Assembly: GCA_907163375.1 (NCBI GenBank)
Contig: CAJQUW010008680.1
Coordinates: 248,001 to 312,000, forward strand
Length of the DNA stretch: 64,000 nt
Source of the DNA: Prostheceraeus crozeri
Taxonomy: Eukaryota; Platyhelminthes; Polycladida; Euryleptidae
Direction of reading: 5' to 3'
Below are positions 1-64,000 of the stretch, piece by piece (the stretch's first letter is position 1; each line of letters begins with the position of its first letter). Position numbers and translations under genes: made by a program. Below the pieces are notes generated by a model that saw only the letters and a program-made list of their open reading frames with translations, had not been told where the DNA came from and did not search any database.

Positions 1-1196
1 CCTTCGAAGATGAAACATATCTGCAGATAAGTGGTACCGCCATGGGGACAAAAGTGGCGCCCACCTACGCTTCTTTGGTAATGGGTCATTTAGAAGACGC
101 CATGTACATGAAAATCAAGGAAGTATTTACTAGTGATGCCCACACTATTGAAAACTTGTGGATACGCTACCTGGACGACTGTTGGGTAACATGGAATAAG
201 AAATATGGTAGCTATGAGGCATTTTTTGTTATTCTTGATAACCTCCATCCTTCTATCAATTTCACAAAGGAGACAAATTCTTCAGAACTGAACTTTCTGG
301 ATGTTAAAGTATATGTAGAGCCAGCTTCAAGACAAATTCAAACTGACATTTACAGAAAGCAAACGGACAGCATGAATTTTGTTCCATATTACTCGGCCCA
401 TCCCCGACACATCGTGAAAAACATTCCATATAGATTAGCTATGCGCATCAGACGTATTGTTTCTGAAATGAATAACCGGAAAATCCGATATTCTGAGTTG
501 AGAAGTCGCTTAGTAAAGTTAAAATACCCTTGGAGTTTGGTGAACGACGCCATTAACAGAGCTGAAAATGAAAGTCCTGCAATTCAAGAGATCAAGTCAT
601 CTGAAAATTTTATCTCCTTCATTCTCAAGTACAACAGGAACAATCCGAATGTATATGGGGAAGTTATCCAACCAATTACAAATACCTTACCTTTGCTGAG
701 TTCTTTCCATAATTGCAAATTCCGTGCTACTTACCGACAACCCAAATCTCTGTTATCCATTCTATCCAAAAATAACCGCAGGTCTATTACGGGCATACAA
801 CGTTGTAATGAGAAGCGCTGTAAATGTTGCGATATACTCATTACGGGTAGAACCATTAAGTTTCCTGATTCTCCTACGATGAAATCTTTTACAGTGAATA
901 GAAATCTTACATGTCTCTCCTCTAACATCATTTATAAGTTAGAGTGCGTTGGCTGCCGCAAATACTACATCGGACAATCGGGTGACTTACTTAGAACTCG
1001 TATTACTGTCCATAGACAGCACATAAATAATCAACATTATGCTATATTAAATGTGAGCAAACTCATTGCTATGTGCGGCCATGGATTTCTCGCGGCTCCT
1101 TTCTACCAGCTTCCTCCTACCGCCACTCGGCTGGATAGGATTTTGAAGGAAGCTATGTTCATTTCTCTGTTAAAACCATCATTAAATGATGTTTGA
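1..1196 (+). CDS. Penelope-like element: C-terminal RT plus GIY-YIG endonuclease, cut by left edge
   Basis: Retroelement protein that would reverse-transcribe its own RNA and nick the target DNA. The frame is already open at base 3, so the true start lies outside the window. Visible in order are the RT motif MGTKVAPTYA (from base 42), the catalytic motif RYLDDCW (about 45 residues later), a C-rich cluster CNEKRCKCCD, and a GIY-YIG nuclease block starting KLECVGCRKYYIGQSG. The frame stays open to a TGA at 1194-1196. RT followed by GIY-YIG is diagnostic of Penelope-like elements. No disabling change is visible in this part, but the N-terminal half cannot be judged. A (TA)n tract follows. Confidence 0.9.
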   Translation, partial: FEDETYLQISGTAMGTKVAPTYASLVMGHLEDAMYMKIKEVFTSDAHTIENLWIRYLDDCWVTWNKKYGSYEAFFVILDNLHPSINFTKETNSSELNFLDVKVYVEPASRQIQTDIYRKQTDSMNFVPYYSAHPRHIVKNIPYRLAMRIRRIVSEMNNRKIRYSELRSRLVKLKYPWSLVNDAINRAENESPAIQEIKSSENFISFILKYNRNNPNVYGEVIQPITNTLPLLSSFHNCKFRATYRQPKSLLSILSKNNRRSITGIQRCNEKRCKCCDILITGRTIKFPDSPTMKSFTVNRNLTCLSSNIIYKLECVGCRKYYIGQSGDLLRTRITVHRQHINNQHYAILNVSKLIAMCGHGFLAAPFYQLPPTATRLDRILKEAMFISLLKPSLNDV

Positions 1197-1332
1197 TTTT
1201 TAAGTAATTTCGTTGTATATCTACATTATTTGTATTCAGTTTGCCTTGAAAAGCCAAGATACTAGGCAGAAATCGATCGGCAGAATATACTATAGTTATT
1301 TGAGATCTAGTGGTCATTCTATCTTTTTTATA

Positions 1333-1335
<3 letters not shown>

Positions 1336-1378
<43 letters not shown>

Positions 1379-1472
1379 ATATATATATATATATAGGGTG
1401 GGGCAGGAACGTAGCATTCTTATATATATAAATATATACTTATATATATATATATACTATATATATATATAA
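1336..1472. repeat. (TA)n microsatellite, two blocks
   Basis: Nearly pure TA dinucleotide runs at 1336-1395 and about 1421-1472, separated by a short GC-richer stretch. They lie between the two Penelope-like elements. The short open frames across them are low-complexity artefacts. Confidence 0.95.
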
Positions 1473-1740
1473 GAAAATCCAATACAACTCAGGAAAAACA
1501 AAAGGATCTTGATTCCCGACCAGTTTCACCTCATTTCATGAGGCTAGTTATGGGAATGAAATGTATTTCAAAATTATCGAAATTAGGCATAGATACATAA
1601 AATCAACTTCTATTCAGCTTGGGCTGAAGCATAGAAATAAACAATTTTTATGTTCCCGATCAATCCTTGTGGATGTCGGGGACATTTTGAAAATGGGTGC
1701 GGCCTCAAATTTATTACATGGTGAAGTGATATTCGCAGCG

Positions 1741-3382
1741 CACCTAGATATGTGGCGACTTACATCCAACAACATGTTGAAGAACGACATTGTGATTTCA
1801 TAGTTTGACAAAGGTAATGAATGGTATTCTGATTGATGACAAGGATACTTATTTGAGGAAGATGGAAACAATCCTGTCTGACTCCACTAAGTTCAAACCT
1901 TACGTTCTTGACAAACGCTGCAAGAAAAATCCTTTCATTTTTGAAGAGGATAAATTCAGCAGGAAATTGGTTGAATTTCAAAAGAAAAAATACATCAACA
2001 AAAATGTATTTTCCAAAATCAAGTCCTCTGGATCTCAGCCAGCGCGTCTTTTCGGTTTACCTAAAGTTCATAAAAGTAAAGTTGATCCGCACTATCGGCC
2101 GATCCTAAACATGAAAGATTCCTACAAAAGTAATTTGTCAGAGTATCTTTGTCATCTGCTGAAACCATACCTACCGAAAACTTTAGTTGTGAAAGACACG
2201 TTTGAATTCGCTGAGGAGATTAAGAAATTTGATCTTACTCAACATGAAACTGTAGAAATGTGCAGTTTTGATGTTTCTAATTTGTTTGGAAACGTTCCTG
2301 TTTCGAAAACAATTGATCACATCTTGACTTTAATTGATTTTAATAACTTTGATCTTTCGAGAACAGCTTTGAAAGAGTTGTTGAGTTTAGTTTGCACTAA
2401 TATATTATTTTCTTTTAATGACACTCTCTATACGCAGTTTGACGGCATGGCTATGGGCTCAAAGTTAGGTCCTACGATGGCCGCTTTTGCCATGGACAGT
2501 ATAGAGCGTCAATTTAAAAAATTTTCCGGCAACACTCCTTTGTTTTATAAAAGGTAAGTTGATAACTGCTTTTGCATTTTTCGCAACAAAAAAGAAATAG
2601 ATTCGTTACTCGAATTTATCAATACCTTGAATAATAGCATTCAATTTACTGTTGATCATCAGGTTGAAGATTCTTTGCGGTTTTTAGACACTAAAATTAC
2701 TGTTGATCGCAAAAAGATTTTTTTTTTTGCTTTCAAAGATACCAACACAGGAATGTATATTCCGTCGTCTACGATAAAGTTGCGGTATTCCGCTCTTTAT
2801 TTTATCGTGCCATTCGCATTTGTTCGCATGATTTTCTCTATAAAGAAGTCATTGATGAAATTCTAAAGTTCAGTCGCTTGAATGGATATTCCGACGACTT
2901 AATGCTGAAAATCAAAGATGAGGTCGAATAGAAATTACACAATAGACACACCGAGCAGAAATGTGAAATGAACTTCATCAATTGGAATGTACCATTTATT
3001 AGCAAGGGTGTCGAAGAGCTTAAGAAACGCATTTATGCTGCCAATAAGTCGTTGCCTAAAAAACTTGAAAATCAGATTGATTTTCAAAACTCTGAAAACC
3101 CTAGATTTTTGTCATAATGCTGATACTATCTCGAGTGAGCTCAAATCTGATATTGTGTACTTGTACAGTTGTGATCGCTGCCAAATGCGATACGTTGGCG
3201 TTGCAACTCGCCATTTAGCCACTCGAATTAACGAGCATATTTCTGGCAAACCGACTCCGACGGAGATATCTATGCACATTCATCATCCGTCACTTGAGAA
3301 TTTCAGAATTGTAGGTAGAACGAAATTTCCTAAAATCCTAGAGACAATAATGATCAAAAAGCAACTTCGACACTCTTGCTAA
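1741..3382 (+). pseudogene. Degenerate Penelope-like element (RT and GIY-YIG remnants)
   Basis: A second PLE copy, clearly dead. Pieces of one protein read in order: an N-terminal piece ending NDIVIS near 1800, then after a frame change an RT block at 1805-2557 with motifs RLFGLPKVHK, CSFDVSNLF and GMAMGSKLGPTMAA. The YxDD catalytic position is destroyed: the tyrosine codon is a TAA stop (2555-2557) and the second aspartate reads as asparagine. The frame resumes (2558-2866, LRFLDTKITVD) and then shifts around 2860-2980. A GIY-YIG block closes it at about 3150-3250 (YLYSCDRCQMRYVGVATRHL). It differs strongly from the element at 1-1196, so it belongs to a different PLE lineage. A hammerhead motif follows about 90 bp after the last stop. 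Confidence 0.9.
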
Positions 3383-3474
3383 CGAGAGGGGTGGATCTCA
3401 CCCAATGCTATTGCGTCTGTGAATAAAGTTTGTATATAGACCACCATGTCTTACCTGATTTTACCATTTTGTAA

Positions 3475-3514
3475 CCGCTGATGATGGTATGAGTTTTTAC
3501 CGAAACATGTCCGG
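3475..3514 (+). ncRNA. Hammerhead ribozyme motif of the Penelope-like element
   Basis: All core parts are present in order: a CCG arm of stem I, the core CTGATGA, a stem-loop closed by GGTA/TACC (stem II), the core GAAA, a minimal stem III (AC-AT-GT), the cleavage triplet GTC, and the CGG arm closing stem I. PLEs are known to carry such minimal hammerheads in their terminal repeats. The site lies just downstream of the GIY-YIG remnant on the same strand, as expected. Cleavage activity cannot be judged from sequence alone. Confidence 0.75.
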
Positions 3515-3553
3515 AATAAAGAAAGCTGATTGAAGATGGTTTTTCAATATATA

Positions 3554-3653
3554 CAGTCAGCCTTCGATAGTTCGACAGACTCCGTGCTCAAACATAATAT
3601 CGGATTATCGAGGGTGTCGGATTATTGAATGTCGGACTATCGAGGGCTGACTG
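3554..3653. mobile_element. 100-bp MITE with pogo/Tigger-like ends
   Basis: Near-palindromic element starting CAGTCAGCCTTCGATAG and ending with the inverse CTATCGAGGGCTGACTG, flanked by TA on both sides (3552-3553 and 3654-3655). Too short to code. CAGT ends with TA duplication fit a non-autonomous pogo/Tigger-type element. Confidence 0.85.
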
Positions 3654-3659
3654 TATAGA

Positions 3660-5460
3660 CATTGCTACCATCCGCAGTATATTGGAATTTGACTGTGCTG
3701 TCTTTGTCGGTGTAAGCAAGAACTCTGAGAAATTGGAAGAAGTTCACTTTGGTGCACATCGAATCATTTGTGGCCCCATTTGTGACTGCACTTAATCTTC
3801 TTCCATCGCTTGAACGTCGCCACAGTTCAGCGGTTGCTTTTCCACAAAATATCCCACAACGGCCATTTTTGCTCTATGAAATTGTACAGAAAATGTTTCC
3901 TCGTTCGTGCAGATATGATACAGCACCATTAGCCCACACTCTCACCCGAAAGTCTTCCTTTTCCCAACATATATCAACATTCTGAACTAAATGTAATTTT
4001 GCTCTCTTTCCCATTTTTCACCTTTTTATCGACCCCCCGAACATGGCGATACTGTATCTGTCTATGTAATTTAAGATGATGATTCCTATTTCAAGAAAAT
4101 ATACGTTTACTACTGTTCGAATTTTGGCACAGTATTGGTTTGATACTGCTGCTCGAATTTTGGCGCAGTATTGGCTTGATATATTTCCCCAAATTGTGGT
4201 GCAATATTGGTTTTATTCTGCTCCTTGGATTTGATCGTTCTCTTGGGTTTGAACAGGGCAGAGGTGTGCGACATGCGTCGACCTGGTCGTCACTTTTTGC
4301 TATTCATTTGAGGCTCCACTTCATGCCTCTCCATTTATAATTTTACTGACCTTTAAACAACAGATAGCGCACTTTATTACTTTTAGTAAAATATTTTCAT
4401 TGCAAGATCGTAAGATTGTAAGATTGATGAACTCATTAAGCATGGAAGTATTTCGTTACTCAAAACTATAATATATCGAAACTCGTTCTTGGACACTAGC
4501 ATACATTGAATCACATTGAATACATTGAATTAACAATACATTGAAAGCATACAAGCTTTCAATTTTGCATATTTCATCAATATGATTAGAAATATAATGA
4601 GATGTGTTCTGCCGTCAATCAATTGTCTGTTGTGAAAGAGAAAACTAAGCTATTTTCATGATTTGAAGATTATGAAGTTTTATCTTTGATTGATAGTCTG
4701 AAAGAGGAAGCAGACTAATGTAAAAGCTCGTCTCATTTTCCGAGAGTTGTCAGCATGTGTGCTCATCCTATCAAAACTGACAGTTTGATGTTCCAAATCC
4801 TTTTAGAACTACTTTTAGAATCCTTTTAGAAGTACTTTTATTAAAGAGATAGTTTTGAAATCCTTTTCCGTTGTAGTCCTGAGATGAGCGGTCATGAGAA
4901 GACTCTTCGCCGACTATCGACTGGTTGACTGCCATTTATAAGTGTTGGATGGTTTTCTTACGGGTGTTAAATGCCAGAGTTAAAAACCGGTAAAAAACCG
5001 TCCTGCTAATAACTGCAAAATGAGAAAAGCTGACAAAATCTGGGAAAACTGCTGATTGTGATTTTGTGGCAACTAGAATAAAATCTTGCACATATGCGAG
5101 TATCTGCATATCGTCATCTACATTCGATGCATTTGTAAAACGGGTGCAATCTCAGCATTTAGGCTATTAGTAGAATCTTCAGTCTACCGATTTTCCTTGC
5201 ATCTGAACTACATGAAAACGCTTTGAAATTCTCACTACTTGATTCACTCATTACGAAACGCATAACATAAGATGAAACATATTCAGGTAGGCCTATAGTA
5301 TTTAGCAATTGAAGAGAAATTTCATCAATTTTCATCAATGTTTAAGAAATAAAACAATTGCACTAGCCTATTGCTTATATGATACCTTAAAGCGCATTGA
5401 AGAAATTCTTTATTTTTATGTATTTTTTCACTTATTAACTATGTCAATTTTCATCACAAC
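3660..5460. other. Non-coding stretch, no feature recognised
   Basis: AT-rich sequence with only short spurious open frames. I see no domain, exon or clear repeat border. A run at 4090-4250 repeats the phrase TTTGG(C/T)(G/A)CAGTATTGG(C/T)TT several times, suggesting a small degenerate tandem repeat. Confidence 0.5.
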
Positions 5461-5660
5461 TACCGTATATCCTAACAGAACCTGTATATCCTAATAGAAC
5501 CCGAGTTTATGAGTAATAATTTAATAGAAACCGGGGTCTCTGAAGGAACCCGGGTCAGACTAAGAAGCATCATGTGGACCCTATAGCCCATTCATAAACA
5601 TACCGTTACTGCTGGACAATTGTTCATGTACCTAACGTATACCTGATAGGTATTCATATA

Positions 5661-6825
5661 TTGATTGTTTCATAAAAAATGGATCACCCTTAAACATTGC
5701 CTTAACTTCAACTTTGTCTAACTCCGCCAAACTTGAACGAATTTCTCTGAAATTTGGAAGATATGTCAGTTGTGCTTACTAATATCATTGTTGGAAATTT
5801 CAAGATGAATATTGAGTTGTTTTCCTGTTATAGATAAAAAAGTAGTAGATAATTTGATCTTCATTTAGCAATGTTACACAAAATCATACCTCACTCTTAT
5901 AAAATTACATTTGTTTCCTTTGTTATGTTATATGTTGTTCTACAAGCCAAAAGCTATCAAGCAAAACAAAAATAAAGAAAATTGGTCAATCAGAGCCAGT
6001 ATAGCACCATTATTCATCAACAACAATGTAACTGCTACATGTGATTAACTGGACTTCATGTTCCATAGCTTCCTGACTTCGTTGCGGTGGTGTTGGCAGC
6101 ACTCCTGATTGCAAATCTATCTCTTACCGGTTGAAAACAATACAATGCACAAATGAACAATAACGAGATCGCATTCACAAAAGGCAAAGTGTCAGCCTTG
6201 CTAGAACTAGGGTTTTCTTTTCGAGCTACAAGCAGGCGACTAAATGTCCCTTACACAAATGTGCATCGATGGCATAATGATGATTTTCGACTCTGTCGTA
6301 AAGAGGGCTCTGGCCGTCCACGCAAAACATCCAAACGTAGAGACCGCCTAATTTTGAGATTTGTTAAAGTTGATCCAAGTCTCTCGTTAACTGAGATGGC
6401 TGCACTAGTCTCGTCTATTTCTAAGTCCACTATTCGTAGAAGACTTATTGAGTCGAATTTCAAGAGCTGTAAGAGGCCCTCTCAGATCGAATTATACAAA
6501 AAGACATCTCAGATGGGCAATGAGTCATTGTCACTAGCGAAATCAATGGGATCGGGTTGTCTGGTCTGATGAGGCATACGATATGATGATTGATGCGATA
6601 TCATCGAATCAATGCCTAGACGAATTGGTGATGTCATTGACAATAAGGGTAGGGCCACAAAATATTAGCTTCTTAAGAACCGTTACTGTATCATAGCTTA
6701 TCAGATTATATAAGGACATTTAAATATATTAGGGACATGAAATAACATGAAAAATGCTTTCTGTATCATACTTATGTTTTATTTAATCAAATTTTAGGAT
6801 GATCCACTTTTTATGAAACGGACTG
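5661..6825 (+). mobile_element. Internally deleted Tc1-like element (copy A)
   Basis: Same family as the copy at 55793-57448, in the opposite orientation. The right end is the inverse of CAGTCCGTTTCATAAAAAG and is followed by TA. The left end has lost its first bases (TTGATTG instead of CAGATTG) but is preceded by TA. Roughly 490 bp of the catalytic region are missing relative to the other copy: the sequence jumps just after 6570 from the first DDE segment to the 3' end. Confidence 0.88.
6153..6569 (+). pseudogene. Truncated Tc1-like transposase, DNA-binding half
   Basis: Encodes about 138 residues, almost identical to the N-terminus of the copy read leftward from 56945. It has a paired-type helix-turn-helix region with the [12 protein letters not shown] linker, then a second helix-turn-helix ([16 protein letters not shown]). 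The reading frame changes after the KRPSQIEL segment, and the DDE catalytic domain is deleted. It could at most make a DNA-binding fragment. Confidence 0.9.
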
Positions 6826-7347
6826 TACAAGACATGACGATTTCACAATTAGTTGGTTAATAGTGACACAGTGAATTTTACATGTAGTTTCCGTTTTTAA
6901 TAATGTACCGGTGCGTACCGGCATACTCGTACGCACCCAGGTATCACACATAGGTTTCCCTTTTTCGCAATTCCTTGTAGAGAGTGGGTTTCTATGACTT
7001 ACGTATAATACGGACATCAGAAACAGAAATAAAACAGAATACGAACTTTCGTGTTGAATAATGATGTTCCAGCAAGTATTCTGCAAGAATACATAGGCTA
7101 CTTAAGATATCAGGCGTATGTAAGAAAGATGTAAACTGCGGCATACTGTGCCAGTAGTATAGCGAGAACCGTCATATAATAGGCCGGTATTTTTATGTAG
7201 GTTCACCGACTGCTATGGTTGATATCGTGTTTTTACCGATGAATTTTTAGTGTAATCAAATAGAACCCGGGCCTCTAGCAAAACCCGGGTAAGAGCAACA
7301 TGAATTAATAGAACCCCCCCCCGGGTTCTATTAGAAGATACACGGTA

Positions 7348-8078
7348 ATTCAAACCCGACCAGCTTGATTCTTACAAAACATTCATTCTAATATCATTCA
7401 ATATATTATTCGGCAGTGAGTGATTAGTTTCATCAAGTACGTGCATCAGTCACGTAGAGCTGATGAAATCAAATGCATGAAAAGTCAATCCTTGACAGCA
7501 GTAGACGAAAGCAGGATTTAAGCCACTGTTAGATGTGATGTCCCAGTTCGATGATACAGCAATCAGTTAAGAGATACTATTTCCGCATCATGTGAATATC
7601 CATTTGTTTACAATGAAGATTGATGACAAGTTTCCCAGGTACACCAATAATTCCATTATTCCCATTTTCCCGGTTTTTGCCATTTTTATCCGATATTTAC
7701 CCGTTTTCCGACCTGTCCTGGTAAAAACCAGCTTTTTTCATAAATTGCTGATCCTGATTTATAACCCAACTGGTCGTATTTCATGACGCAAATTGTTTCC
7801 TTTTTTGTAATTCTCTTTCGGGATAATCACATAGTGCGACTGTGAGCAATTGCGGATACATAGTGCCTCGTATGAACCATTGTGGACCCGAAATATTCTC
7901 AGTTTCATCAACTATAGGCTTATCATTTCATAGCATGCATGTTGGCAGCGATAGCAACACGGCGACGGGCCGGGATGCCTTGCACAGAGATAGATTATTT
8001 GCGTGCAGGTTAGTCCAGAACGGACAAACTCCTATCCCAGTTATTGCTTGCAATGGTAGCAAGCAGTAGAAATTTTTG
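7348..8078. other. Non-coding stretch, no feature recognised
   Basis: Only short open frames without recognisable domains. I see no clear repeat borders. Confidence 0.5.
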
Positions 8079-8520
8079 GCTGCATTTACACGTGCAACTT
8101 GATTGTTGACACTTTTCGATCCATGATGAGTCAGAAAACAATGGACAAACAATCGAGGTAAAAGGACATCTTCAATAATCGTGCTTCGTGCGTCAACAGA
8201 CAATAGCAGTCAAGCGAATGGTGATAAAGAGAAATGCATTGATTCATCAGCCTATCATCCTCTGAGTGTCAGTAAAAAGTGGCGATAAAGTTGAACAAGG
8301 CGGAACTTCATCTGTCACTTTCTACTGACACTCAGAGGATGATAAGCTGATGAATCAATGCATTTCTCTTTATCAACATTCGCTGGATTCCTATTGTCTG
8401 GTCACGGACGAAACACGATTATTGAAGGCATGCATTTACTTCAATTGTTTGTCCATTCTTTTCTGACTCATCATAGATCGAAAAGTGTCAGCAATCAAGT
8501 TGCACGTGTAAATGCAGCCT
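8079..8520. repeat. Long hairpin: ~203-bp inverted repeat with a 34-bp loop
   Basis: The arm at 8079-8281 (starting GGCTGCATTTACACGTGCAA) is matched in inverse by 8316-8520, with small differences that break both arms' open frames. The fold-back shape and lack of coding suggest a terminal-inverted-repeat or fold-back transposon. I could not establish a target-site duplication. Confidence 0.8.
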
Positions 8521-8631
8521 TACATAGATATTCGTCTCTCTTTGGCTTGTGTGATTGGCCAAGTGAGCGCATTGAAGAGGCAGCTTTTATCAGATGATCC
8601 ACGAACTTCAACGGTGAAAATGCAGGCAGGC

Positions 8632-9140
8632 CCACAGAATTAGACAAGTCGTCATTTCTTCTGCTTGACTAGAAAGGAAACATTAGAACATGTAACGCTG
8701 ATGAAAGGCACAATCTGCTGACATAATACCATAGCAATCGAACAGTGAGCAGCCAGTTCAACATGAAACACGCCAAATTGTGCGAAGTTTCAGTGACTGT
8801 TATGAACCGGATCACACAGCAAAGAGACGCAGTCGATGTGAAGTTCTACAGAGAAGTTTGTGAACGTTTTTTCGTGCGCCTGCTATAATAATCGGAAGGA
8901 CCATCGAGAAAACTTTTATGCGCAATGATCTGAATTCTTCGAATCTGAATGAATCGTGACGATAGTAGCATATTGAAGTAATGCACAGCAATCCGCAGGC
9001 GACGCACGACTGATTTTACTATCTCTGTAAGGTATTAAAAATTTCTTTTTGCCCTCTTATTAAGTTCCTGCATGTGCCATCTGTTTGAATCAGTTTGCAC
9101 TTTTAGCAAAGTGACACGTTTAAAAGATCTAATTCTGTGG
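8632..9140. mobile_element. MITE family 'CCACAGAATTA', copy 1 (6-bp TSD)
   Basis: Ends are CCACAGAATTAGA and its inverse TCTAATTCTGTGG, flanked by perfect 6-bp direct repeats GCAGGC (8626-8631 and 9141-9146). A diverged copy in opposite orientation sits at 50265-50873; for example, the phrase around CAGATTCGAAGAATTCAGA is shared. There is no coding potential. The superfamily is unclear; 6-bp duplications are known for a few families, such as IS3EU and Dada. Confidence 0.85.
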
Positions 9141-10619
9141 GCAGGCGTGTCAAGTTAAAAGTACATATATTCAGCTCAATTTTTCTCCGTGATAAATTCA
9201 TCAAATGGAAATATTATTCACACCATTCGACTCTTTACGACCTAAATTTACTGACTATGTCGGTTTAATGTGGTGTCAATCTTCTAGTTCGTCAAAATTC
9301 AGACTTGAATTTACATTTCGTTCAATGGAAAATTGATCTTCGTGCCTCTCGAATCTATTTCTGTCCATGACCATCAGTATTGAAGAAAGTCATCTCTAGA
9401 ACCAAACACGCAGAGAAAAGGCCATTTACCTGTGTGAAGCCGTAGAATCAATCCACCAATAGCTGTCAAGATCGCTAAAAACCATTGTCCAGTCGAGGTC
9501 AAGAGGCGGGGACATCATCCACCTTCAACTCAAGACGTGCTGCAAAAACATTTCAACGCAGCAAAATACGTCAAGGTAACAAAATTGATAAAACCAAGCT
9601 AACGACTAGTTAACAGAAATTAACACACAGAATCCATCACAGAATAGAATAGTATAGAGTAGAAAAATCCTTTCTTCTCATGCAAAAGTGGTATGAACAG
9701 AATCCTGCAACTTGTTACATAAGTCAGGAAAAAACGGAAAATTTAACAAAGGATCTGCTATAATGGGTAGATTTCCTCTGTGAAGGTAACAATGTTTGTG
9801 ATCGTCTGAAAACGCGTACAGAATCACGAACAATAAAAAATTGTGACAATGGATCACAGTCCTTATTGCTGCAAATCTTCTTGATTAGATTCACTCAAAA
9901 CTTGTCCAGAAGTTCTGTAAGGAAGTCTAACTTTTCATATTTGTCCAACGACAAGTAATTTTATAAATCTGATCGAATTTCTTGAAGTCTTCGTGTCGCA
10001 TATCACTGACCAATATTGTGCCATATGACAAAAAAACAAAATGTTTGCATGATTCAAAACTGCAAAAAGATTCAAAAATGCTTGCATGATGACATCTTTC
10101 CTATTGCCTTTACATTTTAAATTTTTTGACTGAGATAAAGCATGACACCATTTACGATACACATGGGAAAATTGCTCATCCCAACGGAAGACACTTGAAA
10201 AGTACACAACAAGTATTTTCAGACAATTCACCTCTTCAATAGGAAGATTTTTTATGAAAAGTTCAGGGTTTGGTGGTTGATCTAACTTTCTCGAGAAAAG
10301 TGACTCTTAGGCCTTGTTGACATAATCACAGGTTTGCCCAGGCAAGACTGCGTCCGTACTTCCTCGGAGTTTCCTTCAGCGTGCAAACCAATCATAAGCC
10401 ACTGCTGTCAATAATACAGAAGATTTGATTGAGTCGAGTTGACTTCATTGATCGAGTTTCCAATCGACTCCAGCGATAGATATTAAATAAAGATCCCTTC
10501 GATTTCACCCTTGAGCATTTATTTCATCTGGGAAGTCAAATCTCATAGCCGACGGTCTCTCGCGTTATCCTGTACACGGATCTACAATTTCAAATGAAGA
10601 AAATAACGAATTCACAGTT
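9141..10619. other. Non-coding stretch, no confident feature
   Basis: Contains a 98-codon frame on the - strand (9935-10231) in which I recognise nothing. The sequence just right of it may be the decayed upstream part of the Ty3/gypsy remnant, but no RT motif is readable. Confidence 0.4.
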
Positions 10620-11500
10620 TGTTTGCTTGAAACTCTACCGTCGATCTCAAGCGAGTTGCGAGTAAGAAAGCCAGGGATGTAACGCTACTGTTATATCTGT
10701 TATTCGTGATGGTTGGCGATCAACTCACAATCTTTTGAATCATTATCTTCACATTCAGAAATAAACTGGCATTGAAGCTCCGCAATAATTCACAGCCTGA
10801 TACCGTTGTCGCTATGAAGGGGGGATCTCGTCGTTATCTCAAATGCTCTTGTACCAGAAATACTTGATCAGCTGCATGAAGAGCATTTGGGAGCAACAAA
10901 AACGAAGCAATTGATTCGATCGTGTGTGTGTATTGGCCTGGCTAGATTCATCAAATCAATTGACGGGTATGTTCGACAACGTCAATCTTGCACGATCTAT
11001 CAGCTTAGAGGTGATATTCCTCACTGACTCCAATCGCAAATACGATAAACTCTCCTTCTGAACAAGTTGATTTGACGACTCCAGCTTCCACCACTAGAGG
11101 ACAGAAGATTATTTAAGTCGCCATCCTGAAGCTTATGTCCCCAATTCCAGAAATTCTCATGAGATCCTCTTCAAGTTCCTCCAAACTTTCGCAAGATATG
11201 GTAAACCGAATTCAATCGTAAGCGACAATGGATGATTTCCAATTAAAAGAAATATCGGACTTCTTCAGCGAGTTGGAATAAAGCATGTACTCACCTATAG
11301 CTGCCATCCTCAATCAAATGATACCGACGTGGAGAGACTTCACTACGCTGAAGTCAAGGCTTAATAGAATTATCAACACTGGATACGAATCGAACGCAGC
11401 TCTTGACAAGGTCATATTTTTATGTTCGAAGTACAGCTGCGGGTAATTCAGTCTGGAGAACTCTTCTGAAAAGAAGCCGGTGTGAAATCCAGGAGCGACC
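10620..11500 (+). pseudogene. Ty3/gypsy-type retrotransposon remnant (integrase region)
   Basis: No long open frame remains, but ordered fragments of an integrase are readable. A zinc-binding segment like LDQLHEEHLGATKTKQLIR is followed by CVYWPGLARFIKS and a Q-x-C segment around 10860-11010. Further on come FARYGKPNSIVSDNG, EISDFFSELGIKHVLTYS and HPQSND at about 11190-11330, the usual strand around the second catalytic aspartate. Several stops and frame changes interrupt it. I did not find LTRs. Ancient and inactive. Confidence 0.75.
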
Positions 11501-11723
11501 GCCCAAAAGTACTGTTAGAAAGTGAGTTGTTTGTGACTAACAAACGCTAACAACTGTTAGAGATCTGTTAGTCTTTAACCATATGGTGTGCATAAAAAAG
11601 TTATTAGAGCTTTGCTTGAATGCATGCATAACAACTTTGTGTGACAGTTTGTATGGAGAACAATGCCACTTTTAGCATCAGTTGTCATTTGATAAACGGA
11701 AGTGTACAAACGCATCTCGACCA

Positions 11724-12101
11724 CGTGTGTGAAGTTAGCGGGACAAACCAGGGGAACCATTTATTTTTGCAGCGTGATTCTATTTGAAGCAACTTCTACT
11801 TCATCAATTTCAGCCTCCTGATCACGAATCTGGACTGAGATTCCACAAATCACTGTCGTTTTTGAGAAATTCATGTTTAAGGACAAAAGTGGTTCTGCTG
11901 TGAAGTTACTGGAACCATTTTTTTATCTTACGCAAATCTCAAATTCTCAAGATATCGCAAATTTCCGGTTAGAAATAGCATTGTTCTGAAAAAAAGCATG
12001 CATTTGTGGTAGTAGATTGGATCAGGATGTGACAGAATAAAATTGATTTACTGGATGATTAAGAAAATGGTTCCGCTGGGTGTTTCCCTTAACTTCACAC
12101 A
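11724..12101. mobile_element. Short Mutator-like MITE with GTGTGTGAAGTTAGC ends
   Basis: Inverted ends of about 45 bp begin CGTGTGTGAAGTTAGC on the left; the right end carries the inverse form TTAACTTCACACA. Both sides are flanked by the direct repeat CATCTCGACCA (11713-11723 and 12102-12112; one base is shared with the end, so 10-11 bp). Its terminal sequence is the same as that of the fold-back element at 29170-30374. Duplications of 9-11 bp with long inverted ends fit Mutator-like elements. Confidence 0.8.
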
Positions 12102-12276
12102 CATCTCGACCAGAGTCAATGTATGACACCGAGAGTGGCGATTATTCGTTGATTATTTCGTCTGTCTATGTTATAAACCGGTATGTTATTTATTATGAAG
12201 AAGCCTTCCGACACAATTATGTCGAAATTCAACCTATTCTCATGCCTTTCAGTTGTGTCGCGCAACGTGTCATATA

Positions 12277-13000
12277 GTCCGGCAGCCAGAACGAGTTTCT
12301 GTAGGGACCGAGACCGCAAATGAGACTCTCACACATCGATGTCCACCCTTTTTCCTACTACGAATCTACGCGTCTGTTGAGTTCTTGCTAGTTCCTCTTC
12401 TTGTCAAACACAATCAAAGAAAAACACATGTAAATCCAATGGGACGTAGATTTCAGTTTTTGGCAAAAATGATTTTTTATATGTTTTCTCTTATCATCTG
12501 AAAAGTAGTCAGTCAAGGAACACAATTTTGACATGGAATGTCTTTAGGTCATCTCTTATTATGTGTATGTGATAATAGCATGCTTCTGATCGGCGATGTA
12601 TGCGAGAATGTGGTTCAATGTGGATAAAGTTGGCCAACATGTTGGTGTTTGCCGACATTAGGAGGCCTGTAAAATCTGAATGTGTGGAGCTTCATCGATG
12701 AATGCTCATGAGCATGATAGGAAATAGGCTGAAGACATTCCATGTCAAAAATCATAGCTCTAGACTTAGGACTCTTCGCTCAGAAGAGAAAAAAACGTAG
12801 AAAATTTCATTTAAGCAAAATCTTCAATCTGTGTCCCATTGAATTCACATGTGTTTTTCTTTGATTTTGGCTGACAAGAAGAGGAGCTGACTAGAACTCG
12901 GCAGACGCTCAGATTCGCAGTAGGCATGGGGTGCACATCATTGTGTGAAAGTCTCATTTGCGGCCTCTTTCCTTGCTGTAACTCGTTCTGGCTGCCGGAC
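12277..13000. mobile_element. TIR element 'GTCCGGCAGCC', copy A (~220-bp inverted repeats)
   Basis: Starts GTCCGGCAGCCAGAACGAG and ends with the inverse, flanked by TA on each side (12275-12276, 13001-13002). The inverted arms extend about 220 bp (to about 12500, and from about 12810). The interior has no coding capacity. A diverged copy is at about 22191-23043 with the same interior (shared phrases GACATTCCATG and CTCTAGACTTAG). Confidence 0.85.
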
Positions 13001-13243
13001 TAATACATCATTCCAGAGTTTTCATTCTCAGGTTTCAAATAAGCTCTGATGAATAAGTTGGTGTATTTGCTGGACAGTGGTCAAATTATGAAAATCACTC
13101 AGCGCACATTGAGGTATCTTTTGATATATTGGTCATCGAAGTCGGTGGACTAGGTAGGAAATAGGATATCGTTAAGGTATCACAAGATCGTGACTTTCGG
13201 CTTATTCTCAAGGTCAAGTAAACGTCAACGTCAAGTGTATATA

Positions 13244-14981
13244 CGTGGTGTGATCCAAAATGTCCCGGACTAACCTACTTGCAGATAACCTGTGATAACG
13301 AATACTACTTCAGATGTAAATTTAGGTCTTTAAGGCATGAGAAATATGGTCGCCGAAATTTTTCCGGTCAGTTTTCTATTTTTTCAAAATTTTCAAACAT
13401 TTTTGTCTGAATTTCAAGATTTTCCTATAAATTCTAGCGATTTAGAATTAATATATTTAGATTAACTTGACAGTTAAGCTATCACTAATAACCTGACTAA
13501 TAATTAACGGAAAAACAAATGTTTTGTTCCAGAAAACAGTTTACTTTTCAATGTATGAGCCGTTAGCATTCGTCACTTTTTGCCAACGAAGTCTCAATTC
13601 ACAAAAAGCTTTATGAAAAAATTCCGGTGTCAAAGAATCAAAAAACTCAGTAACTGCATCCCGCAGTTCAACTGGCGATTCAAAATGGTGTCCACGAAGA
13701 TGCTTTTTGAGGAATCTAAACAGATAGAAGTCACTTGGGGCCAAGTCAGGTGAATAAGGAGGATGGCTCAATAGTTGAAATCCGTTTCTCGTTAAGGCAT
13801 TGGTTGTCTCCTGCGAGGTGTGAATCGGAGCATTGTCATGAAGCAAGTAGAGGGGAATGTTTCGTGGCTTTCTTATTTTCTTCCTCGCTTCAGATAACAG
13901 ATTGGAATAATATTCGCTATTGATTCTTACTCCTTTATCCGCAAAGTCAACCAGTTGGATTCCCGAAGCGTTCCAAAAGACCGTCAGCATCAACGACCGG
14001 CGATGTGATGTTCCGGATCGCATTTTCAAAGGGGCAGACTCGCCTGATTTTCGCCACTCTGCAGATTCTCGCTTACTTTGAGGCAGATACAAACTTAAAG
14101 GTGTTTCATCCTCTGTAAGGATGCAGTTCAGAAACTGATCTCCGTGCATTTCGAGGAGATCCAAATTTGACTGTGCCGCCAGAAGTCTGTTCTCCTTCAT
14201 TTCAGGTGACAGAAACTTCGGTACGAAACGTGATGCCAGTTTGCGATATCCAAGTCTTTCGATGATGTCATGACAGGAGTGATAACTGATTCGCAACTCT
14301 CTTGACAACTCACGGATGGTTATCCTTCTGTGTGCTGTAATCACTTCATCGCACTGACTCGATTTCTCTTCCGGAATCTCCTGCGGCCGACCAACAGTTG
14401 AAAAATCTTGCTCCACAGATTGTCTTCCGCGTTTAAATTCGCTTATCCAGAAATAAGCAGTAGTTCTCGATGGAGCTTTGCTTCCATATGCCAGGCTTAA
14501 TTCCTTTAGAATGTCACCATTAGCGAAGCCGCGGATCAGGAGGTATCGTATCACACTGCGATATTCGACTGAAGACACGCTTGTCACATCCATCATGAAA
14601 ACTGATAGAACAAAGAACCATCGTTGACACGGATTTCTTAATGAATGCGTGCTGAATGAACTTCACTGATTGATATCGTAACACATGAAGCAATTAACAA
14701 AAGACGTGCAATATTCATGGCAAAGATATCCGTCAAATAAGGTACAAATCAAAATCAATCTAACTATAACAATAAGACAAATCGGATCTCGATCAATTCA
14801 GAAAATACAGAAATTCATGTTAAAATGTAAAAATAATTTTTAAAAATAGAAAACTGACCGGAAAAATTTCGGCGACCATATTTCTCATGCCTTAAAGACC
14901 TAAATTTACATCTGAAGTAGTATTCGTTATCACAGGTTATCTGCAAGTAGGTTAGTCCGGGACATTTTGGATCACACCACG
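13244..14981 (-). mobile_element. Complete mariner element with 140-bp terminal inverted repeats
   Basis: The left arm 13244-13383 and right arm 14842-14981 are inverse copies with no mismatch that I see. The ends start CGTGGTGTGATCCAAAATG and each abuts TA (13242-13243, 14982-14983). The 1738-bp element carries one intact transposase on the - strand. Arms of about 140 bp are long for mariner, where about 30 bp is usual. Near-identical arms and an intact gene suggest a recent insertion. Confidence 0.95.
13541..14596 (-). CDS. Mariner transposase, intact (DD34D)
   Basis: Cut-and-paste transposase of 351 residues, full length for the family. The N-terminal helix-turn-helix region (about residues 8-115) includes YFWISEFKRGR and a GRPQEIP linker, and is followed by the mariner-type segment RFVPKFLSPEMKENR (WVPHEL equivalent). 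The catalytic triad is D163 (TEDETP), D254 (LLHDNAPIH) and D289 (YSPDLAPSDFYLF), with 34 residues between the last two, the mariner signature. The start is the ATG at 14596; a second ATG follows immediately. No stop or frameshift interrupts it. The ORF lies centrally between the 140-bp inverted repeats. Confidence 0.96.
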   Translation of the reverse strand: MMDVTSVSSVEYRSVIRYLLIRGFANGDILKELSLAYGSKAPSRTTAYFWISEFKRGRQSVEQDFSTVGRPQEIPEEKSSQCDEVITAHRRITIRELSRELRISYHSCHDIIERLGYRKLASRFVPKFLSPEMKENRLLAAQSNLDLLEMHGDQFLNCILTEDETPLSLYLPQSKRESAEWRKSGESAPLKMRSGTSHRRSLMLTVFWNASGIQLVDFADKGVRINSEYYSNLLSEARKKIRKPRNIPLYLLHDNAPIHTSQETTNALTRNGFQLLSHPPYSPDLAPSDFYLFRFLKKHLRGHHFESPVELRDAVTEFFDSLTPEFFHKAFCELRLRWQKVTNANGSYIEK

Positions 14982-16203
14982 TAGGTGAAAATGCGTGCGA
15001 TTTTTGTGCCACTATTGCGCATTGCATGAAGCTTTACTTCCGTTCTAGAGGTTTCATTGTTATCAATTTCTATGCTCTGTGTTGCCTGCTATGTCAGCAG
15101 CCTCAAGGCAGAAGCACAATGAATGCTCTCATCACTCTTGCCATACAGCGCACAATAGGTGCTATTGCTATTAATTTCTTGCTAAACATTTGTAACAAAT
15201 TTAATGTTAATAGTGTTTGTGCGCGGTCGCCCTAGGCCGCATTCTGTCGGTCGAAGAATATTAATTTTCCTCATGATCTTCTCTTAGCCTTCCGTACTTC
15301 TAACTGTGTTCAATGCTTCATCATGAATGATTAGACAGTAACCAACTGATTTGATAATATCCAAGTGGAGTTTAAAAAGAGAGCTGATAGAAATTTACTG
15401 ACGATGAGGAATTCAAAGCAACACTAAATGAACCAATTGAATGAATTTCATTTCTATTGAAATTTGTAACTTATGGATTTCATTGCTGATTCAATTCTAC
15501 CTGAAATGTTCACCTTTTGACTTGAATTATCGCCGGAAAGGATAAAATGAATTCTCGGCAGAAAATCGCAACCCTACTTAACTCAAGTAAACGCAATCTG
15601 AATATTTAATATTTTACAAATGAATCGACTTCTTTTGAATAAATTCATTCGTCACGACAATCAAGCAATTGTGATTTCTTGCTAATTCTGTTACCCCGAA
15701 GCTCCTGAATTTGATTCATTTATTTGTTCTCATCTTTCCTGTTCAATCTTTAATCTTTTTCTTTAAAACCTTAGGGAGAGATTCAGAGCACTGACAAATA
15801 CGTTCATCCCCATTTGCACCTTCAAACTGAGAATTAATAACAGTTATTAATTTTATGTTTTTGCACTTTCCGTCTCAGCAGAGGAACAGTATACTTCTCT
15901 CTTGGTTCTTACATTCACAAATGCAAATTTAGTAGACATTAACAACTGCCATCGTTCTGAAATGTAAACTTAACAATTTTAAATATTTGCATTCTAAATG
16001 ATATTTGCTTCTGTACACTAATAAATATTGACTTTAATAACATATTCCCAGCTTTGTGTCTTTGTAATAGTCTATTACAGCCTTTACGGTATATACTATG
16101 TATAGGTATATACACTGTATAGGCCTATAGGTATTTTAATGAAATCTTCATACGTCCTCTAAGTGGTCAGTCTGACGCTCCTTGTAATTGAACATTTTTG
16201 ATT
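14982..16203. other. Non-coding stretch, no feature recognised
   Basis: AT-rich sequence with short, unsupported open frames. I see no exon, no RNA gene and no repeat borders. Confidence 0.5.
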
Positions 16204-16211
16204 GCGTGACA

Positions 16212-16267
16212 CATAGACTCCTAGATGTATAATTGTATAAATAGGACATTGTGTCTAGGAGTCTATG
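16212..16267. mobile_element. 56-bp micro-MITE with 8-bp duplication
   Basis: A tiny hairpin, CATAGACTCCTAGA ... TCTAGGAGTCTATG, with perfect 14-bp ends. It is flanked by identical 8-bp direct repeats GCGTGACA (16204-16211 and 16268-16275). An 8-bp duplication is typical of hAT-type integration. It lies at the edge of the CTTGGG-rich element that follows. Confidence 0.75.
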
Positions 16268-16269
16268 GC

Positions 16270-17815
16270 GTGACAGCAAGGTTAGGTCTTGGGTCTTGAG
16301 TTCACTCTTCGGTTTTGGGTAGTCTTGGGGGTACCCAAGAATCTTGGGGTGCGACCCAAGAGCTTGGGTACCCACAAAAGTAAAGAAATTGACCATGAAT
16401 GATCATTTGCGGTTTTCTTGGAAAAATTCTGCCTAAGTATATGACCACATCATGTCATAGCAATTACATGCAAGCTTACATGTATGTACATGTAAATATG
16501 TAACCTACTTCAACCACACGATTGGTCTTTCTATGATAAAACTGTGCTATCATCAACTTTGATATAGACCTACCGTAAATGTCTATCTGATAGTTTGTTC
16601 AATTAGTTAGTTCAATTAACACAAGTGCAATGCATCTTGTGTTAGACAGACTTTTGTATATATCATTTTGCATGAAATATAACAAATAATAATTGAAAAA
16701 ATGCAATGCGTCACACCAATACCTGTATAACGCTTATGCTGTTAAATTGGTAGCCTACAACAATTCGTAGATAACTTGCTTCATATAGCCTCTTGCCTTG
16801 AAAGCTAAAAACTTCGGCCTATATTGTTCATTCTACTATTAGGCAGGGATGCGGAACCGGAACCACCTGATTTGGTCGGAACCTGAACCGGAACCACTGA
16901 GAAATCAGTGGTTCCGGCTCCGGAGATTAACTAGTGAAATAGCAACTTTGTTAGTGCAATCTTGTTTGAATCTTGTTAATATACATGTATGATTGTACAT
17001 TGTAATTGAATATACATGTACAATTGTTATTGAATAATTGTTTGACATACATTTTAATTCTTAGAATCAATTTTTTTACTTATGTTTTACAACTACATGT
17101 ATTAGGAGAGGGTTCCATGATTTATCTAAGGCTTATCATGGAATTATCGCAGCCGGAACCGGATCCACTCTAAGACTCGAGTGGTTCCGCATCCCTGCTA
17201 TTAGGCTACATGTATTATAAATAGAAAGATATCGGTATCATTAAATGCAGTGACATTCGTTGATGATTGCTTCCTACGATTAGTCAAAATATCGCTATAT
17301 CTACATCTGTGCTATTTTCATCTTATACGAGGCCTATGTTATGTGTGTCTCGTTTCTCTATCAGGCATGTTGTAAGGAATGTAGCTTAGTCATGCATGTT
17401 GTTCTAATTAGGAAATTATTAGGCTGTAGACGTAAACAGGGTTGATGATATTAAGCCCGGAGATAAGCTATGCCGATAGTTAAAACTTTTAGCTGAATAT
17501 TAATTTGGCCTCAATTCCGCAATAACAAATTCATGTAATAAATATTAATTAATATGAACATTAGATGCATATTAATTGGAGAGCAATATGTACAATATGG
17601 TATGTATCAAAATATCTTCATGCAATATTAAATCTCAATCAAAATTCCAAACATGTTCTGGAAATTGTTGTTCCACTTCATTAGAGAAATAGCCACTCTT
17701 GGGTCCAATCATGGGGGTTCCCAAGATTATTCTTGGGTCTTGGGGGATACCCCAAGATTTAATCTTGGACTTGGGGGTACCGAAGCCCAAGATTGGACCC
17801 AACCTTGGTGACAGT
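16270..17815. mobile_element. Element with CTTGGG-rich inverted arms, containing a hAT MITE
   Basis: Arms at about 16270-16384 and 17695-17815 are imperfect inverse copies rich in the phrase CTTGGG(T/G), with outer ends GTGACAGCAAGGTTAGG and the inverse of CTGTCACCAAGGTTGGG. Removal of the nested MITE (16844-17197) leaves about 1.2 kb of non-coding AT-rich sequence. I could not settle the exact borders or a target duplication. Confidence 0.55.
16844..17197. mobile_element. 354-bp hAT-type MITE
   Basis: Inverted ends CAGGGATGCGGAACCGGAACC-like (left) and GGTTCCGCATCCCTG (right), flanked by the perfect 8-bp duplication CTATTAGG (16836-16843 and 17198-17205). The subterminal regions repeat GGAACC boxes. 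Ends beginning CAGGG plus 8-bp duplications are the hAT hallmark. Non-coding. Confidence 0.92.
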
Positions 17816-18455
17816 GACGTGACCCTCTCTTTTATTCGTCAATATTATGATCGATATGAAGCTGAAATATGTGCCAAGCTGTTTATCAATATTTCAATAT
17901 AATAATGCTTAATCAATTCCCATATGTCATCAGGTTGTCATTTTGATAGAGCATCTTTCATTGAAATATTGCTTAACAGCTTCAATGACATTGGAGTTTT
18001 ACATGACTGAAAATTAGCTGCGTAGAGTGAATTTTCATATCATCTGACTCTATTTTGCTCTCCTTTCTAAACATCATGTGTCCACAAATCAAAATTTCAC
18101 GGAAACAAAAAAAATAGAGATGAAGAAGATGATTTTAACTTCTGATTTCAATTGTTTTATAGAACATTAACGGAGACAAAGTATTTTTGAAAGTGCAGAC
18201 ACAAACGTCAATCATTGATTATGAGAATATTACTTCCCGTTGAATGTCTTACAAACAATGTGTTCTTAGAACAGAATTCTGTCATGACAATTCCCGAAAT
18301 ATCCATGCATCATCTGCGAGACAAATTACAGCACATTTTTTCATATTTCTAGTCGTTAAATTTTGTTTCATTGATACATAGACAATAATTGATGAAGTAG
18401 TAATAAAGTATGAAAATCTATCCTTCTATTTCATAAGAAAGAACAATTGCTTTAA

Positions 18456-18493
18456 CCGGACATGTTTCAATCATATAATGACCATCATCAGCG
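18456..18493 (-). ncRNA. Hammerhead ribozyme motif (left arm)
   Basis: Read on the - strand: CCG, CTGATGA, a stem-loop GGTCAT/ATGATT (two G-U pairs), GAAA, a minimal stem III (AC-AT-GT), GTC and CGG. The outer parts are identical to the motif after the Penelope remnant at 3475-3514; only stem II differs, and its pairing is preserved. Confidence 0.7.
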
Positions 18494-18544
18494 GAAAGTA
18501 ACATTAAAGAGACATAAAGGAGACTGTCTCTTTTACGTTAATTT

Positions 18545-18583
18545 CCGCTGATGATGGTTATTATGTGATTGAAACATGTCCGG
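18545..18583 (+). ncRNA. Hammerhead ribozyme motif (right arm)
   Basis: Same core as its partner on the other arm: CCG, CTGATGA, stem II GGTTAT/GTGATT, GAAACATGTC, CGG. Compared with the left arm, stem II has changed but still pairs through G-U wobbles. Confidence 0.7.
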
Positions 18584-19559
18584 TTAAAGCAATTGCTCTT
18601 TCTAATGAAATAAGAAGCTCCTCGGCACACTTTGCGTGAATATATCTTCTTGTAACGAATTGAATCGCATCCATTCAAACATGTGGCAGTTATAAGTTGC
18701 TCATTTTTCAAGAATGTCATCGTCAGTTGTCAAGCATCTGCGATTCAGCTCGTCAAAGAATTTTCGTGAGGTCAAACTTGACAAGAACAATGATATCTGT
18801 ATCCGAATCTATGCTTTATGCAAACAGAGCAAATGTTTTGACAATCTAAAATTCATAGAGAGCACAATGGAGAGACAAATTAATTCCGTATGAAGTGAAT
18901 AAATTCAAAAGCTTTTATGAATGATATAAAGAACGGCACATTAACAAATGCGAATATCCGCGAAAAAGAAGAATACAAATTTTAAGTCATAATGATCTAA
19001 TATATCTTACTTTTTTAGAAAACCTGGCTTTAAATAGATATTTCAAAAATGCCATTAAATTCTTCAGATACAAAACATGAAAATTCTGAATGCAATATTC
19101 AGCTACCCTATCTTTGTAAAGGATGAGTTTTGCAGGTGGACGAGTTTTTTATACCCAATCCGAAGATATCCCAACGTATTTTTACATTATCGAGCCATGG
19201 GAATCCTACGGGTCCAAGGACTGTAATTGAGCATCTCCAACAGCCTAGTATTTCAGTCTGCTTTCTATGAATAAGTCCTCTCCTATATCTATGCACAACT
19301 TTAAATCCAACATACGCGTATGTCACAGATTTCAAATTTTAAGTGTTTACGAAATTACCTCTTCTCTATCCCTGAAGCGACCTAGATAGTCGAAAATTTG
19401 GCAATACCCGCCATCAGAAAAACAGCAAGGCTTTTAAATTATCATACAACAAACAACATGCTGTTCAAGCGGAACTGCAAAATTTTATGCAATATTTTAA
19501 GACTAGTTGAGATTTGTTTTTTTGGAGTACTCTACTCAGTAATGTGATCAGATTATTGT

Positions 19560-20941
19560 CAGTATAATCCCGCTATAACGTACACGGGATATAAAGTACA
19601 TTCGGTTATAACGTGCACATAAAATATTCCCAGCAAAATATCCTATCTGACTAATAATATAATACCCTGGTTATAGCGAACACGACTATAACGTACAACT
19701 GGATATAGCGGACAGAAATTTCACTCCCATGAAAAAATAACGTACAAATTTGTTTCAGCTGATCTCAATTCCTGACAGCTGTAGATATTCTCAGAAATTG
19801 TTCGATGTGTAAGTGTTGAGAGTATTTGCAATCCATGAAATTCGCGCACTGAAAATTCTGAAATGATCGAGAGAGTCGCCATATTGATAATTCAGAGCAA
19901 ACTTTTATCCCAGGGTTCAAGCATGTCACGCAAGCGTCAATCCCTCACTTCAATCTGCGACCAAATAGAAAGAAAGTCTAAGACTCAAACGGAATGGACC
20001 CGAGATTATGGTTTATCAAGAACAACAATATATGTGATATGATCACGTGAAAAATACAAAACCAACTGCTTTTGTGCATGACAAGACGAAGAGAATGCGA
20101 AAAGGGAACTACGAAGATATTGAGGAGACCTTGATTATATGGGTTGCTCAAGAAAAGATCAAAGCAGAGCACCTGTAACAGGACCGCTGCTGAAAGAGAA
20201 TGCCAACCAATTCCCCGAGCAACTTGGTGAAACTGAATGTATGGCTGGTTGGACAGATTTAAAGCCTGACATGTGATGCCTTTAGCGTCGTGGAGAAGCT
20301 AGCGATGCTGCACAAGCTGTCATAGATGACTGGCAGAAAAATCGCCTGTGATTCTGGCTGACTGTGAGCCATGTGATATACTCGTATTTAACGCAGATGA
20401 GACTCCCCTATTCTATCAATTACATCCAAGTAAAACCTTCACTTATAAGGGTGATCTATGTCATTGTCATGAAGAGAAAAATAGCAAGAAACTTTTGACT
20501 GTCATGGTTGGCACAAACATGGATGGATCTGAAAAAACTCTCTGTTCCTCTCTGCAGTAGGAAAGTCAGCCGTAGACAATGATGTAGGCCTATACATAAT
20601 TTACCGTTTAAATAGCAAACTCTTATGACTACCTTCGTCAAGCCAATCTGAATGCAGTATAGGCTACATGCAAACCAAGTAGGTACATTATAACGCCAAC
20701 AATTTATATGTGTAACTTTGAATGCAAGTGAGTTGTAATTGACTTTTGCATTCAATCAACATGCATTTTCTAATCATAATTATCAAGTCATAACACCAAA
20801 TAACTTGTTTTATTCAGAAAATATGAAAAGTGATGATGCAAAAGTAGTCCTAGATGGTTTTAGATGGAAAAATGCCCTACCCTTGATATAACGTACATTT
20901 TTTTCATTCCCAAGAGTGTACGCTATAACAGGATTATACTG
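19560..20941 (+). mobile_element. Tigger/pogo-type DNA transposon, decayed
   Basis: Inverted ends CAGTATAATCCCGCTATAAC (left) and, inverse, CAGTATAATCCTGTTATAGC (right). The subterminal regions repeat the phrase TATAACGTACA. The coding region inside is broken (separate entry). The flanking TA is not preserved. It sits just upstream of the first visible exon of LOXL gene 1. Confidence 0.88.
19921..20580 (+). pseudogene. Tigger/pogo transposase remnant
   Basis: An N-terminal CENP-B-like helix-turn-helix is readable from the ATG at 19924 (KRQSLTSICDQIERKSKTQ ... DYGLSRTTIYVI, then a stop). A central helix-turn-helix fragment follows near 20180-20270. The first catalytic segment is at about 20366-20540 (VFNADETPLFYQLHPSKT ... 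KKLLTVMVGTNMDGSEK), with the DET aspartate kept. Several stops and deletions interrupt the frame, and the rest of the DDE domain is absent. Confidence 0.85.
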
Positions 20942-21078
20942 TTTTTCCAAGTATCAATGATGATATTTATAGACAATGGAAATACATTCTATGCGGAATT
21001 AATGAAATTCAAGAACATTTTGTGCATGTTTTGAACACGAATATTGCAGGAAGAAGATATTTCCCTCTCCTTTTTCAG

Positions 21079-21248
21079 ACATTATCACAGCATGCCAGAC
21101 TTCGCTCGCTACATAATACTTGATAACAGGCGCAACAAAGTTGCTGCTGGACACAAATCAAGTTTCTGTTTGGAGGATTCTGAATGTGAAGGAAGTTCCA
21201 AAGAGCAATTTCGTTGTAGTCACGTTGCCAACAATTATGGAGAACAAG
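21079..21248 (+). CDS. LOXL gene 1, exon encoding copper site and LTQ lysine
   Basis: Exon of a lysyl-oxidase-like enzyme (secreted copper amine oxidase acting on peptidyl lysine). The acceptor is TTTTTCAG before 21079 and the donor is AAG/GTAAAG after 21248. The first base completes a codon begun in the previous exon. The peptide reads HYHSMPDFARY ... VAAGHKSSFCLEDSECEG ... NNYGEQ. It holds two of the copper-binding histidines (HYH) and the lysine (GHKSSFCLED) expected to form the LTQ cofactor. The preceding exons (LPDL region and WxWHxCH region) are not found upstream in this window. This 170-nt exon plus the next 95-nt exon match a single 265-nt exon in gene 2. Confidence 0.93.
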
Positions 21249-22190
21249 GTAAAGCAATGCATGCACAGAAGTTGTATTAATAGTTGTTGAGTTAAATCAC
21301 AAAAATAAGATCACACCTAGTTAACTTCATCCAATCTGAAGAATCATCAGAATGTCCACCTCACATTTTTCGAATTTCAATTTTTTAAGTCAAAATATAT
21401 TAATTTTTGGATGAAGATCAAGAAAATTGGGTAATCTGACGCTTGCTTTATTTTTTGCTGTCAAATTAAGGGTGAGGGACAGTATTAGCTGTTGTAATTA
21501 TCCCTGCTGATGTTGCTACTAATAACTTCAGCGGCTTCGATACACAAGTGTCCTCTGCACGGATTTGTAAATAAGAGAAATTCAATTACACATTGATACG
21601 TAGGTATCCCTAGGTAAAACATCTGAGGAAATATTCGACGAATACTTTTGCATGAAGGGAGATCATATGAGGATTCGAAACAAGTAGCCACGCCTACAAA
21701 CGACACATTCATGACTATCTTTAGCATGATGCGCAAAATCTAGTCATATTTCTTAGCTTGGATTACCTTAGAGAGGCAATATCGAACTCAGATAATATGA
21801 TTTCGTCGATGAGAGAAGGGTTGTTTCCCATCATTATAAGCTGCACTTTACAGAAATATGTAATAGCAGAATCACATATGAGAAAGCAGTATATGAAAAA
21901 GGACATTCGAAAAATCATCATTGTAAAATCCATAACACGCAGTCAAAATTTATTCGCGCAGTTCAATATTGCTCAAAAATGTCCTTTTCAGTTTTTGAAC
22001 TCTCTGTACCACCCATGTAATTGATTTGATAACTACCCCTGGAGCCCACCTACCAGCAAAAATTTCACACAATTATTCTCCTATGTGCACTCTCCAAACA
22101 GGCATCAGTGTAGTGCCTGTTGTTTCAAATTCCACGTCATCGATTGTGATAAAACATCACGAAATGTCTGAAGACGTAAAAATGCGCAAT

Positions 22191-23043
22191 TTGGCACCCA
22201 GAACAAGTTTCTTCAGGAAACGAGGTCGAAAGTGAGACTGCTGTCACAGAGTGTGCACTATGTGTACGTCTGTCGAGTTTTTCCTGGCTCCTCTTCTTGT
22301 CGGAGGGGATCAAACAAAAGTACATCTTATTCAATGGGAAACTGTTTGAAGTATTTTGTTAAACTGAAATTTTCTATGTTATTCCTTATTAAGTGAAAAG
22401 TACTTAGTTTGCACAAGCCTAAAAGCAATTATACTTAAATGTGTATATTGATTTTCGATTAGTGTGCTAATTTGATTAAACTAATTCAATGATCGCTACT
22501 TGTTAAAACACATTTTCTAAGATAACGACGAGATTTTTGTACAATCTGCATTCAAGTCACAAATTTTTAAATGGTATGTCAGCTAGTCATTTCAAAACGT
22601 GTGTACATATATGTGTTATTTTCATGCTTCTAGTCGAAGATGTATGCAAGAATGTGGTCAGATGGGGACAAAGTAGGCCAAAAATGTTGGTGTTTGTGTT
22701 GTTTGCCGTCACTATAGGCTTGCCAAATCTGACTGTGTTTGTTGTTTAGCTTCATAGTCAGGACTGCATTGATTATATAAGTCCAAGATATGAAGACATT
22801 CCATGCCAAAAACTATGGCTCTAGACTTAGTACTGTTCACTTAGTAAGAGAAAATTTCATCTTAGCCAAAAAATTCAATCTGCGACCCATTGGATTGACA
22901 TGTGATTTTCTTTGATTCTGTCTGACAAGAGGAGGAACCAGGTAGGACTGGGCCGACGCGCAGATTCGTAGGCATATAGTATGTTCTGCGAAAAACTCAT
23001 TTTCGGCCTCGTTCCCCGCAGAAATTCGCTCTGACCGCCGGGC
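22191..23043. mobile_element. TIR element 'GTCCGGCAGCC', copy B (diverged)
   Basis: Same structure as 12277-13000. The inverted arms are about 22191-22390 and 22850-23043, the right end abuts TA (23044-23045), and the interior sequence is homologous. The left end has drifted (TTGGCACCCAGAACAAG). No coding capacity. Confidence 0.75.
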
Positions 23044-23666
23044 TAATATGAAACATAACAATGGACAAAGAAAAATCTGTGGATTGTAAATCAATGCCGA
23101 TCTAATGCATTGCATTGTATTTGTAAGCTATTTGTCAATTATGTTGTGGAAGTTTCTGATAGCAAATTGTGGGATGTTCTAGGTCAGGATTTTAGGTGAG
23201 TTGATAGTTAATTTTTAAATACAAGGGTTCCATGAATTGATATTGTGCGAGTCTACGTGCAGTAGTCATCGACAATTATCACCAAATTTTTCACTGTTAG
23301 AATACGGATGAAAAATGAGTTCTCAGAGCCAAAAATTGTATAGCGCTTAGTGTACTGATTGTGAGAAAAAATCAAGAATTCCCTGATACAATTTCTCATT
23401 CAAACGACAGAGAAAGTGAATGATTTTCTGGACTAATGTGATTGAAAGCTTTTCATCCACTATCATCACTCAGATAAATAATGGGAACTTTTCGATTGAT
23501 CAATGGATGACACATGTGGTATAGTGTAATGACATTATGGATGCCGATATTCGAAAATATTCAAATTTTTTGAAAACTGCCCAAATTGAACACAGATTCA
23601 TTTTAAAACATTGTATAATCGAAAATTAAGCTATGTAAATTCATTTTTGTGCATGAGTCTTTTGTG

Positions 23667-23950
23667 GTGTCTGTTTGAGCCAACCCACCAACAAAAATGT
23701 TTGATATTACTCAATCAGTGTAATGTGGAGATTGATGAACAATTTCCACTTGATTTGAGTTGGTAACCTTTCGAGCTAAGCTAGCTTAGCTGAGATGGGT
23801 CCTTAAGGGTGTCCGTTTGAGCCAACCCATCAACAAATCTCCAAAAGACTTTCGATTCCTTTCTCACACACTTAAGACCGACAAGATTGCATGCATTGGG
23901 ATCGGTTACCTTTCCAGCTAAGTGTTGGTCTATCTCTTCAAAGCAGGAAG
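23667..23950. repeat. Diverged tandem dimer, ~142-bp unit
   Basis: Two units start with GTGTC(T/C)GTTTGAGCCAACCC at 23667 and 23809 and end with the phrase GGT(A/T)ACCTTTC(G/C)AGCTAAG. The first unit ends in an 18-bp perfect palindrome, AGCTAAGCTAGCTTAGCT. Confidence 0.75.
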
Positions 23951-24623
23951 ATTGAGATTCAAGCAATGAAAATCTCATACAGATGTATGCAGATTGAATA
24001 AAAATCTAGTCCTTTTCTCAGAAAATGAGTCGTCACAAATATCGATTATGAATGAACTAGTTTGACTAAATTGTCACATTAATCGAAAATTAATGCGCAT
24101 AGTTAAGTATTATTATTTTTAGGTATTTTTTTGTTGCAGATTTTCAATGACGATTAGCCGATATCTCAGTGAATTTTTATATTGGACATTCACTAAATAA
24201 TTAAAGCAAAAATACAAACTTTCATGAATGAAATTTCTCGACTTGCCTTGACTTTCAGCGGTAAAGAAAATATGTAATTTTGAGTCAATGCCTTACAAAC
24301 GCGTTTCAGAGTATACAACTCCTATCTTAATGGATACACGCAAGATCGAACAACAATCGTTTTATATGAGATGAATGATTTGAGAATTTAAAATTGACAT
24401 GATATGCAAATGGACAACAACGATCTACAGCAACGTAAATAAAATCAATAAAATCAATTGTCTTGACAACGTCATTTAGGCGCTGCGATGTGAAAGAGAA
24501 GTCAGTTACAAATTCAACAATAAAGGAATAGATCCGTCTCTATTATTCATTACATTTACTGATTCTTCGATTAAAATTGATTCGGGGCATTTGTGGCTGT
24601 TAGTACACGCTATTATTCTAAAA

Positions 24624-24880
24624 CTATTCTTGTCTAAAAGATGTGGGTGGACGCGTTGAAATTTCAGTTGGGACATGATAGCCATTTAAATGTTCATCAA
24701 TGCGGGTAATAAGATGTCCGGAAGTTTGAACGATATAGACGTAATTGCACCGTCCACAAGTATACGAATAAGTAGACTTAGCTTTAAGATCAAAGGAAGC
24801 AGCATCTTTATTCCGAAAAACATGACTGTCTTGAAAGTGTGAAAAGCTTGTCTAACATTTACGGCTTTTGGTAATTTTTT
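24624..24880 (-). pseudogene. Penelope-like element fragment, GIY-YIG domain
   Basis: On the - strand an open stretch ending at the stop 24624-24626 reads a PLE C-terminal nuclease: VFRNKDAASF ... STYSYTCGRCNYVYIVQTSGHLITRIDEHL. The GIY motif is degenerate (IVQ for IGE/Q). The RT part is missing. Third PLE copy in the window, antisense to the host gene. Confidence 0.82.
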
Positions 24881-27800
24881 TCAAGTTATATATCGGTACT
24901 TTCTTTTTCAGAATTTTTGTTTCTTGTATGTATGCAAGAATGATGATGCGAATACTATCATAATATCGAAATAGAAACACTGTTACATATATTAGTTTGA
25001 TTTTCAAGTGAATCGCTTATTTGTGTCAGATAAGTGTATGAATAGAAGACGATTCTAATATCACTAAAAGTGTATACTTCCCTACATTACTTGATTTTTG
25101 GAGCTGATTATTAATTATCTCAAGATGATTTTATAAAGCCACAGACACTGTTCTCACATTTCTTGCTGTTAAAGTCATTATATTTCCCATTGAAGAAGAC
25201 AAATGAAACTCTTCTTCGATGGATGTCAATGAAGGTCAGAAAAGAACTTCTTGTATTTCGAAATTGAGGTTCCATTGTTTCTTATTATTAAAGTTTTTTT
25301 CAAAACTACAATAAACCGACAGGGATTTCGTTGAAATAATTAGTTTATTGTTTGTCTTGGATACAAGTATTGACTGAGCGGCATAATCCAATGAATATCA
25401 TACTAAGTCATAAATTCTAATTGGAGAGTTCTTGCGTCTTATGTACGCTCATATCCGAGAATCTACAAGATTTCTGGCAAAGGAAAAATCTCAGCAACTC
25501 TATTTGTGAAGGAACAAACATTTTCAAGAATTTCATGTTCATTCTGGAGTGAAGAAAGTGCAAATTGTTTGACGTTGCAACATTAAAGAACACTTCCCTA
25601 CAAATAACTTACATTCACCCAACAAGTTTTGAGTTCAGGGTAATATTTCTTAATGATAATTGTGTATAAACAACACTCTTCGAGCGACTCGATTATGTCC
25701 TCTTATCAAAACTCATTTCGTCGGTAAGATACAAAGGCGGTGAATTTGAAAGGACGAACTTTTCCTTTTACCACAGAATGAGTTATTCACTTCAAAGGTA
25801 GCTTTGCTTTAAAGCAAACTGTAGTAAAGGTTGGATCTTGGGTGAATTTCAGGTAGGCCACTTCAGGTTATAAACTTCGATCAAAAAGCGTAAGTGTCAA
25901 AACATACTTTTTTATTGCATACAATGAATAGAATAATAGCATGTTTACAACAATTTTGTACTGCGGCTGTTTTCAAGCCTGTGCTCGGGACCGGAACATT
26001 GAAAAGCCCGGACTTGGAAAAATTCTCGGGATCCTGGGCTCAGTTCTTTGAGCGCTACATGCTTCATTAAGTTGGTGAAGTTTAGACACTTTGCATGATA
26101 ATGACAATGAGATATAATACTCACTTCATTTAAAGCTCATTGTTATTCATGTAACATCAAATTCATGCATGCATGTCTTTTTATTAAATCAGTTGATACA
26201 AATCACAGGCCCTGCATGTCAGTTGGAATTGAACTGAGAATACCCGGTCATTATGTACACATCTGGAAAGCTAGCATCTTGGGCTATAGTTGTGACTTTT
26301 TTTATATGCAGGCTTCATTGATGTGGTTTGAAGTGATGACATCAGGTTTGAAAGCCAAAAACATTTAGACTTGACAGTTTTTTAATTCTTGTCATAAGAC
26401 TTCATTCGGATAGGGCTCATTCAAATATTCAAATATGCTGAAAAATGAAGTTGCATAGGTGAGTAGACTATTTTCAGGATATTGTTCATACACCAATAGT
26501 CCACCCTTCGTTGCATATCAGATGAATATCTCAGGTCCCACTGTAGTCGGTCAAAGTTCTTCTTGATGTTCATTTTCCAGTTAATGATAATGAACTGGAA
26601 CACTTGTTGTGTTCAAAATGTAAGCTCTTTCTTTCAAATATATTTAACTAGAAATCTTTGAAAGGTAATCTTTTATGTTTTATTTTGTTATATCTTTTTC
26701 TGGTCGAATGTGCTCGAAGGAGTAAATGTATCTTTTGAACATGATGACCATTCTGCCAATAAAAAGACCCCTATCAAAGCATTCAAATCGTGACCATTTT
26801 TTCATGGAATATGTGGCAAACTATTGAAACTCTTTAATAGTCATGAAAGAGAAGTTACAGAGTTCAAAAGATGAAATAAATGATTTTATAACAATTATTT
26901 AATTTAAAAAAATCTTATTTTTTCTCGAACATCAACAAGAAAAGTGAACTTGACAGTTACAACGATTTTGTAATTCATTAAATAATTCATAGACTTTCAA
27001 CCATCTACATGTTATCTATCTCTACACGAATTTTTATTCACACTTCAATGATATTCATTATGTACAAAATATCTTTAGTCAGGTCAAGCTCAATTTTGCT
27101 ATTGCTAATAAGTAACCCAATGCTATCTGCCGCATTATCATTTCTATTTTTCTATACCTCGTTTGTGAATTTTGAAATTTTTATATTGATGATAAAAAGC
27201 TTTTCATATCCTTTATAGTCAGACGATAGCTACGAATAGTAGCTGACATTTGCCACTGCTGAAATATAAATTTATATTAAGTCAAGCAGCATCGGCTCTT
27301 TCCAAATTCAATAAATATCGACACTTAGCCGAAATATTTTTCAAAATTTCGCCTGTCGCTGTTCTCATCGTTTACCGCCCCTTACATGACCCAGTATAAT
27401 AATTTTCTTTAATTTATCGATCGAAAAACTAATTCGTACGAAGTGATCGTCCTCAGCTACCTCCAAGCTTGTCCAGGGTGGCATCTGCTGACATGGTTTA
27501 AGTCTAGCCAAGTTTCACCCTGTTTAAATATTTATAGCTGCTATATGTAACAATTCTGTATATTATATATATCCAGGCTTATTTAATTTGTGAAGCATCA
27601 TACGAATTCGGCGATATTAAAACATGTGACATGTTTAAACTGGTGGGTTTCAGCAGGGTGTCAAAACCACATACCACCCTGAATCTCCTCATATGTAAAA
27701 GCCAAACAAAGGACACGAGAGCTCCACTTCAACATTTTCCCCCTCTGATAGTAATTTTATTCATTGTGAAAGAAATCAGCCGCTTTGTTTTGAATTTGCC

Positions 27801-27910
27801 AAAACGATTTTTTGTGATTGTAAATATCCGACTGTACTGTTTTATCTCCAATGTTTGTTAGACGGAAGATTTTCGTCCAACTTTGAACAGAGCATACAAA
27901 ACTTGTTATT

Positions 27911-28048
27911 ATCGAAATAATTAGTTAAAAAGCCAGAAGCTTTTTAATATCTAATAAAAAAATATATTATAATAAAAATATCTCTTATCATTATGGAAAT
28001 TAAATAGCAAAAATTGCAGCTTCTGGCTATTTAATTAACTATTTCGAT
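27911..28048. repeat. 138-bp AT-rich hairpin (MITE-like)
   Basis: Arms beginning ATCGAAATAATTAGTTAA (27911) and ending with the inverse ATTTCGAT (28048), containing the inverse pair GCCAGAAGCT/AGCTTCTGGC. The interior is almost pure A/T. It ends 132 bp before the next LOXL exon. Confidence 0.7.
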
Positions 28049-28180
28049 ACTCTTATTGGTAATAATGATGCTACAAAATAAGATTGATATTTCACAAAAC
28101 TTGTTGTGTATAGTAGGCGATACTGATGTGTCAAAATGATGTATGCTTTCGAGGTCAATAATGAAGTATCATATTTGCAG

Positions 28181-28275
28181 GTATCAGTCCCGGATGCATG
28201 GATGTCTATTTTCATGATTATGACTGCCAGTGGATTGATGTAACAGATCTAAAATATGGAAATTATCTTTTCCAG
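28181..28275 (+). CDS. LOXL gene 1, exon encoding LTQ tyrosine
   Basis: The acceptor is ATTTGCAG before 28181 and the donor CAG/GTGAGA after 28275. The first two bases complete the glycine codon begun in the exon ending at 21248. The peptide reads ISPGCMDVYFHDYDCQWIDVTDLKYGNYLFQ. The DVY tyrosine is the expected LTQ partner of the GHKSS lysine, and the CQW(I/V)D(V/I)TD block is family-typical. The exon ends in phase 0, matching the next exon. Confidence 0.93.
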
Positions 28276-29169
28276 GTGAGAATCTCCAACAACTACAAAT
28301 TGTTGCAAAATATATATTCATTGAATGTTACATGCACAATGTGAATGTACGGGAACATCAGTTTGATATGTGAATATGTGATTCCTTTGACTTCACTTCG
28401 ACATCATGGAAAGATCGCACGAGGTGATTGGAAGCACTAAGTCCGAGAGTGCTTGATGGACCAGCGATAATCTGGTCTGATTGCTTGGTGTCATCACTGG
28501 CACCTGATTGGTCCCCGACAAGTTTGTGCTTATGACTTGGGGCACCCCTGTAACTAACCGCGAGTTGCCAATCGTGCCTTTTCCTTCTTTTTTAGTAAAA
28601 TCCTTTTATTTAAGAAGGAAGCTTTAAATTCCTGCCGAATGCAGTTTTCGATTAATGCAATCATCATCCTTTATGTGTGAATTTTTTATGATAGTCGACA
28701 CTTATTATTAAGCTATTATTGTATCTAAATCTGATTTAAAGCAACTAATCATTCTCGTTTTAGATCGAACTTGATGTCAAAGTCAATTGATCATGCATTT
28801 TAATATCTGTCGCAAGTATCGTCTCGTGGAATATTTAACTTGATTAAAATTGCTTAAATAATGTATCTCGGAGATGGAGGCAGCATTTTCATGCGTTGAC
28901 ATTCACCAATAATATTTATCGAACCCTCTCAAGATAGGGTTGGATTCTGATATCGTTCTGATACTCTTCTGGTGGTGCGTTCACCTCTCGTTGACCATTA
29001 TTACTTTTGTTTATTTGAAAATGCGATCCACAACTGAAGTCAATAATTGTGACGAACTGTACAAATCTTCCGATTTACACGAAAGCCATGTTTCAGCAAT
29101 GCCATTCAGTTGCTGAAAACTATTTCACATGCATTGGATTTCTTTTGCTGAGATTGGCTCATTGAATGA

Positions 29170-30374
29170 CGTGTGTGAAGTTAGCACCGCCACTCAGCAC
29201 CGCCATCTTGAAAATGGAATGTGCCACTCAAATAAACCTAACAGATCCATGCATTTGGTGTGTGCCAGCATGTGCCACCCATTATTTTTAAAGAATTCCT
29301 CCTAGTTTAGGAGAAATCGCTGGTTGAAAGTTAGACATGGCGGTGATGTGAAGTTAGCACCGCCACAAAATTTTTTTTTCCAAAATACACAATCAAAACA
29401 TACGAAACACGCACAACAGATAGAAGACCATCAAAGACATTGTGCCAGCAAGTTTCAGCACCTAACTCCACGTACTTCCGGAGAAATCAGTCCCCGAAAC
29501 CACAAAATGGCGGTGATGTGAAGTTAGCACCGCCATAAAATTTTTTTTCCAAAATACACAATCAAAACATACGAAACACACACAACAGATAGAAAACTAT
29601 CAAAAACATTGTGCCAGCAAGTTTCTTCTCCTAAGACGCCGTACTTCCGGAGAAATTAGCCCCCGAAAGCTCAATACGTCTGGCGGTGATGTGAAGTTGG
29701 CAGAACCATCTTGAAAAATGCATGTGCCAGTCAAACCAACGATCAGAATCGATCTAGATGGAGTGTGCCAGCATGTGCCACTTATTTCTTTCACGAAAAT
29801 ACCACCAGATCCGGTGGAATACCAACCCGAAAGCTCAATGGCGGTGATGTGAAGTTGGCACCGCCATTTTGTGGTTTCGGGGACTGATTTCTCCGGAAGT
29901 ACGTGGAGTTAGGTGCTGAAACTTGCTGGCACAATGTCTTTGATGGTCTTCTATCTGTTGTGTGTGTTTCGTATGTTTTGATTGTGTATTTTGGGAAAAA
30001 AATTTTAGTGGCGGTGCTAACTTCACATCACCGCCATTTTGTGGTTTCGGGGACTGATTTCTCCGGAAGTACGGGGAGTTAGGTGCTGAAACTTGCTGGC
30101 ACAATGTCTTTGATGGTCTTCTATCTGTTGTGCGTGTTTCGTATGTTTTGATTGTGTATTTTGGAAAAAAAAAATTTGTGGCGGTGCTAACTTCACATCA
30201 CCGCCATGTCTAACTTTCAACCAGCGATTTCTCCTAAACTAGGAGGAATTCTTTAAAAATAATGGGTGGCACATGCTGGCACACACCAAATGCATGGATC
30301 TGTTAGGTTTATTTGAGTGGCACATTCCATTTTCAAGATGGCGGTGCTGAGTGGCGGTGCTAACTTCACACACG
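29170..30374. mobile_element. Modular fold-back element, Mutator-like, 1205 bp
   Basis: Starts CGTGTGTGAAGTTAGC and ends with the inverse, flanked by identical 11-bp direct repeats TCATTGAATGA (29159-29169, 30375-30385). Inside, a box with GGCGGTG at one end and CACCGCC at the other (26 bp where intact) recurs about every 170 bp: 29339, 29509, 29682, 29840, 30010, 30180, with half boxes at both ends. The boxes delimit seven related modules of roughly 150-175 bp. The first four read forward (outer type, A, B, C) and the last three in inverse (A, A, outer type), so the whole folds back near 29770. No coding. It sits in the last visible intron of LOXL gene 1. Confidence 0.92.
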
Positions 30375-30482
30375 TCATTGAATGAGGGTGCACGCTGTGC
30401 TAAATTGGCTCCCTGATTTTAATTCAATTTATTGCGTGCTTCCATACCCTCTAGTTCCAACGTCCCTGGTTCAAATTCTTCC

Positions 30483-30520
30483 CAAGACTGATGAAGACCT
30501 ATATGGCGAAATGTCTCTTG
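30483..30520 (+). ncRNA. Possible degenerate hammerhead motif
   Basis: Stem I arms CAAGA/TCTTG pair exactly around CTGATGA ... GAAA-TGTC, but stem II is weak (CC/GG only) and stem III is nearly absent. About 20 bp upstream is GGTTCAAATTC, which resembles a tRNA B box. Possibly a remnant of a Penelope end or a SINE; weakly supported. Confidence 0.3.
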
Positions 30521-31146
30521 ATTTCTAGCAAGATTTCGGTTATGACTTGCTCGTGGAGTTTCTTACTGTCTGAGGCTGAATCAGACCTTTTTTCTGAATA
30601 TCTTACCGGTACTTTTCGTGATGCTTTTTGTTGCTCATTTGATTTCGTCTTGTCTTTTACCTCCTGCTTCTCAGCTGTCATAATGAAGTCCAACAATTAC
30701 AAAGTTTTATCCTCCGCACAGTGTTTGTTCACCCCTCACTTTTACTTTGAGGACGCAGTCACCTGTATTAAAATTACTTTGATGACCTTGGCGGGGTTTT
30801 TTCCATTGTTGGGGAACCCTTCCACAAGTGTCGTCCACCTCTGTCGGTCGATCGCATGTTGTTTAAAATATTTATCGCAATTTCAACTTTATTTATTTCA
30901 TAAAGATCTTGTCGAAGAAATTTTCTTACTATCGGTAGTCAACGAAAGATTTGATGCTCTCTACGATTCATATCAATTATGTCTTAAGTTGGTGTTGAGT
31001 ATAACTGAAACATCAATTAGAAAGCAGAATTACCATTAGAACATACACTTTTGTACACTTTTTCAGTTTTTACATTTGCTTAGTAATTACTAGTATAATT
31101 AATAACGTAAAATTTTCGATAATTGTTCCTATTTTGTACCTTTCAG

Positions 31147-31284
31147 ATGGTGATTAATCCTCAATATCTCGTGGCGGAAAGTGACTTTAGCAATAATGGA
31201 ATCGAATGCATGTTTCATTATTATGAATACTACGGAGTGCTACGACGCTGTTTTACAAAACATCCGCTGGATTTGGATGTATGA
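31147..31284 (+). CDS. LOXL gene 1, terminal exon with stop
   Basis: Acceptor ACCTTTCAG before 31147, phase 0, 46 codons including the stop TGA at 31282-31284. The peptide starts MVINPQYLVAESDFSNNGIEC, the standard LOX segment after the CQW block, and ends KHPLDLDV. The C-terminal cysteine region is kept as HYYEYYGVLRRC. The tail is shorter than in vertebrate LOXL2. A possible poly(A) signal AATAAA is at 31897-31902. Confidence 0.9.
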   Translation: MVINPQYLVAESDFSNNGIECMFHYYEYYGVLRRCFTKHPLDLDV

Positions 31285-31499
31285 GGCGAACTGCACAAAA
31301 AAAGATGTTAGAAATCGGTACTTTTGTTGGTATACTGATACATATTTTTCCCAAGCCGTCCGAATAAATGAAATTAAGTGGAAAGATGCCTAGTTTTTAA
31401 AGTAAGGATTTGCATTTCATCTGTTTAGTAAAGCAAAACGCATTCTTTCAAAGGTTTCGATAAGACCAACTGCGCCATACGTAGCCAGGATTTTTGAGT

Positions 31500-32600
31500 G
31501 AGGAGCTATCAAGACAAAAAATAATGAAGTTGTAGATAAAAGATGCACCCGAACGTGCAGAGTTGGACACAGAGTAGCAACAATCTAGCCCAATCCGCCC
31601 AACATCAGCAGTCCTGCACCAACCTTGGAGACCTCATATGTTAAGAATGGATGGGTACAGGAACCCAACAAGAACCAACCTTGACACCAAGTAATTGTGC
31701 CAAATTATCGCTACCTCATACACAGCCATCAAGCAACTGTTCTCGGACCTACGTGCTCCCAAAAGGAATCCCGTTGCGCGGCCTTTGCCAGCTGTCAATG
31801 GAGCTGCTCTCAACAGTCACCAGATCTATTCCCTGTCACCTGACCTTACCTTGGAACGAGAGCTACCTCAGGCTAGGAGCTATCATGACAAAAAATAATA
31901 AAGTTGCAACAAAGAACTACACTTTCCGAATCCTATACTTTTCGATAACTTGAATGACATTGGAATAATTTGTAAAAAAAGATAAATGGTGATTAAAAGG
32001 TGGTTTCAGCAATGCCATATCAGATCTTGAGTAATGATAAGTATGGTGGCTATAGAGACGTCTATTGGTTTATCTCATCTTAATTTGATCAATTAATTGA
32101 AGTCTAGAGAAATTGCATTAGTGATGATTTATGAATAAAGTGCGCTTTGTTTGATGCTGAAATTACATTGATACAACACCTGGAACTGAGATCCGAAATC
32201 AGGGACGCCGGCAAGGGTGTTGTATCTGCAACACGTGCCCAAAAACAGGCATCACACATGCAGACGTCGCACATACGTATGCCCTCTTCATGTAGAAATG
32301 CTCCCTGGCAAACTGCAGTTTCACGAATTTCATAGCAGTGCTGACTCCAAGCTCCAATCTGACTCTAGTCTAGGTTCATACCCATTGACTGACAAAGCTT
32401 TACGATCGTGCGATCAATTGCGGTATACAGTAGTCCCTGTCTGTTACGACCACATCTCTGCCAAGCAAATAAAGTCGTTATGGACAGGTTGTCGCTTTGC
32501 AGGTAAACTTTACCTACTTTTTAATATGATATATGACATTACAGTAATATCCAATCATAGGCCTACGCCTACTCACAAGACCAACACAGCTTAATATTGC
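31500..32600. other. Region with a 30-bp direct repeat and weak coding traces
   Basis: The phrase GGAGCTATCA(A/T)GACAAAAAATAAT occurs at 31502 and again at 31876, direct, bracketing about 345 bp. Open frames at 31651-31953 and 32147-32594 are compositionally protein-like. The segment around RRTYVCPLH and PGKLQFHEFH (about 32270-32330) faintly resembles the cysteine-rich tail of piggyBac transposases. Too weak to call; probably a decayed transposon. Confidence 0.3.
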
Positions 32601-32996
32601 ACGAATGATACTAATTTTTATAGTTTCAGAGGCTATAAAAGTGTCTATTCAAAGGGCCCATTACGCAAGATTTAATGAAAATTTGGAAAACTGTATAGAA
32701 ATGTAACAATAACGTGATACACAAACATATGAGGCACACATCAATCAATGAGAAAAATTGATGATTGTATTAGGCACTGTATGTAGACATTATGTGAAAC
32801 TATAAGATGGAACAACCGGTACAATTATGTAGAATTAATTCAGATGTAGACCAGTTACAGAATGTACATGCATGTTTATTCGATAGTGTTTTTAGCATAC
32901 ATGTCAACTTTCTCCGGGAAGATATGAATCATGAATCAAAAATGTTCATGTTTGGTGTCTTCAGAATCCTTGCGTTGTAAGGAATTCGAATATATA

Positions 32997-33247
32997 AGTT
33001 GTATTCACATCAGCTCAATAGTTGTTTTTCAAACTTCTTCAATATTTTTTCGCATTTCCACTAAAGTACACAAACACCATGTCAGGTGAACGAAGGTTAA
33101 AAACAAGACAATTGGTGCAGGCATGTCTTTGTTCTCTCATAAGCTGCCAATTGTTTACCTTCATTGTTTAGTATGTACTTTTGGGGAAATGAGAAAAAAT
33201 GTTGAAGAAGCTTGAAAAACAACTATTGAACTTATGTCAATATAACT
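32997..33247. mobile_element. 251-bp hairpin MITE (TA flanks)
   Basis: Inverted arms of about 65 bp: the left begins AGTTGTATTCACATCAG and includes CAATAGTTGTTTTTCAA; the right is its inverse (TTGAAAAACAACTATTG). TA lies on both sides. Non-coding. Confidence 0.75.
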
Positions 33248-34059
33248 TACATTTTCGAATTTTTGAACATTTTTGATTTCAGCCAAAAGAGTAGTGATTC
33301 TGTGCTAACTTCACGATATCACTAATTTTTTATTAGCTCACCGATTTTGATGACCAGTATGTCGAAAGAGAGCTCAGAAAATACTCGTTCTCACCGTGCC
33401 TGATTCATTATGATACTCACATGTTTTCTTTTTGAACAATTTCGATTTGAAAATTGAGTGATTTTCATATTTTGAGCACTGGTCAGCAAATACAATGACA
33501 GATGCCATAGCTCATTTTAAAGCTGAGAATGCAAGCTCTCGAATGATGTATGGCACGTTGTTGTGCGACACGATTGTGGAAGGCATGAGAATTGATTGAA
33601 TCTCAGTGACAATAAGGTGGTCCGTTTTTTGTGATCAGCTCTGTAGTATATGACAGTATAGTAGACAGTCTTCGCAATCAATGAATCACGGCGTTTCTCC
33701 TAGCAAGTAAAACTACCAAAGAAAGAAATAATTCTTCTAGAAGGCACTTTTTAAAACAATACTAAGTTCCAGCAGACCGAAAGCAAACACTCACCGCATT
33801 GTTGGTTTGTAGAATTTGGTGCTATCTTTACGAAAAGTTGCTGGTCGATTTACAATCTAATTATGCAATGCAGCTGAAATGAAACTGAACATCATCGCTT
33901 TTATATTAAGCAACGAGATAGACCTGCATATTTTAGCTGAATTGCCAGATAATACTTATCTGCAAGAACAAGTGTCTAATTGTTAAAAATGAATAAATAC
34001 AATTTTCCTTATTCATGATTGCGAAGGCCTCAGGAGTAAAAGAAAAATTAACTACCATA

Positions 34060-34889
34060 GAGCAAGTATATTAGGTAGAGTGGTAACTCCGCATTTATTA
34101 AATCCCAAATGCGCATACACTGTCGATTTTATTAAATGAACTCAAGGGGGATACAGTCGGAATTGTTTCCAAATGTGAGACATATGCACATTTATGCAGT
34201 TTTTAAGAATTTACAACGGAATTGACTGATCATAATAGCATAAAGCAGAAGGAAATGATATTATTTTACAGATTCTCAGTGTCCTGACAGCCTTGGAGAG
34301 GTAATGTTTGTTAAATTGGCAACTCGATGACCTGCTATTGCTTTCATGCTCAACCTCATGAGTATTTTCTTAAGCGTGATCATATCACAGGCAACCTGCC
34401 ACTGGCAGAGCAAAATCACATAATCAAAGACAATGATTTCAATTAACTTTGAAAGATGTAAATGGGTCCACATCACTACTCAGATTCAAGAAATTAAGCA
34501 TGAATTAGTGAATCATAAAATCATGCCGTTGAAAATTGAATCATAAACTTCAAATTTCAGCCAAGAAAGCACTAGGAATGCGACTTTTTCATGAAGACTT
34601 CGGATCATTAGGATTCGAATCATGAAATTCCTTTGATATTCAGCTTCATTTCCGCTTAGTTAGGATACTTATTAGCAAAAATGCATTCCTTTTGATATCC
34701 AACTTGTTTCATACTACTTATGTAGGTGCGTCACCTCGGTAACATTTAAATTTGCGAAATTTTGACTTTTTTAAAACTGCTCAAATAATTTTTTGGACCA
34801 CGGGAACGTAATCTCCGCAAAAAACTGAATCTTTTCATATAAAAAATTTCACTGTGTACAGATACTACCTATATACCTATATAATACTC
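34060..34889 (-). mobile_element. TA-flanked repeat family 'GAG(T/C)AAGTA', copy 1
   Basis: Terminal sequence GAGCAAGTATATTAGGTAG at the left and a degenerate inverse at the right (ACTC before TA). TA at 34058-34059 and 34890-34891. The interior is homologous, in inverse orientation, to 41133-41974 and to the outer parts of 46115-48920. The shared subterminal sequence includes GGTAGAGTGGTAACTC. Non-coding, about 830 bp. Confidence 0.82.
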
Positions 34890-35479
34890 TACGTTAACTA
34901 CTGCTTTGTCTCAGACCCGAATCCAGATGCCTGCAGATACAACCGGTTCTAAAGACTAACTATAGAAGAGAGAATCTGTTTAAATCAGTGGAAGAGTTTA
35001 CCAGGCCTGTTGCGAGATATCACGGTTGATTGCGAGGGAAACATAGATATATCATCATTTTCAAAAGGTTAGATAACAATTTTTATCGTGAGATAATAGC
35101 ATAATTTCCACTTTTTGTACGTAGGCTGTTTGAATTCTATGAATTTCGAATTCTAGATGATATGGAATCGGAATTAGTTGCAGACATTTCACTTTTATCA
35201 TAATTTTCACTTTTTCACTTAGAAATCTTCATATTGAAGTGAATGACATGACGAATGTAGCGCTTGGAAAATACATTGGCTGCCTAGATAAGCTATAGGA
35301 CATTTCACTTTTATCATAGTCTTTCTGTATTGAACTACCTAATGGATTTGAAAATTGAATGCTCCATATCAAATAAATTAAAAAGATGTTGATCAATCAA
35401 CGATTTCAAATTTATTTTGGATAGAAAATTAGTTCATGGAGATAGTTGGAAATGCTTTGATTATCCTAATTACAAAGCT

Positions 35480-35980
35480 CGCTTTACAAGCCCTTTGCTT
35501 CATCTTTCTGAGAGCCGCACTCAATCGATGTATGAAACCGTTTTCGATGGATTGTGACCATTGAAGCATCACATGGCATTGACTTTCCAAAAGAAGTCAA
35601 AATTTTGCTGGTTTTAGAAAAGGTATCAGCAAATGCTTTCCGGAAGGAACCGTTCATCTATGTCTCTTCTATCTTTCCCAGGAATGACTGCACAGAGAAG
35701 ACGAAGTTTTTAGAGACACTGTTTGAATGCTTGTTGCAAAGTCTGCATTCTTACCGGTTAAAGAAGCGAAAAAGGTTGTAGAAAAAATGGAATCAAACTT
35801 TGAAGGTGATGAAGAAAAGCGTATCTATAATTACTTTATTGAGATCTATGTCCACAGTTTCAGAAAAACTGCGTTCCGCAACAAAGTGACGCCGCCAATT
35901 TTCCAGTCAAAGGAATGGGATGTCCACGATTAAATATTTATAGATGAAAACAGAACAAATAACTTTTTGGACAGCTATTA
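35480..35980 (+). pseudogene. Mutator-like (MULE) transposase remnant
   Basis: Two overlapping frames make one protein with a frameshift near 35700-35730: first ESRTQSMYETVFDGL and KEVKILLVLEKV, then LVAKSAFLPVKEAKKVVEKM ... RIYNYFIEIYV ... PPIFQSKEWDVHD. This follows the C-terminal order of MULE transposases: a segment like LVALAFVP-x-DDV, then YFEDTYIG, then PLFPIxLWNVHD, with RTNN next (here ENRTNNFLDSYYR after a stop at 35931-35933). Dead through the frameshift and stops. It sits about 5 kb from the Mutator-like fold-back element. Confidence 0.65.
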
Positions 35981-36539
35981 CAGACTTCCAGTTATATCAC
36001 GGATATTTCATGTGACATTTTAGGCATATTTTTCAGGAATTTCATAAAACTGATCATGATTTGAAAAAGAATTTACAAAATGTAGCTGAAGGTAAGAAAA
36101 AGAGCTGAATGCAAATAGAAAAGGAAGTGCATATTCGCAAATTGATCACCAAGTATTGTTCATTGGAATTAGCAAATGAATTGACTTTTTATTGGAATTT
36201 CCAAAAACTTGTCCATAGGACTAATAATTCAGCCATTTTTATGTGTATAAATGGATCAATTAGATAATGCATTCTTCTAGAATTTTATCTTGATAACTTT
36301 TGTACATGCGCAACGAACTTGCAAAATTTATAGACTTGCTGCTAATTTAATCATAATTGTGAATGATTGGCCAATAAGTATAGGCCTACAATGCAAACAT
36401 TTTAAAAATATTCGCTGAATAGCTTACATACATACCTTGCGTTATCATTCAGATGGAAAATAAGTCTAGTTACACTTGCAGTTTCCCCATCATTAATGTA
36501 TATAGGCACCGGTAGGCCTAGATGAAATAACATTTAAGA

Positions 36540-36665
36540 TTTTACGGTGTTTCTATTTACAATATTTCTTATTTACGATGTTTTTGTTACAATATTTTTA
36601 ACGTTACGATGTTTTCATATGCAACATTTTCCACTTACGATGTTTTCGATGTTACGATATTTTCA
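36540..36665. repeat. Degenerate short tandem repeat (TTACGATGTTTTCATA-like)
   Basis: Roughly seven units of 15-22 bp built on TTACGATGTTTT/ATTTACAATATTT, alternating GATGTTT and AATATTT. Low-level minisatellite. Confidence 0.7.
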
Positions 36666-37285
36666 TATAGATCCTTGCCGACAAGTGATCTATAAAATCT
36701 GACCTGTACTCCTTACATACACTGAAATATTTTCCTCCGCTATTGAGCATTATTAAGTTGTTTTTCCAGTGATTTATAAATCAGGACTTATATTGGATAA
36801 AGCTTTTTCTTCGCAATATAGCTGAAACCTAACTCAGTGGCTACAAATGCTGTACATGAATTCTATCGTGACGGAATTACAGTTTTGGTAAAGTGACTAT
36901 TTTCAACAGTTTTTTAGTCATAGAAGAACTGTTTAAAGTGTCCTGATTTTTCTGTTAGAATTCAAAAATACACCAAGATAGAATGTGAGGTAGTTGTTAT
37001 TATGATCTACATAATTGTTTGGTTTAAAATTTACTTTAACTCATCGTGACGGAATTACACACTTTGACATGACTTTTTGAACTCATCAACATTTTGCATA
37101 TTTCTGCTCTTCCAAACAAATAGGGGGCCTACAAATCAAGCCACTTCTGTGATAAATTTTAGAACGTGCGACGAATCCAATCATATAAATTTTATAACTC
37201 TGTGGTACACTTATCGACTTGAAATCCACAAATTTGTAAACTGATCTATATGTAATTCCGTCACGTGACGGAATTGCAAGGCAGA

Positions 37286-38745
37286 TGTAATTCCGTTACG
37301 TTTTCGATTTTGTCTATTGAGAAGTCTTAATCACTGTATTAAGTAGTTAATGGCTGCGTATCATTGCTTCTTCAATACATAAAACAAGTTTCTTTCGAAC
37401 TGCTATTGTCAGAGTGTACGACGTCCAGGTACGCCTACTTAAACGTACGTGCATAAATACTTAAAAAGCATAGACCTTCTTCTGGGTAAATGATGCTTTT
37501 GTACTGCAATATTCTTGTTTTCAGCTTTGATCTACGCATTCATAAAACAATCTCAGTAGAAGTCAGATGTAACCTTGATGAAAGTTATAGTTACTAACTT
37601 TCCATAATTAGATTATTATTTTTTATATTTTGTAAGAGTAAAATCCATCAGTCTGCTCTCAATTATATGTTCCTCGATTACTCGAATTGCTCATGACCGA
37701 ACTTATAAGCATTTTTTGCTACAATGATTTAAATTGATACATGTGTATTAACTTACATGTCTGTCGCAGTCTCCCACTACTTTCAATAAAATGAATTAAT
37801 TCCCAACACTCCCTCGCTGATGTGCATATTTGCAATAACATGAAAAGATAAATATTATTACAAAAGGCTATCTTTTGTATACTTGCAAAACACTTGATAA
37901 ACATCTCAAAGGCAGTCGTAGCAAGCGAATAGTTCATCCTCTAAAAATCCGTATAGTCTTGCACAATCTTCGTAAAACCTTGCATCGATCACAATGTTTG
38001 CACAGAATCCAATTATCACCAGGCTGGCGATCACTTCGTGAATCGCACAGAAGGCCACAGCGAGCGCACCTGTTTTGATCAAAGCCTTGCTTTTTCTTCT
38101 TTTTGCCGGAACGTGTAGCTACTCTGATTATCCTCTTCTTTGCTGATGCTTTTGATGTCATTGGCATGTCGTTGATTTCCGCTCTGGCGTCTTCATGATC
38201 AAAAATAGAGGTGGGCATAGGCCTATTACTGTCTAAATCAGCTTACACTCTGGTCATCTTGATTTTCAGTGATCGACCTAAAAAACGAGACTTCTGCATC
38301 GGAGTATTTTCGAACAAGTAACAAATCTGAATTGTCGATAGACTCTCGACACAATGTGTAGCACTGGTACGATTCAATGTTTTAAGATCTTTCCAAATAT
38401 TTGCAGTGGAGAATCTATCACAAATTTGATGGATATCATTTTCGTTCATCATGGTTATTTTGATGGAATACTTGGAAGATTTGACAGCCTGTGCAAATGT
38501 TTCCGCGTTTGAAATTATATGAGAACCTGACATAATCAATCTGTGCGCGATACGTTTAACGTTTCCACCTAGACGATGGCAGCTGACGGGAGGTTATTTA
38601 ATTTCATAATGAATCTCACTTCCGGGTGTCGTCTCCCCAAGAAAAGACTAGCTGCTGAAAATATGTACAGTCTATTTGCTAAAAGATATATACAATTCCG
38701 AGCTTTCGCGGAATTGAACATTAAAATTTTCGTGACGGAATTACA
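37286..38745 (-). mobile_element. Candidate DNA transposon with TGTAATTCCGT(T/C)ACG ends
   Basis: The left end TGTAATTCCGTTACG (37286-37300) is the inverse of the right end CGTGACGGAATTACA (38731-38745), with AGA directly outside both ends, a possible 3-bp duplication. Coding traces on the - strand lie inside. Four more copies of the 15-mer occur to the left (36867, 37045, 37251 inverse, 37264). Superfamily not recognised. Confidence 0.5.
37934..38539 (-). pseudogene. Unrecognised transposon-like ORFs with C-terminal zinc-knuckle
   Basis: Two - strand frames in series. 38539-38243 encodes 98 residues (NENDIHQICDRFSTANIWKD ... HCVESLSTIQICY) with no domain I know. 38218-37934 encodes 94 residues ending in a lysine-rich stretch (SGKKKKKQ) and a cysteine cluster, CARCGLLC ... 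WILCKHCDRC. A CxxC ... W-x-x-C-x-x-C tail of this type occurs at the C-terminus of several animal DNA transposases, pogo-like ones included. Frame change between the two suggests decay. Function not assigned. Confidence 0.4.
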
Positions 38746-41130
38746 AGAACTTGGAAGATAATACCCATGTAATTTACCCATAATGTAATACCCAGAGAAT
38801 TTACTGATTTCAAAGACGTTATTGATGAAACTGATCGCTCGTCCTTCCTATAGGTGCTTAAATTGGGTTTAAAAATGTGTTAGATTTTCACAGAATTTAA
38901 AAAAAATGTTGCAATTTTGTTTTAATTACAACTACGAAAATTTGCACTCAACAAATCACTATATAGTCATTTAATGCGGATTAAGCTACTATAGTGTATA
39001 CAGTTCGAAGTCATATAAATTGTTTTAGTTTAAAGGACAGTTTATTTTTTTCGCTGCTATGTCAAGAAAATCGTGGAATTCATGTGTACCCTAAAACAGA
39101 AAAAGAAAATGACCAGGTCAATGACCGAATCACCGAAATTATAACCCTTGACCCGATCATCCGGAGTCAAAATGTGACCTACTAAATGATCCGCTTCCAA
39201 CGCTGTCGCACAATTTATGAAAGCTTAAACTGAAATCCACTTATATAAAACTTACATGTGCGATAAGAATTTTCCATGAATCCAAAATCCACATCACCAT
39301 TGCTGACTACTTGGAAGTACCTCAACCATTTTGAGAGATTAAGCTACTTGGGTTTCGCAGGCTTATTCTTGTAAATTTATGCCAGTAGTTCAGCAAATCC
39401 AGATAAAATGACGTAATTTCTTCAACATGAAGGTCCTTGAATTCATGTTAATTTGAAAAGGAATTCTGTGAGTGAAGGGTGAGTCATCTCCAAGTGATAT
39501 CGACAGCTTATTGTCCTATTATCAAGGGTATTATTATGCGGTCTGATAATCAAGGATGTTGATGTCTTTTACTGACTTAATCGTTGTCATTCTCTTTCGA
39601 TATTCAATATACTAGATATACAATATATATCAATATCAATATACATAGAGGTCGGATTGTTAGATATTTATGTTCTCTAGAGCAGACATGAAATATCTCC
39701 AATAAGTATGCAAAACGGAGACAAAATGAATTGAAAGTAGAGTCATTTATGAATGTTTCATTTAATGTTCATAGCTTGCAATTCTACCTGTGGACAGGTT
39801 GGACCTTGGGTTTTGGATCGACCTTGAGTAAGTGATGGAAAACTTGAGTTTTCTATACAAAACTCAACGCATGCATACAAATCAAGTTATAAAAGTTAAT
39901 ATTTTGATTTTAATCTTAGGAGAACTGCATGATAGCAGCATAAAGTTCTGACTTTTCATCAAAATTTGCGGAATATTTCAAAAATGAAATGCTCGTGATT
40001 ATTAGCTAAGCTTATTTCATTTTGAGCTTGACAATACCACGCATTGAAAGTTCTTCCATATTGCATTTGGTGTAGGCATAAATGCATTTTGTTGCATTCG
40101 TGCATATTGAATATCATTCCAAAAATAAATTCACTCCAATTTCGCATTCTAAATGTGCTTAACGATGCACTCACTACGCAACTATAATATTTACTAAGTC
40201 TTCTTATATTTCTGAATGATAAAATGAAAACAAGCTTTGTTATGAGCTTCATTCTATGTGTAATTCAATCATAATTAAATCAAAGATCTTCTTCAATTAG
40301 TCAGTATATCAGTATAGGTTAAATTAGAGGAAAATTTAATAACGTAATAGATGTACTTAGGCTACTAATTACAGCTATCGCAGTAAAGCAATCGCTTCCC
40401 ACTGAAACCACACTTCTCATGGGCCTTTTGGTCTATATAGAAGAATCTTTATTTCAGCACAAAATACAGAAAATGCTCTTCATTTACTTGATTCTACTAA
40501 TTTATTGAAACTTGGACTTGGGTTTTGACACAAGTTTTTGCCCAACCTTGCTGTGTTAGAAGGAAAAATTTCAAAACCTAATAATTACTTGCATTGGATG
40601 TATGCTACAACAAGGCAACATGTCTCATTGCTCATCTCTCATCATAAGTATGTTGGTACAAGATCAATTTTTACGATTTTCTTTTATGCCGTCTACAGGC
40701 TTTGTTATCAGTACAATTTTATTCATATTCAAATAGGTGACATATCTCATTTGGATCTTATTCTGCGTGAAAAATGCAGGTTATATCTCAAATCAAAGAC
40801 AGACAAGTCCTGAACTAGACACGCTTGTAAATCACTGGCGATGCATTGCCCTTCGATGGTGAGTGATGATCGACGGCATTGCAAGTAAAGGAGTCAATGA
40901 GATACCTTTCCCATTACAAATGAATCCATCAATTTGTGCAAATGTTGGCTGACACCAGTCAATTAATTGTAATTATTCGATGGCACCAATCAATAAAGTG
41001 CAATTTCAGCAATCGATTAATTGCGACCAATTTATTGCAATTAATTGCATTCTGATGGCCACGAGTAGCAGACCGTTAACATCTCGGCATCACCTGCATG
41101 ATCCGATCCGTATGACGACAGGGTGACTGC
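38746..41130. other. Intergenic stretch, no feature recognised
   Basis: AT-rich, with short random frames only. It includes a TA/CAA-rich patch at about 39600-39650. No exon or repeat border is recognised. Confidence 0.5.
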
Positions 41131-41132
41131 TA

Positions 41133-41974
41133 GAGTAAGTATATAGTAGGTAGAGTGTCGACTCAAAAAGTATCTGTATACAGTGAAATTTTTTGTATGA
41201 AAAGATTCAGTTTTTTGCGGGGATTACGTTCCTGGGGTCAAAAAAATTATTTGAGCAGTTTTCAAAATGCTAAATTTTGGTAAATTTACAAACTACCGAG
41301 ATGAAGTCCCTTTATAAGTAGCATGAAACAAGTTGGTTATCAAAATGAATGAATATTTGCTAATAAGCATCTTAATTAAGCGGAAATTAAGCTCATGATC
41401 AATAAAATTTTATAAAACCATTAGTCATAGTCCCTTCAAGTCTTTGAGGAGACGTTGAGATCTTATTGAGAGCTTCTTGGCTAATATGTCAAGCTTTTAA
41501 TTCAATTTTCATCGGCGTGATTGAATGACTCACAAGGCGTCATTTCTTGAATCTGAATAATTAATATGGATCCATTTGCATCTTTTGAAGTTCATCGTGA
41601 ACAGTTTCTTTGATTGCGATGTCTTGCTCTTTCAGTGGCAGTTTGTGATATGATCACGCTTAAGAAAATTATCTTGTTACGATAAGCGGAGCTTTTAGTA
41701 ATGGTAACCCCTCGAATTGCTAATTTTACAAACTATATTACTTCTCTCTCCAAGTTGTCATGACATGGAGGATTTGTGGAATACTATTCCTTATTCTGTA
41801 TTACTATAATTATCGTTCAAATTCGTTTACATTTCTCCAAACGTGTATAAACTGCATATCTCACAGGTGGTACTGGGTCTCGACCTGGTCTCGACTCATG
41901 TTCATTTAATGAAATCGAAACTGTACACATTGGGGATTTAATAAATGCTGAGTTACCACTCTACCTACTTTCTC
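41133..41974 (+). mobile_element. TA-flanked repeat family 'GAG(T/C)AAGTA', copy 2
   Basis: Left end GAGTAAGTATATAGTAGG and right end, inverse, GAGAAAGTAGGTAGAGTGG; TA at 41131-41132 and 41975-41976. 842 bp and non-coding, the best-preserved copy. It ends about 370 bp before the ATG of LOXL gene 2, so it could lie in that gene's 5' region or first intron. Confidence 0.88.
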
Positions 41975-42347
41975 TATGAGTTGCTGCTTGTGACGTACTA
42001 TATTGATTCACAAACAGCATTATACAATCGATTTTTCAAAACTCAGTAGGCAGAAGTCGAATTACTGCATCAGCTAAATGTGAGAATCGGCCGATGTGTC
42101 TATTTAAAGATGAAACAGTTCTGAATTCTGGACAGTGCGCTGCAACTCGTAAAATGCTTTTACATAAGTAACTGTTTGTTTGGGTTAATTGAAGGTATCT
42201 TTCGTAACTGTGCACATTGGCAGATCCGGGTGAATGTTAAGGGAAGATACCGGTACGCCTACATCATTGACCGAGTATTCTGATAAACAGATACACTAAT
42301 TTCCCTTTGGCAGTTGCTTCACTTCTTAATATTCTCCTACGTCTTAT

Positions 42348-42651
42348 ATGGCTTCTCTGCTGAAATTGATCGTCGTCTTATTTCTCATCAATTATCTGTG
42401 CCCTTCTTCCAGCGGCTGGGTGCGACGTCAGAGGTTGAAGAAACGAAGAGAGTTGAAAGATGGAGACGTCAAACTCATCGACGGAAACAACCCGAACGAG
42501 GGAACCGTGCTCATCTTCAAAGGTTACGATTGGGGTTCTATTTGTGACGATGGGTGGGATATGAACGAAGCGAAGATTGTCTGCATGCAGCTTGGATTCG
42601 GAGAACCACGCGACGTTCTCACTGGCAATCATTTTCACACTCGGGGCTTTA
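42348..42651 (+). CDS. LOXL gene 2 exon 1: signal peptide and first half of SRCR 1
   Basis: The ATG at 42348 opens [19 protein letters not shown], a clear signal peptide, then basic residues (RRQRLKKRR). SRCR start: [18 protein letters not shown] ... GSICDDGWD ... [13 protein letters not shown]. Donor TTTA/GTGAGT after 42651, phase 1. A strong acceptor (CCCTTTGGCAG, ending 42313) precedes the ATG, so a non-coding first exon probably lies upstream. Confidence 0.92.
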
Positions 42652-45600
42652 GTGAGTATCATTATCAAATAGCAATTTCTAGCAATATTGACACCATCCA
42701 TGTAATTGTTTAGAAACTAACGTTCAAAAAGTCAAACAGGCAGCACAGCAGAGAGCATGATCGAGTGAGTGTGTGAGTGAGAGAAAAAAGGAAGAGAGGG
42801 ACAGAGAGAGGGAGAGAGAGTGTGTGTGCATGAGAGAGAGAGAGAGAGAGAGAGAGAGGAGGGAGGGAAGGACCATCACTAGGTGACCTGCCTCGCGCTA
42901 CAGGGTCTATTTTGCCGTCATTACTTGGGTTGTGAGCCCGAGATTGAACTCAGGCTTCTGAAAAAAGAGACTGAGCCCATGCCCGGGACTAGTGCGATGT
43001 GCCTTGTCATTGTCAATTCCGGGCTTGAGTCTCCAAGCCCGGGATCCCGATTTTATGGACGTAATTAGATTTGTTATTTTTGTAAATGTTTTGAGCTTCT
43101 ATAAAAAGATAAATAGATCATATAACTAAATGCAGTTATATATTGATATCTTATTAGATTTTGCTTTCATTGGACTCGAATAAAAGCCTGCTTTCTATCC
43201 TTTGTGAGCCATGGGCATACATTTTCATTCACGATTTGCATTGATTAGTTGATCGCTAGTGTCTATGTCATTCTTAGACTGCAAAGTTAAACGGAGATGA
43301 CATATTTTGATGAGAATGAAGGAATTGGTTATATCCAGAGACAGGCACAGTTTATAGATCCCTCTCGATTGTGCGACGGAATCAATCGCGCGATTGGGGA
43401 ATGACCAAATCGCACGGCGATCTTTCAAAGTCATTTTCCCATAAAATTTGCTTGATAAGGAAATGTGTAGGCCATTTTCTAACTTTACTACTGAGTATCA
43501 CATTTTCAGCGTATGAGAAAATCGTACTGATAATTGATGTTGCTTTAGCAGTTCAGCCATCCACTGCGCTGAAACTAGATTGGAATATACTGTACGACGA
43601 AGAACGGAAGATCTATCAATTTTCTATGGTTTCCACCAATTTCTTTGGTTCTACTACCGATCAATCCATTTAAATCAAATAGACAATAGAATAAGACAGT
43701 CTAATATCCGAACAATAACTTTTCAGAATAACTTTGTGTCATGCTAGGCCCTACTGCACCCAAACATGAATATATTCAGTCAAAATTGCACCCAAACGGT
43801 TTGGGCCAAACAAATATATGAAAACATAAGATACATGAGATGTACAAAATACATATAATTTTTGGTGTTAATTTCTTCAAATTACTGTGTACTTCAAATT
43901 ACTTTTGTAGCATACTTTTTACAGCAATTGCCTTGTATAAAAAGATAATAATTGAACTTGACTTTCCATAATAATTGTCATTGTTATGTATGCACGCACA
44001 TTAGATTTGTAGGGTTAGTCAAAATCAAAAGTCAATAGTAAGACGACCAATTTAAATTGAAAACTCTATATCTATGATAGTCAGAATAACCGAACAAATA
44101 ACGTGAAGATAGGACACATGATTGGATTTGTATCAGCAGTTTTATCAGTATCCAACGGCCATTTTTTTCTTTTTGAATAGAAATAATGAATAATTCCAAA
44201 TTCTTCTGTCATTGCAGATCTGTCATCACAAATAAGAACATCAATTTAGGCCCAATTCTAACTTCCGATGGTAAAGCTATAGAAACAGTTGAACGGCTTG
44301 CCCTTCTTGGCCTGACATTTTCCAATACCTTGACTTGGAATCATCATGTGTACAACATAGTGAAAGCTGCTTCTCGGAGAGTTTATATCATTATAAATCT
44401 GAAACGTTCCGGTTGTCCGACGTATATAATTCAAAAAGTGTATGTTTCGTGTATACAAAGTTTACTGTCATATGCATATCCCAGCTTTTGCAATTTAACT
44501 AAATATCTTTTTCGAGAGTTGATGTCTGTTGAACGCCGTGTGTACAGAATAGTTGGCTTACCGCATGACTCCTCGAATTCTCCGTTGTTGAATGCCACAA
44601 CTAAATTATGTACAAATCTATTTCATAACATTTGCATGTCTCAGGATCATTCTCTCAGACGTATGTTTGAGGAACGTCCAATTCGTTCTAGACTCAAGAT
44701 ACCTTTAAGGAAACCTTTTACTCGCACTAGGCGTCTCCGAGATTCATTTGTAAAGTTTTGTCCTTAACACTGCTTTCATATACACGTACGTATTACTATT
44801 CCTCCTATCATTTCTCATTTGTCATGTACTTCCTTTCTATGTAATGTGCTCATTGATTTATTGAGACAATAAAGATTTATCTATTCTATTCTATTCTATT
44901 CATGTAGACCTACCCAGATATCGCCTCTATTTCCAACCTGTAACAGAGCCCATTTTACGACACATGCCATTTCCTTATGCTGGGTACGGCATGATTTTGA
45001 CATATACAGTATGTTGAAAACGGTGGATTCCCTAAACTTCACGCTTCATAGTTAATGAATAACGCTTGTCTTTGCATTCTGCAACCTTAAGTGCGCAGAG
45101 CACATGTAGTACTCATTACATTGCATATTGAATCTCGGTGAATCCAACCTGCTTTTTCAGTATAGCTTCCTTTCGTACAGACTATACATGTATATGATGA
45201 GAATGACACTGTTTCGAAGAAGGCACTTGAGCGTTCCTATGCGTTCCTCACCAAGGAGGACAGTAATGAACTCTGTTCCCAAGCTCCCCCCCCCCCCCGA
45301 CGACAACCCCCTGATTTGATGCATACATTAATGAGTATACAGTTTACCTATTGTGACCTAAACTGATCCAATCTTCATTCTGCACGACAATTTCAGGGAG
45401 GCTAGGCGGCTCACAACGATCAATGTCAGTAACATTGCCTAAATTTCATAATGCATGTTATTATGTACATGATGCTGCATCATGCATTGATCCAAATAGA
45501 TCTTTAAATTGATTGATTATAATTTATGACAATATTTCGTGCTCAAAAAATTATTGTCATGGATTTACTTTCATGCATACATCACGGAAATCAAGGGCTA

Positions 45601-48600
45601 GCGGTTCGGTACATTGAAAAATTTGTGTGATTCATTTACACGCTTAAACTGCACTTTTATTTCATTCATGCTAAGAAGCTCTCATACATCCAACAATTAC
45701 TATTTCAGAGCCGCGAATACACAACTGCGAAACATAGTCGCAATAAAAACAATGCAGAATCATAAGCAACAGCAAGCATCATTAAGAGAGCTATTATGAC
45801 CTGAAGAAAGCATGATTTCAGAAGGATGATGGAAAAATTTCATTTCGAGAACCCAGACTCCGTGTTACTCCGGGAATACAACCCTATGATCCATTACAAG
45901 ATGCCGAAATGGAAATTAGAATGCAATCGTTTAAAATGCAATTTTTCATTTAGGATTTCTGAGCGCAGATATTTTCGTATCTACAACTCCTCTTAATAAG
46001 GAGACATCGTTTTTCGTCTTCTTGAAAATCATGGATCTATTTCAAGCAGCCAATCGTATACTAGCAGTGCGAGTAGCACTTTCGAAGAATGTTTATGCGA
46101 AGCTTTGCGTCATAGAGTAGGTAGGACAGTGGTGGGCAACGCGTGGCTCGCGGGCCACTTGGTGGCCCCCCGGGACATATTGGGTGGCCCGCCACCGCTT
46201 CTCATATCTAAAGTGGCCCGCGGACATTATTTGGATCGATGATGTGAAAATGACTAACTCTGACTACGACCTTTTGGGAGGTGCATATGAGGATGAGGTA
46301 TCCTCTTTAGAATTTGCAAAACCATTAATCAACAACTAAATGAGCAATATGATGCCCCAAAAACAAAAATTCACATTCGAATCATCCAATAATGCTCCAT
46401 TCGTGATGAATGTCTTCTCGTATAGGCGCAAAATGGTCATCACCTGCGCGAGTTTATGCTAAGTTGCATGGTATTCGATGCCTTGTTCAGCATGCTTGAC
46501 TGTGTAATAAACCACACTTCAATGAACGTAGAAAGAGGCTATATCAGTTAGACCTTGACTATTCAAATGTAGGAATCCAACACACAGCCGCACTTGTTTG
46601 GTTGACATATGTTGACGTATTTATATGTAGCACGATCAACAATTGTAGCAAAATCTTGTACGGCTTTCAGGCGGATAGTTGCACTGCACTTACAGACCGT
46701 TATTTTTCGATAAAATAAGATACTGTCGGTGAATCACCAAAAAAGTCAAATTACCGTTTATTTACACAAAAGAAAAGCTTCGATGATTTGTTATAGGCCT
46801 TGAATATCTCACATGAGTTTCAGAAAGTAAATTAACCCCTTCTTTACCATGACGCATAAAAAAGTGCTTATAGAGGGCCATGACGCCCCAGGGGCGTCAT
46901 AGCTCATATTGTCGTCTACACTCATTTGTTCTTTACGGATCGCTGTCTGCTACTCGGATAAACTATTAGGCGCTCTTCAGAATGATTTCCTTCATTTAAT
47001 ACGATACGCGCGCAGTTAAACAAACACACAAACACACACTAGTGAACACAAGATGTTGTAGATAGGAAGTTAGGTAGTTAGGAATTGCTTGACGTCTTCC
47101 CTTCATCTCATGAGCTGGATGCTGATTGGTTCACAAGATAAGCTAATGATGGATGGACAGTAACATAGAGAATAAGTTGCATTCTGAACTCACATGTTTA
47201 GTGAAGCAATAATGGCTAGTTCTGAAAGACCACGTCGGCAAATACAAGTAGTACGAAGGCATGGATTCTCAAAAAGTGATGATGAGACTGATAACAGTGA
47301 GGCTGAGTTCGATGAAAGCGAAGAATCCTCGAATGATTCAAGCAGCGATGAATGCATACATCCGTTACAAGAATGAAAAGAACAGAAGTGCAGAATTCAA
47401 AGAGTTTACCCGATCATGTATCTTACGACTCATTGGAATACAATCAACAATTAGAAAAAGGCCTGGATCGGTAGGAAGACGAGTATCAGCAGACGGTGAT
47501 GCCTTTAGTTCACATGAGCCGAGTTATCCAGAAGATTCCTGCGACCGAAAAGAAGTAGAATCCGAAGAAAAGATGCAGAATTTGTTATCAAGACGGAGTG
47601 CGAAAGGATTCACGATTCCAATGTGTGCAGTGTCCAGACAAACCCGGATTGTGTGTTGATTGCTTTGGTAACTATCACCAGTAAACATGTTTTGATTATT
47701 GTTATATACATGAGCATGTACATGAAATAAACTTGATTTTTTTAACTTGAGGTAATTTTGAATTATTGTACATAAATGTAAGTATAAATAAACATTAAAC
47801 AACTAAAAGAAAGCATAATCTTGATAGAAAACAAGAGATATAAATATGATGAAAATCTTCAAATTCTTTGGTACGGGGTGGAAATTTTGAAAATTTTGAT
47901 CGGTAAAGAAGGGGTTAAGATTCCTTAATATTAAATAAATTAGCTGCGCACAATACTGCTGTATTCATTTGCATGTAAAACTTTGCTACATAATACGACC
48001 ACTTTATATGCACGCACGGTACGTACATCAGCCCATATGTGCGCTTAAAAGTACGGAACAAATGAATATTAAGCCTATGCTACTGCCTTTTATAATTGGT
48101 GGCCCGCTATCCAATTATAACTTGGTTGCCCACCACTGAGGTAGAGTGTCAACTCAAGAAATGTTAGCATACAGTGAAAAGTTTTGTATCAGAGGATTCA
48201 GTACTTTGCGGAGATTACGCTCCTGCGGTCTAAAAAATATATAATCACTTTTTTAAGGAGTTAAATTTTTAAAATTATTCCTGTGTTTATATCGACGTGG
48301 ACCCACTATACAAGTAGTATGAAACTCATTAGATGCTAACAAGTACCTCAATCAAGCGGAATTTAAGATGATTCAAGGAAATTTCTTGAACCCAATTTTA
48401 TTGCAGGTCTCATTGAGATTCTTGACTGAAATTTCAAGTTTTCAATTCAATTTTCATCGGCATGATTTCATGATTCACTAATTTTATGTTTCATTTCTTG
48501 GATCTGAATAGTAATGTGAACCGATTTATAAGTACATCTTTTAAAGTTAATTATGATATTGTCTTCGATAATGACTCTTTGCACTTTCAGTGGCAGCTAG

Positions 48601-51600
48601 CTTTTATATATGATCACGCTTAATAAAATGCTCTTATTAAAAAAGATGGAGCATTTAACCCATCAAATTGCTAATTTAACAAACTATATTACCTCTCCAA
48701 GGTTGACCTGACACGAAGGATTTGTAAAATACTATTATTCTTTCTGTATTGCTATCATGATCAGTCAAATCCGTGGTTATCTCTTCAAAAACTGAGAAAA
48801 TTCTAGCACTATGTCACATTTGGTAGTCTCAACTCGAGCTCATTCGATAAAATCGAAATTTTTATGCACATTGGGTCTTTAATTTATGCTTAGTTCCTAC
48901 TATACCCAGCATACTTACTCCACACTTTGCGTCTTTCTACTTCAAGTGATGTGAGAATCATAAAATTAAGACTAATTTCCGATGTATGTGCAAAATGCAA
49001 GTATGTGGCTTTTTCCCTTCACTAGTCAATTTACGAGTTTTTATCTCATGCATTAGACCGTCATTGTAGAAACATGCAGGCCTTGCCTTTATACTTGTAA
49101 CAAGTGAAGGAAAGAGAATGGTTTTTAAAGCGCTTCTTTGTTATTGGTCTAACATTTTCATTCACTTCCTCAAGGACATTCCGTTGTAATTTCTGGTTGC
49201 ACCATTTTACGATGTAAGCTACTTGCTTTCTGAAACAGTAGCATCATAAATAATGCATTTCTGTGACAGAAAAATAACTGTGTGGATCATTTTTGGAATC
49301 GTAGAAAAAAAGAAAAGTAACATGAATTATTTTACATGTAAGCATGTTTTCTTACTTCCGGTGCATCTCTACATATATGGCAGCAAATGCATGAACACAT
49401 GTTCGTGAGAGGCAAACTGAGTTCACCTTAGGCAGCACAGTTCGAAAGAACGCAGTCGTAGACAACATAGCTACGATTTCCTTGATAGCAGCTTTGTCAA
49501 TAACATAAAGATCATAGCATGAAAGCTTGCTAAAATACTGGAATTCTGTGCAATAAATCGTTGCTATTGGCATTTTAGACTTAAAGTATTTTTTCAGACA
49601 ATTATCCCTTCATGTTGTTTTATTCTTCAAACCTGCAATAATTTCTTGTGGAATTCTATAATCTACAGTCGTTTCTTGTTATCTATTAAATTTAATGAAC
49701 AATTACAAAGTTGACAGCAATTAGGCAAAAAGATCTCAATTTTGATTCTTCTGAAAATTTTGTCCTGCAGGTCACATGCTACTTGATGATCTTGAATGTC
49801 TTGGGAATGAGACACACTTAGGCGAATGTCCTCATTATTTCCCGTGGGGAGAACACGACTGTCATCCATACGACGAAATTGCTGGAGTCAGATGTTTCAC
49901 GAAGCCCAAGGTGGTGGATCAATATCCAAAATGGAACCCTCTCGGTGTGGAACATCCTTCTAAGAGTGAAATCATTAGAATGCAAAGGGTAATTGACTTT
50001 CTTCGTCTTCATTAGCAGCTACGGTACTTTTGAGCACGTATTGCTTGGAATTGGATGACAATTAATTCTTTGTCAATTAATTCTGAAAAGTTCACAGTTG
50101 AATATTGCCTCATGGTGCGTCATAGAGGACAGTTTCATTGAAACGGTCACCTACAGTTTAGACATCAGAGATTTCGACTACTTCTTTTAAATATTTTCCA
50201 ATTGTCAGCTAAGAAGAAAAATTGTTGCGTTTTCAGAGCCGAAGTTTTCCACCCAAAGGTGAAGCCACAGAATTAAATATTTTGTTTACCTGCTTCGGTT
50301 TGCTAGAAGTGTGATTAATACGAAATTGACGGCACATCGAGGAACCTATTAGGTGGGCAAAAAGGAATTCCTTATACCTTACAGAGATAGGAAAAAAGTC
50401 GTGCGTCGGTTGCGGATTAAAGTGAATTCCAGCAAAGAGCTTCTATTGCCAAAATTCCTTCAGATTCGAAGAATTCAGATCATTGCGCACATGTTTTCTC
50501 CATAATGTTGGCCCTTCCGATCATTATTAAAGAAAGTAGCAGGCGTACGAAAATTAGTTCACTTGATGTTTTCACATCCTCTCCTCGGCATTTCCCACTG
50601 CATAGTGCATACGCTGAATCGAATGTTACCGGACGATGTGTGTTTTGGTGTGTGCGAAGTGATATCACAGCACGCACGCATCTCTCACTAGCTCTGGTGT
50701 CCTTTGCTGACAGCTTATTGTTTGTTATTTCCAACATCAAGCGATGCACGAATTATCCATTCGAGAAGGAGCAAGTTGTCTAATTCCGTGATGTGCCATT
50801 TCGATATTAAGGTTGCATAAAATTTTTCCTTTCTAGGAAACCGAAGCGCGCGCAGATGAATCTAATTCTGTGGGTGAAGCCTACAAAACCGGATGTTGGC
50901 TAACCATTCATACAAAGCATCCAAAACTATATACCAGCAAGCTTAATCAACATAAACAAGTTCGAGCTATTCTTCGAAAGATTCATTTTCTACTTGAAAT
51001 GAATGATTGTGGAGATCACAGTTTCCGGGATTATCAAACATTAATTGCAATTTAATGGCGCTTTTCAATAAATTAATTGAAATTGGTATTCGTGAGCAAT
51101 CAATTAGTTGTAATTGATAATTCAGAGCCATCAAGTAATTGAAATTAAAAATAATATTTGCTCAAGGTGGACATTCTATATCTTTATTCTCAATTTCGGA
51201 CAGCACCACCTAAAAAAGTTTTGAGAGATGAATTATTGCGAGCCACCTTTCGTCTGATCATCATATTGCATCCTGATTACGCCTGATGATGTCTGAATGA
51301 TCAGACGAAAAGTGCCTCGCAATAATTCTGCTTTCGAAACCTTTTTAGGTGGCACTGTCCGAAATTGAGAATAAAGGTGTTAAAAGCAATGTCAATGCCG
51401 GCTTGACTAAATGGTCGTTCTATGGATGCTCAGGACTCGAGTACAGAAAACAGTCCTGTAAAACTGCTGTACAATAAATACATTTTGAAATACAGTTCTA
51501 TCACGTCTGCAACCTCGTGTTCATTGTTAAGGAAACGGCGCATCTATACTTCCCGTCAAAAGTCGTTGCACCCCTCAGAAAAATAGCGTTTTCAATGTTT

Positions 51601-54600
51601 TCATACTTTATTACGTGTATATAATAGCTTTCAGAGGTAGAAGTCGTGAATGTGGACAGATTTGTCCAACTTTAGTTACTGCAATATGTGTGGATCGCCT
51701 ATAATTTCTTCACAAAAAAAATGTAATAAGAGAATAAAAAACTGCGAAATGCTACCAATTTCCATTTTAATAGAAATGAAACGTAACATGCAAGCATACT
51801 GATACTGAACATATTTACAATTATATACATTTTATACAACAAACTCTGTATAATGTCATCAGTACCTAGTGGCACCGCCTTGAGCTGCGATCACACTATC
51901 GCAGCGTGAACGCATCGAACGAATGATACGACGAATGGAGTTCTGAGGAATACTGCACCATTCATCTTTCAGAGCAGATTTCAGATCAGCAATATTTCGA
52001 ATTTTTCGCTTTGAGATTCGCCTACCAAGCTCGTCCCACACATGTTCAATAGGATTGAGGTCGGGACTGCGACTCGGCCACTCCATGTGAGTGTAGTCAT
52101 GATTCTCGAGGTGGAGTGTCTCAAGAAGACGGCAGCGATGGGGTCGAGCATTATCGTCCTGTAGAAGGAACCCTGGACCTATAACACTGAGTCCAAAAGG
52201 AATACCAACGGTGGTCAAAATCTCACGGTACTTTTCACCGTTCACAGAACCGTTTGGCATCACAAGATCAGATTTGCCGTTCCAGGCGATAGCTGCCCAG
52301 ACCATTACTGAACCACCACCAAAACCTCGCCGCTCTTGGGTCTGTACTGCAGCTAAGTTTGCGTACCGAGTATTTCTCTTTCTCCAAACCCTCAAGCGAC
52401 CATCAGTACGACGGAGGCAGAAAACACTTTCATCAGTGAAAATTACTTGACGCCATTCTTGAAGTGCCGACCATGAGCGATGCTGTCGTGCCCATTGCAA
52501 ACGTGCAAGCTTATGACTATCGCTAAGTGGAAGAAATCTGAAAGGACGAAAGCTGTGAAGACAAGCATCATGTAGGCGTCTACTTATTGATGACTGGGAC
52601 ACTCGAACATTCCTCTCACGAAGAAGTCTCTGTAATTCTAGAATGCTTACAAACGGATTTGCTTCAGCTGTGGAAGTAATGAAAGAGCAGGAGTCTTCAG
52701 CAAGAACTGAAGGTCTGCCGGATCTGTTTCTGTCTTTCACTGAATGTGTCTCCCTATACCGTTTAATTTGACACCTAACGGTTGATTTTGGAACATTCAA
52801 ATGACTGGCAATTCGATTGTAAGACCACTTAGCATCAATACTGAGTGTGACAATACGCCACCGCTTTTCTTCGCTCAATTCACGCGTCGCCATGATTGCT
52901 GACTACGTTTGTTGACGCTTGTCCGCACTTTTATTCTTACGACCGCTTGTCACTGAATGGTGTTCACAGCTAATTAACTCCGTGTCATGACCCAAATTGT
53001 TTTTATCTAAGTGAAGCATTATAAGACATTAAACTGGAGACATTCGCTAAGAATAAACTGCCACTTAATTAGCTTGAAACTTCAAATATCTTAGGGGTGC
53101 AAAGACTTTTGACAGACTGTATAGCAATGTAAGTCTATCATAGTAATCGAACAATCATTATCAACAAATCATCTAGTTAATAAACACGACATGTCACCTC
53201 AGTAGACTTCAATTTCGTTTCAAGTAGTTCTGCACACTGGATACGGTCACCGTCAAAGCACATTTTCATATTGACTCCACTTGAAGTTTGCGATGTTTCG
53301 TTTTACTAAATTAGCTAAAATCTGAGACAGCATGACGTCTTCAATATTGCACTTGAAATAACTACAGATGAAATTTTGGAAATATTTGATAGAAACACTT
53401 TCCACGATATCTATGATCATTTCTGAAAATTCGATATTCATCCATAGAGATCTCCATGGATATCAATATGCGCAAGGCAAGCCTATAATTTTCACATCTT
53501 TTTTTACATAGCGAAAACTTAAAATGATCGCAGCAATAAACGAAGCCATCCTTGTGCTGCAACATTGAAAATTTCAGATATTATAACTTTAGTGCTAAAC
53601 CATTTAAAGCATTGCATTTTTTTGCACAGAAATTTTTCGTTTCTTACCGCAGAGTTAGTTTAGGTTATATAAAGCAAAAATCGCCATTTCGAATAAAAAA
53701 ATTGTCATTACAAAGCAAAATATGTCGATGGGAGATTTTTTAAAAGAAAGATGTGAATCTCCTATTTCTACAACATGGATGACTGCATGAATTATCATCG
53801 GGCAATTGTTAGTGACCGCTCTTTAGTGACAAACCATGGTTTCTGATTTTGAGGGAAGTGCTATGAGTGAAGATAACTTTTTCAATTTTTTTCCAATATG
53901 AATAAGCAATACAAGAAAAAAATATGTAGGATTTATTAAAGAATATCTTTTGGTCTTTCTGGCTTGCCAATTTCCGATGATCTCATTCGTTCATTGTCTC
54001 ACAAGAAAATCTGCTCTTCTACTTATAACTTTTCCAGCGAGATTTCAATATATCTTCTGTACCGTACAGAAATGAAAGCTACGGATTGTACGTGGTTGGT
54101 AGAGTTGGAGATGTGTCAGGAGCCATGTGTCCCGACGATTTTTCATTGGTTGAGGCAAATATCTTCTGTCGTCAAATTGGTCAGGGGTATGCCAAGTACA
54201 TTTACTCGGTAAGTGTTTATAAACTTGTTGCTTGTGCTTTTGCCATGTAGACATGGACCCCTGCCGCAAATCCGAGAAGTGTAAAAGAGAAACTTACAGT
54301 TTAACAAGCAGCAAAGGAAATTTTTAAAATGAACTCATTCAACATAATTTTATTCAATGTTCAAGAAGACAGAGTCAAAGCCACAAAAATGAGCAAGCAA
54401 TGCATGCATGTGTAATAATCTCTTCATTTGTCACTGCTCTATTTATTCTTCATTGTCGCAACTTCGCTTTTATTTACAACATGATGCAAGCAAGGTGTAA
54501 ATGAGTGTAATCATTATTATGTAAAAGAATCTTTGATGTAAGAATATGAAAAGTCTTGAATATCAATAAGTCACTATGGAAGAAGTAAACAGTTTTCTCT

Positions 54601-57600
54601 TTTGTACACACAATACACGATTATGTTTTTCCTTGTATGCTGACCTTGCTGTTCTGCAGTCATTGAGTTTTAATCAATGCTCTACTTACTTTATAAGCAT
54701 TACGTTTCTCATTGGTAAAAAGCTTTTGCTTAATAAATTATAATAGCAGCGTAGTGAAAGTTGTTGCTAATTTTCGACCAAATTTGACATCGCATCCATT
54801 TGAATGCAATGTTGCTTCTCTATAAACGTACAGTTCCTTTACGTGTAATGTTTAGAAGCTTCCACTTTCCATTGGTACTTTCAGGGTGTCTGCAAAGTCC
54901 TAAATGTCATAAAAGAGTTTTAAAACCCTAAAATGTCTAAACGTCCTGAACGGTCCTGAATATCATCAAAAGTCCTAAAATCCCTTTTAGATCTTGACAT
55001 TATGTTTCATAAAATCTAAGAACAAGGAACTACAAAGTGCTCGATGTTTATCATTAAAATAATAATATTTATTTCATTTTCAAGTGATGAGGCAAATGAA
55101 TATTCAAAGAAGTGACGGCTTATCTGTAGTTTTGATATGTGGCATTCGTACGGATTTTGAAATTGTGAATATAGAAACTGCTGAACATGTTTGGATATGT
55201 ATTGGAATCTCACCTTAGCAATATGATCTACAGAATTACGCTTCTAATATATTCTTGATAGATTCTTCATTTCAGCACCGGACAAGAGTAACTTTATTTA
55301 GCACTGAAATTCACGATCAAATCTGTCAAGCTCATTCAACAAATGGATTTTCCCGTGCAGGCTGCGGCATAGAATAGAATCACCATATCCTTGTATGTCG
55401 TAAACATGTCTACGACTCTTCTACTACGGCTCTGCGACTCTACTATTCTAGCGACTAAAATTGCGACTATTACAATGACACTGAGCCTTAAGCTGGGATT
55501 GATCGGTATCTGAATCTCTGAAGTGTGGCGCAAACACTGCTGAATCGAGGATGTGAGGTAGTTAGGTCCTGTTGTAATGACAAGGGACCTTTTTTTGGAG
55601 ATGCTCCATTTTCCCGCAGTGAGAGATGAGTGGTTTTCATAGACACCCTCTTTTTGCCAAATCGGCTTGTTGCATTCATATATCACATTCAGTCGGTAAC
55701 ACTTAAAAATTGATGTTTTCAACAACTTAAGTTTCAGCGCCAATGTAAGCAACTGTTCATTATCATGTTCAGCCAGACTTAGAAACATAGTACAGTCCGT
55801 TTCATAAAAAGTGGATCATCCTAAAATTTGACTAAATAAAACATAAGTATGATACAGAAAGCATTTTTCATGTTATTTCATGTCCCAAATATATTTAAAT
55901 GTCCTTATATAATCTGATAAGCTATGATACAGTAACGGTTCTTAAGAAGCTAATATTTTGTGGTCGTACCCTTATTGTCAATGACATTACCAATTCGTCT
56001 AGGCATTGATTTGGTGATATCGTTGATTTTTGACTGATCTAACTTTCTCCACTCTCTTTTTAACAGTGACGTAAGTTGTAATACGCCATCTGTAGGTAGC
56101 AGTGAACGACGAACGTTGCGTTTTAGAATACTCCATACATTTTCTATGGGATTCAGATCAGGAGAATGAGCTGGCCAAGATAATGTCCTAAGCCCTAATT
56201 GAGACTTGCATAAGTTGACTCTACTACTCCTGTGACACGTAGCATTATCATCCATAAATAACCAAGTCGATGGATCACCAAGTTGATCTGTCATTTGGCC
56301 AATGTTCATTCGTAAAACATTCACATAGCGTTCAGAATTCATGGTTCCTTGCTGTATGTGAAGTTCAGAGCTGCCATTGGTTCAAATACCAGCCCAAATC
56401 AGTAGAGTCGCACCACCTTGTACCCGGGGACGATGTAAATGTCTCGGAATTTCCTGATCAGATTTTATCCATAATCTCAATCAACCATCACTATCCTTCA
56501 GACGGACTGATGCCTCATCAGACCAGACAACCCGATCCCATTGATTTCGCCAGTGACAATGACTCATTGCCCATCTGAGACGTCTTTTTGTATGCTGATC
56601 TGATAATTCGATCTGAGAGGGCCTCTTACAGCTCTTGAAATTCGACTCAATAAGTCTTCTACGAATAGTGGACTTAGAAATGGACGAGTCTAGTGCAGCC
56701 ATCTCAGTTAACGAGAGACTTGGATCAACTTTAACAAATCTCAAAATTAGGCGGTCTCTACGTTTGGATGTTTTGCGTGGACGGCCAGAGCCCTCTTTAC
56801 GACAGAGTCGAAAATCATCATTATGCCATCGATGCACATTTGTGTAAGGGACATTTAGTCGTTTGCTTGTAGCTCGCAAAGAAAACCCTAATTCTACCAA
56901 GGCTGACACTTTGCCTTTTGTGAATGCGATCTCGTTATTGTTCATTTGTGCTTTGTATTGTTTTCAACCGGTAAGAGATAGATTTCTAGCTGAAAGCAAT
57001 CAGGAGTGCTGCCAACACCACCGCAACGAAGTCAGGAAGCTATGGAACATGAAGTCCAGTTAGTCACATGTAGCAGTTACATTATTGTTGATGAATAATG
57101 GTGCTATACTGGCTCTGATTGACCGATTTTCTTTATTTTTGTTTTGCTTGATCGCTTTTGGCTTGTAGAACAACATATAACATAACAAAGGAAACAAATG
57201 TAATTTTATAAGAGTGAGGTATGATTTTGTGTAACATTGCTAAATGAAGATCAAATTATCTACTACTTTTTTATCTATAACAGGAAAACAACTCAATATT
57301 CATGCTTGAAATTTCCAACAATGATATTAGTAAGCACAACTGACATATCTTCCAAATTTCAGAGAAATTCGTTCAAGTTTGGCGGAGTTAGACAAATTGG
57401 AAGTTAAGGCGATGTTAAAGGGTGATCCATTTTTTATGAAACAATCTGTAGTTTTACATTGACCGAAAGTCATGTTCGTAATTCTCCTTGATTTATTCGA
57501 ACTTCCCGGGATTTAAATTCAATCACTTGCTCTGTAGGTAAATTACAACATGCAATTAATTCGCTGCGTGGCGATAATTTATCTAACTTCGGTTCCAGCA

Positions 57601-60600
57601 TTTATCTGAAGGTTTGTGATACAGATATCCTAATTTTTCTTTATCTGAATTGTTCAGCATAGCATGGCTAAGTCACGAAGTGAAGACTTGAAAAGGTGAT
57701 TGAACATCACAATTTTTCAGTTTATTCAACTATGAAATCGATAAGGCTATGAACGACATCGATGCACATAATTCTATAACATCGGAGCCATAGTTCTTCA
57801 TGCCTATGATACTTGCATTTCATATTTGTTGCCATGTTCTTAAACAAAACTCTTGATATTTAAAAAGATAATAGTATCTACTTTCCTCCTATTTTACTGT
57901 TGCACGTTCACTTTTCATGATTGCCAGTTTTATCATTGTACTTGACGTAGGAAGGGATGCGTCGGCCGGAATATCTGCATTTTTTCTAAATCTGGTAGGA
58001 GTCGGACTTCTTCCAAATCTGACCATATTAGTGTATGAAAGGTGATTATATGGAGGTAAGTTATGTGATGCCATTGTTTTATATCGAGCATTGTAATATT
58101 TTTAGAAGCAAGATTGAGCCATCATAGATTAACGATTTAGTATAAAAGTTCATCTTACCACTCTTTTAGGCAGTATACAAACTCAGCGTAGAATTAGACC
58201 AGCCAGATATCAGACAAAGCTTTTCTTCATCTTATGACCACAGTTCGATGTTTCTACCAAATGCAATTGACTCTTGATTGACCCCTTTAGACAAGTTGAT
58301 GATCTTTAGCCAATTGTTATTTGATCTCATGTTGCTGAAAAGAGTGAACATTAGAAATGTCTCATGAACTTTGCATGATCAACATCGTCAAATGCCTCAA
58401 TAGTTACTAACATAGCATTTCCCGTTTATATAATGCAAGTGCCTTCAGAAGAGGATACATAATGCCAAGTATAACAATTGCTAGGTTTAATGTTCACATG
58501 TTCTGGGGATAGATAAGGTATATGAATACAGCTCCAAAATTTATATACGTGTGTGATGCAGTTTCCAGCTTTGTCTATGGTTGACAGGCACGCGATAATC
58601 CTACCTTATATTCTATCAAATATTGATATCTGGCTTACTTTTCTTAGCACGGATTTGTATTTTTTATGCAAAATAAAACGAAGAAATTTCGCAGCAAGAA
58701 TTAACCGCAGAATTTTTAAAGCAGAATGAAAGCGACATTTCATTACGGGATTAAGGCATCTTGAACGGCTTGTCTGTAATATTGATCGATTAAACCATTC
58801 ACGGTTAAACTGCATGAACCTAAGTAGGACTAATCAATATACATCAACGTTTCTACAGCATGTAGATTTAATAGTTTGATAGAATGAAACAAGCTTGGCA
58901 TGAAAAGATGCGTTTTACTCTTCAAACCCGGCCGAATTTTTCATAAATCCGGCAAAGTCGCTACCGGCAGGATCTAAAGTTTCCGAGTCCGGTACAATCC
59001 TACTTTACATTCAAAAACCACAAAGGCACCACTTCTAAATCAATGGGTATTGTTGCTTTACGTGTCCAATTCTTGCATTATATGGTAAAGGAAATGTATC
59101 AATGGATGAATGTTCACCGGTTTTGGCTATTTTCAGAATACATCAGATTATTGTTATCTTGAAAATATTTATTAATACATTACTCTCTGTTGTTTGTCTA
59201 TAATAATATAATCTGTGGAATGATGGAGTATAGACAGCAAAATGTTCCCAAAATAATGATTGTTTTCTTAAAAAATTGCCTTGTGTTTACGTAAAATGGT
59301 ATGTAACAAATTCTACAACGTTTAACAGCTCGCAAAGTAAACAGGTGAAAGTAAATTGATTGGAAAGTTAAATTACTAGAAACGTTAAATGAAAATTTCT
59401 AAAATTTTGTATCAAAAAGTCATAAAAGACTTAAAGTTGAGTCTCACATTCTTTGTAGACACCCTGTGCTTTGTAATCCTTGACAATAATCCTGCTTTGT
59501 TTAAAGGTTCCATTCAATTCAACCGAATTTCAACCAAAGCATACTATCCGTGCAGGACTGTGCTATGGGAATGAAACCAACTTGAATCAGTGCAAAATGT
59601 ATGCTTCTTCCACCGGAGTTCCTTGCTATTCCAGCAATACAACAACTGTCGTATGTACCAACAGTAAGATGAAATAGCGTTTGTTCTACTGTGTAAACAA
59701 AACATCCAATAGGTAGAATTGCCTTGGTTTGAGATGACGATAATGGATTTTAGGAAGAGGCGAAATCAACTAAAAGGTCAACGAATTTGCTGCACTCAGC
59801 CACATAGACGTGTGACTATTCGCTATTTTTGCAAGCAGTTAGCGAGGATTATATGCTGCTTAAGCTGCTGAAAGCATCATGACAGCAAGCATCATTGATG
59901 TGGCTAAAACAGTATTCTGCTCTGCATGCAAATGTGATACAGTCAAAGCTCATTAATTAAGACCATAAATGCCAGGCTTTCAGTGTCCTAATTATCGAAA
60001 GTCTTGATTAAACAGCAGGTTATATATGCTATATACATGTTATATACAAATGAAAAAGAGGAAGTGTGATAGAAAACTTTACAAGTACCGGAATGGTGGA
60101 TGGCATGCGAATTTTAGTTAAACAAAGACTACTATTTGTGAATACGATATCAAAAGAGTGAAATCTATCATCCACGGTTATCCAAGCGACGAAAAAGGAA
60201 GATGAAAGGAGAAAGATGGCCATGTCATGATCCTCACGTTCCGTTGGAATATTGTGCAAAGGGTAGTAAATCATACGGTCGACCAATAATGAAGAACATC
60301 GGCATTCCAAAAACGTTTTTGGTAGCTATTGAAAAATATATTGATACCATGATACTCGATGAAAAAAGCAGCGCATATAAAATTTTAGGCCGTTAAATTA
60401 TCGTTCCAGTGATGCTTGCAGTTTCCCGTGACATCACTGTCCGTAATTATTGTCCTTAAAAAACTTTTATAAGCTGAATTCACAAATATAGTAGGCTGAA
60501 ATATGTCGACTTTCAAATTCGGCACTCAAAGTCACTCTATGCTCAAAGTCATACTTTGCAGATATAGAAGATTACAAAAGTCTTTGAACACTATAATGTT

Positions 60601-63600
60601 GACTAATTCTTGCATATTCTTTTGTTAGTTCGTCTTGGAAATTGAAAATCATGGTAGCTCGAGTTCATGATCACTGGTAATTTAAAAAGTTTTCAAGATC
60701 CCAAGCTTGCAATCACAAGTCATCCCAACATGCAGCGCGTAATATGTAGCATTTGGCCGACTAAATCCTTGTTCAGTGACCGCCGTCTTCAATCGCTTTC
60801 AGTGAATTTACGTCATCACAAGCTTCTTAAAACTTCGCATTTAAGTCGTGTCGAACGAGAAGAGGCAACAAATCAAAAGAGAACTGCTGAAGTAATGCTT
60901 GCCCAGCCGAAGCGAACCGACTCGAATTTTTCTCGAATCGAATCTCGAAGCTTTGCAGGTTCCTTTTCAAAATGATAAACAATTCTTTCAATCCCAATGA
61001 CCAGGGTGCCACAACGCCAAATTCCCAGGCTGCTCCAACCCACTAGCTCCTAACTCTGACCGGTTGCAATTAATATTGAATTTTTACTACATAGCAAAAC
61101 TATAAGTTTTATGATGCAAGCAAGTGTATGCAAGATACTTTGGTCCGATTATTAGAAATAGCAGCCAGCAACTCCTATCAAGAATTTCCCAAAAACAACT
61201 TTCTTCAGGGCTATAAAGATATAGGACAGATTGAAACCCTATCATAATTAATGTCATTCATTAGCTTCAATGATAAAGTCACCTGATATATTTTATAATT
61301 TCCAGCATTACCAGATTTGAAACCAGATCTTCGCACAGTTCAATCCTCGGCGTATTTGACGCAGTTGCCACTTTGGCTTCTGTCTTGTGCAATGGAAGAA
61401 AATTGTTTATCAGAGAGCGCGAATTCTGCTGTTGAAACACAGTCCGAAGGTACTACTCAATTGATATAATGACCATTGTGTTGAATTTTTTGCTTCATCT
61501 TATTATTTGCACATATTTTGCATAATGTACGTTATATTTCACTTATTTTTTTAATTTTATTATTTTCATTTCGCCCATTGTCTCATTGAGATCTTTCATG
61601 TGACATATACGAGCAATTGGGATTTCATCTGTAATTTCTGTTTAAAATATAAGTCAGTTATCGGTCACATGATCGGCAGATGGTTCACTCCGTGTTTGAT
61701 ATAATTCACTGTAACAGTCACTGTCATTTACTGTAACTCAACGAGAAGGTTGACCTCGAAGATTTGTGCAATCATACATTGGAATACCATGTCTAGGTTT
61801 TCGATTGCTGATCTCATGAAAAAACGCTGAGAAAAGGAAATTGTGAGTTGTTGCAACCTTGCTGTATGAGATGACTTTAGTAATGCAATAATCTCATACT
61901 TCTTAAAGTCGACATTTTATTACAAACTCATCTCTTCATGCGAATACCAAGGAAGTTGTCACAAATTTTCTGGCTTGAAGAGGAAGGAATGTAAACGAAT
62001 AGGGAACTCAGCTGCTGATTTAATCTCTCTTTTGGTTTTAGCTGCATGGGCATATCTCAATAGAAATCTACTCCGGTTCTCCTCTATAATCGCTAATGAA
62101 GGTACTGGCGACTTTGTACCACTGAATGCTATTCACGAGTGGGAATGGCACGCCTGCCATCAGTAAGTTTCTTGTATCATAAAGTTTTTTCATGGAAATT
62201 GATTGTTTAAATTTATGCAATGTGATTTCATAAGATATGTAAAACATCTATCTGGCATTATGTGCATATTTACATTGATGAGTGCCAAGAATGCGGCTCC
62301 TTGGGTTGCAATCGACCTCCCACCCTGGGAGAAAAGTCCATCCCTCATTCAACACACATTCATAACATTTGCAAAAATGCAAGAAGACCTCTAAACTTCC
62401 TTTCATGTATCACTTCCACCAATTGGGGACAAAAGCAAGAGACTATCGTGTCCCTCTCCAACGCCAACACACGCTATTTAGTATATAACGTGGGACACAT
62501 TTTGACTTAAGGGAAGAAATGCCACTCAGCTTCGTTATCATTCTTTCAATCCAATAGACAAAATATGCATTCGGTACAGTGGAAAGTATGCATCATCAGG
62601 GAATGCATGTATCATCGGAAGAACACCTTCGCAGGGACTCGAAAAACATACGTTCACATGGGATGCAAGTTACAACTGAACCATCGTCTGAACTCTACTT
62701 AGAACAAGCAAATTCTATTAAAACCTGTCATACTGAAAAATGCGAAGATCCGTGAACGTGAGAATACAAAGTTGAATAAATATTCAAATGGAAAATCTGA
62801 GAAAAAGATTAGAATATTAAAAGTCCAGACGCAAAAATTCAATAATCACTTAATACTTTGAGATCCATGCCCTGATATAGAGCAAGATACATATTAAATA
62901 ACACAGTATGCAAAGGTTAGCCGAATTAATACTCTAATAGTTTAGGAGAAGGGAAAATTATAACGAAATGTTAAGTAAATTACAAATGAAGATGTACACA
63001 TGTACATAAAGCTGAAGAAATTTAAGCATCACACTTTACTTGGCTGAAGTGCAAGCCGCAATTGGGAGTAAGAAAGGAAACAAATACAAATATCACATAC
63101 TACTAGTACAAATCATCATCATTAAACGTAAAAGAACATTACAACAATGACTTCTTAAAGAATAAAATTGTGATCCTTTGTTATTTTACTTAATCAAAGT
63201 TAATAATCCTATGTAGCTTTTAATTCATCATATTTTCTCATGCAACTGTGAAAGAATTACTTCTGTCAGATCAGTTTTGAGGCACCGTATGTTGTTACAT
63301 TTTTTACATATATAAACACAATTGCCACGTTTAGCCACACAGGCCCACCTCTGGTATAATTGTTGTTTCAGGCATTATCACAGTATGAAGAATTTTGCAA
63401 AATACGAAATTGTCAATCGGAAGAAATACATTCTAGCCGCCGGCCATAAAGCAAGTTTCTGTCTCGAGGATAATGAATGTAAAGATCCGAATGCTCAGAA
63501 GTATCGATGCAGCACAAATGAGTATAACAGAGGAACTCAAGGCATAAGCCCAGGATGCAGAGATATCTATTTACACAACTATGACTGTCAATGGGTTGAT

Positions 63601-63636
63601 ATGACCGACGTTCCTTTGGGAGTCTTTGAGTTTCGC
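42348..63636 (+). CDS. LOXL gene 2: lysyl-oxidase-like, 2 SRCR + LOX domain (3' end beyond window)
   Basis: Seven exons join in frame to 460 codons: 42348-42651, 49771-49988, 54038-54208, 59507-59663, 61306-61449, 62042-62162, 63372-63636. The last exon is outside. Predicted layout: signal peptide (about 1-23), SRCR 1 (about 38-145), a linker, SRCR 2 (about 190-283), LOX domain from about 285. The copper site [11 protein letters not shown] is complete (365-375). LTQ residues K398 ([10 protein letters not shown]) and Y438 ([11 protein letters not shown]) are present. It would be secreted and oxidise peptidyl lysine for matrix cross-linking; the SRCR domains probably bind partners. With one more short exon the protein would be around 500 residues, like two-SRCR arthropod LOXLs. 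Exon phases agree at every junction. The closest relative in the window is gene 1, upstream on the same strand. Confidence 0.93.
42768..42858. repeat. (GA)n-rich microsatellite
   Basis: GAGA/GTGT-rich simple repeat with a pure GA run at 42831-42858, about 120 bp after exon 1. A GC-richer patch with several GCCCGGG/CCCGGG phrases follows (42900-43060); I could not assign it. Confidence 0.9.
44186..44895 (+). pseudogene. 5'-truncated non-LTR retrotransposon (LINE) 3' end
   Basis: The frame 44186-44767 encodes the C-terminal part of a LINE reverse transcriptase: [18 protein letters not shown], the usual LLGV-x-x-S-x-L-x-W-x-x-H block, then [17 protein letters not shown] and [16 protein letters not shown]. 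The catalytic domain is absent, the normal result of incomplete reverse transcription. After the stop come AATAAAG and a (TTCTA)n tail (44876-44900), the type of 3' microsatellite end seen in CR1/L2-like LINEs. Same strand as the host gene, in intron 1. Confidence 0.82.
44901..46112. other. Intron 1 stretch, no feature recognised
   Basis: Short random frames only. A C-rich run of about 14 C lies at 45284-45297. Confidence 0.5.
46836..47914 (+). mobile_element. piggyBac element, internally deleted
   Basis: Ends CCCCTTCTTTACC and the exact inverse GGTAAAGAAGGGG, both flanked by TTAA (46832-46835 and 47915-47918): the canonical piggyBac structure. Length 1079 bp against about 2.5 kb for complete elements, so most of the transposase is gone. 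The interior repeats GACGCCCC/GGGGCGTC near the left end (46860-46910). Confidence 0.95.
47194..47695 (+). pseudogene. piggyBac transposase, N- and C-terminal remnants
   Basis: The N-terminal part (47194-47376) is acidic and serine-rich ([19 protein letters not shown]), as in piggyBac proteins. The catalytic DDD core is deleted. The C-terminal cysteine-rich domain is readable in another frame up to the stop near 47695: [11 protein letters not shown] ... [21 protein letters not shown], with a stop codon just before it. The deletion and stop make it non-functional. Confidence 0.88.
48921..49770. other. End of intron 1, no feature recognised
   Basis: Non-coding. A pyrimidine-rich acceptor (TGTCCTGCAG) closes it at 49770. 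Confidence 0.5.
49771..49988 (+). CDS. LOXL gene 2 exon 2: second half of SRCR 1
   Basis: The peptide [23 protein letters not shown] ... [16 protein letters not shown] completes the first SRCR domain, with the conserved LDD-x-x-C-x-G-x-E and DAGVxC-like blocks. A linker follows ([18 protein letters not shown]). Acceptor CCTGCAG before 49771; donor AGG/GTAATT after 49988, phase 0. Confidence 0.93.
50265..50873. mobile_element. MITE family 'CCACAGAATTA', copy 2 (6-bp TSD)
   Basis: Ends CCACAGAATTA and its inverse TAATTCTGTGG, flanked by perfect 6-bp repeats GTGAAG (50259-50264, 50874-50879). Inverse orientation and strongly diverged relative to 8632-9140, but the interior is alignable by eye over more than 150 bp. 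Confidence 0.85.
51182..51376. mobile_element. 195-bp full-length hairpin MITE
   Basis: Left arm CTTTATTCTCAATTTCGGAC ... and right arm inverse, each about 90 bp, with a short loop (about 51270-51285). The arms share CACCTAAAAA, AATTATTGCGAG and TTTTCGTCTGATCAT-like blocks. No clear target duplication. Confidence 0.8.
51549..53119 (-). mobile_element. Complete Tc1-like transposon
   Basis: Inverted ends of about 30 bp (CTTCCCGTCAAAAGTCGTTG at left; inverse right CAGTCTGTCAAAAGTCTTTG), flanked by TA (51547-51548, 53120-53121). 1571 bp with one intact transposase on the - strand. It lies in intron 2 of LOXL gene 2. Confidence 0.93.
51859..52893 (-). CDS. Tc1-like transposase, intact (DD35E by count)
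   Basis: Cut-and-paste transposase, 344 residues, full length. The start is the ATG at 52893. The N-terminal paired-like DNA-binding region (about 1-115) has two helix-turn-helix motifs ([32 protein letters not shown]) joined by a GRP linker. Catalytic residues: D154 (IFTDES), D247 ([10 protein letters not shown]) and E283 ([11 protein letters not shown]). A glycine-rich box ([12 protein letters not shown]) lies between the first two. I count 35 residues between D247 and E283, one more than classic Tc1 (34). No stop or frameshift. Antisense to the host gene. Confidence 0.95.
   Translation of the reverse strand: MATRELSEEKRWRIVTLSIDAKWSYNRIASHLNVPKSTVRCQIKRYRETHSVKDRNRSGRPSVLAEDSCSFITSTAEANPFVSILELQRLLRERNVRVSQSSISRRLHDACLHSFRPFRFLPLSDSHKLARLQWARQHRSWSALQEWRQVIFTDESVFCLRRTDGRLRVWRKRNTRYANLAAVQTQERRGFGGGSVMVWAAIAWNGKSDLVMPNGSVNGEKYREILTTVGIPFGLSVIGPGFLLQDDNARPHRCRLLETLHLENHDYTHMEWPSRSPDLNPIEHVWDELGRRISKRKIRNIADLKSALKDEWCSIPQNSIRRIIRSMRSRCDSVIAAQGGATRY
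53122..54037. other. End of intron 2, no feature recognised
   Basis: Short random frames only. The acceptor ACTTTTCCAG closes it at 54037. Confidence 0.5.
54038..54208 (+). CDS. LOXL gene 2 exon 3: first half of SRCR 2
   Basis: 57 codons, phase 0 at both ends; donor TCG/GTAAGT. The peptide [20 protein letters not shown] ... [19 protein letters not shown] keeps the SRCR pattern (C-PDD, EANxxCRQxG) in a diverged form, like the second SRCR of LOXL2-type proteins. Confidence 0.9.
54882..54960 (+). repeat. hAT-like terminal sequence CAGGGTGTCTGCAAAG
   Basis: Starts CAGGGTGTCTGCAAAGTCC and continues with repeats of (G)TCCT(A/G)AA. An inverse counterpart (CTTTGTAGACACCCTG) ends at 59466. Flanking 8-mers differ, so the two may be ends of one 4.6-kb element or two solo ends. 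Confidence 0.45.
55793..57448 (-). mobile_element. Tc1-like element (copy B), full length but mutated
   Basis: Ends CAGTCCGTTTCATAAAAAGT (left) and, inverse, CAGATTGTTTCATAAAAAAT (right), each abutting TA (55791-55792, 57449-57450). 1656 bp. Same family as 5661-6825. It lies in intron 3 of LOXL gene 2. Confidence 0.93.
55950..56945 (-). pseudogene. Tc1-like transposase with two in-frame stops
   Basis: One frame from the ATG at 56945 to the stop at 55950, interrupted by two TGA codons (about 56478-56480 and 56388-56390) and no frameshift that I see. N-terminal helix-turn-helix pair with [10 protein letters not shown] linker; first catalytic D in VVWSDEAS; then after the stops MDDNATCH and [11 protein letters not shown] carry the second D and the E. 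Both stops could arise by single transitions (CGA or TGG to TGA). Non-functional unless read through. Confidence 0.92.
57451..59506. other. End of intron 3, little recognised
   Basis: Non-coding AT-rich sequence. The inverse hAT-like end CTTTGTAGACACCCTG closes at 59466, only 40 bp before exon 4. Confidence 0.5.
59507..59663 (+). CDS. LOXL gene 2 exon 4: second half of SRCR 2
   Basis: The acceptor GTTTAAAG before 59507 is unusual: the last four bases are AAAG instead of a (C/T)AG, though AG is kept. Peptide [20 protein letters not shown] ... TTTVVCTN: the C-x-G-x-E-x-x-L-x-x-C and VVC blocks of an SRCR domain. Donor AACA/GTAAGA, phase 1. Confidence 0.9.
59664..61305. other. Intron 4, little recognised
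   Basis: A frame at 60202-60396 (64 codons, [19 protein letters not shown] ...) has protein-like composition, but I recognise nothing in it. A pogo-like end CAGTCAAAGCTCATTAATTA occurs at 59940. No second end found. Confidence 0.4.
61306..61449 (+). CDS. LOXL gene 2 exon 5: start of LOX domain
   Basis: The peptide [21 protein letters not shown] ... [12 protein letters not shown] is the standard N-terminal block of the LOX catalytic domain (LPDL, A-Y-L, C-A-x-E-E-N-C-L). Acceptor TTTCCAG before 61306; donor GAAG/GTACTA, phase 1. Confidence 0.94.
62042..62162 (+). CDS. LOXL gene 2 exon 6: first half of copper site
   Basis: The peptide [21 protein letters not shown] ... EWEWHACH carries the RxLLRFSS block and the WxWHxCH part of the copper-binding site. 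Acceptor TTGGTTTTAG; donor CA/GTAAGT in phase 2, so the Q codon of the HQHYH site is split by the intron. Confidence 0.94.
63372..63636 (+). CDS. LOXL gene 2 exon 7: copper site, LTQ lysine and tyrosine
   Basis: 265 nt, acceptor GTTTCAG, donor CGC/GTAAGT, ending in phase 0. It encodes [25 protein letters not shown] (LTQ lysine), [10 protein letters not shown] (LTQ tyrosine) and [13 protein letters not shown]. It corresponds base for base in length to two separate exons of gene 1 (170 + 95 nt). Confidence 0.94.
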
Positions 63637-63739
63637 GTAAGTATTCATTTTCGAAGTTTTGTTGCAATGACACTCACAAAGACATTACAAATGTCAGTTA
63701 CAGCGAGCATTTAGCCTACTATTTCTCACCGTTAGGGTA

Positions 63740-64000
63740 AACAAGAAGTATCATCAAGGATGGCCTACGTTCGTAGCCTCACTCGCCTCCTCCACTTCCA
63801 ATACGCCAGCACTTCCCAATGTCTGGAACAAAGAACCGAAACATCATGACCAACATGCACACCCCAAGCTAACCGCAAACTGACCCTCATACCTTCCCGC
63901 GCCGCCACCTCTTCCACTTCCCCACACCTCCTACACATCCCGATCCCTTCCAACCCGATCTTCTTCCGGTAGCCTCCCAACTCCAAGGAGTGCCCCGTCC
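63740..64000 (-). pseudogene. LINE reverse-transcriptase C-terminal fragment at right edge
   Basis: GC-rich, unlike the surroundings. On the - strand the frame entering from the window edge reads TGHSLELGGYRKKIGLEGIG, then CRRCGEVEE, the TGH ... (K/R)IG ... C-x-x-C-G-E-x-E-(E/T) block found C-terminal to the RT domain of many non-LTR retrotransposons. The following HxxxC part is not clear. Most of the element would lie to the right of the window. Confidence 0.65.

Follow-up and report, generated by a model that had tools for sequence, protein, structure and literature searches.

Anatomy of the fold-back element

The window, a stretch of 64,000 nucleotides of the Prostheceraeus crozeri genome, contains a fold-back element of 1,205 bp at positions 29170-30374, here named E1, which consists of seven modules of 158-173 bp in the order A+ B1+ B2+ C+ | B3- B4- A-. 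A perfect 11-bp target-site duplication, TCATTGAATGA, directly abuts the element on the left (29159-29169) and, in identical form, on the right (30375-30385). The duplicated target is itself an odd palindrome (TCATT-G-AATGA), and for this reason the arms returned by an inverted-repeat search (29158-29554 and 29990-30386) run 12 bp beyond the element. The arms of the element proper (29170-29688 and 30374-29859) are 95.6% identical over 520 columns. The limits of E1, the 11-bp duplication and the forward-then-inverse order of the modules had been proposed in an earlier, sequence-only reading, and all held when the sequence was re-examined. The same was true of the starts of the internal boxes, at 29339, 29509, 29682, 29840, 30010 and 30180 (spacings of 170, 173, 158, 170 and 170 bp), and of the match between the outermost modules.

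Module A+ (29170-29337, plus strand) carries an outer end of the form CGTGTGTGAAGTTA-N19-CCAT, in which the outer-end pattern defined below is exact at 29171-29206; A- (30207-30374, minus strand) carries the same outer end on its own strand, and the two modules differ in 0 of 168 columns. B1+ (29338-29507, plus strand) starts with an internal box (29338-29365) that matches the box pattern exactly. It differs in 2 of 170 columns from B4- (30037-30206, minus strand; box at 30179-30206) and in 4 of 170 from B3- (29867-30036, minus strand; box at 30009-30036), and 6 of 170 columns differ between B3- and B4-. The central module C+ (29681-29838, plus strand) is A-like and starts with a hybrid box (29681-29708), an exact match to the pattern with unpaired arms. 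Another exact box (29839-29866, plus strand), with a DNA hairpin z of -4.36, marks the point at which the modules turn from forward to inverse.

The seven modules had been described as related, but they are not close repeats of one another. Global identities are 100% for A+/A-, 98% for B1/B4, 97% for B1/B3 and 96% for B3/B4, and 87% between B2 and the other B modules, so that B modules span 87-98%; they fall to 64-65% for A/C (64% for C+), 59-61% for B/C and 53-54% for A/B. Even so, the scores for A/C (z 11.4), B1/C (z 8.1) and A/B1 (z 6.2) each exceeded all 300 shuffles, and A, B and C therefore most likely descend from a single ancestral unit. Their sequences indicate that the three types diverged long before the present arms became alike. 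In their outer regions, A together with B1/B4, the arms differ at 2 of 338 columns, which suggests that they either arose recently or still exchange sequence with each other. B2+ (29508-29680, plus strand; box at 29508-29535 at its start) is a mosaic: its first half is as in the other B modules and its second half is diverged (over positions 1-85 it departs from B1 at 3 sites, and over the remainder at 19), and it has the same tail as C, CCCGAAAGCTCAA. A structure of this kind is consistent with template switching from one module to another, or with recombination between them.

Near-identical outer arms, with no difference between the A modules and two between B1 and B4, might also be produced by a fold-back artefact of assembly or sequencing. 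However, the long arms extend only to 29158 and 30386, where the 11-bp direct duplication ends, and the symmetry is broken at the centre of E1: there is no inverse counterpart of C, and 21 of 174 columns are different between B2 and B3. We regard it as highly improbable that the palindrome is anything other than a real element.

A second element and two kinds of site

A second element, E2 (11724-12102, plus strand; 378-379 bp), has the same terminus as E1, two inverted halves and a single internal box. Its target duplication, ATCTCGACCA, is 10 bp long (11714-11723 and 12103-12112). When the A at 12103 is read instead as a changed last base, paired with the C on the left, the length becomes 9 bp (TCTCGACCA). 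The 15-bp terminus is exact at 11725, at the left end of E2, and an inverted copy with two mismatches ends at 12102. The internal box, TGG-TTCTGC-TGTGAAGTTA-CTGGAA-CCA (11890-11917, plus strand), matches the box pattern exactly and has three further paired bases. Beyond the ends the two halves, E2L and E2R, resemble each other weakly (59% inverted identity, z 7.2), and they are 51-56% identical to the E1 modules. Three pairs were tested against 300 shuffles each: A+/E2L (z 4.6) and B1+/E2L (z 3.3) exceeded all of them, A+/E2L narrowly, and the similarity of C+ to E2L was indistinct from shuffles (z 1.2). E2 is a single, diverged further copy, with two halves and one box as against the seven modules of E1. 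The earlier reading had named one fixed structure in all copies as the observation that would speak against it; the one other copy examined, E2, differs in structure from E1.

Despite their divergence, E1 and E2 have the same spacings, N19 at the outer ends and N6 at the internal boxes. The outer-end pattern GTGTGTGAAGTTA-N19-CCAT was exact at all four ends of the two elements and at no other site in the window; with up to three mismatches it gave 5 matches, against a shuffle mean of 0.26. The internal-box pattern TGG-N6-TGTGAAGTTR-N6-CCA was exact at 7/7 internal boxes (six in E1 and one in E2), again with no other exact site in the window. When up to three mismatches were allowed, it gave 11 matches (shuffle mean 1.00), the non-exact ones being three outer ends and one site elsewhere, at 34536. 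Both patterns were derived from these same sites, and the scans of the window measure specificity and not prediction. With the same tolerance TGAAGTTAGCACCGCCA had 7 matches in the window, a number reached by none of 100 shuffles (mean 0.10). The bases that precede TGTGAAG also differ: they are CGTG at three of the four outer ends (the right end of E2 reads TGTG), and GTGA and CTGC at the same position in the internal boxes of E1 and E2, respectively. From the differing spacings and leading bases, then, we take outer ends and internal boxes to be two kinds of site. The proposal that the box resembles the terminus was right in that TGTGAAGTTAGCACCGCC is common to both, but the internal boxes lack the first four bases of the terminus, CGTG. 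The spacing rule rests on two elements; these are diverged, and they nevertheless keep one rule that separates outer ends from internal boxes.

The boxes had been described as inverted repeats of the form GGCGGTG...CACCGCC. This was borne out for five of the six boxes of E1, which, folded as single-stranded DNA, gave z values of -4.15 to -5.26, with 0 or 1 of 200 shuffles as good, and in which five further bases pair past TGG/CCA. It was not for the box at 29682, a hybrid with the left arm GGCGGTG and the right arm GAACCAT: no further bases pair, and it folds no better than shuffles (z -0.42; 66/200 as good). The E2 box, with its three pairs, folds modestly (z -2.33; 9/200 as good). The arm bases differ between the two elements, yet they pair, as CGG/CCG in E1 and as TTC/GAA in E2. 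As a chance background we used the matches of the box pattern in viral contigs (31 matches in 30 contigs, not all independent); at least three further arm bases were paired in 2 of the 31, which are one sequence in two contigs. This suggests that the arms of the boxes may be kept complementary, although two elements are too few to show this. More simply, each module may close with an inverted copy of the sequence that opens it.

We did not accept covariation of the arms as proof of a hairpin function. It rests on two elements only, the folding of the E2 box is modest, and E1 inserted in one piece with the arms at 29682 unpaired, barring a later change in them. A more elaborate reading, which we consider doubtful, is that the boxes are a structural signal in which the fixed core TGTGAAGTTR is looped between complementary arms of free sequence at the N6 positions, and that an extruded hairpin, or a symmetric dimer of transposase, would be recognised. 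Outer ends (N19) would then be cut and boxes (N6) would serve in assembly, as two separately conserved kinds of site, with the period of about 170 bp setting the geometry of a paired-end complex (perhaps one nucleosome, which is a guess).

Elsewhere in the window, at 33292-33324 on the minus strand, an exact GTGAAGTTAGCAC lies between the arms TAGTGAT and ATCACTA (site 33306), next to a 279-bp palindrome at 32983-33261. It may be what is left of a third box, with a different arm sequence. Arms of at least 7, as found here, occurred at 1.0% of 62,499 background positions. The site has no TGG/CCA frame, and no terminus with up to three mismatches was found between 30374 and 41718; we have left it unproven as a third box.

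Insertion as a unit and the proposed role of the internal boxes

The matching flanks measure 11 bp around the whole of E1 and 10 bp around the whole of E2. In contrast, the flanks of the seven E1 modules, with limits set in two ways, and those of the two E2 halves match over 2-4 bp each. Among random 170-bp stretches, 1 in 5,000 had a flank match of at least 10 bp. The view that E1 inserted as one unit is thus upheld by an 11-bp duplication around the whole and 2-4 bp around its single modules.

The suggestion that any of the modules might serve as a mobile end was weakened by the same comparison. If the boxes were full ends, the array could have arisen from repeated adjacent insertion of units of about 170 bp, and most modules do open with CACCGCCA after the core and close with the complement, TGGCGGTG, so that each resembles a tiny inverted-repeat element. 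However, in E1 and E2 alike the outer CGTG is missing from the boxes and CCA(T) follows after N6, not N19, the flank match of single modules is no higher than that of random stretches, and none of the seven internal boxes bounds a module with its own duplication. Since they have neither target duplications of their own nor the outer CGTG, single modules are unlikely to be mobile ends, and we rate growth of the array by successive insertions as quite unlikely. The better reading is that the internal boxes are likely to be accessory sites, predicted to bind transposase.

Taken together, we think it probable that E1 is a fold-back DNA transposon of the non-autonomous type, which most likely belongs to the Mutator (MULE) superfamily. 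Its insertion as a single unit would depend on a transposase acting in trans, which would recognise and cleave the outer CGTGTGTGAAGTTA ends. The internal boxes would offer extra copies of the recognition core every 170 bp or so, raising binding or helping the ends to pair, and would be bound and left uncleaved. The array of modules would grow by tandem duplication, through slippage, unequal exchange or gap repair, and exchange between the inverted arms would keep the two alike. E1 and E2 provide a compact substrate for testing binding and cutting at each kind of site, and the importance of arm pairing.

Relation to known elements and other features of the window

Repeats within the termini of fold-back transposons are thought to serve as extra sites for transposase and to seed satellite DNA. 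E1 had been described as a mix of satellite and fold-back transposon; the description fits, but the combination is already known from Tetris and Rehavkus-1_TC.

Tetris, of Drosophila virilis, is like E1 an apparently non-autonomous fold-back element, and part of the sequence of the tandem repeats in its terminal inverted repeats (TIRs), of about 220 bp, is also found in the outer terminal domain; the number of repeats varies, and target duplications are 8-10 bp long (PMC4079207). Growth of the array is documented by a pair of alleles, one with three repeats and the other with four (PMC4079207). Unlike E1, Tetris has TIRs of up to 1,735 bp, and its 220-bp unit shares 37 bp at about 80% (PMC4079207), whereas the 158-173-bp module of E1 itself carries the terminal core at a fixed spacing; the part of the Tetris account available does not mention an inverted-repeat box at module junctions (PMC4079207). 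In Tribolium, the DNA transposon Rehavkus-1_TC, with the satellite TCsat23, has like E1 tandem units (164 bp) in its inverted termini, where mostly five and eight follow one another, but is an element of 9.5 kb (PMC10218199), a distinction drawn from its description and not from its sequence. Rehavkus elements make 9-bp duplications and are listed as an outgroup to MULEs (PMC6446971), as against 11 bp for E1 and 9 or 10 bp for E2, so that the Rehavkus length is not that of E1. A further mark of Rehavkus is a PHD finger in its transposase.

The tandem-TIR MULEs of tomato and Arabidopsis resemble E1 in that whole TIRs are tandemly duplicated at both ends and in that the target duplication lies outside only, with none at internal TIRs (PMC3310237). 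They differ in being plant elements whose external and internal TIRs are alike over at least 100 bp (PMC3310237), whereas E1 has two B modules per arm together with diverged A and C modules. In tomato, MULEs in which both ends carry tandem TIRs have amplified to a greater extent than those that have a single extra TIR, and better recognition of the former by the transposase was proposed (PMC3310237). Tm1 of Meloidogyne (PMC3169594) and Muta1 of Aedes (PMC5225508) are, like E1, animal Mutator/Foldback elements with composite TIRs. Both have variable repeat numbers and many non-autonomous copies, but their repeat units are about 12-15 bp long as compared with about 170 bp in E1 (PMC3169594; PMC5225508). 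Muta1, an active element, has a terminal motif that is an imperfect palindrome (PMC5225508); the terminal motifs of Tm1, CGGTTAA and CCTACCC, differ from CGTGTGTGAAG (PMC3169594). From these comparisons, E1 is a further case of a kind already defined by Tetris, Rehavkus-1_TC, Tm1, Muta1 and the plant tandem-TIR MULEs. Its particular features are the compact, near-symmetric plan of seven modules, the recurrence of the terminal core wherever two modules meet, and the pair of spacings that it has in common with E2.

Assignment to the Mutator superfamily is probable, judging from duplication length and TIRs. The duplications of E1 (11 bp, perfect) and E2 (9-10 bp) fall within the 8-11 bp of MULEs (PMC6446971), and the arms of E1, at 516-519 bp, are long TIRs by MULE standards (typically above 100 bp) and contain internal tandem repeats, as in Foldback elements. 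Taken alone, E2 does not have such long TIRs: its conserved ends are short, and the weak inverted similarity beyond them is unlike that of long-TIR MULEs. The unequal duplication lengths of the two elements also count against this assignment. The earlier description of E1 as Mutator-like thus agrees with the duplications, but the 17 ORFs listed at 120 aa or longer, all of them complete within the window and all searched against Pfam (E-value limit 0.001), yielded no MULE transposase. The 120-aa ORF listed for E1 (29835-30197) had no Pfam match, and because E1 contains no long ORF with a transposase domain, it would have to be moved in trans if it is mobile.

A fold-back element of another superfamily with the same architecture, P/Galileo-like or unnamed, would also agree with the absence of a transposase among these ORFs. 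Architecture alone is not decisive, as Galileo, with its fold-back-like TIRs, belongs to the P-element superfamily (PMC3688188). Membership of another superfamily seems to us rather unlikely, as the duplications of both elements fit the MULE range. Galileo also has sites for the THAP domain of its transposase in the tandem repeats of its TIRs, which favours the accessory binding role predicted here for the internal boxes. A 2013 account called the function of such repeats untested in Foldback and Phantom elements (PMC3688188).

The exact core TGTGAAGTTAGCACCGCC had two matches in a collection of genome contigs, one in a Poribacteria MAG contig and one in a Clostridia contig. One spans 23 bp (22 identical) and the other ends with the 18 bp of the core itself, and we rejected them as being at about the level of chance that we estimate for 18 bases. 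The exact core had no match in viral contigs, E1 had none in a plasmid collection searched in distant mode, and the window had none in Rfam at the gathering threshold. Six other inverted repeats in the window (8078-8519, 12275-13002, 18423-18617, 27910-28049, 32983-33261 and 51182-51376) do not have the termini of E1 and E2 at their ends. The first is a 442-bp palindrome (88%) with no apparent duplication in the adjoining flanks. The second, a 71% self-inverted repeat, represents another palindromic family and matches parts of 22267-23054 at 70-76%; directly beside it, the stretch 13003-13101 matches 33455-33551 at 81%.

Pfam detected Tc1/mariner-type transposases among the ORFs of the window, which, with the SRCR and lysyl oxidase domains given below, suggest animal DNA. 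Two inverted Tc1-like copies, at 5663-6828 and 55790-57446, have pieces that are 96-97% identical; both contain an HTH_Tnp_Tc3_2 domain, and the second also a DDE_3 domain. A repeat of about 800 bp is present in three copies that are 66-73% alike (34056-34866, 41148-41978 and 48139-48920). Lastly, Pfam placed an SRCR domain (42330-42710) and a lysyl oxidase domain (63316-63711) about 20 kb apart on the plus strand; from the domain make-up of lysyl oxidase-like proteins, these are perhaps exons of one lysyl oxidase-like gene.
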